From Antedon mediterranea (lineage: Eukaryota > Echinodermata > Crinoidea > Comatulida > Antedonidae), in assembly GCF_964355755.1 (NCBI RefSeq), contig NC_092678.1, positions 25,152,365 to 25,216,364 of the forward strand: DNA of 64,000 bases. The letters run 5' to 3'. How positions within the stretch are numbered: position 1 is the stretch's first letter; each line of letters starts with the position of its first letter. The notes under the pieces were generated by a model. The model had not been told where the DNA came from. It did not search any database and saw only the letters and a list, made by a program, of their open reading frames with translations. Shown one piece after another: positions 1 through 64,000 of this stretch. Both the position numbers and the translations under genes were made by a program.

Positions 1-185
1 AAGGCTAGACAGTTGGTCTTTGCAGTAAGACTATGTAAAAAAATATTAAGCTAATTGAAATGGCGATTAAGAATTTAAATCAGGTAGCTACAGTAGCCTA
101 GTATGAATATTTTATTCTATTAAACAAAATGTAATTTATGAAGACCAAAAAAAAAAAAATTCCATTTATAAACCCAAAAAAAATC

Positions 186-259
186 TGTAGAGATTCGAAC
201 CCGACCCGACAGCTGGATCTTATGAGTTCTCGAAACAGAGCATTACCCGTTACTCTACA
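186..259 (-). pseudogene. tRNA-like sequence (tRNA pseudogene or SINE head)
   Basis: On the minus strand a 7-bp acceptor-like stem (TGTAGAG with CTCTACA) brackets a B-box-like GGGTTCGAATC. The D arm and anticodon arm are poorly formed and the variable region is long, as in serine or leucine tRNAs. No 3' CCA tail or clear anticodon loop is visible. It is most likely a tRNA-derived relic rather than a working tRNA. Confidence 0.4.
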
Positions 260-421
260 AAGTATGTACTGTACAAGACTAGACTGAACAACTGACAATA
301 GTCTATTTTTTACGTTCTTTATTATTACATCATTCTGATCGTTACGTCATAAATATGCATATTCATGAACGTCATTGTGAGGGATTAAAGAAACTCGTAT
401 TAACATGTCTATAAACCAGAG

Positions 422-492
422 GACCGGATAGCTCAGTCGGTAGAGCGTCGTGGAACACGATTATCGTGGGTTCAAACCCCATGCCGGTCTCG
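422..492 (+). pseudogene. tRNA-like sequence (degenerate, or SINE promoter head)
   Basis: GACCGG near the start pairs with CCGGTC at the end. A good D arm (GCTC AGTCGGTA GAGC, an A-box) and T arm (GGGTTCAAACCCC, a B-box) are present. The anticodon stem TCGTG/CACGA leaves only a 3-base loop, so no anticodon can be presented. This argues for a tRNA-derived SINE head or pseudogene that keeps its RNA polymerase III boxes. Confidence 0.5.
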
Positions 493-1121
493 GTAGAATA
501 GAGTTAAAGCTATGCGAGCTCCTGTGTTTGGGGTTCACAGATTTAAACGTCCCCCTTTCCACCACGGCATTATAAGGCGATATCGCCCTCAATTTAAGAA
601 CATCTGAGTTACATACATATTATATACTATAGGCCTAATAAAATATACAGTATAATGAAATATTATATCCGAATTTCCTCACTGAGGACAAATATAAATA
701 CAAAATACAAAAATACAAATTATAATTGATGGATTCCATAATGTAGGCCTATTTTAAATGGAGTGTGGATCACATTGCCAACAAATAATTCTTTGATGGT
801 GGTTCTTACAGAATGTATTGCTTTTCTTTATTAAAAATAATATAACAGACTCATTGAAATAAAAGTTGATTTAAAATACGTCGATTTTCGATTTCTCACA
901 TAATTATTAATAATCAGTACCCATTGCGTCATTACACTGATGACCAATCATAACCGTTTATGCTATTATGAAAATCAAGAGACTGCTTCCGGGTTATTTA
1001 AAGTGTACCACCTGACAGCAGAGTTCATGAGAGGAGAATGTGTGGTCGCGAAAAAAAAATCAATTATTAGTTAGAGCTAGGCCTAGCTTTACGCTAAATT
1101 AACTTTTGTAATAGCATAAAA
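493..1121 (+). other. Upstream region and 5' UTR of NISCH
   Basis: AT-rich sequence with no coding signal. The stretch just before the NISCH start codon (about 1010-1121) would be the 5' UTR, but I cannot place the transcription start. No clear TATA box is visible at a sensible distance. Confidence 0.4.
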
Positions 1122-4100
1122 ATGGCACAAATAGGAAACAGCAATACACCAAATATGGGTAGTGATGCTAGAAGTATTGATATAACTGCTACGGAACAAG
1201 TAGAAACATTTACGGTAAGCATTGAATCTCCCTTTTTAGCTAGCTAGGCCTACTGTACTAGCTAGCCTATTTAGGCCTCCTAGTCAGCTAAATTAACTAC
1301 TAGGCCATAGGCCGAGAGGGACAGCCAGGCCACAGGAATATTCGGCCCAGTGGCAGGATATAGACAGCTTTACTACTATACTTACCAAACCTAGTAGGCC
1401 TACCCAATCTAAATATAGTTAAAACCGGATCCGTTAAACATGGGCTTCTATACTACTTATAGGATAGGCTTATTTTGTCAATAAATATTAATGCAGTTTT
1501 TACAAAAACAAGCTGTGTCTTATCCATAATATTAGGCCTATATATATACTGTATAGGATGGAAAATTTAAAGTGTCAATGTAATTACAATAATACAAATG
1601 TTAACATTTTGACAAAATGTTAATTATAATTTGATGTTGTTTATTTCACAGGTATATGTCATTCAAGTCACAATGGGAGAATGCTTTTGGACCGTCAAAC
1701 ACAGATACAGTGAATTTCACGAGCTGCACGAGAAATTAGTGTCGGATAAAAAAGTAGAAAAGTCTGCTCTGCCGCCAAAGAAACTCATCGGCAACACTTC
1801 TAAATCCTTCATTCAGAAGCGTAAACAAGAACTGGCAGTTTATCTGCAGAAGTTGATGGAGAGATACGATCCGTTGCCGTCACATCTTTCACGCTTCCTT
1901 GAGTTTGATATATATGTAAGTTGAACTTTAACCTTTAACCTTCTACACCAAGATTGTTGACAGCTTGAGACATTTGTTACTTGACGATCTCTATCCTAAC
2001 TTACTTATGCACTTGTCAATTGTATAACACTTATACGACAGGATAGGTGCGTCATTTGTCCGATGTGTGTCATACTTACCTCTCCCGGGTAGTATATAGT
2101 GGTTGAACTATGGGGTGAACAAACTTTAACCTTCTTCATCAAGATTTTTAGATCTGTGAGTGTGACAGCTAATACCTATGTTATGCCACTGAACAAAACA
2201 TTGTTTTATATTTTAAAGGATGTGACTGGTGTATCCCAGGCTCTTGCCAGGGAACTCTATGAGAAAGGTGATCTTATCCTATCAAGTGGTGAGGTGTGTG
2301 AGATGACACCAATGCAGTTGTTTGCTATTACTGAGAGACTCAAGTTACCTCTACCAACATGTGGTATGTGAACAGTATAATGTTGGATAGCCGAGTGGTT
2401 AGGACACTTGACTGTCATACAGATAGACCCGGGTTCAATTCCCGACAACTTCCAGTCCACTCAGCTGTAAATGAGTACCTGGTTGAAAATACTAGGGAGA
2501 AAAAAGGCGGCATGGAAAGGAACTGGCCACCGTACCACATAATGCTGAGGCTTAGTACAATGAGCTCCTAACAGCTTATTCCCCTACGTTCGGAATGAAC
2601 ACGGGACTCACCTTCTTGTAATGTGCTTTGTATAATTTTGTAACCTTATAATATGACATTCTTAACTTCAGATTCTAGGGTCAAACAACATTAGTTTTTA
2701 CGTACACAAGATCAGTAATTGACAATTCTATTATGTGATCAGCTGGTTATATTCTCAACCAAACAAATTATATGAAATTGTCATGAACTAATATGAATTT
2801 AAAGATTAATTGACATTTTAATTTCACTCATTTCTGTTTTTTTTTTTTGCTGACAGTTACTGGAGATGCCCGTAATGACCTAGGTCACATCATGGACTTC
2901 CTTGCGCAATTAAAATATCTCAGGGTAAATATTTATAATGCACTCGAAAAAAAAATCTGTATTCTGACTTTGTAACATCAGTACATGTTCCAGAAACTTT
3001 CACATAATCCTTAAAATGTTCTCTGTTACATAAAGTTTTCATAGCCAAAACTTATATTTCATAAACCTACAATTGACTCCTTTGCATAGTAAGTCTCTAA
3101 TTTATATAAACTGTTTTCTTGTGTAGATTGTTGGATCACATAACATGCTAGGCACCAGTAATAGAAAGGTCGATGAACTTCAGTTTGATATCAGTCCATT
3201 TAAAAACCTTATCCACTTACAGGTAATTGATTGCTTTATTGTTTATATGAACACTTTTTTTACTGCAGTAACTACATGTATTGCAGTAACTACATTTACT
3301 GCAGTAACTTCAATGTAATGTTTATGTGGTATAATATCTGTAGGTGTGAAATATGAGTACATTAGGGAATATCACTATCATATTTGGGAATATCACTACT
3401 ATATTTGGGAATATCACTACTATATTTGGGAATATCACTACCATATTTGGGAATATCACTATCATATATATGTATGTTTTGTCAAACTAATAGTGTAGAC
3501 AGAGCTTAAGGTTTGTTTTTTGGTTCTTGTTATAGATTGATATTTGTGATTTGAAGATGATTTTTGGGTTAGAGTCATTGAAGAAAACGTTACAAACACT
3601 ATGTGTACATAAGTCAGCTAAAAGCGTTAAGGTATTATTGTGGAGCTTGGTGGTTAACATGCTTGCCTTCCAAACCCAGTCCAATCCTGACCTAGTGACA
3701 GGGCTGTACTGTTACTCATGAATTTTTCAACTCCACTCTCTAAGCCTCAAATGAGACTTAGTTTATAAGCTGAAGATAAATTATTTTTAAATAATTTATC
3801 CTCTTGTAATTGGCCAGTTGCTTAGATGCGTATACAATTGATAACTTCCTTTATTTGTTATTGTTGTCCTTGGTTACAGGACATTCTACTGCCGTCGGTC
3901 AAGGATTGGTCAGCCCCCGAGAACACTGTGAACGACGGTTGCACAACAGCGTATGTGCCAGCCTGGAAGTGCATCACTACCGCAGATTTCAGTCGTAATG
4001 ATTTGCCTACTATAGATGAAACTGTCGTATGTTTACTTAATTTATTCTGACAACTTTTATTTAAAACTCTGTCTCTCTACAGATAAATTAATTAAAATTC

Positions 4101-7100
4101 TTTTTTCTTGTTAGAAACTTTTAGCAAAGGTTGAATACCTGTTCATTGGCAACAACAAAATTACTGAAATCACCAATTTGGAACATCTAAGTTGCCTCAC
4201 ATACCTGGATTTATCATTCAATGAGATTGAAAAGATGGACTGTCTGCACTCAAGGCTAGGCAATGTGAAAACCTTGAGGTTAACTGGTAACAAGTTAAAA
4301 TCACTGAAAGGGATGAATAAAATGTATTCACTCGTAGAACTGGACATCAGCAGGAATCAAATTGAAAATGTCAGTTCTACTTCTTTTATAGTTTTTCTGA
4401 TCGAGGACCCCCAAAAAAATCTGTCTACACTATCAATCTAGTTTGACAAAAAAATGTTATGTGCCCAAATATGGTAGTGATACTGTATGACATCATCATG
4501 TCCATATGGGCACATCACAATTTTTTGTTACATAAGGTTTGATAGTGTAGACAGAGCTTAATATTTTCTCAAGTGGGGTTTCTCGGGATGTTTCAAATAA
4601 TAAATATTGGGTGAAGTTATCATATCGATGCCAAACTAGGCAGACTGTGCAAACGTAGCCCTGAGAAATACAAATATGATAATATATTATGATATAAACA
4701 GGCTGGTTTCCCTGTACATTTGGTATATACAATTCAGCTATTAATCAATTCCAATGCGTAACCCTTCGTAGCCTACTACTTCGTAGTTTTTTATCGCTAT
4801 TGTACGAATTATTGTTTTTTATCATGATCCCACGCAATACCATGGAAAGATATTGTTTTTTTATCGCGATTCCATGCATCTTGTGGAGCTGCGATCAAAA
4901 CACGACACCACCCATAGCCACAAACCTGGAACATGGAGAATGTTGCCGGAATTTTTAGCTGGATTATATAATGTAATTTTGTGATTTTTATTTTTCTACT
5001 ATAACTACAGGTGGTGGAAGTTAGTCATATTTGCAATCTGCCTTGTATAGAAGTACTACAGATGTATGGAAACCCAATTACTAATGTTCAAGATTATAGA
5101 ACTAAAGTGTTTGAATTATTTGTGAGTCGAGTGTCGGAACTAAACCTGGACGGCCAGAAAGCGTCTGAGAAAGAGAAGGTAAGTTGGTACTGTGAAGCTC
5201 TGTCTACACTATCAAACTAATTTGACAAAAAAAAAGTGTGATGTGCCCAAATATGGTAGTGATTTCCTTAATATGGTAGTGATATGATATCATTATGTCC
5301 ATATATAGGCATATCATATTTTTTGTCACATAAAGTTTGATAGTGTAGACAGTGCTTGAGGGTGTCAAATATCAATCAGTTCTTTACAATTTTGTGTCTA
5401 TTGTAAGATATAGGTGCACAAGTTTTAGAATAATTCTAAAATAATTTTTAGAATTTAAATTAAAGCTTAAGACTTTGACTTTTCTACATGATTTCATTCA
5501 TTGCATTGTGTCAATGCGCCATGAGCATCTAAGGTATCCTTATTATTATTAAGTGTTCAGAAGTGGCATTATTATTTTGTGGTTTTTTTGTTACAGGATA
5601 CAGTAGCTGTACTAATGGCGATTCAGAAATCTAAAGATCACAAGGAAAGGTTAACGAAGCAAAGTTCACCTCATAAAAAGGTAACAATGTAATAAGCAAT
5701 GTTGATAAAAATACAGCATCATTTCTTTTATTGAATACCATTATATTCCATTATACTCATTGTAAGTGAGTGAGTATAATTGCCCGACTTGTAAACACAG
5801 GTTTAAGTCTTTGCCTGCCATTATACTCATTGTGAGTGAGTGAGTATGATTGGCTGACTTGTAAACACAGGTTTAAGTCCTTGCCTGCCATTATACTCAT
5901 TGTGAGTGAGTGAGTATGATTGGCCGGCTTGTAAACACAGGTTTAAGTCTTTGCCTGCCATTATACTCATTGTGAGTGAGTGAGTATGATTGGCTGACTT
6001 GTAAACACAGGTTTAAGTCCTTGCCTGCCATTATACTCATTGTGAGTGAGTGAGTATGATTGGCCGACTTGTAAACACAGGTTTAAGTCCTTGCCTGCCA
6101 TTATACTCATTGTGAGTGAGTGAGTATGATTGGCTGACTTGTAAACACAGGTTTAAGTCCTTGCCTGCCATTATACTCATTGTGAGTGAGTGAGTATGAT
6201 TGGCCGACTTGTAAACACAGGTTTAAGTCCTTGCCTGCCATTATACTCATTGTGAGTGAGTGAGTATGATTGGCCGGCTTGTAAACACAGGTTTAAGTCC
6301 TTGCCTGCCATTATACTCATTGTGAGTGAGTGAGTATGATTGGCCGACTTGTAAACACAGGTTTAAGTCCTTGCCTGCCATTATACTCATTGTGAGTGAG
6401 TGAGTATGATTGGCCGGCTTGTAAACACAGGTTTAAATCCTTGCCTGCCATTATACTTATTGTGAGTGAGTGAGTATGATTGGCTGACTTGTAAACACAG
6501 GTTTAAGTCCTTGCCTGCCATTATACTAATTGTGAGTGAGTGAGTATGATTGGCTGACTTGTAAACACAGGTTTAAGTCCTTGCCTGCCATTATACTCAT
6601 TGTGAGTGAGTGAGTGAGTGAGTATGATTGGCCGGCTTGTAAACACAGGTTTAAAGGGGGATTCTGGGTTTAAAATTGCTTTTAAATATCGTTTATTTAT
6701 TAAATAAAAAATATTATAACAATATAGACATGTCAGAATGAAGAAGTAATAACGAGAAATTAAAAAAATTAAATTTCATATACATTTTAGGGTAACTTCA
6801 TGGAAAGTCTGTTTTTCAGCAGCTTAGGGAAGCTCATTAATATTCATGAGATATTCACAAAATCACGTATTTATTCCAAACTCGCGACGTCATGTACGTT
6901 GTGTTTGTCAACTAATTTACATCTCTCTCCCATGTCAAACGACAACCACCCGATCATTGTGAAATACATTTTTTGTAGATTTTCTAAGCTAGGCCTAAAG
7001 TGTAATAATAACAGTAGTAGCATATATTTATTTGACATTTAATGAAATACAAAATTTAGTACAGATTACGGAGTCATAAATTATACTATTTGTATACCTC

Positions 7101-10100
7101 ATAGTACAGATCGTATTATCGGCTTCACGTACAATACTACTCTAGGCCTAGCCTAATGGGCGAGAGCCATTCTGACTAGGGATTCCATGCCACGATGGCT
7201 ACGTTAAAACAATGGGGCCCATGGGCCTAGAGCTAGCCTACTACTAGACGATTGGCCCATAAATAACAAAACCCATCCTATCAACCAAACTCCTAAACAA
7301 TCTAAACCTAAAACGTTCTACAAAATCGACTGTAAATATTGAAGCAAAACAAGGTCCGATCGCCGTCCACACGTATGGTGTCCCGATCGTCTAAGTAGGC
7401 CTAAAATAAAATAGGCTTAGTTTACTCTCCAAAAAAGCGGATACTCATGCATCAAGCAAGTAGACCAGGTAGTAGGAAGGAGACCTAGCCGATCCGGCCC
7501 AGTTAAAAATTGAGCTAGCTATAAGTGTAGTAGACCCTATGCGAATTGATACTACCAGGCCTTTTACTATAGGCTGCACTACACAAATATTCCAACTCTC
7601 TCATTCGAGCTATATTATCTATACCATTCCGGTAGGTCGAGTCGACCTTCAATCAAATACTGTACATCGTTCATGTTGTGATTATAGACGGGGTATACTC
7701 GACCCGACCGGTTTGGTATGGTTGTATCTGCTTATCACGTGACTATGCCAGGCATGGGCAGCAGAGAGAGCACGTGTATCGTCGTCTCGCTCGATCCTCA
7801 GCAGGAATGTACAGTATACGTTACGCTTCATTGATTTTGATTTTCCCTAAGTCGGTGCGAAAATCGGCAAACGTAAAGTGCAAACATATATAATTTTTCA
7901 CTGTTTTGATGAATTTTCATAAAAAATTGACTTTATAAATGGGAAGACCGACTAAAATTACATCAGATAAGTATAATTTTACAAAAGTAATTGATATGGT
8001 TAATGATAACGAGTCGTCGGAAGATGGACCATTTCACGAATTTCCTATTTTGTAACCACAGTGTGATTTTGCCGTAGCTGCACTTGTAATCTGGCCTGAT
8101 TTCACAGCCTTCGTTCTGCTTCACTGGGCGCTTATATAAATTGAAACTTTTACCGTTCAAGAGACAAACAAATATATTTTACATTTTTTACTATTCATTT
8201 TAAACCCGGAACCCCCCTTTAAGTCCTTGCCTGCAAGTTACTTTGATCAAAGCAATCTAACAACAGGACACTGAGCTTGCTTTGCCAAGATAGGAACTAG
8301 CAACATTCCTCTGATCTTATGTCTGGCTGCGACAAATACCAACAGTACTGTACTATGTACATATTCTCTGCGGCGCGGTGTCTGTTAAGGGTGTTGAAGT
8401 GATCGTGTCGCAGCAGCCACATTGATTTCCAGAGCTCAGCATCCTATTGTTAGATTGCCTTGCTTTCATACTGTAGGACCTCAGCATCCTATTGTTAGAT
8501 TGCCTTGCTTTCATACTGTAGGACCTCCATTGTGTGTTTGCATAGTTTACATTTTTTATTTAAATTATTAATTAATGTGTCGGTATCACAGAGAATATTA
8601 GAGGCTAGTTAAAATGTTTTTTGCTAATGACATTATTTTATTGTTTAAATATCTTTTTAATTCTTTTTTTGCCAAACTTGCATAGTATAAAATGACCTTC
8701 TACCACATGGATTGTGAATGCAACATGATGGTATAATATTAGGTTAACCTAAATATAAGTTTAAAAGTATTAATGACAGTATTGTTATCTTGTATTATAT
8801 TTGTATTATCATATAGGATGACACGGCAGAATCTTCCAGTCTAACAGTAATATATTTTCATTTTCATGCTATTTAAAAATTGTCTTCTGAAAATGAAATG
8901 ATTTGTAACAATGCTCAAATGTTCTTGGTTGAAACAATTCTTTTGTGATGACTTTTGTGTTCCAAGTACATACTTGTGCGCGATTAAGAATTTGGCTCAC
9001 TTTTCGAAAAGAGTAGGGAATGGTCTTTTCTGGTCGTGGACTTGTACGGAAGAAGTTAACCAGTAAGAAGAAATAAATGAACCAATCAGTCGTATTTGGC
9101 ATTGTTTAAAATGTGTTTCCTTACCAAATTTAATGTTTTATATTAATTCAAGACTTTCAGAAGACAATTATACTATTGTTTCAAGCTAAGTTCTTTCTTT
9201 TACAAACCGTCAATTTGATCAATACTGCTGGTTGTTGTAGACATAGAAATCAATATTATTAGTTTTTCCACTTCATCAGAACCAAACCATTGTATTTTGC
9301 ACGAATTGAATTTAGAATGCGGTGAAAGTGCTTTGTCTTTATATCTTTTCTTGCCACTTTTCTAACCAAAGACTAAATTACATTATATTGATAAAATAAC
9401 AAAAAAGCAATTAACCAGATTTGTTCAAATTGAATAGGTTTTCTTAACTAACCAATGAATATATTATGTTCAACTTTTTATTTTAAAATTTTATTTATTT
9501 TGCCTCACAACTGCTGCAAGTGCAATAAACATATTATTATATAATACAATAAATGAAAAATCAAGACTCAGGTTAATATTTCAACATATTTATTAACACT
9601 ACAGACTGTTTCATGAGAGAGATAAAAATACCTCCTCAATCTTCAGATGTTAGGCTCTGAAATGTTGAAATATTAACCCGAGTCTTGATTTTTCATTTAT
9701 ATTGTTCTACCTCTGTATCGAGCACTATTATTCATGATCTGGATCAAGTCTACCACACAGATTATATAATACAATATATATTATATAACAGTATATAGGC
9801 TGGCATATATAATAGGAGTTGTGCTTTTAAAACTATTTAGGCAGTATCACTATTAATATTATCACTGGCTTATTGTATGGGTACATCCGTTTATTTATGT
9901 TTATAAGTTTATGTTAGTGTAACATGGTTGTAGTTCTAGATGAGTTTCTACCACCACCACCACCACACTGTCTAAAGTGTATTTAAGAACTAACTTAATT
10001 TCCTCTTGAACCTTACCCAAGTTGGTACTATTTGAAAATCATATGCAACCCTCAACATTTTGTAACCACAACAAAATGTTTCAGCTACTGGTGATGGTTT

Positions 10101-13100
10101 TGTTTCATTTGAAATGGTGTCAATAACTAGTACTTCTACAATGAACAGTTGCTTTACCAATGTGGTCTTTGTGTTTAAGTCCTTTTCTATCATAAATACT
10201 TATTGTTTATCAAATTTGCATTAGTTTTCTCGTCATCTGCAGGTCAAAAAGTACTGAAATTCCCAATAAAGTAGTGGAGCTGTAGCTTATTGGTTATCAT
10301 GCTTGCCTGCGAATCCCAAGGTCCATGGTTCAATCCTAGCCAGGGTTGTCACATGATAGTGTAGACAGAGCCTAAGCATGATAAATTATAAAATAGTTTA
10401 TCCATCCTGTAATTGGTGAGTTTGTGCTCGCTGTTGGATGCGTATAAAAAAGGTTTACAATTTTTGTCTTTCCAGAAAGTGAACAAAGCAACAATAATTG
10501 ATCCAGACAACAGTACTAACGATTCACCAGGATCAAATCAGTCCGCATGTAAGTGTATCGTCCACCCATGAGTGTAAATAGTCACCACAATAAGCATGAG
10601 AACATTCCCCCACATTTATTGTCGCAAGTATATTCAAGATGGAAAACCAACAGGATGCGAAACTCATTCTCTCTACTGCAATGAGGCAATTAAATGAAAC
10701 TTGGAAACTTTGATCATTTTATGCTACCTTACACACACCAATCTTGCCATACCCTTACACACATCAATTTTGCCATACCCTTACACACATCAATCTTGTT
10801 ATACCCTTACACACACCAATCTTGCTATACCCTTACACACACCAATCTTGCCATACCCTTACACACATCAATCTTGCCATACCCTTACACACATCAATCT
10901 TGCTATACCCTTACACACACCAATCTTGCTATATCCTTACACACACCAATCTTGCTATATCCTTACACACACCAATCTTGCTATATCCTTACACACACCA
11001 ATCTTGCTATACCATTACACACACCAATCTTGCCATACCCTTACACACATCAATCTTGCCATACCATTACACACAACAATCTTGCTATACCATTACACAC
11101 ACCAATCTTGCTATATCCTTACACACACCAATCTTGCTATACCATTACACACACCAATCTTGCCATACCCTTACACACATCAATCTTGCTATACCATTAC
11201 ACACACCAATCTTGCTATACCATTACATTCACCAATCTTGCCATACCCTTACACACATCAATCTTGCTATACCATTACACACACCAATCTTGCTATACCA
11301 TTACACACACCAATCTTGCTATACCATTACACACACCAATCTTGCTATACCATTACACACACCAATCTTGCCATACCATTACACACACCAATCTTGCCAT
11401 ACCCTTACACACATCAATCTTGCCATACCCTTACACACACCAATCTTGCCATACCATTACACACACCAATCTTGCTATACCATTACACACACCAATCTTG
11501 CTATACCATTACACACACCAATCTTGCTATACCATTACACACACCAATCTTGCCATACCCTTACACACACCAATCTTGCCATACCCTTACACACACCAAT
11601 CTTGCTATACCATTACAAACACCAATCTTACTTGTATTTTAAACAATGTATTTTATCAGTATTATAAACATAGTATTTTATCAACAAACGAAAATAATTT
11701 TGTGCTATATTTTACTGTGTTTAACCTTGAAAAATTAAATGAAATAATGTACAAAACTATTGTACTTTATTCAGTAAATATCTGTAATTGTTTCACCAGC
11801 CACTGAGATTGACAATGCACAATATCGCTTTAAAGTGGAAGCCTTACGAAATGAAAGTGGAGAAAAGTGGTTGAAAGTTTTTAATGAACTCCAAGACTCC
11901 CCTCAAACATCACCAAAAGCAAGTCGCAAAGGCAGCAAATCTCCCAAACGAGGGCGCTCTCCAACACCATCTCAGAATAATTCACTATCAAATCCACGAA
12001 GGTTTGTATTCAAATTTTAAGGTCGTTTTTTAAAAACTTTCAATGTCCATCATTTTGTTTTTAGTGTCTTTGAAAAATATAAAAAATTACCTTATTTCTA
12101 GTTTAAAAAAGTGAACAATTATATGTTTTATGCATAGTTGCAGCACCTTTTTTTTGTCTTTTTTATGTTTTAGATTTATATTTTTATACAAATATGTTAA
12201 AATCAATCGCAATTCAGTTTTACTGTGAAGATTATTTGTAATAAATATACCATTATAAATGTTTGTGTTGTTGACAGGGCCAACGATACAGACTGGAAAC
12301 CCACTTTACAATGGCAGAGTCAGCAAAGAAGTGAGCCTTTTGTACTTAACCCAACAACACTGGCACTTGTTATCTTTGAAGAAATTCCTCGCTACTCTGT
12401 TAGAAACCTTGTCGAATTAAATGCACTTTTATTGCAAATTCGTATGGAACTTTTGGGACCAATCCTTTACACCTGCGGACCATTAGAGCGTAAATCGGTT
12501 AAAAGTGAGTATACAAAGCCGGGCAATAACGGACCGTCGATTGCCGAATACTTACGAAGCATGTCAGCTGAATTACAGGAAGATTTTGTGAAGTATCTCC
12601 GTAGTTTATTTGAGGGTCGAGTCGAGCTGAAATCTACAAAGGTAAAAATAAGTAAGGAAATGATTGGCAGCGTGTTAGCGTACTCTTTGAATGCCGTGGA
12701 GGAAGTAGAAGCGGACAAGCAGAGCCGATTACAAGAGACTGAAACGGAAAGTGAAAGTGGGTCATCTAGGAAGTCTAGTAGCAGCAGTGCAAGAGGACTA
12801 AATCTAGGCCCAAGCATCAAGAAACCAAACAGCCCTACAGCGGTTGTACAGCCAGTCATTGATGATGCTAGTTCAGGAAACTTTACCGGAAAGAACGAAA
12901 GTACCGATCAAGCTGCAGAAGGTGCAGTAGCATCAAACGAATGCATAGAGCAGGAGGAAGTTGCAACTGAACAGTTAGTGAACTCAGCGGATGATTTACC
13001 TGATATTGTATACGATGAAAAAACAATAAGATTGAGTACATGCTATGATGATAAACTTCATTTAGCTCACCTGACCCAATGTAACAAAGTGACCGACCTT

Positions 13101-14357
13101 CATCTGACCCCTGCACTACAACAGTTAGCCTGCCTACAAGATGAACAAATCATCAAATATTTTCATGAAAATGTCGCACAAATTTCAAAAGAGAAGGAAT
13201 GGCTTAGTCATATTTTATGGACAAAGGTGATATTTTACATTCACCCAAACGAGGAACTTACCTATTGCCTGTTACTAAGCAACAAGGCATTATACTTTGT
13301 CAGTGATCAAGCGATTCAGTTGAAAAAGCAGCACTTTAGAGGTCACAAACGATATCAAAGCGACTCCTTTGTTGGAATGCGTAACAACGCAAACAATGTT
13401 ATGAATTTCTCCGCAGGTCGTCCTGGAGTGCCTACCTCGGCAAGCGGTGACCTCTTGAACGTGAACTCGGAAATTTACTTAAACAGAGTGAAATGCCAGC
13501 ATACTTTACATTTTGAGAATTTAGACGAGGTAATAGTTGGTTTATTCGATCAAAAACTACGCCTAACTGGAAAAAGTGGTGCGGATACTGTTACGCTAAT
13601 GACGAGAGAGTTCAGCAAGACGCGGACATTTATTGAGAAACTCATGGATGCACTTCCTGTCTCGGGCCGCAACGAGAAAGACGACGATCGCTTGCGAACC
13701 TCCTCGTGGGCAGATATGTACAAAGCGTCTATTAATGATCGCAGTAGTCATGAAACCTCTGAATTTGTACACCCAAGTGACGTTAAATTTATTTACCCGA
13801 ATGAAGAAACAATTACGGAATTAGCGTATATTGTCACCGAGAAAGTGAAAGATAAAAAACTTGTTGCAAAAGAAGTCAAAGTTGTTGCTTACTCGCTTGT
13901 TCTTGAGAAACAGAAACATCCAAGTGAGCAGGAGCAGGCCGTGTATGAGACCCGTACGTTCATTATAACCGATTCTCACTTAGCCTTGTGCAAAGAGGAT
14001 CACGTTAGTTACCCCATTCCAAGTTATGCCAGATCCATTCCTGAAACTTCACAGTACACAGTAACCGAAGTCATTCCGACTAAAAGCTTAAGAGAGGTTG
14101 AGGTTAACGAAGCATTGCCAAAGAATTTGACACTCACGTTTGACAACCCTGAGATAGTTGTTGATGTTAGCAAAGAACACTTTAGTGAGAAGTCGCATGA
14201 AAACGAGCGTACAGACAGCGTCAGCTGGTTTCTGACCGTACAAACGTTGCAGCAGAGAGATCGTTTAATCAAACTTCTTCAGCAGCAGTGGTTACAGATC
14301 CACGATGATCAAGAGTTACGAATCGTTGGTATTAATAAACCGAATCATGCTGAATAA
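1122..14357 (+). CDS. NISCH: Nischarin (PX and leucine-rich repeat protein), complete multi-exon gene
   Basis: Exons: 1122-1214, 1652-1915, 2219-2363, 2857-2924, 3127-3222, 3536-3631, 3880-4026, 4115-4369, 5011-5178, 5597-5680, possibly 8817-8846, 10476-10548, 11800-12001, 12278-14357. All have AG/GT borders and the phases join without a break, giving about 1266 residues (1256 without the small exon). Residues about 28-120 form a PX domain with the WTVKHRYSEFHELHEKL signature and the basic PPKK segment. Residues about 300-430 are leucine-rich repeats (for example YLDLSFNEIEKMD). The order and wording match vertebrate nischarin (imidazoline receptor candidate), which binds phosphoinositides on endosomes and restrains Rac/PAK and integrin alpha5 signalling. 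It is shorter than the human protein (about 1500 residues), with a reduced central acidic region. The chosen ATG lies 31 codons before the PX exon, as in the human protein. Confidence 0.93.
2380..2640 (+). repeat. tRNA-derived SINE in NISCH intron 3
   Basis: The head is tRNA-like with an A-box (TAGCCGAGTGGTTAGGACAC) and a B-box (CGGGTTCAATTCCCG). The body contains CTCAGCTGTAAATGAGTACC and GGGAGAAAAAAGGCGGC, and the 3' part is AT-rich. It lies wholly inside an intron. The ends are approximate because no target-site duplication was found by eye. Confidence 0.65.
3355..3507 (-). mobile_element. MITE relic (AAGCTCTGTCTACACTATCA family) with expanded 21-bp core
   Basis: The right end (TAGTGTAGACAGAGCTT) is the terminal inverted repeat of the family also seen at 4421, 5195 and 51212. 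The body is about five tandem 21-bp copies of GAATATCACTACCATATTTG. This is the reverse complement of the CAAATATGGTAGTGATATTC motif inside the other copies. The left terminal repeat is missing. It ends 28 bp before the NISCH exon at 3536. Confidence 0.6.
3640..3835 (+). repeat. tRNA-derived SINE, second family, in NISCH intron 6
   Basis: It has an A-box-like head (GGAGCTTGGTGGTTAACATG), a degenerate B-box, and a 3' region that ends in TTAGATGCGTATA. A second copy lies at 10275-10447 with the same order and the same 3' end. The boundaries are estimated from the shared segment. Confidence 0.55.
4421..4558 (+). mobile_element. MITE, AAGCTCTGTCTACACTATCA family
   Basis: Terminal inverted repeats CTGTCTACACTATCA and TGATAGTGTAGACAG flank a short non-coding body that contains CCCAAATATGGTAGTGAT and CATCATGTCCATATGGGCAC. 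It lies in a NISCH intron about 50 bp after the exon ending at 4369. It has no coding capacity. Confidence 0.7.
5195..5357 (+). mobile_element. MITE, AAGCTCTGTCTACACTATCA family
   Basis: Full-length copy with inverted ends AAGCTCTGTCTACACTATCA and TGATAGTGTAGACAGTGCTT. The body carries two copies of the ATATGGTAGTGAT motif. It starts only 16 bp after the splice donor of the NISCH exon ending at 5178. Confidence 0.75.
5751..6654. repeat. 70-bp minisatellite (about 13 units) in NISCH intron
   Basis: Nearly identical 70-bp units start at 5751, 5821, 5891 and so on to 6591. Each contains TTATACTCATTGTGAGTGAG, then TGAGTATGATTGGCCG and GTAAACACAGGTTTAAGTCC. The last unit has two extra GAGT steps and is cut at its TTAA by the element at 6655. 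A small piece of the unit resumes at 8219. Units differ by only a few bases, so the array is young or homogenised. Confidence 0.95.
6655..8218. mobile_element. Non-autonomous TTAA-flanked (piggyBac-type) transposon
   Basis: The element begins AGGGGGATTCTGGGTTTAAA and ends with the inverted TTTAAACCCGGAACCCCCCT: about 21-bp terminal inverted repeats with two mismatches. TTAA lies on both sides (6651-6654 and 8219-8222), and the host 70-bp repeat continues across the site (GTTTAA then GTCCTTGCCTGC). A TTAA target is typical of piggyBac and some other superfamilies. The 1.56 kb interior has only short chance ORFs and no recognisable transposase, so it would need help in trans. Confidence 0.8.
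8435..8524. repeat. 45-bp direct duplication
   Basis: Two perfect adjacent copies of a 45-bp unit that begins CTCAGCATCCTATTGTTAGA and ends ACTGTAGGAC. It is intronic and non-coding. Confidence 0.9.
8817..8846 (+). CDS. NISCH: Possible 30-bp microexon of NISCH
   Basis: A TATAG acceptor and a GTAATA donor bracket 30 bases that read DDTAESSSLT in phase 0. The neighbouring exons (5597-5680 and 10476-10548) also meet in phase 0, so it can be included or skipped without a frame change. The composition suits a linker. Support is only splice consensus and phase. Confidence 0.3.
8847..9550 (+). other. Intron sequence, no feature seen
   Basis: AT-rich intronic DNA of NISCH. The short ORFs on either strand lack splice support or family resemblance. 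Confidence 0.5.
9551..9698. mobile_element. MITE-like element with 36-bp inverted ends enclosing a ribozyme-like core
   Basis: The ends are near-perfect inverted repeats of about 36 bp (AATGAAAAATCAAGACTC at the left; its complement at the right, ending TCTTGATTTTTCATTT). Between them is a 60-base segment that on the minus strand has the layout of a hammerhead ribozyme (separate entry). There is no coding capacity. It lies in the large NISCH intron. Confidence 0.7.
9594..9652 (-). ncRNA. Candidate type I hammerhead ribozyme
   Basis: Read on the minus strand: UAACAU (9652-9647) pairs with GUGUUA (9599-9594) as stem I. The core CUGAAGA (9646-9640) fits the consensus CUGANGA. Stem II is 9638-9614, with a UGAG/CUCA outer part and a GAGGU/AUCUC inner part. 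GAA (9612-9610) follows, then a minimal stem III ACA/UGU (9609-9601) and a predicted cleavage-site A at 9600. Very short stem III is typical of hammerheads from Penelope-like elements and retrozymes. A U-U pair at the base of stem II is non-ideal, so activity is uncertain. Confidence 0.6.
10275..10447 (+). repeat. tRNA-derived SINE, second copy of the family at 3640
   Basis: The head has GGAGCTGTAGCTTATTGGTT (A-box) and GGTTCAATCCTAGCC (B-box). The 3' end is TTGGATGCGTATA, shared with the copy at 3640-3835. A stretch at 10353-10375 (TGATAGTGTAGACAGAGCCT) matches the MITE terminal repeat and suggests a nested relic. It lies 28 bp before the NISCH exon at 10476. Confidence 0.6.
10735..11632. 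repeat. 26-bp minisatellite (about 34 units) in NISCH intron
   Basis: Tandem 26-bp units with the core CTTGCTATACCATTACACAC followed by ACCAAT, varying mainly between CCATACCC/CTATACCA and CACC/CATC. The unit length is not a multiple of three and the unit has no stop in any forward frame. All three plus frames therefore stay open for about 300 codons, each giving the same repeating peptide. Flanking splice sites show that it is intronic. Confidence 0.95.
12278..14357 (+). CDS. NISCH: NISCH terminal exon (C-terminal 693 codons)
   Basis: This is the large last exon of the nischarin gene; a split AG|G arginine codon joins it to the exon ending at 12001. It begins with residues RANDTDWKP and stops with TAA at 14355-14357. 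It holds a serine-rich low-complexity segment (around 12740-12800), then the conserved nischarin C-terminal region, including SHILWTKVIFYIHPNEELTY and GLFDQKLRLTG, which correspond to conserved stretches near the C terminus of vertebrate nischarin. No membrane segment or known catalytic motif is visible. An open frame runs upstream to 12225, but that part is intron. Confidence 0.92.
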
Positions 14358-15151
14358 AGACGGTGGGATGCACAAGAAATGTTTTTATTATTTATTTTAT
14401 TTTATATATTTAGGCAAATTACAGAGGAAAACAATAAGTGAATTTATTTACTATCCTTCTTAAAGGTGGCAATCCTGTTCACAAGACAAAAAATATACAC
14501 AAGATGCTCTACATATACAACGTCTTATTACAAGTCTTTGGGAGTGGAGTTTTTTTTTTTTTTGGTAATGAGAACAATTTCGGACATATTTCAGGACCCT
14601 TAGATTAGTAGCCAAGCATCTTTCTGTATGAACCAATCAACTTGTGCTCGGCAAAAAAAAATCTGATAAGTACTTCTTTCATTTGAATAGTAAACGTTTT
14701 TGACCTTTGGATTATTTTGAAGCATATACTTAGACTCTCTTTTTTGTACCACATGAAAATCAACCAGTTTTTATTCTTAACAAGTTTTTATTCGTACTGT
14801 AGTACTGTGCAATTTCTAATTATTACTTGTAATTATTTTTATCATCAAACGATTTTTTTTTTATTGTTCATAGGAATATATCATAGAGATATATAGTTCA
14901 CTATAAATATATCTATCATCATAAAATGTTTTGTTACATTACAACTCTTTACTTAAAATGATAGACTTTGACTTAAAGTTAGTTTTTGGGTTATGGTTAA
15001 TTAAAGTGCCTTAATATAATTCAAAATCTAATAATTGCTTATTTAATGGGAAATTCTCTTTGGTGCATATTCCCCTTTAAACTCTGTCTAATAATAAATA
15101 AATAGTATATAGAAATAATATATTATAGTGTTGATTTTCTAAAATTACTAA
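14358..15151 (+). other. NISCH 3' UTR and downstream sequence
   Basis: AT-rich sequence after the NISCH stop codon. An AATAAA at about 15093 is a possible polyadenylation signal, but several others follow and I cannot choose between them. No ORF or RNA gene is recognised. Confidence 0.4.
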
Positions 15152-15298
15152 GTTCCCACTAGAATGCAACGCAAGGACGTCAGCCTCAACCCAAGCGAAT
15201 TGACCAATCACGAGGAGCGGTTCGGATAATCCATCGCTTGGATTGGTCAATTGGCTCGCATTGCGGCTTTTATCCTTGCGTTGCGTTCTAGTGAGAAC
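15152..15298. mobile_element. MITE with TTCYCACTAGAAYGCAACGC termini
   Basis: The left end GTTCCCACTAGAATGCAACG and the right end CGTTGCGTTCTAGTGAGAAC are inverted repeats of about 26 bp. A second inverted pair lies inside (GAATTGACCAATC with GATTGGTCAATT), so the whole element can fold. A diverged relative lies at 62588-62686. No coding sequence. Confidence 0.75.
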
Positions 15299-15569
15299 CA
15301 AGCCTAAATTTGTCTTTATGAATTTATATCAAAGTAGCTTATTACAATTAAGGGGAATGTATTTATAGGGAGCTTTTCGATTTGTGACACCGGATGACCA
15401 AAATACGTCTATATATTTATGTTCAGTCATGCATTGTAGTGTACTTATATATTATATAGGATCATTTAACTCAAGTGCACTGATGTAGATTGGCACCCTA
15501 TAAATAAACAACAATTATTATTGGAAAGCATCAAACATCGTGATTGGTGACGCACTACAAAAAAATATA

Positions 15570-15745
15570 AAGAAATTCAAATTCCAAATAAAAGTGTAAT
15601 TTAATATATGCAATGAGTCATTCTCATTAATTTTTATTCATTTTAGTAATATATCTAATATCTTGTATTTTTGCATGGTGAGATCAAATAAAAGTTTAGT
15701 ATAAACAAGTGTGCAACTTCTTTTCATCCAAACAATTACTAATCA
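15570..15745 (+). repeat. Relic of the TRIM-array spacer
   Basis: The stretch with TATGCAATGAGTC, TCTCATTAATTTTTATT and CTTCTTTTCATCCAAACAAT also occurs at 33340-33490, 37390-37450 and 39270-39420 in the TRIM spacers. The duplicated unit therefore once extended, or was copied, to the left of the first TRIM gene. The match stops where the element at 15758 begins. Confidence 0.6.
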
Positions 15746-15757
15746 CACTAGATTTGA

Positions 15758-17322
15758 ACTCATCACTTTGACGAGTTCGGGTTATCCGCGCAAACGCAAC
15801 ATGCACATACTTAACTATATGAACCTCGACAATTATTATGCCATCCTATCACATGAAATAAATATGTTTACAGTGCTGAATTGTACCTATTATGTAGCAT
15901 ACAGCATATTACAGTATTTACAGAATAAACTGTATATGTTATATACAGTGTAGCACAGACGAAATTACGAGACCCATCTTTTAAATCCAATTATTAACAC
16001 GATGAAGTCATCAAATTGACATTTAAAGATAACAATTTTAGAAGATAATTATCTAAATAATTACATTAATACAAATTTGATGAATTTTGGGCACGTAAAA
16101 GTGAGATGCGCTCTCGTTTAAACGCAATGAACTTTTACGCAAGAGATGAAAATACGATTTTTTTTATTCAACTGGCCATATGATGACGTCACAACATCTA
16201 ATTGGCAAAATGTTTACATGAATTCGTATCTACAATCAAATAGCTTCCAGAAAACGTTTAATTCATGATTATCACTTTTTATTCTGACGACTCGGAGCTA
16301 TAACAGATTGAAATTTACTGTTAAGATGAAATAAGGTGACCCACGTTATTTACATTTTTAGACACGATGACGTCATAAAAATTAAATATTTTTAACTCAT
16401 GGGAAAGATAGTTGATTGATCTAGACAGTATTAAAATATCTGAGGAAATGGAATACGTATAAGCGAGATGCGCTCTATTTAATGTGATGAGCAATAACGA
16501 AAGAGTAAAAAATCCGATATTTTACATTCGTGTGGCCATACGATGACGTCATAACATCCGAGTGGTAAATATTCTGCATGAATTCATATCTACAACATAT
16601 CTGCTTACATATTAAATTAAAATAATTGGGGGTCAGATCCTGAGGAGCTATAATAGATTAAAAATAGGCATAATTTTGACAATATTTTGTAACTTTCGCA
16701 TCTGAAACGCACGCAAATGGTCTAAATCAACGTGTTCGTATGACGTCATTTTAATTTGAAATGATTTCAATCTTTTTAAAAAGAAAAACACATGATTTTC
16801 ATGCTCGTAATTTTTTTCGCGCGCGTGGGAATTTTCGACAAGCTTAAAATGTCATGATCAGCGTAGAAAGTTGATTAGAAATTAATTTTGCGCATTTTGA
16901 AATTTTAAATGCGCGTGCGCGCGTAACTTCTTGTGAAACATGCCATTTTTAATCCATAGAAAGTTTGCCCATGATATGACTTAAATTTTCACCAAGCGTT
17001 GCAATACAAAATGATTGAAATTCATAAAATCGCGCGTAACTTACGCTGCGCGACTCTAACGTCATATAACAAAGTTTCTTGCACATCTACAGCTACAGGT
17101 CAATCTTATGACAAAGTTATACAAAGTTATGTTCACAAGCAAATAGGGGATATGCGACGCACAAAAATCCGGGAAAGAAAGAAGAATAACAAAGAAGAAG
17201 ATGAAAAAAAAAGATATTTACAATCACAAGGGTTATCCGCAACTTAAAGTTGCGGATAACCAAAAAAAAGATTGTGACGACAATAACAAGGGGTTATCCG
17301 CCAAGTGCGGATAACCAATTAA
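15758..17322 (+). mobile_element. Repetitive element with GGTTATCCGC hairpin ends and periodic TGACGTCA sites
   Basis: The left end has a hairpin-like AACTCATCACTTTGACGAGT followed by GGTTATCCGC. The right end has the palindrome GTTATCCGCAACTT/AAGTTGCGGATAAC and a second one at 17294-17316. The interior is made of diverged repeats in which TGACGTCA recurs at 16184, 16368, 16545 and 16741. A second copy starts at 43590 and an inverted 3' end lies at 46765-46866. ORFs are short and look like chance. The superfamily is not recognised; hairpin ends recall Helitron or foldback elements, but the diagnostic termini are not evident. Confidence 0.6.
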
Positions 17323-18334
17323 TTATTAAATAATGCCGTTACATTTTATTCACAAATGAAACCTGTTGTACTAGAAATAATGTGTTAAGGCAGAGAGTGT
17401 GTCGTTTAAATTAGTATACGTTTTGATAGTTACTGGATTCCAGTACTCTCTTTCTCCCATCTAAAACATTTTGATGTTTTCAATAAACAACACGATTACG
17501 GCGTTCCGTATACAGTACCTCGGATTCCATCCCGAGACGGCGACGACGATGGCCGAACCGAGCCGAGAGGGAGAGCGGAAGTAAACGCATATTAATTAGT
17601 CCGTAAAAAGAGAGGTAAATTGTTGCTAAATTAATAATAAATGTTGTTTAATTAAGCGTTTTGAACATCTTTTATAATATAAGTATATAATACTGCTATA
17701 AAGGTATATTGTGGCCTACAGTATTTGACATTTCACATCGTTTCTAGCTAGGCCAAGGCAAGGTACGGCCTAGCCTCCTCAGGGCAGCCTCTTAGGGAAC
17801 TTGTCCTAAACGACGAGTCGGATAATTTTGGTCGCGTTTCGAATCGGTCGCGTATATGGCATGAAAAATGTGCCTTATATATATTTTTATTTGCGTATTT
17901 ATCCAGGGTGCTGATTGGAGTGTGTGTTTCTAAATATATTTATTGGTGCATGTCTTCTCTTTATATGTATTGTTTTTATCTTACTTTTTAATTTAATATA
18001 AATCAATACTAGGCCTATGTAAAGTTTTTGATATTAATAATTATATTATATACATATATTTTAATTGTTTTAACTCTGAGCAAATGAATTTCTCCTTTGG
18101 TGGAAATCAATAAAATTATTTCTTAGTCCTATAATGAAAAGTCCATTAAATTAATAACTACAGTATTATTAATTCATATAAATTGTTATAGGCCTAGATA
18201 AAAACAAGGAAAAGAAATTAACGTAACAATACTGGAGTACTGTACTAATAAAAGCACTGCTGGCCGTTATATTGCCGAACTGTATTAGCTAATTTTTAAA
18301 AATTGATTATTGTTGTTTACAGATCCAATCAAAG
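17323..18334 (+). promoter_or_regulatory. Upstream region and probable 5' UTR exon of the first TRIM gene
   Basis: A relatively GC-rich patch (17505-17614) ends AAAGAGAG|GTAAAT, a good donor. It could be the non-coding first exon that splices to the acceptor at 18321-18322, 12 bases before the ATG at 18335. This 5' region does not resemble those of the other TRIM copies. The rest is AT-rich with several AGGCCTA motifs. Confidence 0.4.
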
Positions 18335-20503
18335 ATGGCTACCAGTGATTTGACTAAATTTCTAGAAGATATCGATGAGAAGGTTCTAGAGTGTCAAATA
18401 TGCTTAAATAGACTCAACGAACCCAGAACCTTAACATGTCTTCATAGCTTCTGTTTGGGTTGTCTTGAAAACTGGTTAGAGAAAAATAAGAAAGAAATTA
18501 CCTGCCCAACATGCTCCAAATCTTATCAGATTCCGGAGGGTGGTTTAAAGAAATTGCCACCCAACACCTTTCTGAATAATCTATTAGAAAGAATTGAACA
18601 ATTCACGAATACAGATCAGATAAAATGTCTCTGTGGAAAGGAAAATCAAACTAAACATTACTGTCAAGATTGCAGACAATATTTGTGCCACGATTGTAGT
18701 GATACCCATAAGAAATATAGACTTTTTAAAAATCATACATTGCATGCCGTGGAAGAAGTTCAATCTATGAGTATCAGTGAAATCAATGCCATGCACCCAC
18801 CTCTGTGTTCCATCCACCATGAACCCTTAACAGTGTTTTGCAAAATATGCGATGTTGCCATTTGTATTCACTGTTTATACATGGACCACAAGGAATGGGA
18901 AGGAAAAGGAAAACATGTGACCATCAGCATAACAGATGCGTTCATAACGTTTAAACAAACATCAGAAGAATTGGAGAAAGTTGCTAAACAATGTACAGAT
19001 AAATTAAATGATGACCTTAAAGTAATGACTGATCATGTTAAGAAACTAGAAGAAAAGAGGGAAAAGAGTTTGAGGGGAATTGAAAGTCATGTAGAGGAAT
19101 TGGTAAGAAGAATAAAAGACAGTGGAGACAAATTAAAGAGTGAAGTGGAGGCAATGTACAAAATAAAGAGGAAGGCAACTGATGCTGACATAGAGGATGT
19201 GACAACGACTGTATCGTATATAAACACTAACATCAATTTGCTGCATCACCTAAAGAAGAGTAACGAAGCAACGGCAATGTTATCTGGTAATAATGTTGTT
19301 AGAATACTGGATGAAAAGGTCAAAGCAGCTTCTAAAACACAATATGATAGAAATGCAGATATTAACTTTGTTAAAAACAATCAACAAATTGTTTCATTGA
19401 ACGAGGATATTGGAATGGTTACAGAATCAAGGGAAGCAGACTGCTTTGAAATAAGAGGAGCTGAGAGCATGACGACAGGACAAACGCTTGATGTTAAAAT
19501 AATTAAAACTGATGATTGTGAAATAAATGCAAATGACATAAAAGCTACATTGACACAACCAACAGGAGAAACTATCATCACTGAAGTGGAAGAAGACATC
19601 AATGGTGACTATACTGTGATAGGTAGATGTACAAGTGCAGGGATTTGCAAGGTTGATGTTAGAGTTGATGGTGAACACATTAAGAAGTCACCAATGAGTA
19701 TCAATGTACAGAAAGAAGGATTATTAAACACTATAAAAATAGATAATGTTAAAGACGTTAAGGATGTAGTTAAATATGGAGACGACTGCTTGCTTGTTTT
19801 ATGTCAAGATAATGTCATTCACAAATACAAGCAAACAGGTGAAAACATTGGTACGGGTACACTATCAGGAGGTGTGAAGGTATGCAGAATGTACACAATG
19901 AACAATGGTAATATAGCATTCAGTGATCGGGGTAATGAATGCATCACAGTGTGCACTACGGATGGTAAGGTGGTTAAATCATTTGGTAAGGAAGTGTTGA
20001 GAAATCCATGGGGTATCCATGTGGATGAAGCATCACGTGTCATGTATGTAGCTAATGATAATAATGTAGTCATGTTTAACATTGAGAGTCGCAAGCTCAT
20101 TAAGAAAATAGCAGAATGTGATATTACTGGTTCTGAATTTGTAAATATCATTGATGTGACCCTTACAAGACAAGGACATATTCTTGTACTTTACCTTAAC
20201 GAAAGCTGCTTAAAACAATTTGATAATGAGGGAAAGTTGTTGAAGGAAATTGTCAATAAAGGTGATGAAGATGGTAAGGTGAAATGCCCCAATGGAGTAG
20301 TAGTTGATGATGATGACAATATCATAATATCAAGTTGGCACAAACTACAGCAGTTTAGTAATAGTGGAAAGTTCATTAAAAGGATTGATAAAAAAGAAGA
20401 TGGAATAAAAAATCCAAAAGGATTATCCATCATATCACACCATCCACGTAGACTGGCAGTGGCAAATAAAGGTGATAAAACAGTAAAAATATTTAATTAT
20501 TAA
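18335..20503 (+). CDS. TRIM2/3/71-like RING-B-box-coiled-coil-filamin-NHL protein, copy 1
   Basis: One exon of 722 codons. A RING finger (C20, C23, C35, H37, C40, C43, C57, C60) is complete, so it is probably an E3 ubiquitin ligase. B-box 1 is at about 98-137 and B-box 2 at about 158-195, then a coiled coil (about 205-290). A filamin-type immunoglobulin repeat (about 385-460, with GDYTVIGRCTSAGICKVDV) and an NHL beta-propeller (about 475-722) follow. This is the class VII TRIM layout of TRIM2, TRIM3, TRIM32 and TRIM71, in which the propeller binds substrates or RNA. A splice acceptor (TTGTTTACAG) lies 12 bases before the ATG, so the 5' UTR is spliced and the CDS intronless. It is the first of a tandem family. 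Substrate unknown; likely cytoplasmic. Confidence 0.93.
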   Translation: MATSDLTKFLEDIDEKVLECQICLNRLNEPRTLTCLHSFCLGCLENWLEKNKKEITCPTCSKSYQIPEGGLKKLPPNTFLNNLLERIEQFTNTDQIKCLCGKENQTKHYCQDCRQYLCHDCSDTHKKYRLFKNHTLHAVEEVQSMSISEINAMHPPLCSIHHEPLTVFCKICDVAICIHCLYMDHKEWEGKGKHVTISITDAFITFKQTSEELEKVAKQCTDKLNDDLKVMTDHVKKLEEKREKSLRGIESHVEELVRRIKDSGDKLKSEVEAMYKIKRKATDADIEDVTTTVSYINTNINLLHHLKKSNEATAMLSGNNVVRILDEKVKAASKTQYDRNADINFVKNNQQIVSLNEDIGMVTESREADCFEIRGAESMTTGQTLDVKIIKTDDCEINANDIKATLTQPTGETIITEVEEDINGDYTVIGRCTSAGICKVDVRVDGEHIKKSPMSINVQKEGLLNTIKIDNVKDVKDVVKYGDDCLLVLCQDNVIHKYKQTGENIGTGTLSGGVKVCRMYTMNNGNIAFSDRGNECITVCTTDGKVVKSFGKEVLRNPWGIHVDEASRVMYVANDNNVVMFNIESRKLIKKIAECDITGSEFVNIIDVTLTRQGHILVLYLNESCLKQFDNEGKLLKEIVNKGDEDGKVKCPNGVVVDDDDNIIISSWHKLQQFSNSGKFIKRIDKKEDGIKNPKGLSIISHHPRRLAVANKGDKTVKIFNY

Positions 20504-20914
20504 ATAATAATTAAATAACATTAGCATTAAATAAATAAATGTTAATACAGTAATTGTAATGTTACTCTCCGTATTGAACATAATTAAATAAATCAACTTG
20601 TAAATATAATACAAACGTGTACAGATTACAAATAAAATGTTATAGTGATCTTATGCATAAATTAGGCTTATTGTTATATAACAATAATCATTTTAATTTC
20701 ATTTACTTATAATTTTATATTTTTGTGGTAAAATATTATTGTTTATGAAGAAAATATTGTAATTGAAATCAGAGGCGTCTTAAAGCTAATGTTTTACCTG
20801 GCGCCTCTGTGTAATATGTTGAATTAAAAACACAATATTGTAATTGAAATCAGAGGCTTCTTAAAGCTAATGTTTTACCTGGCGCCTCTGTGTAATATGT
20901 TGAATTAAAAACAC
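20504..20914 (+). repeat. 3' region of TRIM copy 1 with duplicated GAGGCG hairpin
   Basis: The region just after the stop codon (TAAATAATA, then TAAATAACATTAGCA) is shared with copies 2 and 5. A hairpin CAGAGGCG (20770-20777) with CGCCTCTG (20802-20809) is tandemly repeated at 20851-20890 and occurs once after copy 5 (42935-42975). Several AATAAA-like polyadenylation signals follow the stop codon. No ORF. Confidence 0.6.
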
Positions 20915-21319
20915 AATATTACTTTTTCTTGAAAGAATTTCATTTAGCTTCGATTTTGTATAGATGACAAATTTCGTTTTTGTAAAAGCACAAGTTAACG
21001 GAGTACTTACTCGAACGTTTCGATCTCTATCAGAGATCCTTCTCAACTGACTGGGGAGTGTTAATGCAGCTTGGTCATTCTTGACGTCATCTGTTGATGA
21101 CGTCGTACGCCTCCGGTTGTAGGTTGGAGGTAATAAAAAAGAAGAGGAGGCGTACGACGTCATCAACAGATGACGTCAAGAATGACCAAGCTGCATTAAC
21201 ACTCCGCAGTCAGTTGAGAAGGATCTCTGATAGAGATCGAAACGTTCGAGTAATAAGTACTCCGTTAACTTGTGCTTTTACAAAAACGAAATTTGTCATC
21301 TATACAAAATCGAAGCTAA

Positions 21320-24160
21320 ATGAAATTCTTTCAAGATTTAAGAGAAAAATATGGTCAAGAAACCATCAACATCGTTCGCAAACAGGAAAATATCGCGAAG
21401 AAAATTTCACGGCAGAGAAATCACCGGGTATTCTCCCTTCATTGTAAGCGGTTGGACATTACCCCTCCGAGCCTGAAATTATATCGACCGATCAAATCGT
21501 CTAAAGCAGAGGAAATAATAAAACATGCAGAAAGACAGCTTTTACGCGAGAGAATTGGGGGTTTTTCGTAATAAGCTGTGTTTATCAGCTGATTTTATTT
21601 TATTTTATATACTTTTACTATATCTTGTTTTGTATTCATTGTGTAAAGTAATGATCTACTGTATGTATCGATGTAAATTGGGGGGGGGGGGTAGGATAGG
21701 GGTTGATAGTTGCTTTTGCCTTTTTTACTTTTCTGTTAATTGTTATATTTTATATTGTGAAGGATGCACCTTTGTGCTAAGTGTGCCACCGATCTAAAGG
21801 TGTAATTCCAAATAAATAAATCTATAAGAATCACCACCAACAAAATCACACAGTTAGAAGGCAAAAAGAAAGATTTAAATGAGGAAATCGTATCACTAAT
21901 TCCCAACGGAGGGGACATCACCAATGTATGTAATCACGTAAACAAAGTATGTGAAGCGGAATTCTTAAAATGCCGATCACGAAACAAAACAAACTGTTGT
22001 GGTGGAAAAACAAAGCAGAAAACGCAGCTAGAGATTTACATCAAGAACAGGATTTATCCGGTAAGATCTTAAGAGAAAAATGGGTGGTAAATCTGTCTAG
22101 TAAGTTGGTTAGTGAGGACGAAATATCAGCATTACAAAGGGGATTGAACTATGCGGCGAGCCCACGATCCATGCCCATTGACGATCTCATAGTAGCGGCT
22201 GAAAAAGCGGCTGATCTCGTCCCCCTGGAAGAACAAGACACCGTTCGCAGTAAAATTGTAGCTATTGTAAAATCTACCACTCTACCACCTTCAAATTTAA
22301 CCCCCAAAGAACGAAAGGCCATAAACAACTTGAAGAAAGATAAATCTATTCTTATTCTCCCAGCGGATAAAGGTAGATCTACTGTCATCCTAAATACTAA
22401 TGATTACAAAGATAAAGTGGGAACCATGGTGAGCGACACTAATGTTTACGAACTGCTAAAACGTAATCCAACACAAAACTATAAACGAAAAGTGGTCAAC
22501 ATCATAGGTAGGTTGTTCAAAGAAAAGAAAATCAACTACAGAGAGAAAGAATGGCTGTTTCCCACGGCTGAAATTGTACCTAGGTTGTATTGTCTTCCGA
22601 AGATACATAAACCAAATTGGCCATTAAGACCTATAGTAGATAACATCAACACCGTCTTTTACACCGTTGCACAATTCCTCACCAAAATCCTGGGTCCACT
22701 TGTCGGAAACACAGAAAATCATGTAACTTACTCAGGAGAGTTGGCGAGTGAACTAAAAGAAATAATAGTCAAACCAAGTGAAACATTTGTCTCGTTTGAC
22801 GTAGTATCTCTGTTTACAAAAACACCAGTAGAAGAGGCCCTCAAAGTTGTCGAAAATCGCCTAACAACAGATCCGACACTTCTGGATAGAACTAAACTAC
22901 ATGTGACAGACATAATGGAGCTCCTCGGTTTAATTGTGAACAAAACCTATTTCTCGTTCAATGGTAACAATTATAGGCAAATACAAGGCATTGCTATGGG
23001 AAGCCCAATAAGTCCTATATTGGCGAACTTGTATCTAGAGTGGCTCGAACATCAAGCCATAAACACGGCACCCACTAACATCAAGCCTGTGTATTGGAAA
23101 CGATACGTTGATGATGTATTAGCTATCATCCCCATAGGTACAGTACATACATTTAACACACATCTTAATAACATCGATATAACTGACAATATCAAGTTCA
23201 CCACAGAATCGATGACAAACAACACAATACCTTTCCTGGACATGCTCATCACACTCAATGACAATGGAACAGTTACCACCTCAGTTTATCGGAAGCCCAC
23301 TCACACAGACCAATATTTACATTTCAACTCACATCATCCACTCGAACACACTGGGGCTTATAAACACGCTTGTGGACAGAGCTGAGAAGGTAGTGGGAGA
23401 TATGGATTTGAGGAAAGTTGAGATGGATAACATCAAGAAATCGTTACACAACTGCCAGTATCCAGAGTGGTCCTTCCAGAGAGTTATGGAAAACCGAAAA
23501 AGAAAAAAGAACAAAGGACACGAACCACAGAAGGAAAAGATCAAGATGCGAGGTAGCATAGGAATCCCCTACGTAAAAGGAATGGCAGAAAGAATACGAC
23601 GCACTCTCTCCTATCACAATGTCGGAACCTATTTCCTACCCCAAAATAAAATCAAGAATAGCCTCGTCCACCCAAAAGATAAAATCGAGAAGATGGATAA
23701 ATGTGGAGTAATCTACGAAGTCACCTGCCGCAACTGTCCACAAGTTTACATTGGGGAAACAGGGAGGGCATTACAAACACGAATTAATGATCACAAAAAA
23801 GATGTTACAACAAACACGGGGGGAGTAATGACTAGGGCCTCCAGAACATCCACATCTTCGATCATACACAAATCTGCCATTACAGAACATGTCATAAAAC
23901 ACAATCATGTACCAAACTGGGAGGCTACCATCTTAACCAAAGAGCCTAAACGCAAAGACAGACAGATTAGAGAATCATTACATATAAGGAGAAATAAGGA
24001 GAAGACCATGAACCGGGACACTGGAGCCCACGAACTCTTGCATTTGTACAATGATTTGATAGACACATCACCTGGCCGAGCCCCGCACAACCTCCAACCT
24101 ACAACCGGAGGCGTACGACGTCATCAACAGATGACGTCAAGAATGACCAAGCTGCATTAA
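21320..24160 (+). pseudogene. Penelope-like polyprotein: reverse transcriptase plus GIY-YIG endonuclease, frameshifted
   Basis: An N-terminal piece (21320-21571) is cut by about 240 bases of unrelated sequence. The frame picks up around 21815 and a long open frame runs 21970-23385. It carries reverse transcriptase signatures SFDVVSLFT (motif A), GIAMGSPISPILANLY (motif B) and the catalytic YVDD (motif C, WKRYVDDVLAI). The frame shifts near 23330-23385 and continues 23258-24160. There a GIY-YIG endonuclease domain lies (GVIYEVTC with VYIGETGRALQTRINDH), preceded by a KPTH motif. The RT plus GIY-YIG pairing is diagnostic for Penelope-like elements. At least two interruptions make it a pseudogene unless the assembly is wrong. 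Confidence 0.88.
21572..21815 (+). mobile_element. Small insertion inside the Penelope-like element
   Basis: About 240 bases that interrupt the Penelope reading frame, with a run of ten Gs and the 3' end AAAGGTGTAATTCCAAATAA followed by ATAAAT. A similar tail (AAAGGTGCAGTTTCAATAAA) lies near 50805. It looks like the 3' end of a truncated retroposon. Identity unknown. Confidence 0.4.
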
Positions 24161-24271
24161 CACTCCGCAGTCAGTTGAGAAGGATCTCTGATAGAGATCG
24201 AAACGTTCGAGTAAGTACTCCGTTAACTTGTGCTTTTACAAAAACGAAATTTGTCATCTATACAATATTAC

Positions 24272-25957
24272 TTATTATGCAAACTGTATATTGCCCAAGA
24301 CACGTAAGCTGACATTATGGTAGGATTTAAGTGATGACTTGTAAGTCAGGGAAACTGGTAGTGAACATATTTCGTATATTTCAGCCAAATTTAATTCTGT
24401 AAGTACATACTTATTAACACCCACAGATTCAGGACGCTATCGAATCAAACCAAAGAAGTATACTATAAAATACGTTTTATTTTTCCAAGTATAATCAGAT
24501 TATGTCATGTTATATTATTATTAAATTAATTACTGTAGGTAAATTTCTTATAGAAACACATTTTATTACACATTAATGAAACATTTCAACTGTATTTAGG
24601 TTTAATATAGTAAATGTGTGTATGTTTTTTTTTTGGCTTTAATTATTAAAACTAAATAAATAAATAACAATTTGTTACTTTATACTGTATTTAAAGTGAG
24701 ATAGAAATATTTCCTATCTTTTCCCTTATAATAGGCCTACTCCAGAAGAAGAATAGTGTTAAGGACACTAATACTTAATAGGTAATTTTACAGTGCTAGA
24801 TGTATGTATAGAAAGTTTTAAAAAAAGATTGGGGTAATTAAATCTTTTATAACTATTTCCTAGGGTTTTTCTCAAATAAATACAATACATAAGTCACATC
24901 TGCTACTTCAAATTAGGCTAAATTCCATAGTACGCTATTTGTGGAGTAAAGAATAACCTTTTCTGTTTGTATTAATTGAGGAACTTATTCCCTCCATAAA
25001 CGTTTCCGAGTAAAGGACAATGTTGCGTTCTTAACAATATAACTGTACATAAAAGAAGCAATCATGCTAGTCCAATAAAAATGCATCAAAGCTTCATTAT
25101 TCATATCAGAACCATTGTTTTAACATGCATCATTTGCGCCTGTCTACAAACAACTATCAAAAACTATCTATTGAGAAAAGGTAGGTTATTTAATAAGGTA
25201 GTACTAGTAGTAGGTTAATTTTGACACCATGTCGTACTTCCTGGTTTGGATAAGTGCACTGTTTTAGTATTTTAATAAACACAATCGTCATTCAATAATT
25301 AAATATAAAATAAATCGTCTTCATTTTCGATGTAAATTCTATGTCAAAATATTGAATAATACCACAAGTAGCCTATGTATCATACTTTTGGAAGTTAACT
25401 GCATATCGTCACTTTTGAATACACAGCGAATAGAAATAAGAACTAATCCAGTTTAATAATATTCAGGGCGTGACTGGTGACGTCATGACTAATGTCACAT
25501 GACCGATCGTTTTATAAAAATCGCTTTATAAACATCGATTTATAAACTAATTTCAGAGTATACCGATTGCCCGGGACTCTATAACATTTGTAGATCAACT
25601 ATGATTATTTACTACCAACTTAAACAAAAGGCTGTGATACAATTTGGTAGAAGTAACATGCTATAGCCCTCTATGAAAAGTGTAGAGTGTAATAATATAA
25701 ATACACTAACGTCACAAGAATCATGACTAAACACTTATTTCATATCGGAACCATTTGTTAGATCTCAGCAATTGGCCTTGTCTACATTATAGTGATAGAC
25801 TTGAACCATAATGTATCTTTACAAAATATCAAGTGGGCACGAAAAAATGGAAGACAATAGACTCAGTGAATTAGTAAATGTATTTCACCAGCAAACACAA
25901 TTAAAATAAAAGGAAAATAACCCTTAAAGTAATTATCAGTTCACAGATTAACACAGG
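24272..25957 (+). other. Spacer between TRIM copies 1 and 2, with promoter of copy 2
   Basis: No gene is seen. 24272-24660 matches the region after TRIM copy 5 (43005-43590), and 24740-25957 matches the region before copy 6 (46866-48077). The intergenic unit was therefore duplicated as a block. A short minus-strand reading frame at about 24890-25090 is also present at 47035-47223 but has a stop here, so it is probably a relic. Confidence 0.6.
25461..25580 (+). promoter_or_regulatory. Candidate class A promoter of TRIM copy 2 (CRE-like TGACGTCA)
   Basis: The palindromic CRE/ATF site TGACGTCA (25478-25485) lies in GGCGTGACTGGTGACGTCAT and is followed by TTTATAAA elements and ACCGATTGCCCGGGACTCT. 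The same block precedes copies 3 and 6. The 5' UTR intron acceptor (GTTCACAG at 25939-25946) is about 460 bp downstream. It is inferred from conservation among paralogues only. Confidence 0.45.
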
Positions 25958-28123
25958 ATGGCTTCCAGTGGTGATTTTGCTAAATTTCTAGAAGATATCG
26001 ATGAAAAGGTTCTAGAGTGCCAAATATGCTTAAATAGACTCCATGAACCCAGAACCTTAACATGTCTTCACAGCTTCTGTCTGAGTTGTCTTGAAAACTG
26101 GTTGGAGAAAAATAAGAAAGAAACTTGTCCAACTTGCTCCAAATCTTATCAGATTCCAGAGGGTGATTTAAAGAAATTGCCACCAAACACTTTTCTGAAT
26201 AATCTATTAGAAACAATTGAACAATTTACAAATACAGATCAGATGAAATGTCTCTGTGGAAAGGAAAATGAAACTAAACATTACTGTCAAGATTGCAGAC
26301 AATATTTGTGCCATGATTGTAGTGATGCTCATAAGAAATATAGACTTTTTAAAAATCATACATTGCATGCAGTGGAAGAAGTTCAATCGATGAGTATCAG
26401 TGAAATCAATGCGATTCACCCACCTCTGTGTTCCATCCACAATGAACCCTTAACAGTGTTTTGCAAAATATGCGATGTTGCCATTTGTATACACTGTTTA
26501 TACATGGACCACAAAGAATGGGAAGGAAAAGACAAACACACCATAATCAGCATAACAGATGCGTTTAAAACATTTAAACAAACATCAACTGAATTGGAGA
26601 AAGTTGCAAAACAATGTACAGATAAATTAAATGATGATCTTAAAGTAATGACAGATCATGTTAAGAAACTAGATGAAAAGAGGGAAAAGAGTTTGAGAGG
26701 AATTGAAAATCATGTAGAGGAATTGGTAACAAAAATTAAAGACAGTGGAGACAAATTAAAAAGTGAAGTAGAGGCATTGTACAAAATAAAGAGGAAGGCA
26801 ACTGATGCTGACATAGAGGATGTGACAACGACTGTATCGTATATAAACACTAACATCAATTTGCTGCATCACCTAAAGAAGGGCAACGAAGCAACGGCGA
26901 TGTTATCTGGTAATGACGTCATTAGAGTGTTGGATGAAAAGGTCAAAGCCGCTTCTAAAACAAATTATGATGGTAATGCAGAGATTAACTTTGTTAAAAA
27001 CAAACAACAAATTGCTTCATTGAACGAGGATATTGGAATGATTACAGAATCAAGGAAAGCAGACTGCTTAGAAATAATAGGAGTTGAGAGCATGACATTG
27101 CCAAAAATTGATGTTAAAATAATTAAAACTGATGAATGTGAAGTAAATGCAAATGACATAAAAGCTACATTGACACAACCAACAGGAGAAACTATCATCA
27201 CTGAAGTAGAGGAAGATGACAATGGTGACTATACTGTGATAGGTAGATGTACAAGTGCAGGGATTTACAAGGTTGATGTTAGAGTTGATGGTGAACAAAT
27301 TAAGAAGTCACCAATGATTAATAAAGTAGAGAATGAAGGATTATTAAAGAATATAAAAATAGAAAATGTTAAAGAAATTGAAGATGTAGTTAAATATGGA
27401 GAAGATTGCTTGCTAGTTTCATGTCGAGACAATGCCATTCACAAATACAAGCAATCAGGTGAAAACATCGGTAAGGTTACACTATCAGAAGGTGTGCAAG
27501 TAAACAGAATGTACACAATGAACAATGGTAATATAGCATTCAGTGATTGGGGTAATAAATGCATCACATTATGCACTATGAATGGTGGGGTTGTTAAATC
27601 ATTTGGTGAGGGAGTGTTGATACATCCACGTGGTATCCATGTGGATGAAGCATCACATGTCATGTATGTAGCTAATGATGACAATGTAGCCATGTTTAAC
27701 ATTGACAGTGGCAAGCTCATTAAGAAAATAGCAACATGTAATATTACGGGTTTTAAATTTGTAAATATCATTGATGTGACCCTTACAAGACAAGGATATA
27801 TTCTTGTACTGTACTGTAATAAAAGCTGCTTAAAACAATTTGATAACGAGGGAAAATTGATGAAGGTCATTGTCAATGAAGGTGTTCAATATGGTAAGGT
27901 GAAGCGCCCAAGAGGAGTAGTAGTTAATAATGATGACAATATCATAATATCAAGTAACCACAAACTACAGCTATTTAGTAATAGTGGAAAGTTCATTAAA
28001 AGGATTGATAAAGAAAAAGATGGAATCAACAAGCCTAATGGATTATCCATCATATCACACTATCCACGTAGAGTAGCAGTGGCAAATAATGGTGATAAAA
28101 CAGTAAAAATATTTAATTATTAA
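25958..28123 (+). CDS. TRIM2/3/71-like RING-B-box-filamin-NHL protein, copy 2
   Basis: Intact single-exon CDS of 721 codons. All RING ligands are present (C20, C23, C35, H37, C40, C43, then CPTC one residue earlier than in copy 1). Both B-boxes (CLCGKENETKHYCQDC and PLCSIHNEPLTVFCKICDVAICIHC), the coiled coil, the filamin repeat (GDYTVIGRCTSAGIYKVDV) and the NHL repeats are intact. The TTGQT segment before the filamin repeat seen in copy 1 is replaced by LPK. The acceptor GTTCACAG|ATTAACACAGG precedes the ATG. Its 5' flank belongs with copies 3 and 6, and its 3' flank with copies 1 and 5. Likely a cytoplasmic ubiquitin ligase; target unknown. Confidence 0.93.
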   Translation: MASSGDFAKFLEDIDEKVLECQICLNRLHEPRTLTCLHSFCLSCLENWLEKNKKETCPTCSKSYQIPEGDLKKLPPNTFLNNLLETIEQFTNTDQMKCLCGKENETKHYCQDCRQYLCHDCSDAHKKYRLFKNHTLHAVEEVQSMSISEINAIHPPLCSIHNEPLTVFCKICDVAICIHCLYMDHKEWEGKDKHTIISITDAFKTFKQTSTELEKVAKQCTDKLNDDLKVMTDHVKKLDEKREKSLRGIENHVEELVTKIKDSGDKLKSEVEALYKIKRKATDADIEDVTTTVSYINTNINLLHHLKKGNEATAMLSGNDVIRVLDEKVKAASKTNYDGNAEINFVKNKQQIASLNEDIGMITESRKADCLEIIGVESMTLPKIDVKIIKTDECEVNANDIKATLTQPTGETIITEVEEDDNGDYTVIGRCTSAGIYKVDVRVDGEQIKKSPMINKVENEGLLKNIKIENVKEIEDVVKYGEDCLLVSCRDNAIHKYKQSGENIGKVTLSEGVQVNRMYTMNNGNIAFSDWGNKCITLCTMNGGVVKSFGEGVLIHPRGIHVDEASHVMYVANDDNVAMFNIDSGKLIKKIATCNITGFKFVNIIDVTLTRQGYILVLYCNKSCLKQFDNEGKLMKVIVNEGVQYGKVKRPRGVVVNNDDNIIISSNHKLQLFSNSGKFIKRIDKEKDGINKPNGLSIISHYPRRVAVANNGDKTVKIFNY

Positions 28124-28911
28124 ATAATAGTTAAATAACATTAGCATGTGTTATTAACCTTACAAAAGTAATATACACAGTAATTGTATATAATTGTAAT
28201 GTTACTTTTCGTATTAAACATAATTAATTAAATAAATCAACTTGTAAATATAATACAAACGTGTACAGATTACAGATAAAATGTTGTAGTGATCTTATGC
28301 ATAAATTAGGCTTATTGTTATATAACAATAATCATTTTAATTTCATTTACTTATAATTTTATATTTTTGTGATAAAATATTGGTTATGAAAAAAAATATT
28401 GTAATTGAAATCAGAGGCGTCTTTATGACCATATTTCGTTTATTTCAGCCAAATTTAATTCTGTAAATATATACTTATTAACACCCACAAATTCAAGACG
28501 CTATCGTGCAAATAACAAAACAAGTATACTATAAAATAAATTTTATTTTGCCAATCAGTTTATATCATGTTCTATGATTATTAAATTAATTACTGTAGGT
28601 AACTTTAAGTATAATAAAAGTGAGGAAAAAAAAATGATTTAACAATAGGCTTATTTTACAGTACAAGGAAACTTAAACTAAATTATGTACAAGATATAAA
28701 AAAATAACATTAACAAAAGTAATACTTTTGAAACTTTAGTGTCACACTTCTTGAATGGAGGTGCGTCCATAGTACAGTAAGTAAAATAAAAGTTTTAAAA
28801 AATGATTTAACAATAGGCATATTAAGGCCCTACAAGGAAACTTGAAATAAATTATGTACAAGATTAGAAGTAATAGACCTACAGGATTTAAAAAGCAAAG
28901 AACTAACTATT
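28124..28911 (+). other. Downstream region of TRIM copy 2
   Basis: The first 300 bases match the 3' region of copies 1 and 5. The match stops shortly after a half GAGGCG hairpin at about 28415 and resumes at ACCATATTTCG. The rest is AT-rich with two partly similar segments (28615-28690 and 28785-28860). No gene seen. Confidence 0.5.
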
Positions 28912-29670
28912 TTAATTGTTGATTTCCCTTCTCCTTTTTTCACGCCCGTTTGGTGAAACCTTTAATCTATCGAATGCAACTTCAATATTTGTAGGAAGAT
29001 CAAGTACAGGTGAACCAAGAACATACATTAATTTTTTGTCTATTGTTCCATTATCAAATTGGTTCCAAACATCAGTTGCATTCGATAGATTTTTCTCGAG
29101 TATTGCCAATTCCTCCATTATTCTGGAGCGCAAGACATGGAAAAAAGGAAATTCCTAAGATCTTCAGTGGATTTAGAGTTACATAGCTGGGTACATAGAC
29201 CGTCATTATTGCTTTTATCTGACCAGCTTGAAGTACGTCTGTTTAATGGTAACGTATTAGATCGCAATTTAACTTTTATGCTTGCGCTTTCGAATTCTAA
29301 TGGCTGAAATAAATATTTTTCTAGGCAGGGGGTTCTTTTAATAATTTGATAGTCTAAAAGAGAAGATGTTAATGCAAGATCACACTCCAAGCACGTTCTT
29401 TAATCTTAGACAACATAATTAAGCTGGTCAGATCTACGGTGGGGTTATCCATTGTGTTACATATCTCTTCAAACAAATTATCTAATCCACATTTAGAAAA
29501 AGTAGTATGTAAACAAAATTTAAAACGAAAATCATTCTGATTACAATTAAGTTGAAGCAGAGCATTAAGCAAAACCTTTGGCCAACCATGGTGAAATTTC
29601 TCCATGGGCCAACCATGTGATTCCATGTGTACAATTCGATTAAAATAGTTTATACGCAAGCTATCTACAT
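28912..29670 (-). pseudogene. Degenerate non-LTR retrotransposon C-terminal region
   Basis: Three short minus-strand frames (29659-29369, 29390-29118, 29133-28912) overlap end to end and read as one protein of about 245 residues with two frameshifts. The order NYFNRIVHM, LRSNTLPLNRRTSSWS, LCTQLCNSKSTEDLRNFLF resembles the region after the RT domain of CR1-type LINEs. That region has a CxxC-type zinc-binding segment of the form LCxxCNxxxxEDxxHFL. The RT domain itself is absent. Family assignment is by pattern memory only. Confidence 0.45.
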
Positions 29671-30095
29671 AAAAGAATCAATCATGCTAGTCTAATAAAA
29701 ATACACCAAAGCTTTAGTCATATCAGAACCATTTTGTTACAGCTTGGGAGCATTTGTGTGCTGCATCTGTCTACAAACAACTATCAAAACACTAATCTAT
29801 TGAGAAAAGGTAGGTTATTTAATAAGCTACTAGTACTAGCCTAGTAGGTTAATTTTGATACCATGTCGTACTTCATGGTTTGGATAAGTACACTGTTTTA
29901 GTATTTTATAAATAAACACAATCGTCATTCAATAATTCGATATAAAATAAATCGTCTTCATTTTCAATGTAATTCTATGTCAAAATATTGAATAATACCA
30001 CGAAAATGTATTATACTTTTGTAAGGTAACTGCATACTTTCGGTTTTAATACACAGTGAATAGAAATAAGAACTAATCAGTTTAGTAATATTCTG

Positions 30096-30200
30096 GGTGT
30101 GATTGGTGACGTCACGACAAATGTCACATGAACGATCGATTTATAAACTAATTTAGAGTATACCGATTGCCCGGGACTCTCTAACATTTTGTAAATTGTT
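30096..30200 (+). promoter_or_regulatory. Candidate class A promoter of TRIM copy 3 (CRE-like TGACGTCA)
   Basis: GGTGTGATTGGTGACGTCAC (TGACGTCA at 30107-30114), then TTTATAAACTAATTTAGAGT and ACCGATTGCCCGGGACTCTC, correspond base for base to the blocks before copies 2 and 6. An extra insertion with a perfect palindrome lies downstream (30290-30465). Confidence 0.45.
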
Positions 30201-30298
30201 TATTTTATTATTACCATTAAGTTAAACAAAAGGCGGTGATACAATTTGGTATAAGTAACCTAAACATGCTATAGCCCTATGAGAAGAGTGTGGATTAA

Positions 30299-30362
30299 AT
30301 AGCTTTTCTCATTTTTATAAGTATGGTAGGCCTACCATACTTATAAAAATGAGAAAAGCTAT
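30299..30362. repeat. 64-bp perfect palindrome
   Basis: Arms of 32 bases with no spacer, centred between 30330 and 30331 (GTATGGTAGG|CCTACCATAC), running out to ATAGCTTTTCTC and GAGAAAAGCTAT. It sits in sequence present only upstream of TRIM copy 3; the equivalent places before copies 2 and 6 lack it. Confidence 0.95.
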
Positions 30363-30725
30363 CTTAATGTTATACGTGTCCAGGTACCTAGCTCTCCGGA
30401 ATGTTATTTTGTAATCATATCAATAGTACACAAAAGAACCAGTCATGCTCTGGTAATAATATAAATACACTAACGTTACAAGAATCACGAATAAACACTT
30501 AATTCATATCGGAACCATTTGTTAGATCTCAGCAATTGGGCTTGTGTCTACATAGACTTGCGCCATAGGTGGTCTAATGTATCTTTACAAAATATCAAGT
30601 GAGCACGCAAAAATTAAAGACAATAAACTCAGTGAATTAGTAAATGTATTTCACCATGCAAACACAATTAAAATAAAAGGAAAATAACCAATATAGGCAA
30701 TTATCAGTTCACAGATTAACTCAAG

Positions 30726-32885
30726 ATGGCTAACAGTGGTGATTTGGCTAAATTTCTAGAAGATATCGATGAGAAGGTTCTAGAGTGCCAAATATGCTTA
30801 AATAGACTACATGAACCCAGAACCTTAACATGTCTTCACAGCTTCTGTTTTGGTTGTCTTGACAACTGGTTGGAGAAAAATAAGAAAGAAACCTGTCCAA
30901 CTTGCTCCAAATCTTATCAGATTCCAGAGGGCGGTTTAAAGAAATTACCACCAAACACATTTCTGAATAATCTATTAGAAACAATTGAACAATTTACAAA
31001 TACAGATCAGATGAAATGTCTCTGTGGAAAGGAAAATGAAACTAAATATTACTGTCAAGATTGCAGACAATATTTGTGCCATGATTGTAGTGATGCTCAT
31101 AAGAAATATAGACTTTTTAAAAATCATACATTGCATGCCGTGGAAGAAGTTCAATCTATGAGTATCAGTGAAATCAATGCCATGCACCCACCTCTGTGTT
31201 CCATCCACCATGAACCCTTAACAGTGTTTTGTAAAATATGCGATGTTGCCATATGTATTCACTGTTCAATCATGGATCACAAGGAATGGGAAGGAAAAGA
31301 CAAACACATAACCATCAGCATAACAGATGCATTTAAAATATTTACACAAAAATCAGAAGAATTGGAGAAAGTTGCTAAACAATGTACAGATAATTTAAAT
31401 GATGATCTTAAAGTAATGACAGATCATGTTAAGAAACTAGATGAAAAGAGGGAGGAGAGTTTGAGAGGAATTGAAAATCATGTAGAGGAATTGGTAAGAA
31501 GAATAAAAGACAGTGGAGACAAACTAAAGAGTGAAGTGGAGGCAATGTACAAAATAAAGAGGAAAGCAACTGATGCTGATATAGAGGATGTGACAACGAC
31601 TGTATCGTATATAAACACAAACATCAATTTGCTGCATCACCTAAAGAAGGGCAACGAAGCAACAGCAATATTATCAGGTAATAATGTTATTAGAATACTG
31701 GATGAAAGGGTCAAAACAGCTTCTAAAACAAAATATGATGGGAATGCAGAGATTAACTTTGTTAAAAACAATCAACAAATTGCTTCATTGAACGAGAATA
31801 TAGGAATGATTACAGACTCAAGGGAAGCAGACTGCTTTGAAATAAGAGGAGCTGAGAGCATGACGACAGGACAAACAATTGATGTTAAAATAATTAAAAC
31901 TGATGAATGTGAAATAAATGCAAAAGACATAAAAGCTACATTGACACAACCAACAGGAGAAACTATCATCCCTGAAGTAGAAAAAAACATCAATGGTGAC
32001 TATACTGTGATAGGTAGATGTACAAGTGCAGGGATTTGCAAGGTTGATGTTATAGTAGATGGTAAACACATTAAGAAGTCACCAATGAATATCAAAGTAG
32101 AGAAAGAAGGACTATTAAAGATTATAAAAATAGATAATGTTAAAGAAGTTCAAGGTGTAGTTAAATATGGAGACGACTGCTTGCTTATTTCATGTCAAGA
32201 TAATGCCATTCACAAATACAAGCAAAACATCGTTAAGGTTACATTATTAGAAGGTGTGCAAGTAAACAGAATGTTCATAATGAACAATGGTAATATAGCA
32301 TTCAGTGATTGGGGTAATAAATGCATCACATTATGCACTATGAATGGTGAGTTGGTTAAATCATTTGGTAAGGGAGTGTTGACATATCCATGGGGCTTAT
32401 ATGTGGATGAAGCATCACATGTCATGTATGTAGCTAATAATAATAATGTAGTCATGTTTAACATTGAGAGTGGCAAGCTGATTAAGAAAATAGCAGAATG
32501 TGATGTTACGGGTTTTGAATTTGTAAATATCATTGATGTCACCCTTACAAGACAGGGACATATTCTTGTACTGTACCATAACCAACATTGCTTAAAACTA
32601 TTTGATAATGAGGGAAAGTTGATGAAGGTCATTGTCAATGAGGGTGGTGAAGATGGTACGGTGATGTACCCAAGAGGAGTAGTGGTTGATGGTGATGACA
32701 ATATCATAATATCAAGTGACCACAAACTACAGCTATTTAGTAATAGTGGAAAGTTCATTAAAATGATTGATAAAGAAGAAGATGAAATCACCTGTCCTTT
32801 TGGATTATGCATCATATCACACCATCCACGTAGAGTAGCAGTGGCAAATTATGGTGATAATACAATAAAAATATTTAATTATTAA
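30726..32885 (+). CDS. TRIM2/3/71-like RING-B-box-filamin-NHL protein, copy 3
   Basis: Intact single exon of 719 codons. RING, B-box 1 (CLCGKENETKYYCQDC), B-box 2 (PLCSIHHEPLTVFCKICDVAICIHC), coiled coil, filamin repeat (GDYTVIGRCTSAGICKVDV) and NHL propeller are all present. It lacks a short segment in the first NHL blade (YKQNIVKVTL where others have YKQSGENIGKVTL). The acceptor GTTCACAG lies 11 bases before the ATG. Its upstream region is class A (as copies 2 and 6). Its stop context and 3' UTR (TAATACATTAGTATGCTCC) match copy 4 and the fragment at 38470, which points to a recombinant origin. Confidence 0.93.
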   Translation: MANSGDLAKFLEDIDEKVLECQICLNRLHEPRTLTCLHSFCFGCLDNWLEKNKKETCPTCSKSYQIPEGGLKKLPPNTFLNNLLETIEQFTNTDQMKCLCGKENETKYYCQDCRQYLCHDCSDAHKKYRLFKNHTLHAVEEVQSMSISEINAMHPPLCSIHHEPLTVFCKICDVAICIHCSIMDHKEWEGKDKHITISITDAFKIFTQKSEELEKVAKQCTDNLNDDLKVMTDHVKKLDEKREESLRGIENHVEELVRRIKDSGDKLKSEVEAMYKIKRKATDADIEDVTTTVSYINTNINLLHHLKKGNEATAILSGNNVIRILDERVKTASKTKYDGNAEINFVKNNQQIASLNENIGMITDSREADCFEIRGAESMTTGQTIDVKIIKTDECEINAKDIKATLTQPTGETIIPEVEKNINGDYTVIGRCTSAGICKVDVIVDGKHIKKSPMNIKVEKEGLLKIIKIDNVKEVQGVVKYGDDCLLISCQDNAIHKYKQNIVKVTLLEGVQVNRMFIMNNGNIAFSDWGNKCITLCTMNGELVKSFGKGVLTYPWGLYVDEASHVMYVANNNNVVMFNIESGKLIKKIAECDVTGFEFVNIIDVTLTRQGHILVLYHNQHCLKLFDNEGKLMKVIVNEGGEDGTVMYPRGVVVDGDDNIIISSDHKLQLFSNSGKFIKMIDKEEDEITCPFGLCIISHHPRRVAVANYGDNTIKIFNY

Positions 32886-34548
32886 TACATTAGTATGCTC
32901 CATCCAGAAATATTTATAGTTTTCAAGTTCAATATTTTTGTTAATTCTGTTAATTTCAGTTTTTCAAGTTATAGTTTCTCTTTGTTAACTGGTGTATTGA
33001 AAATATTGAAAGAAAATTAGTGTTAAAAAGGTAAATTAGACATCAATTACCGTATTTATTCTAATAAATGCAACATCCCACCCCCCCCCCCCCCCCTGGA
33101 ATAAACGCACGCCCGTCAAATAAACTCCCCCTTGAATATAACCATAATATTATTTCCTTAAATAGATGCCACACCACTTGCTTATGTACACAATATTGTT
33201 ACCATAATTACACCCATAAAATAAACACTTCCCTCTAAAAAAAACCGTGCTGAACAATAAACACCCCAAGAAATTTATTCCAATAAACACAGTATGTAAA
33301 TGGTTTCGATTATTTCATCTCTTAAATTCCAAGTAATTGTAATTTATATATGCAATGAGTCCTATATTCTCATTAATTTTAATTAATTTTTAATATCTTG
33401 TATTTTTACATAGTGAAATACAGTATATAATATAACAAAAGTATATTATTTAAAAATTGTTTGACTTCTTTTTATCCAAACAATTACCATTTATATTAAT
33501 AAAGTCTGAAATAATATAGTGTAATATTTTACATTTTATTATATAATTCACACAATATAATATGTATAATACATCAGTTCTAAAAATAGATTTTCTCAAT
33601 GGGACGGAAGTTGTACCAGTGACCTATTGTACTGCAAGAAAACTGAGTTTTGATTGGCTGATAGTTACTGTCATATCTGAATAAATTATGACGAATTCTG
33701 ATTCGCAATTAAATTACGATAATCAGGCAGGGCGTTTACGGTTTTCTCATTCATTAAGTTTTGCATCTCATTTTGTCCTGTACGGAAAAAGGTAAATATC
33801 TGCTAAAATTGAACTTATATTTTGATTAATTATGATATTTTAGCATCATCTAGTATAAGTGTATTACTATGTATAATCAAATTTAAGCCTACGATGTTTA
33901 ACTTGACATTACATCGTTTTATATCTAGCTAGCTAGGCTAGAGGCTCAGACCACTGACTGACGTGCACTGAGAGATGCACTAGGCTACTACTACTACCCA
34001 CTACTAGCTACTACTCTACTAGGCCTATATGCTAGGCACTCTTTACATTAACATGATGATGAGAGTGGAGATCATTTATTAGAGCAGAATTGTTGGACAC
34101 TGTGCTAATTAGGCTTAGAATAGGCCTAGCCTACTACAATATAATATAATAAGTATCACCATAATAATATAATATAGGCCTAATAATAGTAGGCCTACTC
34201 TAGTAGTGTAGAAAGAAATGCACGTACAGGTAATAAATGTTATTTAAGGTTAGTCTGGTAAATTCTGAAATATTTCGCCCACGCCCCAAAAAATGGGAAG
34301 GCATGCTAAATATGTATAAGTAGTAATATTATTTGTTGTTTTGTCATGAATTTGTTTTCATTTACGGTAAGTTATATACATATTTTTGTAAATTCTTTTC
34401 TACTGAGGGAATTTGATGATTTTTATGTTGGGTGCATTAGAACATGTGAACAAATGTGGAATGGTGAAATAAAGTTTATGTACCAAAATTATTTTTTTAA
34501 ATTCTTTTTACACATTTAGAATAATTTTTGTTCACAGATTAACTCAAG
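32886..34548 (+). repeat. Tandem-array spacer unit before TRIM copy 4, with class B promoter
   Basis: This spacer is repeated almost completely at 38806-40492 and in part at 36717-38469. It holds a C-rich segment of decayed AATAAACNCC repeats (33060-33290). An inverted CCAAT box (TTTGATTGGCTGATAG at about 33650) follows. A conserved stretch then ends GTCCTGTACGGAAAAAG|GTAAAT (donor at 33792), a probable non-coding first exon. An acceptor (GTTCACAG) precedes copy 4. AGGCCTA-rich DNA lies at 33930-34200. No other gene. Confidence 0.65.
33640..33791 (+). promoter_or_regulatory. Candidate class B promoter and first exon of TRIM copy 4
   Basis: GAGTTTTGATTGGCTGATAG (an inverted CCAAT box) and the downstream GTACGGAAAAAG|GTAAAT splice donor are conserved before copy 4, the fragment (donor at 37830) and copy 5 (donor at 39714). 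They are absent before copies 2, 3 and 6. The intron to the acceptor near 34538 would be about 750 bp. Confidence 0.45.
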
Positions 34549-36716
34549 ATGGCTACCGGTGGTGATTTGGCTAAATTTCTAGAAGATATCGATGAGAAGG
34601 TTCTAGAGTGTCAAATATGCTTAAATAGACTACATGAACCCAGAACCTTAACATGTCTTCACAGCTTCTGTTTGGGTTGTCTTGACAACTGGTTGAAGTC
34701 AAATAATAAAGAAACTTGTCCAACTTGCTCCAAATCTTATCAGATTCCTGAGGGTGGGTTAGAGAAATTGCCACCCAACACATTTCTGAATAATCTACTA
34801 GAAACAATTGAAAAATTTACAAATACAGATCAGATAAAATGTATTTGTGGAAAAGAAGGTCAATCTAAAACCTACTGTCAAGATTGCAGACAATATTTGT
34901 GCCACGATTGTAGTGATGCTCATAAGAATATTCCAGCTTGCAAAAATACACGTTGCATTCAGTGGAAGATGTTCAATCTATGAGTATTAGTGAAATCAAT
35001 GCCATGCACCCGCCTCTGTGTTCCATCCACAACGAACCCTTAACTGTGTTTTGCAAAATATGCGATGTTGCCATTTGTATACACTGTTTATACATGGACC
35101 ACAAAGAATGGGAAGGAAAAGACAAACACACCATAATCAGCATAACGGACGCGTTTAAAACATTTAAACAAACATCAACTGAATTGGAGAAAGTTGCTAA
35201 GCAATGTACAGATAGATTAAATGATGACCTTAAAGTAATGACTGATCATGTAAAGAAACTAGATGAAAAGAGGGAAAAGAGTTTGAGAGGAATTGAAAAC
35301 CATGTAGAGGAATTGGTAACAAGAATAAAAGACAGTGGAGACAAATTGAAGAGTGAAGTGGAGGCAATGTACAAAATAAAGAGGAAGGCAACTGATGCTG
35401 ACATAGAGGATGTGACAACGACTTTATCGTATATAAACACTAACATCAATTTGCTGCATCACCTAAAGAAGAGCAACGAAGCAAGGGCAATGTTATCTGG
35501 TAATAATGTTGTTAGAATACTGGGTGAAAGGGTCAAAGCAGCTTCTAAAACAAAATATGATGGAAATGCAAATATTAACTTTGTTAAAAACAATCAACAA
35601 ATTGCTTCATTGAACGAGGATATTGGAATGGTTACAGAATCAAGGGAAGCAGACTGCTTTGAAATAAGAGGAGCTGAGAGCATGACGACAGGACAAACGA
35701 TTGATGTTAAAATAATTAAAACTGATGAATGTGAAATAAATGCAAAAGACATAAAAGCTACATTGACACAACCAACAGGAAAAACTATCATCCCTGAAGT
35801 AGAAGAAGACATCAATGGTGACTATACTGTGATAGGAAGATGTACAAGTGCTGGGATTTGCAAGATTGATGTTAGAGTTGATGGTGAACACATTAAGAAG
35901 TCACCAATGAATATCAAAGTAGAGAAAGAAGGATTATTAAAAACTATAAAAATAGATAATGTTAAAGAAGTTGAAAATGTAGTTAAATATGGAGACGACT
36001 GCTTGCTTGTTTCATGTCTAGACAATGCCATTCACAAATACAAGCAATCAGGTGAAATCATCGGTACGGTTACACTATCAGAAGGTGTGAAAGTAAACAG
36101 AATGTACACAATGAACAATGGTAATATAGCATTCAGTGATTTTGGTAATAAATGCATCACATTATGCACTATGAATGGCGAGATGGTTAAATCATTTGGT
36201 AAGGGAGTGTTGGTAAGTCTATGGGGTATCCATGTGGATGAAGCATCACGTGTCATGTATGTAGCTAATCATTTCAATATAGCCATGTTTAACATTGAAA
36301 GTGGCAAGCTCATTAAGGAAATAGCAACATGTGATGTTACGGGTTTTAAAATTGTAAATATCATGGATGTCACCCTTACAAGACAAGGACATATTCTAGT
36401 ACTTTACCATAACCAACATTGCTTAAAACTATTTGATAATGAGAGAAAGTTGATGAAGGTCCTTGTCAGTGAGGGTGATGAAGATGGTAAGGTGAAGCGC
36501 CCCAATGGAGTAGTAGTAGATGATGATGACAATATCATTATATCAAGTTGGCACAAACTACAGCTATTTAGTAATAGTGGAAAGTTTATTAAAAGGATTG
36601 ATAAAAAAGAAGATGGAATAAAAAATCCTCAGGGATTATGCATCATATCACACCATCCACGTAGAGTAGCAGTGGCAAATAAAGGTGATAATACAGTAAA
36701 AATATTTAATTATTAA
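34549..36716 (+). pseudogene. TRIM2/3/71-like copy 4, frameshifted in B-box 1
   Basis: It is open from 34549 to about 34945, then from 34938 in another frame to 36716. Compared with copy 5, the run AAAAATCACAAGTTGCAT has become AAAAATACACGTTGCAT, a net loss of one base at about 34947-34953. This destroys the last histidines of B-box 1. Everything else (RING, B-box 2, coiled coil, filamin, NHL) is intact and without stops, so the lesion is either recent or a sequencing error. Translation from 34549 would give a 144-residue RING/B-box fragment. The 5' flank is class B, the 3' flank as copy 3. Confidence 0.8.
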
Positions 36717-38469
36717 TACATTAGTATGCTCCATCCAGAAATATTTATAGTTTTCAAGTTCAATATTTTTGTTAATTTTGTTAATTTAAGTTTTTCAAGT
36801 TATAGTTTCTCTTTGTTTACTGGTGTATTGAAAATATTGAAAGAAAATTAGTTTTTAAAAGTAAATTAGAAATCATTGTATTTATTCAAATAAAAGCCCT
36901 TCCCCTCGAATAAACTCCCCTCTCGAATAAACTCCCCTCTTGATCGAATAAACTCCCCTCTTGATCGAATAAACGCCCCTCTTGATCGAATAAACGCCCC
37001 TCTCGATCGAATAAACGCCCCTCTCGATCGAATGAACTCCCCTCTCGAATGAACTCCCCTCTCGAATGAACTCCCCTCTCGAAAAACTCCCCCTCCCCCC
37101 CCCCCCGCCCTCGAATATACGCCCCTCTCTAATAAACGCCCCTCTAAACAACCCTCTCGAATAAACTCTCCTCGAATACAACCATAATATTATTTCCTCA
37201 AATAAACGCCCTACCACATGCATACACATCATTGTTACCATATTACACCCAAAAATAAACACTTCCCCCGAATAATGCTTTCCTCTAATAAACCCTCCTA
37301 AACAATAAACGCCCCAAGGAATTTATTCCAATAAATACAGTATGTAAATGGTTTCAATTATTTCATCTCCTAAGTAATTGTAATTAATTATATATGCAAT
37401 GAGTCCTTTATTCTCATTAATTTTTATTAATTTTAAATATCTTCTATAATATCTATCTATAGTATAATAATATATCTATAATATCTCCTTTATAATATAT
37501 CTATTTTTACATAGTGAAATACAGTATATAATATAATACAAGTTTAGTATTTAAAAATTGTTGAGGCTGAAATGATATAGTGTAATATTTTATATTTTAT
37601 TTTAATTTACATAATTATAATATATCGGTTAAAAAAATAGATTTACTCAATGGGCCGGAAGTTGTACCAGTAACCTATTGTACTGCAAGAAGACTGAGTT
37701 TTGATTGGCTGATAGTTACTGTAATATCTGAATAAATTATGACGAATTCTGACTCGCAATAATTACGATAAACCGGGCGTTCCCATCCATTATTTTTGCA
37801 TCTCATTCTGTCCTCCTGTACGGAAAAAGGTAAATATCTGCTGAAATTTAACTTGTATTTTGCTTAATTAGGATATTTTAGCATCACCTAGTATAAGTGT
37901 ATTACTATGTAATTACTATGCATAATCAAATTTAAGCCTAAGATGTTTAACTTGACATATACATCGTTTTATATCTAGCTAGGAGGCTCAGACCACTGAC
38001 TGTGCACTCACTGAGAGATGCACTACTACTACTACTACTACTAATAGCTACTATTCTACTAGGCCTAGGCTAGGCACTCTTTACATGAGTGGAGATCATT
38101 CATTAGAGCAGACTTTCTGTGCTAATTAGCCTTCGACTACTAGCCTACTATAATATAATAATATTAATAGTACTCTGTAGAAATGCATGTACAGGTAATA
38201 AATGTTACTTAAGGTTTAAATTCTGAAATATTTCGCCCACGCCCCAAAAAAATGGGAAGACATGCAGAATATGTATAAGTAGTAATATTATTTGTTGTTT
38301 TGTCATGAATTTGTTTTCATTTACGGTAAGTTATATAGGTACATATTTTTGTAAATTTTTTTCGACTGAGGGAATTTGATGATTTTTATGTTGGGTGCAT
38401 TAGAACATGTAAACAAATGTGGAATGGTGAATAGAAGTTTATGTACCAAAATATCTTCTTTTCTTTCTT
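36717..38469 (+). repeat. Tandem-array spacer before the TRIM fragment
   Basis: Diverged copy of the spacer at 32886-34548, with the class B promoter segment (CCAAT at about 37703, donor at 37830). It includes a longer minisatellite at 36890-37290. No complete gene. Confidence 0.65.
36890..37290. repeat. AATAAACNCCCCTCTCGATCG-like minisatellite
   Basis: Irregular tandem units of about 17-23 bases (GAATAAACTCCCCTCTTGAT, GAATGAACTCCCCTCTC), with a C-run at 37093-37107. The reverse strand is open for 126 codons (repeating GVYSIERGVYS), which is an artefact of the repeat. Shorter decayed versions lie at 33060-33290 and 38980-39200. Confidence 0.85.
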
Positions 38470-38805
38470 CAAGGACATATTCTTGTACTGTACCATTACC
38501 AGAATTGTTTAAAACAATTTGATAATGAGGGAAAGTTGATGAAGGTCCTTGTTAGTGAGGGTGATGAAGATGGTAAGGTGACGTACCCAAGAGGAGTAGT
38601 AGTTGATGATGATGATGACAATATCATTATATCAAGTTGGCACAAACTACAGCTATTTAGTAATAGTGGAAAGTTTATTAAAAGGATTGATAAAGAAGAA
38701 GATGGAATCAGCTATCCTTTTGGATTATGCATCTTATCACACCATCCACGTAGAGTAGCAGTGGCAAATGGTGGTGATAAAACAGTAAAAATATTTAATT
38801 ATTAA
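38470..38805 (+). pseudogene. TRIM-NHL C-terminal fragment (about 111 codons)
   Basis: Homology starts abruptly at AAGGACATATTCTTGTACTG, which in intact copies lies about three quarters of the way through the CDS. It runs in frame to the normal stop codon (KTVKIFNY). It covers only the last NHL blades. RING, B-boxes, coiled coil and filamin repeat are absent, because the class B upstream spacer is joined directly to this point after a short TTCTTTTCTTTCTTC tract. An internal deletion of about 1.8 kb explains it. It is not expected to make a working TRIM protein. Confidence 0.88.
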
Positions 38806-40492
38806 TACATGCTAGTATGCTCCATCCAGAAATATTTATAGTTTTCAAGTACAATATTTTTGTTAATTGTGTTAATTTAAGTTTTTCAAGTTATAGTTTC
38901 TCTTTGTTAACTGGTGTATTGAAAATATTGAAAGAAAATTAGTGTTAAAAAGGTAAATTAGACATCAATTACCGTATTTATTCGAATAAATGCAACATCC
39001 CCACCACCCCCCCCCCCCTGGAATAAACGCACGCCCCGTCAAATAAACTCCCACTTGAATATAACCATAATATTATTTCCTTAAATAGATGCCACACCAC
39101 TTGCTTATGTACACAATATTGTTACCATAATTACACCCATAAAATAAACACTTCCCTCTAAAAAAAACCGTGCTGAACAATAAACACCACAAGAAATTTA
39201 TTCCAATAAATACAGTATGTAAATGGTTTCGATTATTTCATCTCTTAAATTCCAAGTAATTGTAATTTATATATGCAATGAGTCCTATATTCTCATTAAT
39301 TTTAATTAATTTTTAATATCTTGTATTTTTACATAGTGAAATACAGTATATAATATAACAAAAGTATATTATTTAAAAATTGTTTGACTTCTTTTCATCC
39401 AAACAATTACCATTTATATTAATAAAGTCTGAAATGATATAGTGTAATATTTTACATTTTATTATATAATTCACACAATATAATATGTATAATACATCGG
39501 TTCTAAAAATAGATTTTCTCAATGGGACGGAAGTTGTACCAGTGACCTATTGTACTGCAAGAAGACTGAGTTTTGATTGGCTGATAGTTACTGTCATATC
39601 TGAATAAATTATGACGAATTCTGATTCCAATTAAATTACGATAAACAGGCAGGGCGTTTACGGTTTTCTCATTCATTAAGTTTTGCATCTCATTTTGTCC
39701 TGTACGGAAAAAGGTAAATATCTGCTGAAATTAAACTTGTATTTTGATTAATTATGATATTTTAGCATCATCTAGTATATAAGTGTATTACTATGTATAA
39801 TCCAATTTAAGCTTACGATGTTTAACTTGACATTACATCGTTCTATATCTAGCTAGCTAGGCTAGAGGCTCAGACCACTGACTGTGCACTGAGAGATGCA
39901 CTAGGCTACTACTACTACCCACTACTAGCTACTACTCTACTAGGCCTATATGCTAGGCACTCTTTACATTAACATGATGATGAGAGTGGAGATCATTTAT
40001 TAGAGCAGAATTGTTGGACACTGTGCTAATTAGGCTTAGACTAGGCCTAGCCTACTACAATATAATATAATAAGTATCACCATAATAATATAATATAGGC
40101 CTAATAATAGTAGGCCTACTCTGTAGTAGTGTAGAAAGAAATGCACGTACAGGTAATAAATGTAATTTAAGGTTAGTCTGGTAAATTCTGAAATATTTCG
40201 CCCACGCCCCAAAAAATGGGACGGCATGCTGAATATGTATAAGTAGTACTATTATTTGTTGTTTTGTCATGAATTTGTTTTCATTTATGGTAAGTTATAT
40301 AGGTACATATTTTTGTAAATTTTTTTCTACTGAGGGAATTTGATGATTTTTATGTTGGGTGCATTGTATTAGAACATGTAAACAAATGTGGAATGGTGAA
40401 ATAAAGTTTATGTACCAAAATATCTTCTTTTTTTTCTTCTTTTTTTTTCTTTTTACCATTTACAATAATTTTTGTTCACAGATTAACTCAAG
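38806..40492 (+). repeat. Tandem-array spacer before TRIM copy 5, with class B promoter
   Basis: It is nearly identical to 32886-34548, including the C-run (39001-39018), the CCAAT element (about 39573) and the GTACGGAAAAAG|GTAAAT donor (39714). A pyrimidine tract and acceptor TTTTTGTTCACAG lie just before copy 5. The high similarity indicates a recent duplication of the unit spacer plus TRIM. Short ORFs here are chance. Confidence 0.7.
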
Positions 40493-42661
40493 ATGGCTAC
40501 CGGTGGTGATTTGGCTAAATTTCTAGAAGATATCGATGAGAAGGTTCTAGAGTGTCAAATATGCTTAAATAGACTACATGAACCCAGAACCTTAACATGT
40601 CTTCACAGCTTCTGTTTGGGTTGTCTTGACAACTGGTTGAAGTCAAATAATAAAGAAACTTGTCCAACTTGCTCCAAATCTTATCAGATTCCTGAGGGTG
40701 GTTTAAGGAAATTACAACCCAACACTTTTCTGAATAATCTATTAGACACAATTGAACAATTTACAAATACAGATCAGACTAAATGTATTTGTGGAAAAGA
40801 AGGTCAATCTAAAACCTACTGTCAAGATTGCAGACAATATTTGTGCCACGATTGTAGTGATGCTCATAAGAATATTTCAGCTTGCAAAAATCACAAGTTG
40901 CATTCAGTGGAAGATGTTCAATCTATGAGTATTAGTGAAATCAATGCCATGCACCCGCCTCTGTGTTCCATCCACAACGAACCCTTAACAGTGTTTTGCA
41001 AAATATGCGATGTTGCCATTTGTATACACTGCCAACTCATGGATCACAAGGAATGGGAAGGAAAGGACAAACACACCGTAATCAGCATAACAGACGCGTT
41101 TAAAACATTTAAACAAACATCAACTGAATTGGAGAAAGTGGCAAAACAATGTACAGATAGATTAAATGATGATCTGAAAGTAATGACTGATCATGTAAAG
41201 AAACTAGATGAAAGAAGAGAAAAGAGTTTGAGAGAAATTGAAAATCATGTAGAGGAATTGGTAACAAGAATAAAGGAAAGTGGAGACAAATTAAAGAGTG
41301 AAATGGAGGCAATGTACAAAATAAAGAGGAAGGCAACTGATGCTGACATAGAGGATGTGACAACGACTGTATCGTATATAAACACTAACATCAATTTGCT
41401 GCATCACCTAAAGAAGAGCAACGAAGCAACGGCGATGTTATCTGGTAATAATGTTGTTAGAATACTGGATGAAAAGGTCAAAGAAGCTTCTGAAACAAAA
41501 TATGATGGAAATGCAGAGATTAACTTTGTTAAAAACAATCAACAAATTGCTTCATTGAACGAGGATATTGGAATGGTTACAGAATCAAGGGAAGCAAACT
41601 GCTTTGAAATAAGAGGAGCTGAGAGCATGACGACAGGACAAACGATTGATGTTAAAATAATTAAAACTGATGAATGTGAAATAAATGCAAATGACATAAA
41701 AGCTACATTGACACAACCAACAGGAAAAACTATCATCCCTGAAGTAGAAGAAGACATCAATGGTGACTATACTGTGATAGGTAGATGTACAAGTGCAGGG
41801 ATTTGCAAGGTTGATGTTAGAGTTGATGGTGAACACATTAAGAACTCACCAATGAGTATCAAAGTACAGAAAGAAGGAATAATAAACACTATAAAAATAG
41901 ATAATGTTAAAGAGGTTCATGATGTTGTTAAATATGGAGAAGATTGCTTGCTTGTTTCATGTCAAGATAATGTCATTCACAAATACAAGCAATCAGGAGA
42001 AAACATCGGTACGGTTACACTATCGGAAGGTGTGAAAGTAAACAGAATGTACACAATGAACAATGGTAATATAGCATTCAGTGATTTGGGTAATAAATGT
42101 ATCACATTATGCACTATCAATGGTGAGGTTGTTAAATCATTTGGTAAGGGAGTGTTGGTAAATCCATGGGGTATTCATGTGGATGAAGCATCACGTGTCA
42201 TGTATGTAGCTAAACATGACAATGTAGCCATGTTTAACATTGACAGTGGCAAGCTCATTAAGGAAATAGCAACATGTGATGTTACGGGTTTTAAATTTGG
42301 AAATATCGTGGATGTCACCCTTACAAGACAGGGACATATTCTTGTACTTTACCAAAATCAGAATTGCTTAAAACAATTTGATAACGAGGGAAATTTGATG
42401 AAGGTCATTGTCAGTGAGGGTGATGAAGATGGTAAGGTGACGTACCCACAAGAAGTAGTAGTTGATGATGATGACAATATCATAATATCAAGTTGGCACA
42501 AACTACAGCTATTTAGTAATAGTGGAAAGTTCATTAAAAGGATTGATAAGAAAGAAGATGGAATCAACTATCCAAGAGGATTATTCATCTTATCACACAA
42601 TCCACGTAGACTGGCAGTGGCAAATAATGGTGATAAAACAGTACAAATATTTAATTATTAA
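40493..42661 (+). CDS. TRIM2/3/71-like RING-B-box-filamin-NHL protein, copy 5
   Basis: Intact single exon of 722 codons, the closest relative of copy 4 in its N-terminal half (both read WLKSNNKETCPTC and CICGKEGQSKTYCQDC). RING C3HC4, both B-boxes (PLCSIHNEPLTVFCKICDVAICIHC), coiled coil, filamin repeat (GDYTVIGRCTSAGICKVDV) and NHL propeller are complete. The last strand reads KTVQIFNY rather than KTVKIFNY. The 5' flank is class B, while the 3' flank (TAAATAATAGTTAAATAACA and the GAGGCG hairpin) is the type of copies 1 and 2. This is another sign of exchange inside the array. Probable E3 ligase; target unknown. Confidence 0.93.
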   Translation: MATGGDLAKFLEDIDEKVLECQICLNRLHEPRTLTCLHSFCLGCLDNWLKSNNKETCPTCSKSYQIPEGGLRKLQPNTFLNNLLDTIEQFTNTDQTKCICGKEGQSKTYCQDCRQYLCHDCSDAHKNISACKNHKLHSVEDVQSMSISEINAMHPPLCSIHNEPLTVFCKICDVAICIHCQLMDHKEWEGKDKHTVISITDAFKTFKQTSTELEKVAKQCTDRLNDDLKVMTDHVKKLDERREKSLREIENHVEELVTRIKESGDKLKSEMEAMYKIKRKATDADIEDVTTTVSYINTNINLLHHLKKSNEATAMLSGNNVVRILDEKVKEASETKYDGNAEINFVKNNQQIASLNEDIGMVTESREANCFEIRGAESMTTGQTIDVKIIKTDECEINANDIKATLTQPTGKTIIPEVEEDINGDYTVIGRCTSAGICKVDVRVDGEHIKNSPMSIKVQKEGIINTIKIDNVKEVHDVVKYGEDCLLVSCQDNVIHKYKQSGENIGTVTLSEGVKVNRMYTMNNGNIAFSDLGNKCITLCTINGEVVKSFGKGVLVNPWGIHVDEASRVMYVAKHDNVAMFNIDSGKLIKEIATCDVTGFKFGNIVDVTLTRQGHILVLYQNQNCLKQFDNEGNLMKVIVSEGDEDGKVTYPQEVVVDDDDNIIISSWHKLQLFSNSGKFIKRIDKKEDGINYPRGLFILSHNPRRLAVANNGDKTVQIFNY

Positions 42662-43589
42662 ATAATAGTTAAATAACATTAACATGTGTTATTAACCTTA
42701 CAAAAATAATATACACAGTAATGTTACTTTCCGTATTTAACATAATTAATTAAATAAATCAACTTGTAAATATAATACAAACGTGTACAGATTACAGATA
42801 AAATGTTGTAATCTTATGCATAAATTAGGCTTATTGTTATATAACAATAATCATTTTAATTTCATTTACATATAATTTTATATTTTTGTGATAATATATT
42901 GTTATTGTTTATGAAGAAAATATTGTAATTGAAATCAGAGGCGTCTTAAAGCTAATGTTTTAGCTGGCGCCTCTGTGTAATATGTTGAATTAAAAACACA
43001 ATATTACTTATTACTCAAACTGTATATTCCCCAAGTCACGTAAGCTGACATGGTAGGATTTAAGTGATGACTTAAGTCAGGGAAACTTGTAGTGACGAGA
43101 GAGCACTTAAATGTTTTTAATATAGTACATTTTATTTTCACTTGAATGCTGTGGAACTATTATCTAACGTTAACTAGTGTGTTGATGATTATCAACAGTA
43201 TAATGTCAATAGTATCATAATATTTGAACATATAACCATATTTTGTATATTTCAGCCAAATTTAATTCTGTAAGTATATACTTATTAACACCTACAAATT
43301 CAGGACGCTATCGTGTAAAAAAAAAACAAGTATACTAAAAAATAAATGTTATTTTGCGTATAATTATAATAATCAGTTTATATCATGTTATGATCATATA
43401 TGATTATTAAATTAATTACCGTAGGTAACTATCTTATAGAAACATATTTTATTACACATTAATGAAACATTTCAACTGTATTTAGGTATAATCTAGTAAT
43501 ACTATAATTGTATATTGTGGTAGTTTTTGTACACTTAAATTAGACTGGTTTTTTTTGGCTTGAATCTTTAAAACTGAATAAATAAACTA
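42662..43589 (+). other. Downstream region of TRIM copy 5
   Basis: Matches the region after copy 1, including the GAGGCG hairpin (42935-42975). At about 42995-43015 it carries the uninterrupted site AACACAATATTACTTATTA into which the Penelope-like element inserted at the paralogous place. No gene. Confidence 0.65.
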
Positions 43590-44640
43590 GACATGAAACT
43601 CGTCATTTTGACGAGTTAGTTATCCGCACGACAAACGCCGCGTGCACGTCATACGTTGAAATATTGCATACAAATTATGACCTGAAGTGAAAAATATGAT
43701 ATGTTAGTGCTGAATTCTGTCAATTTTGTGTCATATACAGTAGTATATACAGTATAAACAGTATAATCCATATACATATTACATACAGTGTAGAATAGGT
43801 GAAATTACGGGACCCGACATTTATTCCTATTTTTAACATGGCGACGATATCAAAATGAAACACTAAGATAGCAATTTCGGAAGGACATTATATCTGAAAC
43901 AACATATTAACGTGTAGAAGAAATTTGAATACGTAAAATATAGATGCGCGCTCTTTTAAATGTGATGAACTATGACGCAAAAGATGAAAATACGACTTTT
44001 TTTATTCGGCTGGCCATAAGATGACGTCACAACATCTGATTTGCAAAATGTTCACATGAATTCGTATCTGCAATCCAATAGCTTCCAGAAAACGTTTTAA
44101 TCATGATTATCACTTTTTATTCTGACGAGCTATAACAGATTGAAATTTACTGTAAAGATGAAAAAAAGTGACTCACGTTATTTACATTTTGAGACATGAT
44201 GCCGTCATAAAAATTAAAATACTTTTAAATAATGCGAAAGATAGTTGATTGACCTAGACAATATTAAAATCTCGTGGAAAATGGAATACGGATAAGCGAG
44301 TTGCGCTCTACTGAATGTGATGAGCAATAACCAAACAGACAAATGTTCTATATTTTATTTTCCAGTGGCCATACGATGACGTCACAATGTTTGTTTAACC
44401 AGGGAAGAGTTAATTTAACTCTTCCCTGGTTTAACCTTATTGATGCATGATCCGATATCTACAACTCGTCAACTTCTAGATTTTGTAATAAAAATAAACG
44501 GTTTACGGTTTACTTTAGAAACGACTGTTTAAAAAAAGATATTATTTTGACGATTTTTTAAGCTTTTTCATAAAAAACGCGCGCGAATTGTCTAATCTAA
44601 CGTGTTCGTATGGCGTTATTTTAAGTGCAAAATATGGCGC
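43590..44640 (+). mobile_element. Second copy of the GTTATCCGC/TGACGTCA-repeat element
   Basis: It starts with the hairpin AACTCGTCATTTTGACGAGT followed by GTTATCCGC and runs parallel to 15758-16760 (for example GATGAAAATACGA and AAAATGTTCACATGAATTCG). TGACGTCA is kept at 44022 and 44377 and decayed elsewhere. Its 3' hairpin end is not found in this orientation. An inverted 3' end lies at 46765-46866, with other repeats between. Confidence 0.6.
44397..44431. repeat. Perfect inverted repeat, 17-bp arms
   Basis: AACCAGGGAAGAGTTAA and its complement TTAACTCTTCCCTGGTT are separated by one T. It is inserted in the element copy at 43590; the equivalent place in the 15758 copy lacks it. Confidence 0.95.
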
Positions 44641-44667
44641 GCCAAGCTGTCATTTATTCGGAAATAA

Positions 44668-45053
44668 AGATATCTTAGTTTAAAACTAAGATATCTCTAT
44701 TAATAGAGATATCTCTAATAAAAACTAAGATATCTCTATTAAAAACTAAGATATCTCTATTTAAAATAGAGTTTTAGTTTTAAATAGAGATATCTAAGTT
44801 TTTATCAGAGATATCTTAGTTTTTAATAGAGATATCTCTATTAATAGAGATAACTCTATTAATAGAGATATCTCTATTTAAAACTAAGATATCTCTATTA
44901 AAAACTAAGATATCTTAGTTTTTAATAGAGATATCTCTATTAACAGAGATATCTCTATTAATAGAGATATCTCTATTTAAAACTAAGATATCTCTATTTA
45001 AAACTAAGATATCTCTATTAATAGAGATATCTCTATTAATAGAGATATCTTAG
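44668..45053. repeat. Palindromic AGATATCT satellite
   Basis: About 385 bases built from the 8-bp palindrome AGATATCT joined by a few linkers: CTATTAATAG, TAGTTTAAAACTA and CTATTAAAAACTA. Two of these linkers are themselves palindromic. The tract is close to self-complementary throughout, on every scale, and non-coding. Confidence 0.95.
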
Positions 45054-45621
45054 TTTTTTTCCCGGTTCAGTGTTTTATGGGTAATACGATTTTCCATCTG
45101 TGACTGAGGTAAGGTCAAGTTCCTATTATTGTTAACAATATCTTATCGCAGTCCCAGTTGTAATATAGAGGCTATAATGAAATAAAATGGAACAAAGGCA
45201 GAAACAGAATGTTTGAGAGAAAATGATGAGGCTTATAATGAACACTTTCCATAAAGATAAAAACCATTGTATTTGATCACTATTTAATTGTAGATGATAG
45301 AATTTTCTATATGTACAGTTTTCGTGAAATAGCTTGGTGGATAATGCCGATCATTTTTAATTGTAAAACAAAATTGAAATACCTCTAGTTTTCTAGAAAT
45401 TTCACTCTTATTTATCTGGTTCGCGGTCAATGCCTAGAAAATTGTTTATAAAATACGTGTTATTCCAGGTACAGTCAGTGGGGAGAAGTAGAAGATGTAG
45501 ATGAAGATAATTGTTATTTCCATGTTTGTAAAACGAAATATAAATTTAAACGTGAACACGTCGATACTCATTGCAATAAAACCGACTATCGTCCTTTTCT
45601 TATTTTGTACAATATACTATA
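45054..45621 (+). other. Sequence between the satellite and the hAT-like element
   Basis: AT-rich with no recognised gene. The stretch at 45470-45560 reads coding-like but is short and has no splice support that I trust. Confidence 0.35.
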
Positions 45622-46701
45622 CAGGGCCGTAGCCAGGATCTGTCAAGGGGGGGTTCGCACACTAAGTATTTGGGTCACCCCCACCCCCATACCTACCCCC
45701 CCCCCCCCCCCCACTGGGGTGGGGCCTGAAGCAAAGCAAATTTTGTTAAATGACACCCCTAGATGGCCGGAAAAGACACTCTCATGCAGCATGCTACCAA
45801 TGAGCAAAACGATCGTACTTCTTGGACTCGTGGACTATTTAAACGATAACATTTGTTGCCGTTTGTTAGATGCGCGTGCTCTGTGCGGAACCGCCGATTG
45901 TTTGATCATTTACTCGATATTTTGTTTTGCGTTCAAGTTCAATGCGAACGTACGTCTAGGAGAAGCCCCGAAAAAAGCACACTGGGTGAAGGCAAATGCA
46001 ATTCTTATTATAGCTCTATCTATAATATTTATTTACAGTAATTTGTTGAGGAAATTAAATATGCCAATGTAAATAGGTGATACATATTGATACATTTGAG
46101 TACGTATCGGCTGGTGGTCTAGAAAAAAATAATCGGATGCCATAATGTGAACTACAGTACATGATACCATAGATATTATAGTGTAAAATATTAATATTCA
46201 CTATAATCCTCTATGATACATTATACTTCATAGCCACACATAAATACTGATGTATGTCGGAAGGCTATATACTTTATGCATGCTGCCCGACTGCCAGTGA
46301 TCTAAACAATTGGTACGCAGTTGTCTGGCGGTGTCCTTTGTACGAATCGTTCGGCCCCCAGCTCGCTGTGAGACGCGTCAATATCATGTTACATGCAGGG
46401 ACCAAACATTTATTTTTCAGGTTAAAATCGGCAATTCATTTGCAACTCTTAGAAATTTACAGACTATATCGCTCGAAGTACGCTCATAGATGGTACTGTA
46501 TGAGTTATTCCGAACGAGTTTACAAATTTTTTAATTTACGAACAACTTTTTGTACTGTGGAGCACGTATTTGGACGATTTTCGGAGATGAGGGTGAGGTA
46601 TTGGGCATGTCGGGGATGGGGGTTCGCAGTCGGTTAAGGAGGGTTCGCTGTAAAGGGGGGGTTCGCCCGAACCATAAAAACCCCCCCTGGCTACGGGCCT
46701 G
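45622..46701. mobile_element. Non-autonomous DNA transposon with CAGGGCCGTAGCCAGG ends
   Basis: The left end CAGGGCCGTAGCCAGGATCT and the right end CCCCTGGCTACGGGCCTG are inverted repeats. G-runs followed by GTTCG lie just inside both ends. CTATA flanks it on both sides (45617-45621 and 46702-46706), a likely target duplication. Such CAGGSCCGTAGCCAGG ends recall hAT-like non-autonomous elements. Two internal ORFs (45605-46072 and 46254-46637) start outside or resemble nothing I know and are probably not genes. Confidence 0.65.
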
Positions 46702-46706
46702 CTATA

Positions 46707-48077
46707 TTAATCGGAAAGGGAAAAAATACTAGTTCGGAGAGAGCGCACCACATGTTTATTAATTGGTTATCCGCAACTTAGTTGCAGGATAACCCATGTG
46801 ATTGTAAATATCTTTTTTTTCATCATCTTCTTTGTTCTTCTTTCTTTCCCTGATTTTTGTGAGCAGATGAAGAATAGCGTTAAGGACACTAATACTTAAT
46901 AGGTAATTTTGCAGTGCTAGATGTATGTATAGAAAGTTTTAAAAAAAAGATTGTGGTAATTAATTCTTTTATAACTATTTCCAAGGGTTTTTATCAAATA
47001 AATACAATACATAAGTCACATCTGCTACTTCAAATTAGGCTAAATTCCATAATACGCTATTTGTGGAGTCAAGAATAACCTTTTCTATTTGTATTAATTG
47101 AGGAAATTCCCTCCATAAACGTTTCCGAGTAAAGGACAATGTTGCGTTCTTAACAATATAACTGTACATAAAAGAAGTAATCATGCTAGTCCAATAAAAA
47201 TGCATCAAAGCTTCATTATTCATATCAGAACCATTGTTTTAACATGCATCATTTGCGCCTGTCTACAAACAACTATCAAAACACTATCTATTGAGATAAG
47301 GTAGGTTATTCAATAAGGTAGTACTAGTAGTAGGTTAATGTTGATACCATGTCGTACTTCATGGTTTCGATAAGTGCACTGTTTTAGTATTTTATTAATA
47401 AACACAATCGTCATTCAATAATTAAATATAAAATAAATCGTCTTCATCTTCATTTTCGATGTAAGTTCTATGTCAAAATATTGAATAATACCACGAGTAG
47501 CCTATGTATCATACTTTTGGAAGTTAACTGCATATCGTCAGTTTTGAATACACAGCGAATAGAAATAAGAACTAATCCAGTTTAATAATATTCAGGGCGT
47601 GACTGGTGACGTCATGACAAATGTCACATAACCGATCGATTTATAATTATAAAAATCGATTTATAAACTAATTTCAGAGTATACCGATTGCCCGGGACTC
47701 TCTAACATTTGTAGATCAACTATGATTATTTACTACCAACTTAAACAAAAGGCTGTGGTACAATTTGGTAGAAGTAACATAATATAGCCCCCTATGAGAA
47801 GTGTAGAGTGTAATAATATAAATATACTAACGTCACGAGAATCATGACTAAACAATTAATTCATATCGGAACCATTTACTTGATCTCAGCAATTGGCCTT
47901 GTCTACATTAGTGATAGACTTGCGCCATAATGTATCTTTACAAAATATTAATTGAGTACGAAAAAATGAAAGACAATAAACTCAGTGAATTAGTAAATGT
48001 ATTTCACCATGTAAAAACAATTAAAATAAAAGGAAAATAACCATTAAAGTAATTATCAGTTCACAGATTAACACAGG
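46707..48077 (+). other. Spacer before TRIM copy 6
   Basis: 46765-46866 is an inverted 3' end of the element described at 15758 (GGTTATCCGCAACTTAGTTG, then a TTCTTCTTTC tract). From 46866 to 48077 it matches 24740-25957. A 62-codon minus-strand frame at 47035-47223 is shared with the paralogous spacer, where it has a stop, so I treat it as a relic. No gene. Confidence 0.55.
47590..47710 (+). promoter_or_regulatory. Candidate class A promoter of TRIM copy 6 (CRE-like TGACGTCA)
   Basis: GGCGTGACTGGTGACGTCAT (TGACGTCA at 47607-47614) and ACCGATTGCCCGGGACTCTC are conserved with copies 2 and 3. The acceptor GTTCACAG lies about 450 bp downstream, 11 bases before the start codon of copy 6. Confidence 0.45.
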
Positions 48078-50235
48078 ATGGCTTCCAGTGGTGATTTTGC
48101 TAAATTTCTAGAAGATATCGATGAAAAGGTTCTAGAGTGCCAAATATGCTTAAGTAGACTAAATGAACCCAGAACCTTAACATGTCTTCACAGCTTCTGT
48201 TTGGGTTGTCTTGACAACTGGTTGGAGAAAAATAAGAAAGAAACTTGTCCAACATGCTCCAAATCTTATCAGATTCCAGAGGGTGGGTTAGAAAAATTGC
48301 TACCAAACACATTTCTGAATAATCTATTAGAAACAATTGAACAATTTACAAATACAGATCAGATGAAATGTCTCTGTGGAAAGGAAAATGAAACTAAACA
48401 TTACTGTCAAGATTGCAGACAATATTTGTGCCATGATTGTAGTGATGCTCATAAGAAATATAGACTATTTAAGAATCATACATTGCATGCCGTGGAAGAA
48501 GTTCAATCTATGAGTATCAGTGAAATCAATGCGATGCATCCACCTCTGTGTTCCATCATCAATGAACCCAGTGTTTTGTAAAATATGCGATGTTGCCATA
48601 TGTATTCACTGTTCAATCATGGATCACAAGGAATGGGAAGGAAAAGACAAACACTTGACCATTAGCATAATAGATGCATTTAAAACATTTAAACAAACAT
48701 CAGAAGAATTGGAGAAAGTTGCTAAACAATGTACAGATAAATTAAATGATGATCTTGAAGTAATGAATGATTGTGTTAAGAAACTAGATGAAAAGAGGGA
48801 AAACAGTTTGAGAGGAATTGAAAATCATGTAGAGGAATTGGTAAGAAGAATAAAAGACAGTGGAGACAAATTAAAAAGTGAAGTGGAGGCAATGTACAAA
48901 ATAAAAAGGAAGGCATCTGATGCTGACATAGAGGAAGTGACAACGACTGTATCGTATATAAACACTAACATCAATTTGCTGCATCACCTAAAGAAGGGCA
49001 ACGAAGCAACGGCAATGTTATCTGGTAATGACGTCATTAGAGTGTTGGATGATAGGATCGGAGCAGCTTCTAAAACAAAATATAATGGAAATGCAGAGAT
49101 TAACTTTGTTAAAAACAAACCACAAATAGCTTCATTACAAGAGGATGTTGGAATAATTACAGAATCAAGAGCAGGTTATTTAGAGTTAAGAGGAGCTAAG
49201 AGCATGTCGGCAGGTCAAACATTCAATGTTAACATAATTAAAACTGATGAATGTGAAGTAAATGCAAATGACATAAAAGCTACATTGACACAACCAACAG
49301 GAGAAACTATCATCCCTGAAGTAGAAGAAGACATCAATGGTGACTATACTGTGATAGGTAGATGTACAAGTGCAGGGATTTGCAAGGTTGATGTTAGAGT
49401 TGATGGTGAACACATTAAGAAGTCACCTATGAGTATCAAAGTAGAGAAAGAAGGATTATTAACAATTTTAAAAACAGACAATGAAATTTCTAATGTAGTC
49501 AAATATGGAGAAGATTGCTTGCTTGTTTCATGTTGGGACAATGTTATTCACAAATACAAGCAATCAGGTAAATACATCAGTAAGGTTACACTCTCAGAAG
49601 GTGTGAAAGTAAACAGAATGATTACAATGGACAATGGTAATATAGCATTCAGTGATTGGGAGAATAACTGCATCACATTATGCACTATCAATGGTGAGGT
49701 GGTTAAATCATTTGGTAAGGGAGAGTTGACCCGTCCACCATGGGGTATTCATGTGGATGAAGCATCACATGTCGTGTATGTAGCTAATGATAATAATGTA
49801 GCCATGTTTAACATTGAGAGTGGCAAGCTGATTAAAAAAATAGCAACATGTGATGTTACAGGTTTAAAATTTGTAAATATCATTGATGTCACCCTTACAA
49901 GACAAGGACATATTCTAGTACTTTACCTTAACGAAAGCTGCTTAAAACAATTTGACAATGAAAGAAAGTTGATGAAGGTCATTGTCAATGAGGGTGATGA
50001 AGATGGTAAGGTGAAGCGCCCAAGAGCAGTAGTAGTTGATGATGATGACAATATCATAATAGCAAGTAACCACATAATACAGCTATTTAGTAATAGTGGA
50101 AAGTTCATTAAAAGGATTGATAAGAAAGAAGATGGAATCAAGTATCCAAGAAGATTATGCATCATATCACATCATCCACGTAGACTGGCAGTGGCAAATC
50201 ATGGTGACAAAACAGTAAAAATATTTTGTTATTAA
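48078..50235 (+). pseudogene. TRIM2/3/71-like copy 6, frameshifted in B-box 2
   Basis: Open from 48078 to 48581 and then, in another frame, to 50235. The break is a loss of five bases (TTAAC) in GAACCCTTAACAGTG at about 48569, which removes part of B-box 2. The B-box 2 zinc-ligand histidine is also changed (PLCSIIN where others have PLCSIHN). RING and B-box 1 lie before the break; coiled coil, filamin repeat and NHL propeller are open after it. The protein ends KIFCY instead of KIFNY. The middle is the most divergent of the array (ESRAGYLELRGAKSMSAGQ). Likely a young pseudogene; a RING/B-box-1-only product is possible. Confidence 0.82.
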
Positions 50236-51050
50236 ATAAGAAGTAAATAATTGTTGTTGACATTCTTTTTTAGTGATGGAAATAAATAAGAAACCTTTTC
50301 AACAAAAATATATTTGGGAAGGAGATGAATTCATTTAATAATTACAATAAGTAAATAAGCTTTGAACAATTAGTAGATGAATTCATTTAATAATTAAAAT
50401 AAGTTTTGAACAATTAGTAGATGAATTCATTTAATAATTACAATAAGTAATAAGCTTTGAACAATTAGTAGATGAATTCATTTAATAATTAAAATAAGTA
50501 AATTAGTAGGCTTAAGACGGAATTATTTAATTGTTTTTTTTCACAGAAATGTTTATAAACGTTTATCTTTCTATTGAACTTGTCAAATGACAATTAATCT
50601 GATATTAATTATACTGGCGCCGTGAGGTAATTTCTTGATTGATCGTAGTCAAAACGGTACTGGGTTTGGTCTACTAGCATTCCTGCTCCCATCCATTCAT
50701 AGAAGCTTTGATGAAGTAAGCTTCCTGGTGGTGGCCATAGAACGGTCCCGAATGATGTCTATCTGTATTTAGAAGGCACCGTGTATGAACGGGTGCCGCC
50801 GTTGTAAAGGTGCAGTTTCAATAAATTATATTATAATTTATATTATTTATGAATGTTTATCTTTCTATTGAACGCTAAATGAAAAACATTTAACTTTGTA
50901 TGTGTCAATCAAAGCAACAGATTAATAAAATGCAGTCAGAATTAGTTTGTATTCAATTTATTTAAGAACTCAATATGTATTTACAAAGAGATTAGGTGTC
51001 TGAATTTACTTGGAAACAATTTTAATCAGCTTGCAAATAATTTTGTCAAA
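50236..51050. repeat. TRIM array end: short tandem repeat and retroposon-like tail
   Basis: At 50325-50510 there are four imperfect copies of a roughly 50-bp unit that begins GATGAATTCATTTAATAATT. At 50610-50830 lies a GC-richer stretch with a hairpin (GGCACC/GGTGCC) and the end AAAGGTGCAGTTTCAATAAA. This resembles the tail of the insertion at 21572-21815 and is probably the 3' end of an unidentified retroposon. No gene. Confidence 0.5.
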
Positions 51051-54000
51051 CTATTTCTTTTTCTTGCCCTTCTTTCCACTCTTCTTTCCTTTTTTCTTTC
51101 CTTTTTTCCCCTTTCCGTCATCTTCATCATTACCCTCTGCTGCCTTTGCACGTTTCTTTCCCAGAGGGGTTTTTGCATACCAACTCTGTAATGTAATTTC
51201 AATTATTTCTTAAGCTCTGTCTACATTATCAAACTAGACAAAAAAAATGTGATGTGCCCAAATATGGTAGGGATATGTTCAAATATGGTAGTGATATGAC
51301 ATCATCATGTCTATATATGGGCACATCACATTTTTGATAGTTTGACAGAGCTTTAAAGTTATCGTTCATACATTTCTGTTCATATATTAAGTATTGAAAC
51401 TTAAATTAAAGGCTTACTTAATAAAGAACTTACTTTGAACGCTTCTTCTTCCTCTTTGTATATTGGGTCGATCCGAGCCAACGACGGCACAAACTCGGCA
51501 GCAGTTAGAGGTCGCTTTGCCAGTTGTGATACCCTCCTCTCTGACAACACCTGTTGGCAGGCTGTCACAATGTGCTTCTGTGTGTAGCCATCGCTGATCT
51601 TGGTCAGTGAGCTAACATCCAGATGTTGAGTTATGATTCCATTCTGTTTGATTATCAGACTGTTCCATAACACTGCAGCAGTAGATAGAAAATGTAATTC
51701 TTATTCTTTATTGTCAAAAACATACAAAACAAAAACAAAAAAACCACAAAGTTGGCAGGGAACTAAATTCCTATGGCTAAGAGCCAGTGTTATCCTCTTA
51801 CCCAGTTCAACAACTTAATTTATTTAACTGTACAAATATTTTATTTGATTATCAGCAGTAGATAGAAAAATATATTTATTTCACAATACAAATTCATACA
51901 AACAACAAAAAACACTACAGAATCGGTTCTATGACTTACAATGCCTTGATGCGTAATCAGGTCTTGGAATCAGAACGATCTTTTGGAAAGCACCGGTCAA
52001 TCCTTTCATTTCGCATTCAAATGGACAACGAGACGTTCCGACAAACAGGATGCGATCCTCTGGTTTCAGCCCTTTCAACATTTTTGGAATTTCTTTCTTC
52101 AACCGTTTTGGGTCAGTCTATGGGAAAAAAGTTACATTATTATGGCTGACCTATGAGGATGTGTTTGTTGGTAACAGAGGTTTTGTTTGCTTTGAGACGA
52201 ACCAGAAGAGATCACAATATGTGGTGATATCAGAACGTTAAACTCATCAAGATCAATAGTTCACATCAAAACTTCGAGTGATCACCGGAGACACTCTAGG
52301 GTTTATGATCATTCACAATGTCGAGAAATCCTGGAGAGACCCCATTCACACCAACCTAGCAACACTGGAGTTTTTTTAATAAATCATAAATACCTCCCTG
52401 TATTCTGTTTGTTTGCATCGCGTAAAAGTAGAATAGTTTTTACCTAAACTTTGCTAGTTTACCTTGTCTGTCTTTGGAACTTTTTTCAGCCAAGTTCGTT
52501 CGGCATCGTTGATGAGGATGACAGATGGTTGTAGGTTCCTAGCGACTTTCAACACAAGATGCATCAACATTGTCAATCCACTCTTTCCTGGATATTTACT
52601 TGAGATATTCGAGGCTGTTAAGTCAAACAGATTTGCTCCCGTCTCGGTGCAAATGGCGTGGACTAAGCTACGTTTTCCTGTTCCACGAGGTCCCGCGAGC
52701 AAAAGCGACTTTATGAATGGTGCTTTTTCATGTACAGCCTGAGAGCCTATCAAGAAAGCATTGATTATTTAAAAGCAGTAATAATTAATAATATATCTTT
52801 TGAATCCCAACAGCTCAACTTTTATTTACATTTATTCACTTCACTCTTTCATTTTATTAGAAGTAATAATATTTACCAAGCGGGAGAATTCCATATAGCG
52901 CCACCAGTTGGCGGACATCCGATAACGATGGCATGGGTTCAATGTTGGCCTGTCGTAGAGTAGTTCCTAAGTAGCTGTATTCACCTTCGTAATCTCTCAA
53001 GTGGAACTTGGGACAGCGGACCAGAACTCCTTCTGTTACCAACTCCTCATACAATGAATCTATTGTTCTTTTACAGAAAGTTTAGAAGAAGCATTATTAT
53101 TAATGGTCAGGGGAAGGACTTTGCAGTGTTATCTAATCTAGTTAAGACTAATAAAAAAAATTTTAAAAACCTAATAATTATATTCTTTTATGATCCGACT
53201 ATACATATATATTTGTTTTGCATTCAATTTGAGTAAGTTACGTTACTAACCTATCAGGAGTAAGATCCTTTTCTTTCTTTCCTTTTTTCTTTCCTTTTCC
53301 GCTCTTCTTTCCACTCTTTTTCTTCTTTTTCTTGCCACTTTTCTTTCCACTCTTCTTTCCCTTTTTACCTTTTTTGCCCTTCTTTCCCTTATCTCTATCC
53401 ACAGCCTACAAAAATAAACAAAATGATCAAGTTTTTTAACCACAAATCATGCGACACCAAGTTGATTCTTTACCATTACAGAATATTAACATCAAACAAA
53501 ATAGTAATATTTACCAGTTTGAGATTTTTCAATTCCTGTCGCATCAGTTCATCGACCTGTTGCCTTATTTCGGTCTCGACCTCGATTCGTTTTGCCTCTT
53601 TGATCAACTCTGCATCGTATTTCTGACTGAAATTATTCTCCTCATTCCGAGTCTTCCACACACCTGTATAAAATCATTATTATAAATAAATTCCTGTCAT
53701 TTGATTGGACAATTTTGGGTCACATGCTGTGCAATAGTACGTATTATTTAACAACCTTTTATTTCCAGTACTATGTGAATAAAATATTGTATATTATATA
53801 ACACCTAAATATTAATTCCTTTCATTTGATTGGACGATTGTGGGTCACATGGCGTACAATAGTATGTACTAAAAAATTGTAAAATAATATAATGCCTACT
53901 TTCATAATCTTTGGATGATTCATCAACTGTTGCAAGAAACTTGGAAGGCTGAAGTTTAAAGCCTTCTTCTTCCTCCTATAACAAATGACACAAAAGAACA

Positions 54001-56172
54001 TCAGTTTTTATTATTTTACACAAAATGATGTATCTCAATTTCTCATAGCAATTTTTAAAGCATTTTAATGAGAGCAATGTAATGTAAATCTGTCCTCTCC
54101 TGTGGATAAATGAAGTATATTGATCATAACATGAAGTTTTTTCCAGAACTACATACGTGATGTACCGCAAATCCATCAATCTGATGACCCAAGACTAATT
54201 GTCCTAAAAACATGCCTACAGTAAACTTACTTCTTCATCTCCTTTGCCCTTTTTGCCTTTTTTGCCCTTTTTGTCTTTCTTTTTGTCTTTTTTCTTATCC
54301 TTTTTGTCTTTTTTGCCCTTCTTTCCTTTTTTTCCTTTGTCATCCTCTTTTTCAAGTAGCTCTGCTTCCACCTACAATGGAGGAAAACAGTTTTTTATGA
54401 ATTTAAACAATGAGTTTGTAACTGAATAGAATCTGTTAAAACCCCATTTATTACAATTGTTACAGTACCTCTTCCGGTGTTTTCTCTTTAAAAATTAACA
54501 CTGATCCACCTTCATCTTCATCCGGATAGTCTGGGAATTTCCCAGTCGCATCCCGGCATTCCAGAAACCATTGCCTTATCTGATCCTGCATGGTTTCCTT
54601 GATGTCAGGGCCTTCAACTTCACGGAGCTTGTCTTTAATAGAGACCAACGCTTTCTGGTAATCCCTCTCATGGTCTGTTTGTGCGACTCGTCTGGAATGC
54701 TCTGTTTTATCTGCTAGGTATTGAGGTGTATTCTTAGGATTAGTAGACTGAGGTGGCGCTATCTAAAATAATAATCATGAAAAATTGTGTACAACTATGA
54801 CATTGTGAGAGAGAAAATAGTTAACAACACATATTTCATGGCATCAAAACGTTATTTTATATATTATATCAAAAGTTATTTACTAAAAAAATGTTTATTA
54901 ATGAAAATACCATACCATTCCAATAAACATCATCTCTTCAATACGTTCTCGTTTAGCCCTCTTACGGACGGAAAATCCTTTCCATGTTTTCTGGATCCTG
55001 ACAGCCGCAACGTCTGCGTCTAAAGTCGGTGCGCCACGATTGGCTGCCAGTCTCTCTCGTTCCTCTTGTAACCGGATCTCTCTCATGAACTTAGCACGCA
55101 GCCTGCCTTGACGTGCCCTCTCGTGAATTTGTATAAGGCGAATTGCTTCATCGGGGGTCATTTTCATTTCCTCCTCTTTCGCTTCTTGTGGTCCCATTTT
55201 TGCAAGAATCTGGCCGAGTAGTTTCTCACGATCTTGTAACACCTTGCTCCGTTCATTGATAAAATATTTTGGAATTGGTATTTCAATATCTCCCTGTGTA
55301 TAAAATAGGATTTAATTTAGGCCTACAATTAATACTAATAATACTGTAATATTAATAAAAGCATTTATAATACGCCATATATCCAATGAATGATTGCTCA
55401 TGCGCAGTACAGTACATACAATATCAATTTATAGTTAAAACAAACAGCTGTTCTCTGCAATTTTAACTCAAGAAAGAACATAAAATGGTGGCTTACAGGT
55501 GCTAGTTTCAAATCAGACAAAATATCATCAAAATAATGAAACTCTGAAAGTTCTAGCAGAACAAGCTCATTCTTTAATTCGAGCACTCTTCCCATTACGC
55601 CATCAAGCACGTGTCGAATCACTCTCCTCTTTTGCGGATGAACGATCTGGTCGTAGCACTGCTCAAGCTTGTGAAAAATATGGATATATTTGATGTACAT
55701 AGTTGCTAAGTTTTGAAAGGCGGTGAGACGATCCTTTTCTGGTTTCTGTGGCTCTGCTGGAAGCTCTTGTGTCAAAAGGTCATTCAAACTTGCCTGGGCT
55801 TCGACCCATTGTCTCTGATATGCACTAAAAATAAAATGAAATAAAATATTATTATATAAGAATAAAAAGTATATGTAAAGTATAATATTTATTTATTACT
55901 TTATAGGAATCAATTTTAGGCCTAAAATACAACACTGACATTTATTGCCTTAGGCCTACTATTGAAAAGGAAAACTCATTTTCAGGAGGCCTAGTAGCAT
56001 CTCTTTTTTTAAATTCACATTTACCCACCACACCACACACTGTGCACAGCACACAAGTACACACAGTAAAACTGCTCTCTGTATACTGAAGCTACTACAA
56101 TGTTAGTTGTGTTTATGGACGTTTTTTTCTAAAATAAGCCACATAAATATAATTTACTTACGTGTGAGACAT
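51051..56172 (-). CDS. IQCA1: IQ and AAA domain-containing protein 1 / dynein regulatory complex subunit 11, complete gene
   Basis: Thirteen minus-strand exons: 56172-56162, 55824-55497, 55293-54916, 54762-54469, 54371-54231, 53975-53900, 53663-53515, 53405-53251, 53067-52877, 52746-52463, 52117-51940, 51672-51434, 51185-51051. All have consensus splice sites and compatible phases, giving about 852 residues (human about 820). Resemblance to human IQCA1 is strong throughout ([34 protein letters not shown]). An IQ motif (about 213-231, [15 protein letters not shown]) should bind calmodulin or light chains. An AAA domain follows with Walker A GPRGTGKR (593-600) and a weak Walker B VILINDAE (650-657), where the usual DE pair is not exact. 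Lysine-glycine-rich linkers are in exons 5, 8 and 13. DRC11 is a structural part of the nexin-dynein regulatory complex of motile cilia. Confidence 0.95.
51212..51353 (+). mobile_element. MITE, AAGCTCTGTCTACACTATCA family, in IQCA1 last intron
   Basis: Left end AAGCTCTGTCTACATTATCA, right end TTTGACAGAGCTT, body with CAAATATGGTAGTGATATGA and CATCATGTCTATATATGGGC, as in the NISCH intron copies. It lies 26 bp upstream (in gene sense) of the last IQCA1 exon, where branch-point sequence is expected. Confidence 0.75.
54105..54175. repeat. Dispersed repeat fragment shared with 61325-61395
   Basis: AGTATATTGATCATAACATG, then AACTACATACGTGATGTACC and GCAAA, also occur in diverged form in the MOV10 intron. 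It is intronic here. Family unknown. Confidence 0.45.
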
Positions 56173-56976
56173 ATTTACACGCAATATTTTCTACAAACAA
56201 CCAAAGAAAATATTATTCAACTAACAAAATGATCAAAAAGATCACATCAACAAACTGCTCTCGTTCATTTTGCTGGTGCTGCATGTTGTTGTTGTAATCG
56301 TTGTCATAGCAACTTGGAAGGAAGTATAGAGGGCGTTTTACAAAAATAATGTGGGTATTTCCCACGCTTGTTTTTAGAGCTACTTCCGATTTTTCAACGG
56401 CGTGGTTTGTTTTCTGTGAGGTAGGCCTACTAGTAGTACTAGGCTAGTCCTAGGCCCCTAGTTGGTTTTTTTATAATTTTGTAGTTTTAGTTTTCAAAAA
56501 TGATTTGTATTGGTTTTATGAATATGTAAATCTACCTAGCCTCGGCCCTAGCTAGTAGTAGTAGGCCTAACCTACTAGAGGCCTACCTAGAGAGGCTACT
56601 TTCTAAGCCTGACAGACTTTTTCGACACACAACACAGTGAGTGTGTAGGCCTACACCCGGGCGGGGCCTAGGCCTAGGACATAAAATAATAATATTATAT
56701 GGTCTAGGCCAACACGTTTCTTTATTTATTTCTACTTATTATAGTAATTAAAAGAAACCTGAAAATTGTCATTGTAGATTTTCAAAATGATTCAATTTAT
56801 TTAATAAATAATTTTTTTTTTATAATAAATTTTAATATTTTAATTGGGTTATCAACACACTTAACCGTGCATATGTAATTTTTCCAAATAAGTATCAGTG
56901 GTCAATGTTTTTTTCCACCCATTAAATTATTTTTCTCGCCACATTCAACACATTCATTATCAGTAGGCGTACCGGT
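56173..56976. promoter_or_regulatory. Upstream region of IQCA1
   Basis: This region lies between the IQCA1 start codon and the foldback element. It has AGGCCTA-rich patches at 56420-56700, like those in other introns and spacers. No RFX X-box could be assigned confidently by eye. IQCA1 and MOV10 diverge from here, but 2.7 kb apart, so a shared promoter is not shown. Confidence 0.35.
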
Positions 56977-58024
56977 CCTACTAAACACCACCAGATACCA
57001 CCAGATACCTACTAGAGCAATAAATCCTACCACCAGAGAGCAGCCACCTGTTTGGAATTGATTATTAAGGGTATATTGCAAATTTCAAAGCTTATTTCTT
57101 TCAGAAACTGATAAAAATTGAAGTTTAGAGTTGAATTTCTCGCCGTCGTATTCCAGAACCGAATGCGTTTGATAAACATTATAGCAACGAAACGAACGCA
57201 TTCATCCGTGTCTCTTGCGTATTGTATTCAACGGTCAACTATGAGGCGCTACCGATGCTTTTTTGTTACTTTAGTCAGTCCCATAAAATACACCAATCGA
57301 TTGCGCGATTAGTCTTTCTTTTGACATTATGTTTTTATCATGTTTTGTATGTCAAAATCGGTAACGATAACATAACAAATAGCATACGATAACATTTTTT
57401 TTGCACATTAATTTTAATTATTTCCCTTTGTTGCAGACTCATCCAAAATTTCAAGGTCATTATTTAGCTTTACTAATTCAATCTCATAATTATAGCATTA
57501 AGAGCAATTAAATAAAAAATGTTGTATATTTTCTATTTCACCAGATATTTCTTTAGACATAAAATACACGGTAATATCAAGTTAAAACTTCTGTTTTATT
57601 TTCTCTTTCCACATTCCTATTCTATAATGAGTTTACTCTATTTTAACATACGATTACCATCACTGACAAAAGGTAGTTGGCATTAAGTTTTATTTATTTT
57701 TAATAAATGTTATAGTGTACAGAAACGAATTTCTGATTTTATTTGACCAAATAAATTTGGTAGCGCCTCATAGTTGACCGTTGAATACAATACACACGAG
57801 ACACGGATGAATGCGTTGGTTTCGTTGCTATAATGTTTATCAAACGCATTCGGTTCTGGAATACGACGGCAAGAAATTCAACATTAAACTTCAATTTTTA
57901 TCAGTTTCTGAAAGAATTAAGCTTTGAAATTTGCAATATACCCTTATTAATAAATTCCAAACAGGTGGCTGCTCTCTGGTGGTAAGATTTATTGCTCTAG
58001 TAGGTATCTGGTGGTGTTTAGTAG
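56977..58024. mobile_element. Foldback element with roughly 275-bp inverted arms
   Basis: The left arm (56977-57253) starts CCTACTAAACACCACCAGAT and ends ATGAGGCGCTACC. The right arm (57759-58024) is its reverse complement, from GGTAGCGCCTCAT to GTGTTTAGTAGG. The loop is about 500 bp, AT-rich and non-coding. An 11-bp direct repeat AGTAGGCGTAC at 56962-56972 and 58020-58030 may be a target duplication but overlaps the right arm. No transposase. Confidence 0.85.
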
Positions 58025-58861
58025 GCGTACAGTTACACGTCATTAGCATTTCCTGTTCACAACGCCTGTGGACGTCGCCCTCATTATTTGGCAAACATCA
58101 TTTCCTTTTTCATTATCTATGGTCAATGTTTGCCTTCTCTAATTGGTTCAAATTATTGATTAGATTACGTGGGAAATTCCCAGACAATGTACATTATCTC
58201 ACTGCATGATTTATTATACTCTTCCTGTTTCATTGAAAAATTAGCAATTTCATTGTACTGTAAGTAATTTGTTTTTTAATCATATTGTTAATTATAATTT
58301 ATTGTAATTGTTAATTTATGTAAATTAACATTTGTTTAAAACATTGAAAATGCAGTCAGTGTGTTGTATGTCTTATAAAGTGCTGGTAGGGCAATTACTG
58401 TAATTACTTTATTCATATACCTCCATGCTTTATTGGATTATATCAATCATTAATAGGGCTGAACATTAACACACATAAAACACGTCCAGCTACAAAAATC
58501 ACATTCATAATATTTCTCCTCAGACTGAAGCTTATCAAAAAGTTAAAAAATGTTTGTTATTAGATAGAATAACATTGTTACGCACAACCATTTAAATCTT
58601 GTTTGGCATAACAAGAGGCCTGTAGGGCAGTTTGTCTAATGTTTTTAAAACAACATTTTTATCGTATTGTATCATTTTCATTTAAATGTTCTTTTGTCAA
58701 AGTTAGGTATCCTTGATCTGGTAGACAATAAAATGGTTCTGAATCTAAAAACTTTTCCTTTCCAAATATTATCATTAATTTAATTTACGTGGAAATTGCC
58801 TTAAATTGCTCTTTTTTCATGGTTTTCAGTTTCATTATTTTCAAATTTGACAGTTTTAGAA
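58025..58861 (+). other. Upstream region of MOV10
   Basis: AT-rich, no ORF of note. An acceptor-like TTTTCAG (about 58829) lies shortly before the MOV10 ATG and hints at a spliced 5' UTR. The transcription start is not identified. Confidence 0.35.
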
Positions 58862-61800
58862 ATGACACGCAAAAGAGGGAAGTTGGCTTCTGCAAAGCCA
58901 AGTAGAACTGAGCGTAAACTTGTCAATTTATGGAACTGTTTCTTGACGTACTTGTATGAAAATAACCTGCAACAGTCATGGCAAAGAGAACAGCTGAAAG
59001 AAGTTTTCAACGAACAGTTCACAAATGATCCGCTGTTCACTTATGGGCCATGTAAGTATATTATCACTTAAATGCTTAAATCATTATGTTTTGTAGAAAT
59101 TAAATTATAATTTAAAATTTAAAAAAATGTTCCTTGATTCATTTTCTTTTTTGCAATGTTTTTCATTTTTACGAAATTTATATTGATATTCTTTATTTTT
59201 GATTTTGTATGTTTTAACTGATTTCAAAGGTTGCAATAAAAGTAATCTTATTTTTTAATAAGGTATAAAAGGTTATTACTAATTATTTAAAGTTTCTTCA
59301 ACTGACAGGAGAATAAAGTTTTACAGATTTATTTTTGGTTAATAATTTCTTTAGATTATGTCTTTGATGAACTCATTACAAGATTAACACGTGGAAAAGC
59401 AAAGAAACTCAAATTTGATTCTCAAGGTAAACTTGTTGAAAACAATGTTCCATACGAGAAGATGACAATACCTATGCTTGAAACGAAACGTGAAGAAGAA
59501 CGCGAGAAATTGGAACAGACGATGAAAGATTCGTTGTACTGCGTCTTCTGTGACACGTTTTTTAGAGAGAAAGCAAACAAAGTGGGTCACAAAGAAGGAC
59601 GAAGCCATCGCTTGAGGATGAATCTACACTACTTCAAACAAAACAGGTAAGTTGTTTCAGTCTTGATCTAAGACTATTTGCAATCGCTCATTTAGGTAAG
59701 GTTGCTTTTCTGAATTTTCTTTGTGACCACAGTTCAGTATTTTTAGTAAGATTTACATTCATCTCTTTTGCACCCTTATTATATAAAGCTGTCATTCTTG
59801 CGAGACTGACTTTTAAAAATATTCTTCGTCAATAGAGACAGTTTGCGCAAGGATAAAGAAGGGATAAGAATAACGTCAGAACACGATACCGAAAATGGTG
59901 ACATTTTTATGGATACGTACAGCAAACATCCAGTTGTTTTTACAATTACTGTGGAAAATCTCAGGTAAATAAAAAAAGCAGCTAAGTCAGAGTATTACAA
60001 TCTACGTTAGCACAACCAACTCAATCCGTGGTTCTGGTATTTTCTCAGATAATATTATAATAAACAAGACCCTGAGTTTCTAAGCTTTTTGGGCTTTCCC
60101 AGAAAACCCTTTTTGCACCTTTAGTATAATATTTTTTCTAGTTTCACCTTTTAGTATAGCGAACCAATAAAATCTTTTTATTTTTTATAGTGATGATAAT
60201 ATTGTTTTGAAGAAATGTGAGTTTATGACATCGAGATCTCAGTTTGAAATCGTTAGACGTCGAAATGATGAAATCATTACACCAAGTAAGACAATTTTTT
60301 CAAACATCTTTATGTCTCCAATAACATTATTCTATTTATTTATATTTATTTATTTTGTATTAATGTGATTTTACTAATTAATTCCTAAAATGACCATTTT
60401 CGTGTTCCTTGCAGATGGAAAGATTGCCATAACGGTTCGATGTAATCCACGATACGTCAGCAATTATAGAAACGTGATTGCATTTAATTTTGAACATCCA
60501 GATGAAACGGTAAGCCTAAGCTGTTATAATTAAAATCTAGTACATCTATGTTTCATGCTTGCAAGCCGCCAGCATAAAATGAACTGCTGCTAATACTGCT
60601 TCTATTCACAAATTGCAACATTTTTTTTTAAAGTTGAAAGTAAAGTATTACTATTATTAAATTATTCTTTTATTTTCAGTCTTTCCACATATTTCGATCT
60701 ATATGTGTACAGTTGAAATCTATACTGACGGATGAACTTCAGGCGACCTCACCGTACGTTAAAATTAAACAAACAAGACGTAGATTCAATGAACTTGAAA
60801 CAGTTGATGGATTCAGACTACCTCAGTAAGTGAATGACATGAAATTAAAATGTCTGTTTTAAAGATAACGATTGTCATATAATAATAATAATGTTCAATT
60901 TAAATAGCGCAAAATGCAGGGTACCTCTAAGCGCTGAAAAATCACAGAAAATGTAAAAAGCACAATATTCATTGATGTTAAAATTGCAAATTAAAAAGGT
61001 GAGATCTGAGAAACGCCTCTCCCCAATCTCTCCAACTTACCTAACAGGCCAAGGTTGAATTCTATTTTTTCTTTCCTAGGATGAGCTCTGATGGTCTCAA
61101 GATGTCTGCTCTTGACAATTATTATGTGCCGAATGAACTGAGATCGAAAATGAAAAGTAAAGATTTAGATGATTCCTTGGAGTAAGTTTGTACTTAACTT
61201 TTCTATAACATGATTTTGACTTGCATAATTTATTTTTTAGAAGCATATTAAGTTGTATATTGTTTAAAGTTTACTCACTCCTGGGAACAATAAATAATGG
61301 ACTTTATAGGTTCATGATTAAAGTATATTGATCAAAACATCAAGAAACTCAACAGTTCTTTTCAAAACTATATATATGTGGTGTACCGCAAACTTTATAT
61401 CAACATTTTAGGTTGTTAAATCAAAAGATAATCAATTAAATGTCACATGTATGACCCTGTCATTAGACAGAATTGGCCCTCTAGAGGTCAATCTGTTTGA
61501 TGATAGATCGTCATTACTTCTGAAGAAGCTGTCCGATCAGGACAGCAAAACTGTCAAGGTTAGTTTACATACAAATTGTTGGTTTGGAAAAAAAGAATAT
61601 TTCTAATAAGTCACGATTGATTGATTAATAAATGATGATGTATAATATTATTATACAGTATATAGAATAGGAGGAACACTTTTATACTCGGAAAATTAAA
61701 CCATTGATTGATAAGTAAGTAAATAATGTCGTATAATAATTTTCCAGAAAAGATTTGAATGAAGACTTGTCCCCTGTGAATTATTCTCAAAAACTGTCCA

Positions 61801-62958
61801 AATTGTTGCACATTGAAGAGATGCAAATGAAGATAGACATTCAAATGTACAGAATGGAAGAAGCCAAGTTGACTTCCGATGCTAACAAACATTACCTTAG
61901 ACTTAAGGTTAGTAACTAAGCTAAGATGACTTACGATGCTAACAAACGTTACCTTAGACTTAAGGTTAGTAACTAAGCTAAGATGACTTCCGATGCTAAC
62001 AAACGTTACCTTAGACTTAAGGTTAGTAACTAAGCTAAGATGACTTCCGATGCTAACAAACGTTACCTTAGACTTAAGGTTAGTAACTAAGCTAAGATGA
62101 CTTCCGATGCTAACAAACGTTACCTTAGACTTAAGGTTAGTAACTAAGCTAAGATGAATTACGATACTAACAAACGTTACCTTAGACTTAAGGTTAGTAA
62201 CTAAGCTAAGATGACTTACGATACTAAAAAACGTTACCTTAGACTTAAGGTTAGTAATTAAGCTAAGATGACTTCCGATGCTAACAAACGTTACCTTAGA
62301 CTTAAGGTTAGTAACTAAGCTAAGATGACTTCCGATGCTAACAAACGTTACCTTAGACTTAAGGTTAGTAACTAAGCTAAGATGACTTACGATATTAACA
62401 AACGTTACCTTAGACTTAAGGTTAGTAACTAAGCTAAGATGACTTACGATACTAACAAACGTTACCTTAGACTTAAGGTTAGTAACTGCACCGGTGCTGG
62501 TTTAAGTACAAGAACTTATAATTATAGTATTTCTTTATGTAATGATAAACAATGAAAATATTTATCCCAAATTTATATTTATTTTGCACTAGGACACAAC
62601 GCAAGGACAAATGACCTATCGTTGTAAATGGTCATTGGTCAATTACTTATACATCCTTGCATTGTATTTTCATGAGAACCAACCTTCAAAATATTTATTA
62701 AAAATAGATAAAAATAATACTACTATTGTTCTGAAAATTAATAACTGTAAACAATGACCTTTTTTTGTCTTAAACTTTTGTGAAAAACTTGTTATTACTA
62801 AATTATTTTCTTAAGGTACCTGGGTTGGCTGAGAATCGCCCTTCAGTACTAAAAGGAGATCACTTATTTGCGATTTCTAAAGACAATCCAACCAAGCGTT
62901 ACACAGGTTATGTACACCGAATAGAAATGGAAGAACTTGTGTTGGGATTTGATGCAAC
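58862..62958 (+). CDS. MOV10: MOV10-type RNA helicase, N-terminal part (gene continues past the window)
   Basis: Exons: 58862-59051, 59355-59646, 59836-59964, 60191-60285, 60415-60509, 60680-60825, 61080-61181, 61748-61907, 62816-62958. Phases join cleanly to give the first 450 residues. C126, C129, H142 and H148 form a C2H2-type zinc finger, as found in the N terminus of many invertebrate MOV10 proteins. Later segments match the region before the MOV10 helicase core: LHIEEMQMKIDIQMYRMEEA, then VPGLAENRPSVLKGDHLFA. The SF1 helicase motifs are not in the window. MOV10 and its paralogue MOV10L1 are 5'-3' RNA helicases linked to Argonaute/piRNA silencing and retroelement restriction; I prefer MOV10 to MOV10L1 but this is not certain. 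The terminal donor of exon 8 is duplicated (see repeat at 61908). Confidence 0.9.
61412..61558 (+). other. Exon-like open segment in MOV10 intron, phase-incompatible
   Basis: An acceptor (CATTTTAG) and a donor (AAG|GTTAGT) bracket 49 open codons of coding-like composition (VNLFDDRSSLLLKKLSDQDS). It starts and ends in phase 0, while the flanking MOV10 exons meet in phase 2. Inclusion would shift the frame and hit a stop. It could be a poison exon, a captured exon or chance. Confidence 0.3.
61874..62488 (+). repeat. 57-bp minisatellite made from a MOV10 exon end and its splice donor
   Basis: The unit contains GACTTCCGATGCTAACAAAC, GTTACCTTAGACTTAAG and GTTAGTAACTAAGCTAAGAT. It spans the last bases of the exon 61748-61907, its donor and 20 intron bases. 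Besides the genuine copy (GT at 61908) there are ten more donors every 57 bp, to 62478. Each unit carries an in-frame TAA just after the donor, so only use of the first donor keeps the MOV10 frame open. Confidence 0.92.
62588..62686. mobile_element. Diverged MITE related to the one at 15152
   Basis: The left end GCACTAGGACACAACGCAAG and the right end TCCTTGCATTGTATTTTCAT, then GAGAACCAA, are inverted repeats that match the 15152-15298 termini. An internal GACCTATC/GGTCATTGGTCAATT segment parallels the inner repeat of that element. It lies in a MOV10 intron. Confidence 0.6.
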
Positions 62959-63124
62959 GTAAGTTTTAACTTTGTTTTAAATTATTAATGTTGACACTGT
63001 TATATAATAAATACTTTATTTCAACACGGAAAAGCTTGTTTACCATAAAGGTGTTCTTCTACAAGGCCGTGATCAACTTATAGTAAAACAAACAGGCAAA
63101 GGGGTGTAATGTCTCCTCTATTAT

Positions 63125-64000
63125 ATCAAGTATCAAGTATAATCTTTATTCGTTCCCACAAGGAGAAAATTTACATTGCTCGTCTTCAAATACATCATAA
63201 TTACAATATATAAAATAACATGACAATACAACAATACCAATATTAAAAACTCACAACAAGAACATATTATTACATATTATTTCATGGTGCTCATCTGGAT
63301 GAATGTCGCTGATGTCTCCTGATACCTGTGGGCAGAAAGGAGAAAAGATATCGGTTTGTGTCAGCAGCCGCGGATCGCAATCTTCCACTACGAGCACTCC
63401 TGAGACTGCCTAAATCGGAATTCACAGGATGACTTTCATCCCTCAACACCATCCCAAAAAGCCTGTCCAGGTTCTCGCAATAAACTGAATCCACCGACTG
63501 CTGACACAAACCAGACATCCTCTCAACCCTTCTTACCACACAATCAATTCTACCCTTATCTCCCTCTGTAACATTTCCACCCCACCCTGCAATACAATAT
63601 TTCCAAACCCCAACAATAATAGACTGATAGAATGTAATCAAAATATTATTATTTACACTGAACTTGTTTAGTTGTCTTAAACAGTACATTCTAGTATTTA
63701 CTTTCTTCATAACGAGATCCAAGTGGTTACTCCACGTCAATTTATTGTTAAATACAACCCCCAAATATTTATATGTTTCCACCCTCTGAATTTGTCTACC
63801 CATTATGTCAACTAGATCACATTTATTCGTTTTCTTTCTAAAATCTATAATCATTTCCTTTGTTTTTTCAACATTCAATTCTAAAAAGTTATCATTACTA
63901 TATTTTACAAAATTATTAATCTCATTTAAATATGAAGTGCAATCGTCCTTCTGAATCAAGCCAATCATCGCCGTATCGTCAGCAAATCGTACAACTGGGC
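63125..64000 (-). mobile_element. Non-LTR retrotransposon 3' part, running off the window
   Basis: A minus-strand open frame enters at the right edge and stops at 63291. Just before its first ATG (63968) the frame reads VVRFADDTAMIG; FADD is the catalytic motif of reverse transcriptase. After it come ELNVEKTKEMIIDFRK, YKYLGVVFNNKLTWSNH and FYQSIIVGVWKYCIAGWGGN, the usual order at the end of the RT domain in CR1/L2/Rex-type LINEs. The 3' end is probably near 63125 (AAGATTATACTTGATACTTG on the minus strand). It is inserted antisense in the MOV10 intron after 62958. The visible part is uninterrupted. Confidence 0.8.

What the first reader, a model, noticed from the sequence alone, without database searches (positions are those of the whole stretch)
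9551..9698. Hammerhead-ribozyme-like fold inside a MITE
On the minus strand all parts of a type I hammerhead are present in order: stem I (UAACAU/GUGUUA), core CUGAAGA, a hairpin stem II, GAA, a minimal stem III (ACA/UGU) and a cleavage-site A. It is enclosed by 36-bp inverted repeats. Hammerheads are known in Penelope-like elements and retrozymes. A short inverted-repeat element with one in the centre would be a distinctive mobile RNA unit, possibly mobilised by Penelope-type machinery.
Basis: partly seen in the sequence, partly recalled or inferred. Interest (0 to 1): 0.75.

Follow-up and report, generated by a model that had tools for sequence, protein, structure and literature searches.

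The report
Penelope retrotransposon stub with hammerhead ribozyme
The stretch is a short, broken, back-to-back copy of the end of a Penelope-type jumping gene that carries a hammerhead (self-cutting RNA) motif; such motifs are already known in these elements, so it is a well-supported new example of a known kind rather than a new mobile RNA unit.

Summary
The hammerhead is real as sequence and structure, and the Penelope link is right, but 'MITE' is wrong. Minus strand 9652-9594 forms a minimal type I hammerhead (cut 9600/9599); 150 shuffled windows gave none. Across 48 chosen copies from three subfamilies, stems I and II show compensatory changes. Against activity: a conserved U-U replaces G10.1-C11.1 (45 of 48), no Rfam hit, and a rival fold is 5.7 kcal/mol better, so cleavage is unproven. 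Related copies place the motif at the pLTR/ORF junction of a GIY-YIG Penelope-like element (PLE), one with an intact 760-aa frame. The window insert (9552-9760, 16-bp target duplication) is a 5'-truncated head-to-head pair of pLTR fragments; the 36-bp inverted repeats are their overlap. One outer end is the short 3' end, the other carries the PLE 'tail'. The same one-short/one-tail pattern holds in 18 of 18 head-to-head inserts read in one piece (13 subfamily C, 4 subfamily A, one full-length PLE elsewhere in the window), suggesting that the two target strands prime at different RNA start sites. Inverted pLTRs and the tail are published PLE hallmarks. Verdict: new member of a known kind.

The parts
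9536..9551 (.). left target-site duplication ATTATATAATACAATA
   Evidence: identical 16 nt at 9761-9776 (also repeat D1). The exact border is ambiguous by a few bases because the tail end itself reads ..CAGATTA.
9552..9661 (-). inverted arm: PLE pLTR fragment in minus-strand sense, from just 5' of the hammerhead to the short 3' end (..TTTTTCATT)
   Evidence: matches L003-type copies q1-114; short end as in subfamily C reference position 744-749
9594..9652 (-). hammerhead motif, predicted cut between 9600 and 9599
   Evidence: model R1, trained on this and 18 other copies, scores it 95.8 bits
9552..9587 (.). left copy of the 36-nt inverted repeat = overlap of the two arms
9662..9697 (.). right copy of the 36-nt inverted repeat
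9662..9760 (+). direct arm: the same pLTR in plus-strand sense, 5'-truncated, ending with the tail (..CTACCACACAG)
   Evidence: 93.8% over q83-178 of the L003 element; tail end corresponds to reference position 810 of subfamily C
9761..9776 (.). right target-site duplication ATTATATAATACAATA

Best explanation
A dead, 5'-truncated insertion of a GIY-YIG Penelope-like element made of two head-to-head pLTR fragments. Inferred course: the PLE protein cut both strands of an AT-rich site; each target strand primed reverse transcription inside a pLTR-containing PLE RNA, one at the upstream start site (short end) and one at the downstream start site (tail); the two cDNAs were joined head to head, leaving a 16-bp duplication. 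The hammerhead inside is the one that sits at the pLTR/ORF junction of the parent element, where it probably trims or separates tandem or read-through RNAs; in the window it is a passenger. Shown: insert boundaries and duplication, homology to pLTRs next to RT/GIY-YIG frames, the one-short/one-tail pattern, covariation of ribozyme stems. Inferred: priming order, joining, ribozyme role. Not shown: cleavage or present-day activity.
For: Insert 9552-9760 between identical 16-mers. Window-type copies L008, L009, L022, L023 (and hammerhead-less L027) have GIY-YIG coding homologous to the L134 ORF on the sense side upstream of the hammerhead region, best E 1.5e-48 (5 of 66 A/B loci examined). Subfamily C continues 5' into RT and GIY-YIG coding; L134 has one 760-aa frame between TGA inside stem II and TAA, with no stop inside, so the segment 3' of the hammerhead is the ORF-start region, as in the Anolis PLE (PMC11167929). 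One short and one tail end in 13 of 13 subfamily C head-to-head loci, in L001, L002, L024, L029 and in the window's own full-length PLE. Published hallmark: inverted pLTR with optional tail on one of them (PMC3846280 passages). Stem covariation 0 of 500 shuffles.
Against: Pfam recognises neither domain of the L134 ORF even at E<=10 and no PDB chain matches; the profile match to a canonical PLE RT is modest (E 0.0014, probability 17%) and the GIY-YIG match is 19 columns at E 0.036, probability 1.4%, so domain names rest largely on motifs read by eye. Simple-repeat flanks blur many duplications. L087 and L122 are tail-to-tail and not explained by the model. PMC3846280 favours self-priming on an antisense template.
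Confidence: 0.92

Rival explanations
1. A MITE or other DNA-transposon derivative with terminal inverted repeats and a captured hammerhead.
For: 36-48-nt inverted repeats and a target duplication.
Against: 4 of 29 window-type loci have a second inverted arm, with different junctions; the two outer ends differ by the tail; longer copies carry RT/GIY-YIG coding.
Confidence: 0.02
2. A non-autonomous retrozyme: hammerhead-delimited monomers spread through circular RNA.
For: Small AT-rich dispersed element with a type I hammerhead, as in PMC7229834 (part 1 of 6 read). Two subfamily A events (L029; L030 with its duplicate L031) start exactly at the predicted cut.
Against: I saw no tandem hammerhead-to-hammerhead monomers in the loci read. 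0 of 44 subfamily C 5' ends lie at the cut; 24 of 44 lie just 5' of the hammerhead. Related copies are coding.
Confidence: 0.05
3. The same PLE fragment, but the hammerhead is a relic kept only by recent descent, catalytically dead in the family.
For: U-U in place of the 10.1-11.1 pair in 45 of 48; stable rival fold; the complete core is present in 24 of 48 chosen copies, core plus all stems in 12 of 48; no Rfam hit.
Against: Core kept across three subfamilies while stem I pair 3/75 and stem II pair 18/52 change in a compensated way; the young subfamily C keeps it beside an intact ORF. The Anolis PLE hammerhead cleaves only with protein present (PMC11167929).
Confidence: 0.35
4. A box C/D snoRNA-derived repeat.
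For: Weak C/D-box hits at E 1.3-4.1; UGAUGA in the old subfamily.
Against: Where box D would be, the aligned copies read CUGU or similar and L028 alone CUGA; scores far below gathering; pLTR context.
Confidence: 0.01

Closest known systems
GIY-YIG Penelope families of Adineta vaga (PMC3846280, passages seen)
   Same: Inverted plus direct pLTRs, short target duplications, optional tail on one inverted pLTR, RT plus GIY-YIG ORF.
PAc, Poseidon of Anolis carolinensis (PMC11167929, parts 1-2 of 4 read)
   Same: Hammerhead at the pLTR/ORF junction; two RT start sites a short way into the ORF that define the tail; both strands cut and extended in vitro.
   Different: In vitro no difference in start site between strands was seen there; here the two ends of head-to-head inserts always differ. 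Sequence compared by description only.
Minimal type I hammerheads of PLEs (Cervera and de la Pena 2014; Lunse et al. 2017: seen only as citations; reviews PMC6155905 and PMC7761336, passages)
   Same: Type I hammerhead with a tiny helix III in PLE pLTRs.
   Different: Here a 3-bp stem III with a 3-nt loop and a conserved U-U at 10.1/11.1; whether the cited variants share these was not checked.
Metazoan retrozymes (PMC7229834, part 1 of 6 read)
   Same: Small dispersed AT-rich elements with type I hammerheads.
   Different: No tandem monomers seen here, insert ends mostly not at the cut, coding relatives present.

Membership tests
Type I hammerhead ribozyme | conserved core CUGANGA, GAA, A15.1-U16.1, H17 | tested here: met
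   Met in the window copy. Across 48 chosen copies: CUGANGA exact 33, GAA 41, A15.1-U16.1 44, H17 45, entire core 24.
Type I hammerhead ribozyme | three helices in type I order with compensatory changes | tested here: met
   Covariation score 0.162, 0 of 500 shuffles, highest at slide 0; stem I 3/75 AU 17, GC 13, GU 11; stem II 18/52 GC 24, AU 17. The number of pairs changed on both sides (6) is not above shuffles (137 of 500). On the first 19-copy set the same count was 1.
Type I hammerhead ribozyme | G10.1-C11.1 pair at base of stem II (recalled from general knowledge) | tested here: not met
   U-U in 45 of 48 copies, the window included.
Type I hammerhead ribozyme | recognised by the Rfam hammerhead models | tested here: not met
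   No match (RF00163 on the genome) is uninformative since its controls also gave nothing.
Type I hammerhead ribozyme | self-cleavage at H17 | not testable with these tools
   Needs an in vitro assay.
Penelope-like element (GIY-YIG type) | telomerase-like RT plus GIY-YIG endonuclease in one ORF beside the pLTR | tested here: inconclusive
   L134 760-aa frame with YRDD-type RT and GIY-YIG-like motifs by eye; Pfam and PDB none; profile match to canonical PLE RT E 0.0014, GIY-YIG E 0.036. The canonical PLE used for comparison hits RVT_1 and GIY-YIG in Pfam.
Penelope-like element (GIY-YIG type) | head-to-head inverted pLTRs with optional tail at one end | tested here: met
   Window insert and 17 others.
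Penelope-like element (GIY-YIG type) | target-site duplication | tested here: met
   16 nt in the window; L093 14 nt and L095 16 nt exact, others blurred by TA repeats.
MITE | family of copies sharing both terminal inverted repeats | tested here: not met
   4 of 29 loci have a second inverted arm, and its two ends differ.
Retrozyme | tandem monomers delimited by hammerhead cut sites | tested here: not met
   None seen in the loci read; 5' ends cluster upstream of the hammerhead.
Retrozyme | circular RNA intermediate | not testable with these tools
   No RNA data.

The most novel reading that the evidence does not exclude
PLE head-to-head inserts are the product of one coupled two-strand reaction in which the two target strands always prime at different ones of the two internal RNA start sites (one short, one tail). 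The hammerhead-sized solo pLTR fragments would then be the default product: reverse transcription from a 5'-proximal start site to an RNA 5' end just upstream of the hammerhead. The rule held in 18 of 18 pairs read in one piece, against about 4e-6 if the ends were chosen independently at the most favourable odds of one half.
Probability: 0.5. Interest if true: 0.55.

Novelty: new member of a known kind. Interest (0 to 1): 0.35.

Why it matters
It turns a suggestive 'ribozyme MITE' into an explained PLE footprint and shows that inverted repeats around a hammerhead need not mean a new mobile unit. The young subfamily C (best-scored copies mostly 97-100% identical; one intact frame) is a natural data set for the open question of how PLEs integrate: the one-short/one-tail rule can be tested in any genome and complements the in vitro report that a PLE extends both strands from two internal start sites. 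The conserved U-U hammerhead is also a ready test of whether PLE ribozymes depend on their protein.

Tried and rejected
MITE, retrozyme and box C/D snoRNA readings were considered and rejected (see rivals). The L003/L005 pair, 5.1 kb apart, was first taken for a pLTR pair; it lies in a segmental duplication around a receptor-like ORF (the label is by eye). Starts exactly at the cleavage site looked like an in vivo cut signature, but in subfamily A only 2 of 19 ends (L029; L030, whose near-duplicate L031 is not counted) start there and one more (L037) lies one base off, and 0 of 44 in C do, so I do not claim it. The end positions were typed in and are approximate; its printed bins for A use a linear shift, under which the A cut site falls in the '699-745' bin. 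The RF00163 genome search rang nowhere, controls included. RNAalifold on A1 gave another weak fold, and on A1 alone covariation was thin; the stronger result needed the wider set A3. A3 was chosen by hand for readable motifs, which favours intact copies. Left out of A3: from the fetched A/B copies L024, L026, L027, L029-L032, L037-L041, L046-L050, L056-L058, L060, L061, L063, L065, L066, L068, L070, L072-L075, L077; from C, motif rows such as L092, L097, L100, L101, L119, L127, second arms, and identical copies. 18 single-arm C copies had a 5' end inside the fetched stretch (13 tail, 5 short); C loci whose 5' end lay outside or was complex were not tallied. Copy sampling is partial: one search scored 40 of 135 candidates with a tail-bearing query, one search printed only the first part of its 133 places, and I fetched a choice of them. 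Two further loci with arms in opposite orientation, L087 and L122, are tail-to-tail and were not counted among the head-to-head 13. Wider pairs L098/L099, L100/L101, L091/L088 and L121/L122 also show one short and one tail end but were not read in one piece and are not in the 18.

Full report
What is there. On the minus strand 9652-9594 all parts of a minimal type I hammerhead stand in order, with the cut predicted between 9600 and 9599. A strict descriptor finds only this motif in the window and none in 150 dinucleotide-shuffled windows. Rfam's hammerhead models do not fire, and the nearest-neighbour optimum of the 59 nt is another fold, 5.7 kcal/mol better than the hammerhead fold.

Copies. 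A DNA search of the 354-Mb genome gave 46 matches; the nine best after the window itself cover roughly window 9549-9660 at 89-96%. In the hammerhead sense the copies share the hammerhead and about 50 nt 3' of it but differ in their flanks. Of 29 loci compared, 4 have a second, inverted arm. A pattern search for the 3' half of the motif found 133 places against 0 for the reversed control and, exposed two more subfamilies: an old one (B), many of whose copies have the canonical CUGAUGA core, and a younger one (C) with a shorter stem II.

Ribozyme support. In 48 hand-chosen copies from the three subfamilies, stem I pair 3/75 is AU 17, GC 13, GU 11 (7 unpaired) and stem II pair 18/52 is GC 24, AU 17, GU 1, UA 1 (4 unpaired, 1 gap). 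The covariation score (0.162) and the number of cells changed on both sides (37) were reached by 0 of 500 shuffles and are highest without sliding; the number of pairs changed on both sides was not unusual (137 of 500 shuffles). These are few, subfamily-level events. The base of stem II is U-U in 45 of 48. CUGANGA is exact in 33, GAA in 41, H17 not G in 45, the entire core present in 24, core plus all stems in 12 of 48.

Parent element. Subfamily C copies extend 5' into coding sequence with GLYRDDGLAAF and, near the C terminus, TYVGLTENTFKCRYNAH. L134 holds one frame of 760 aa that opens after a TGA inside stem II of a hammerhead, runs through the segment that follows it, and continues through the RT-like and GIY-YIG-like parts to a TAA. 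So the segment 3' of the hammerhead is the ORF-start region of the next unit, as in the Anolis PLE (PMC11167929, parts 1-2 of 4 read). The window's own subfamily A is tied in directly: five of 66 A/B loci (L008, L009, L022, L023, L027) have coding homologous to the C-terminal part of the L134 ORF, best E 1.5e-48, and in L008, L009, L022 and L023 it lies upstream of the hammerhead in the same sense. Pfam does not recognise the ORF; profile comparison with a canonical PLE of the same genome gives E 0.0014 (probability 17%) for the RT and a short weak match for GIY-YIG, whereas the canonical ORFs hit RVT_1 and GIY-YIG in Pfam. The lineage within PLEs is not assigned.

Insert anatomy. The window insert is 9552-9760 between identical 16-mers at 9536-9551 and 9761-9776. 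Its left part is the pLTR fragment in antisense, ending at the short 3' end; its right part is the same pLTR in sense, ending about 64 nt further at the tail. The inverted repeats are where the two fragments overlap. In subfamily C, 13 of 13 head-to-head loci have one arm stopping at 744-749 of the 810-nt reference and the other at 810 (L078-L081, L086, L089, L092-L097, L129). Subfamily A adds L001, L002, L024 and L029, and the window's own full-length PLE at about 20925-24261 adds one more, whose ends differ by about 35 nt. Single-arm copies use either end (13 tail, 5 short of 18). L040 holds only the interval between the two ends, beside a 13-nt direct repeat. Tail-to-tail arrangements also exist (L087, L122) and are not explained.

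Mechanism. Most likely the PLE enzyme cuts both strands, each strand primes at an internal RNA site, and the cDNAs are joined head to head. PMC11167929 reports in vitro that both strands are cut and extended and that RT starts at two adjacent internal sites that define the tail, without a difference between strands. PMC3846280 (passages) describes inverted pLTRs with the tail on one of them and favours self-priming on an antisense template. The strict one-of-each pairing is what the present data add. The 5' ends cluster just upstream of the hammerhead (24 of 44 in C, 7 of 19 in A), which would fit a template RNA 5' end there; 2 of 19 ends in A and none of 44 in C start at the predicted cut.

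Known or new. Minimal type I hammerheads in PLE pLTRs, tandem and inverted pLTRs and the tail are in print (PMC6155905, PMC7761336 and PMC3846280: passages; PMC7229834: part 1 of 6; PMC11167929: parts 1-2 of 4). Three literature searches on PLEs and the texts read showed me no statement of an invariant short/tail pairing; that is not proof of absence, and the two key primary papers on PLE hammerheads were not held. The finding is a new member of a known kind. The usual G10.1-C11.1 pair is recalled, not taken from a call.

Noticed in passing
window 20913-24273: A full-length canonical Penelope/Poseidon-like PLE: target duplication ACAATATTACTT, inverted pLTR about 20925-21131, direct pLTRs 21146-21310 and 24107-24261, ORFs 21955-23385 (RT) and 23216-24160 (GIY-YIG) in different frames; a near-identical ORF pair in L090 hits RVT_1 and GIY-YIG.
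   Followed up: partly
window about 21205-21260 and 24175-24220: The pLTRs of that PLE hold GATCTCTGATAGAGATCGAAACGTTCG, which by eye resembles stem II and the GAAAC of a stem-III-less PLE hammerhead; a descriptor did not report it.
   Followed up: no
L080 3' end and L094 (minus strand): CACCTGATGATGGGCTATGCCCGAAACATGT, a hammerhead-like core with a GGGC/GCCC stem II, lies beside subfamily C inserts; possibly another PLE hammerhead family.
   Followed up: no
L087 (C3:6919300-6920300): A 946-bp, 99.6% tail-to-tail palindrome of subfamily C; real insert pair or assembly artefact not resolved.
   Followed up: no
window 18293-20503, 25952-28123, 30720-32885, 34543-36716, 40487-42661, 48072-50235: Tandem array of similar long ORFs that look like RING/B-box/filamin/NHL (TRIM-type) proteins; labels by eye.
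   Followed up: no
window 10727-11629: 26-bp minisatellite, 34.7 copies, with strong negative GC skew.
   Followed up: no
window 5748-6615 and 61861-62487: 70-bp and 57-bp tandem arrays, 12.4 and 11 copies at 96%.
   Followed up: no
window 422-490: tRNA gene, 44.6 bits.
   Followed up: no
window 3761-3809 (+) and 24681-24720 (-): Weak matches to the hammerhead model R1, E 0.056 and 0.22; probably chance or decayed copies.
   Followed up: no
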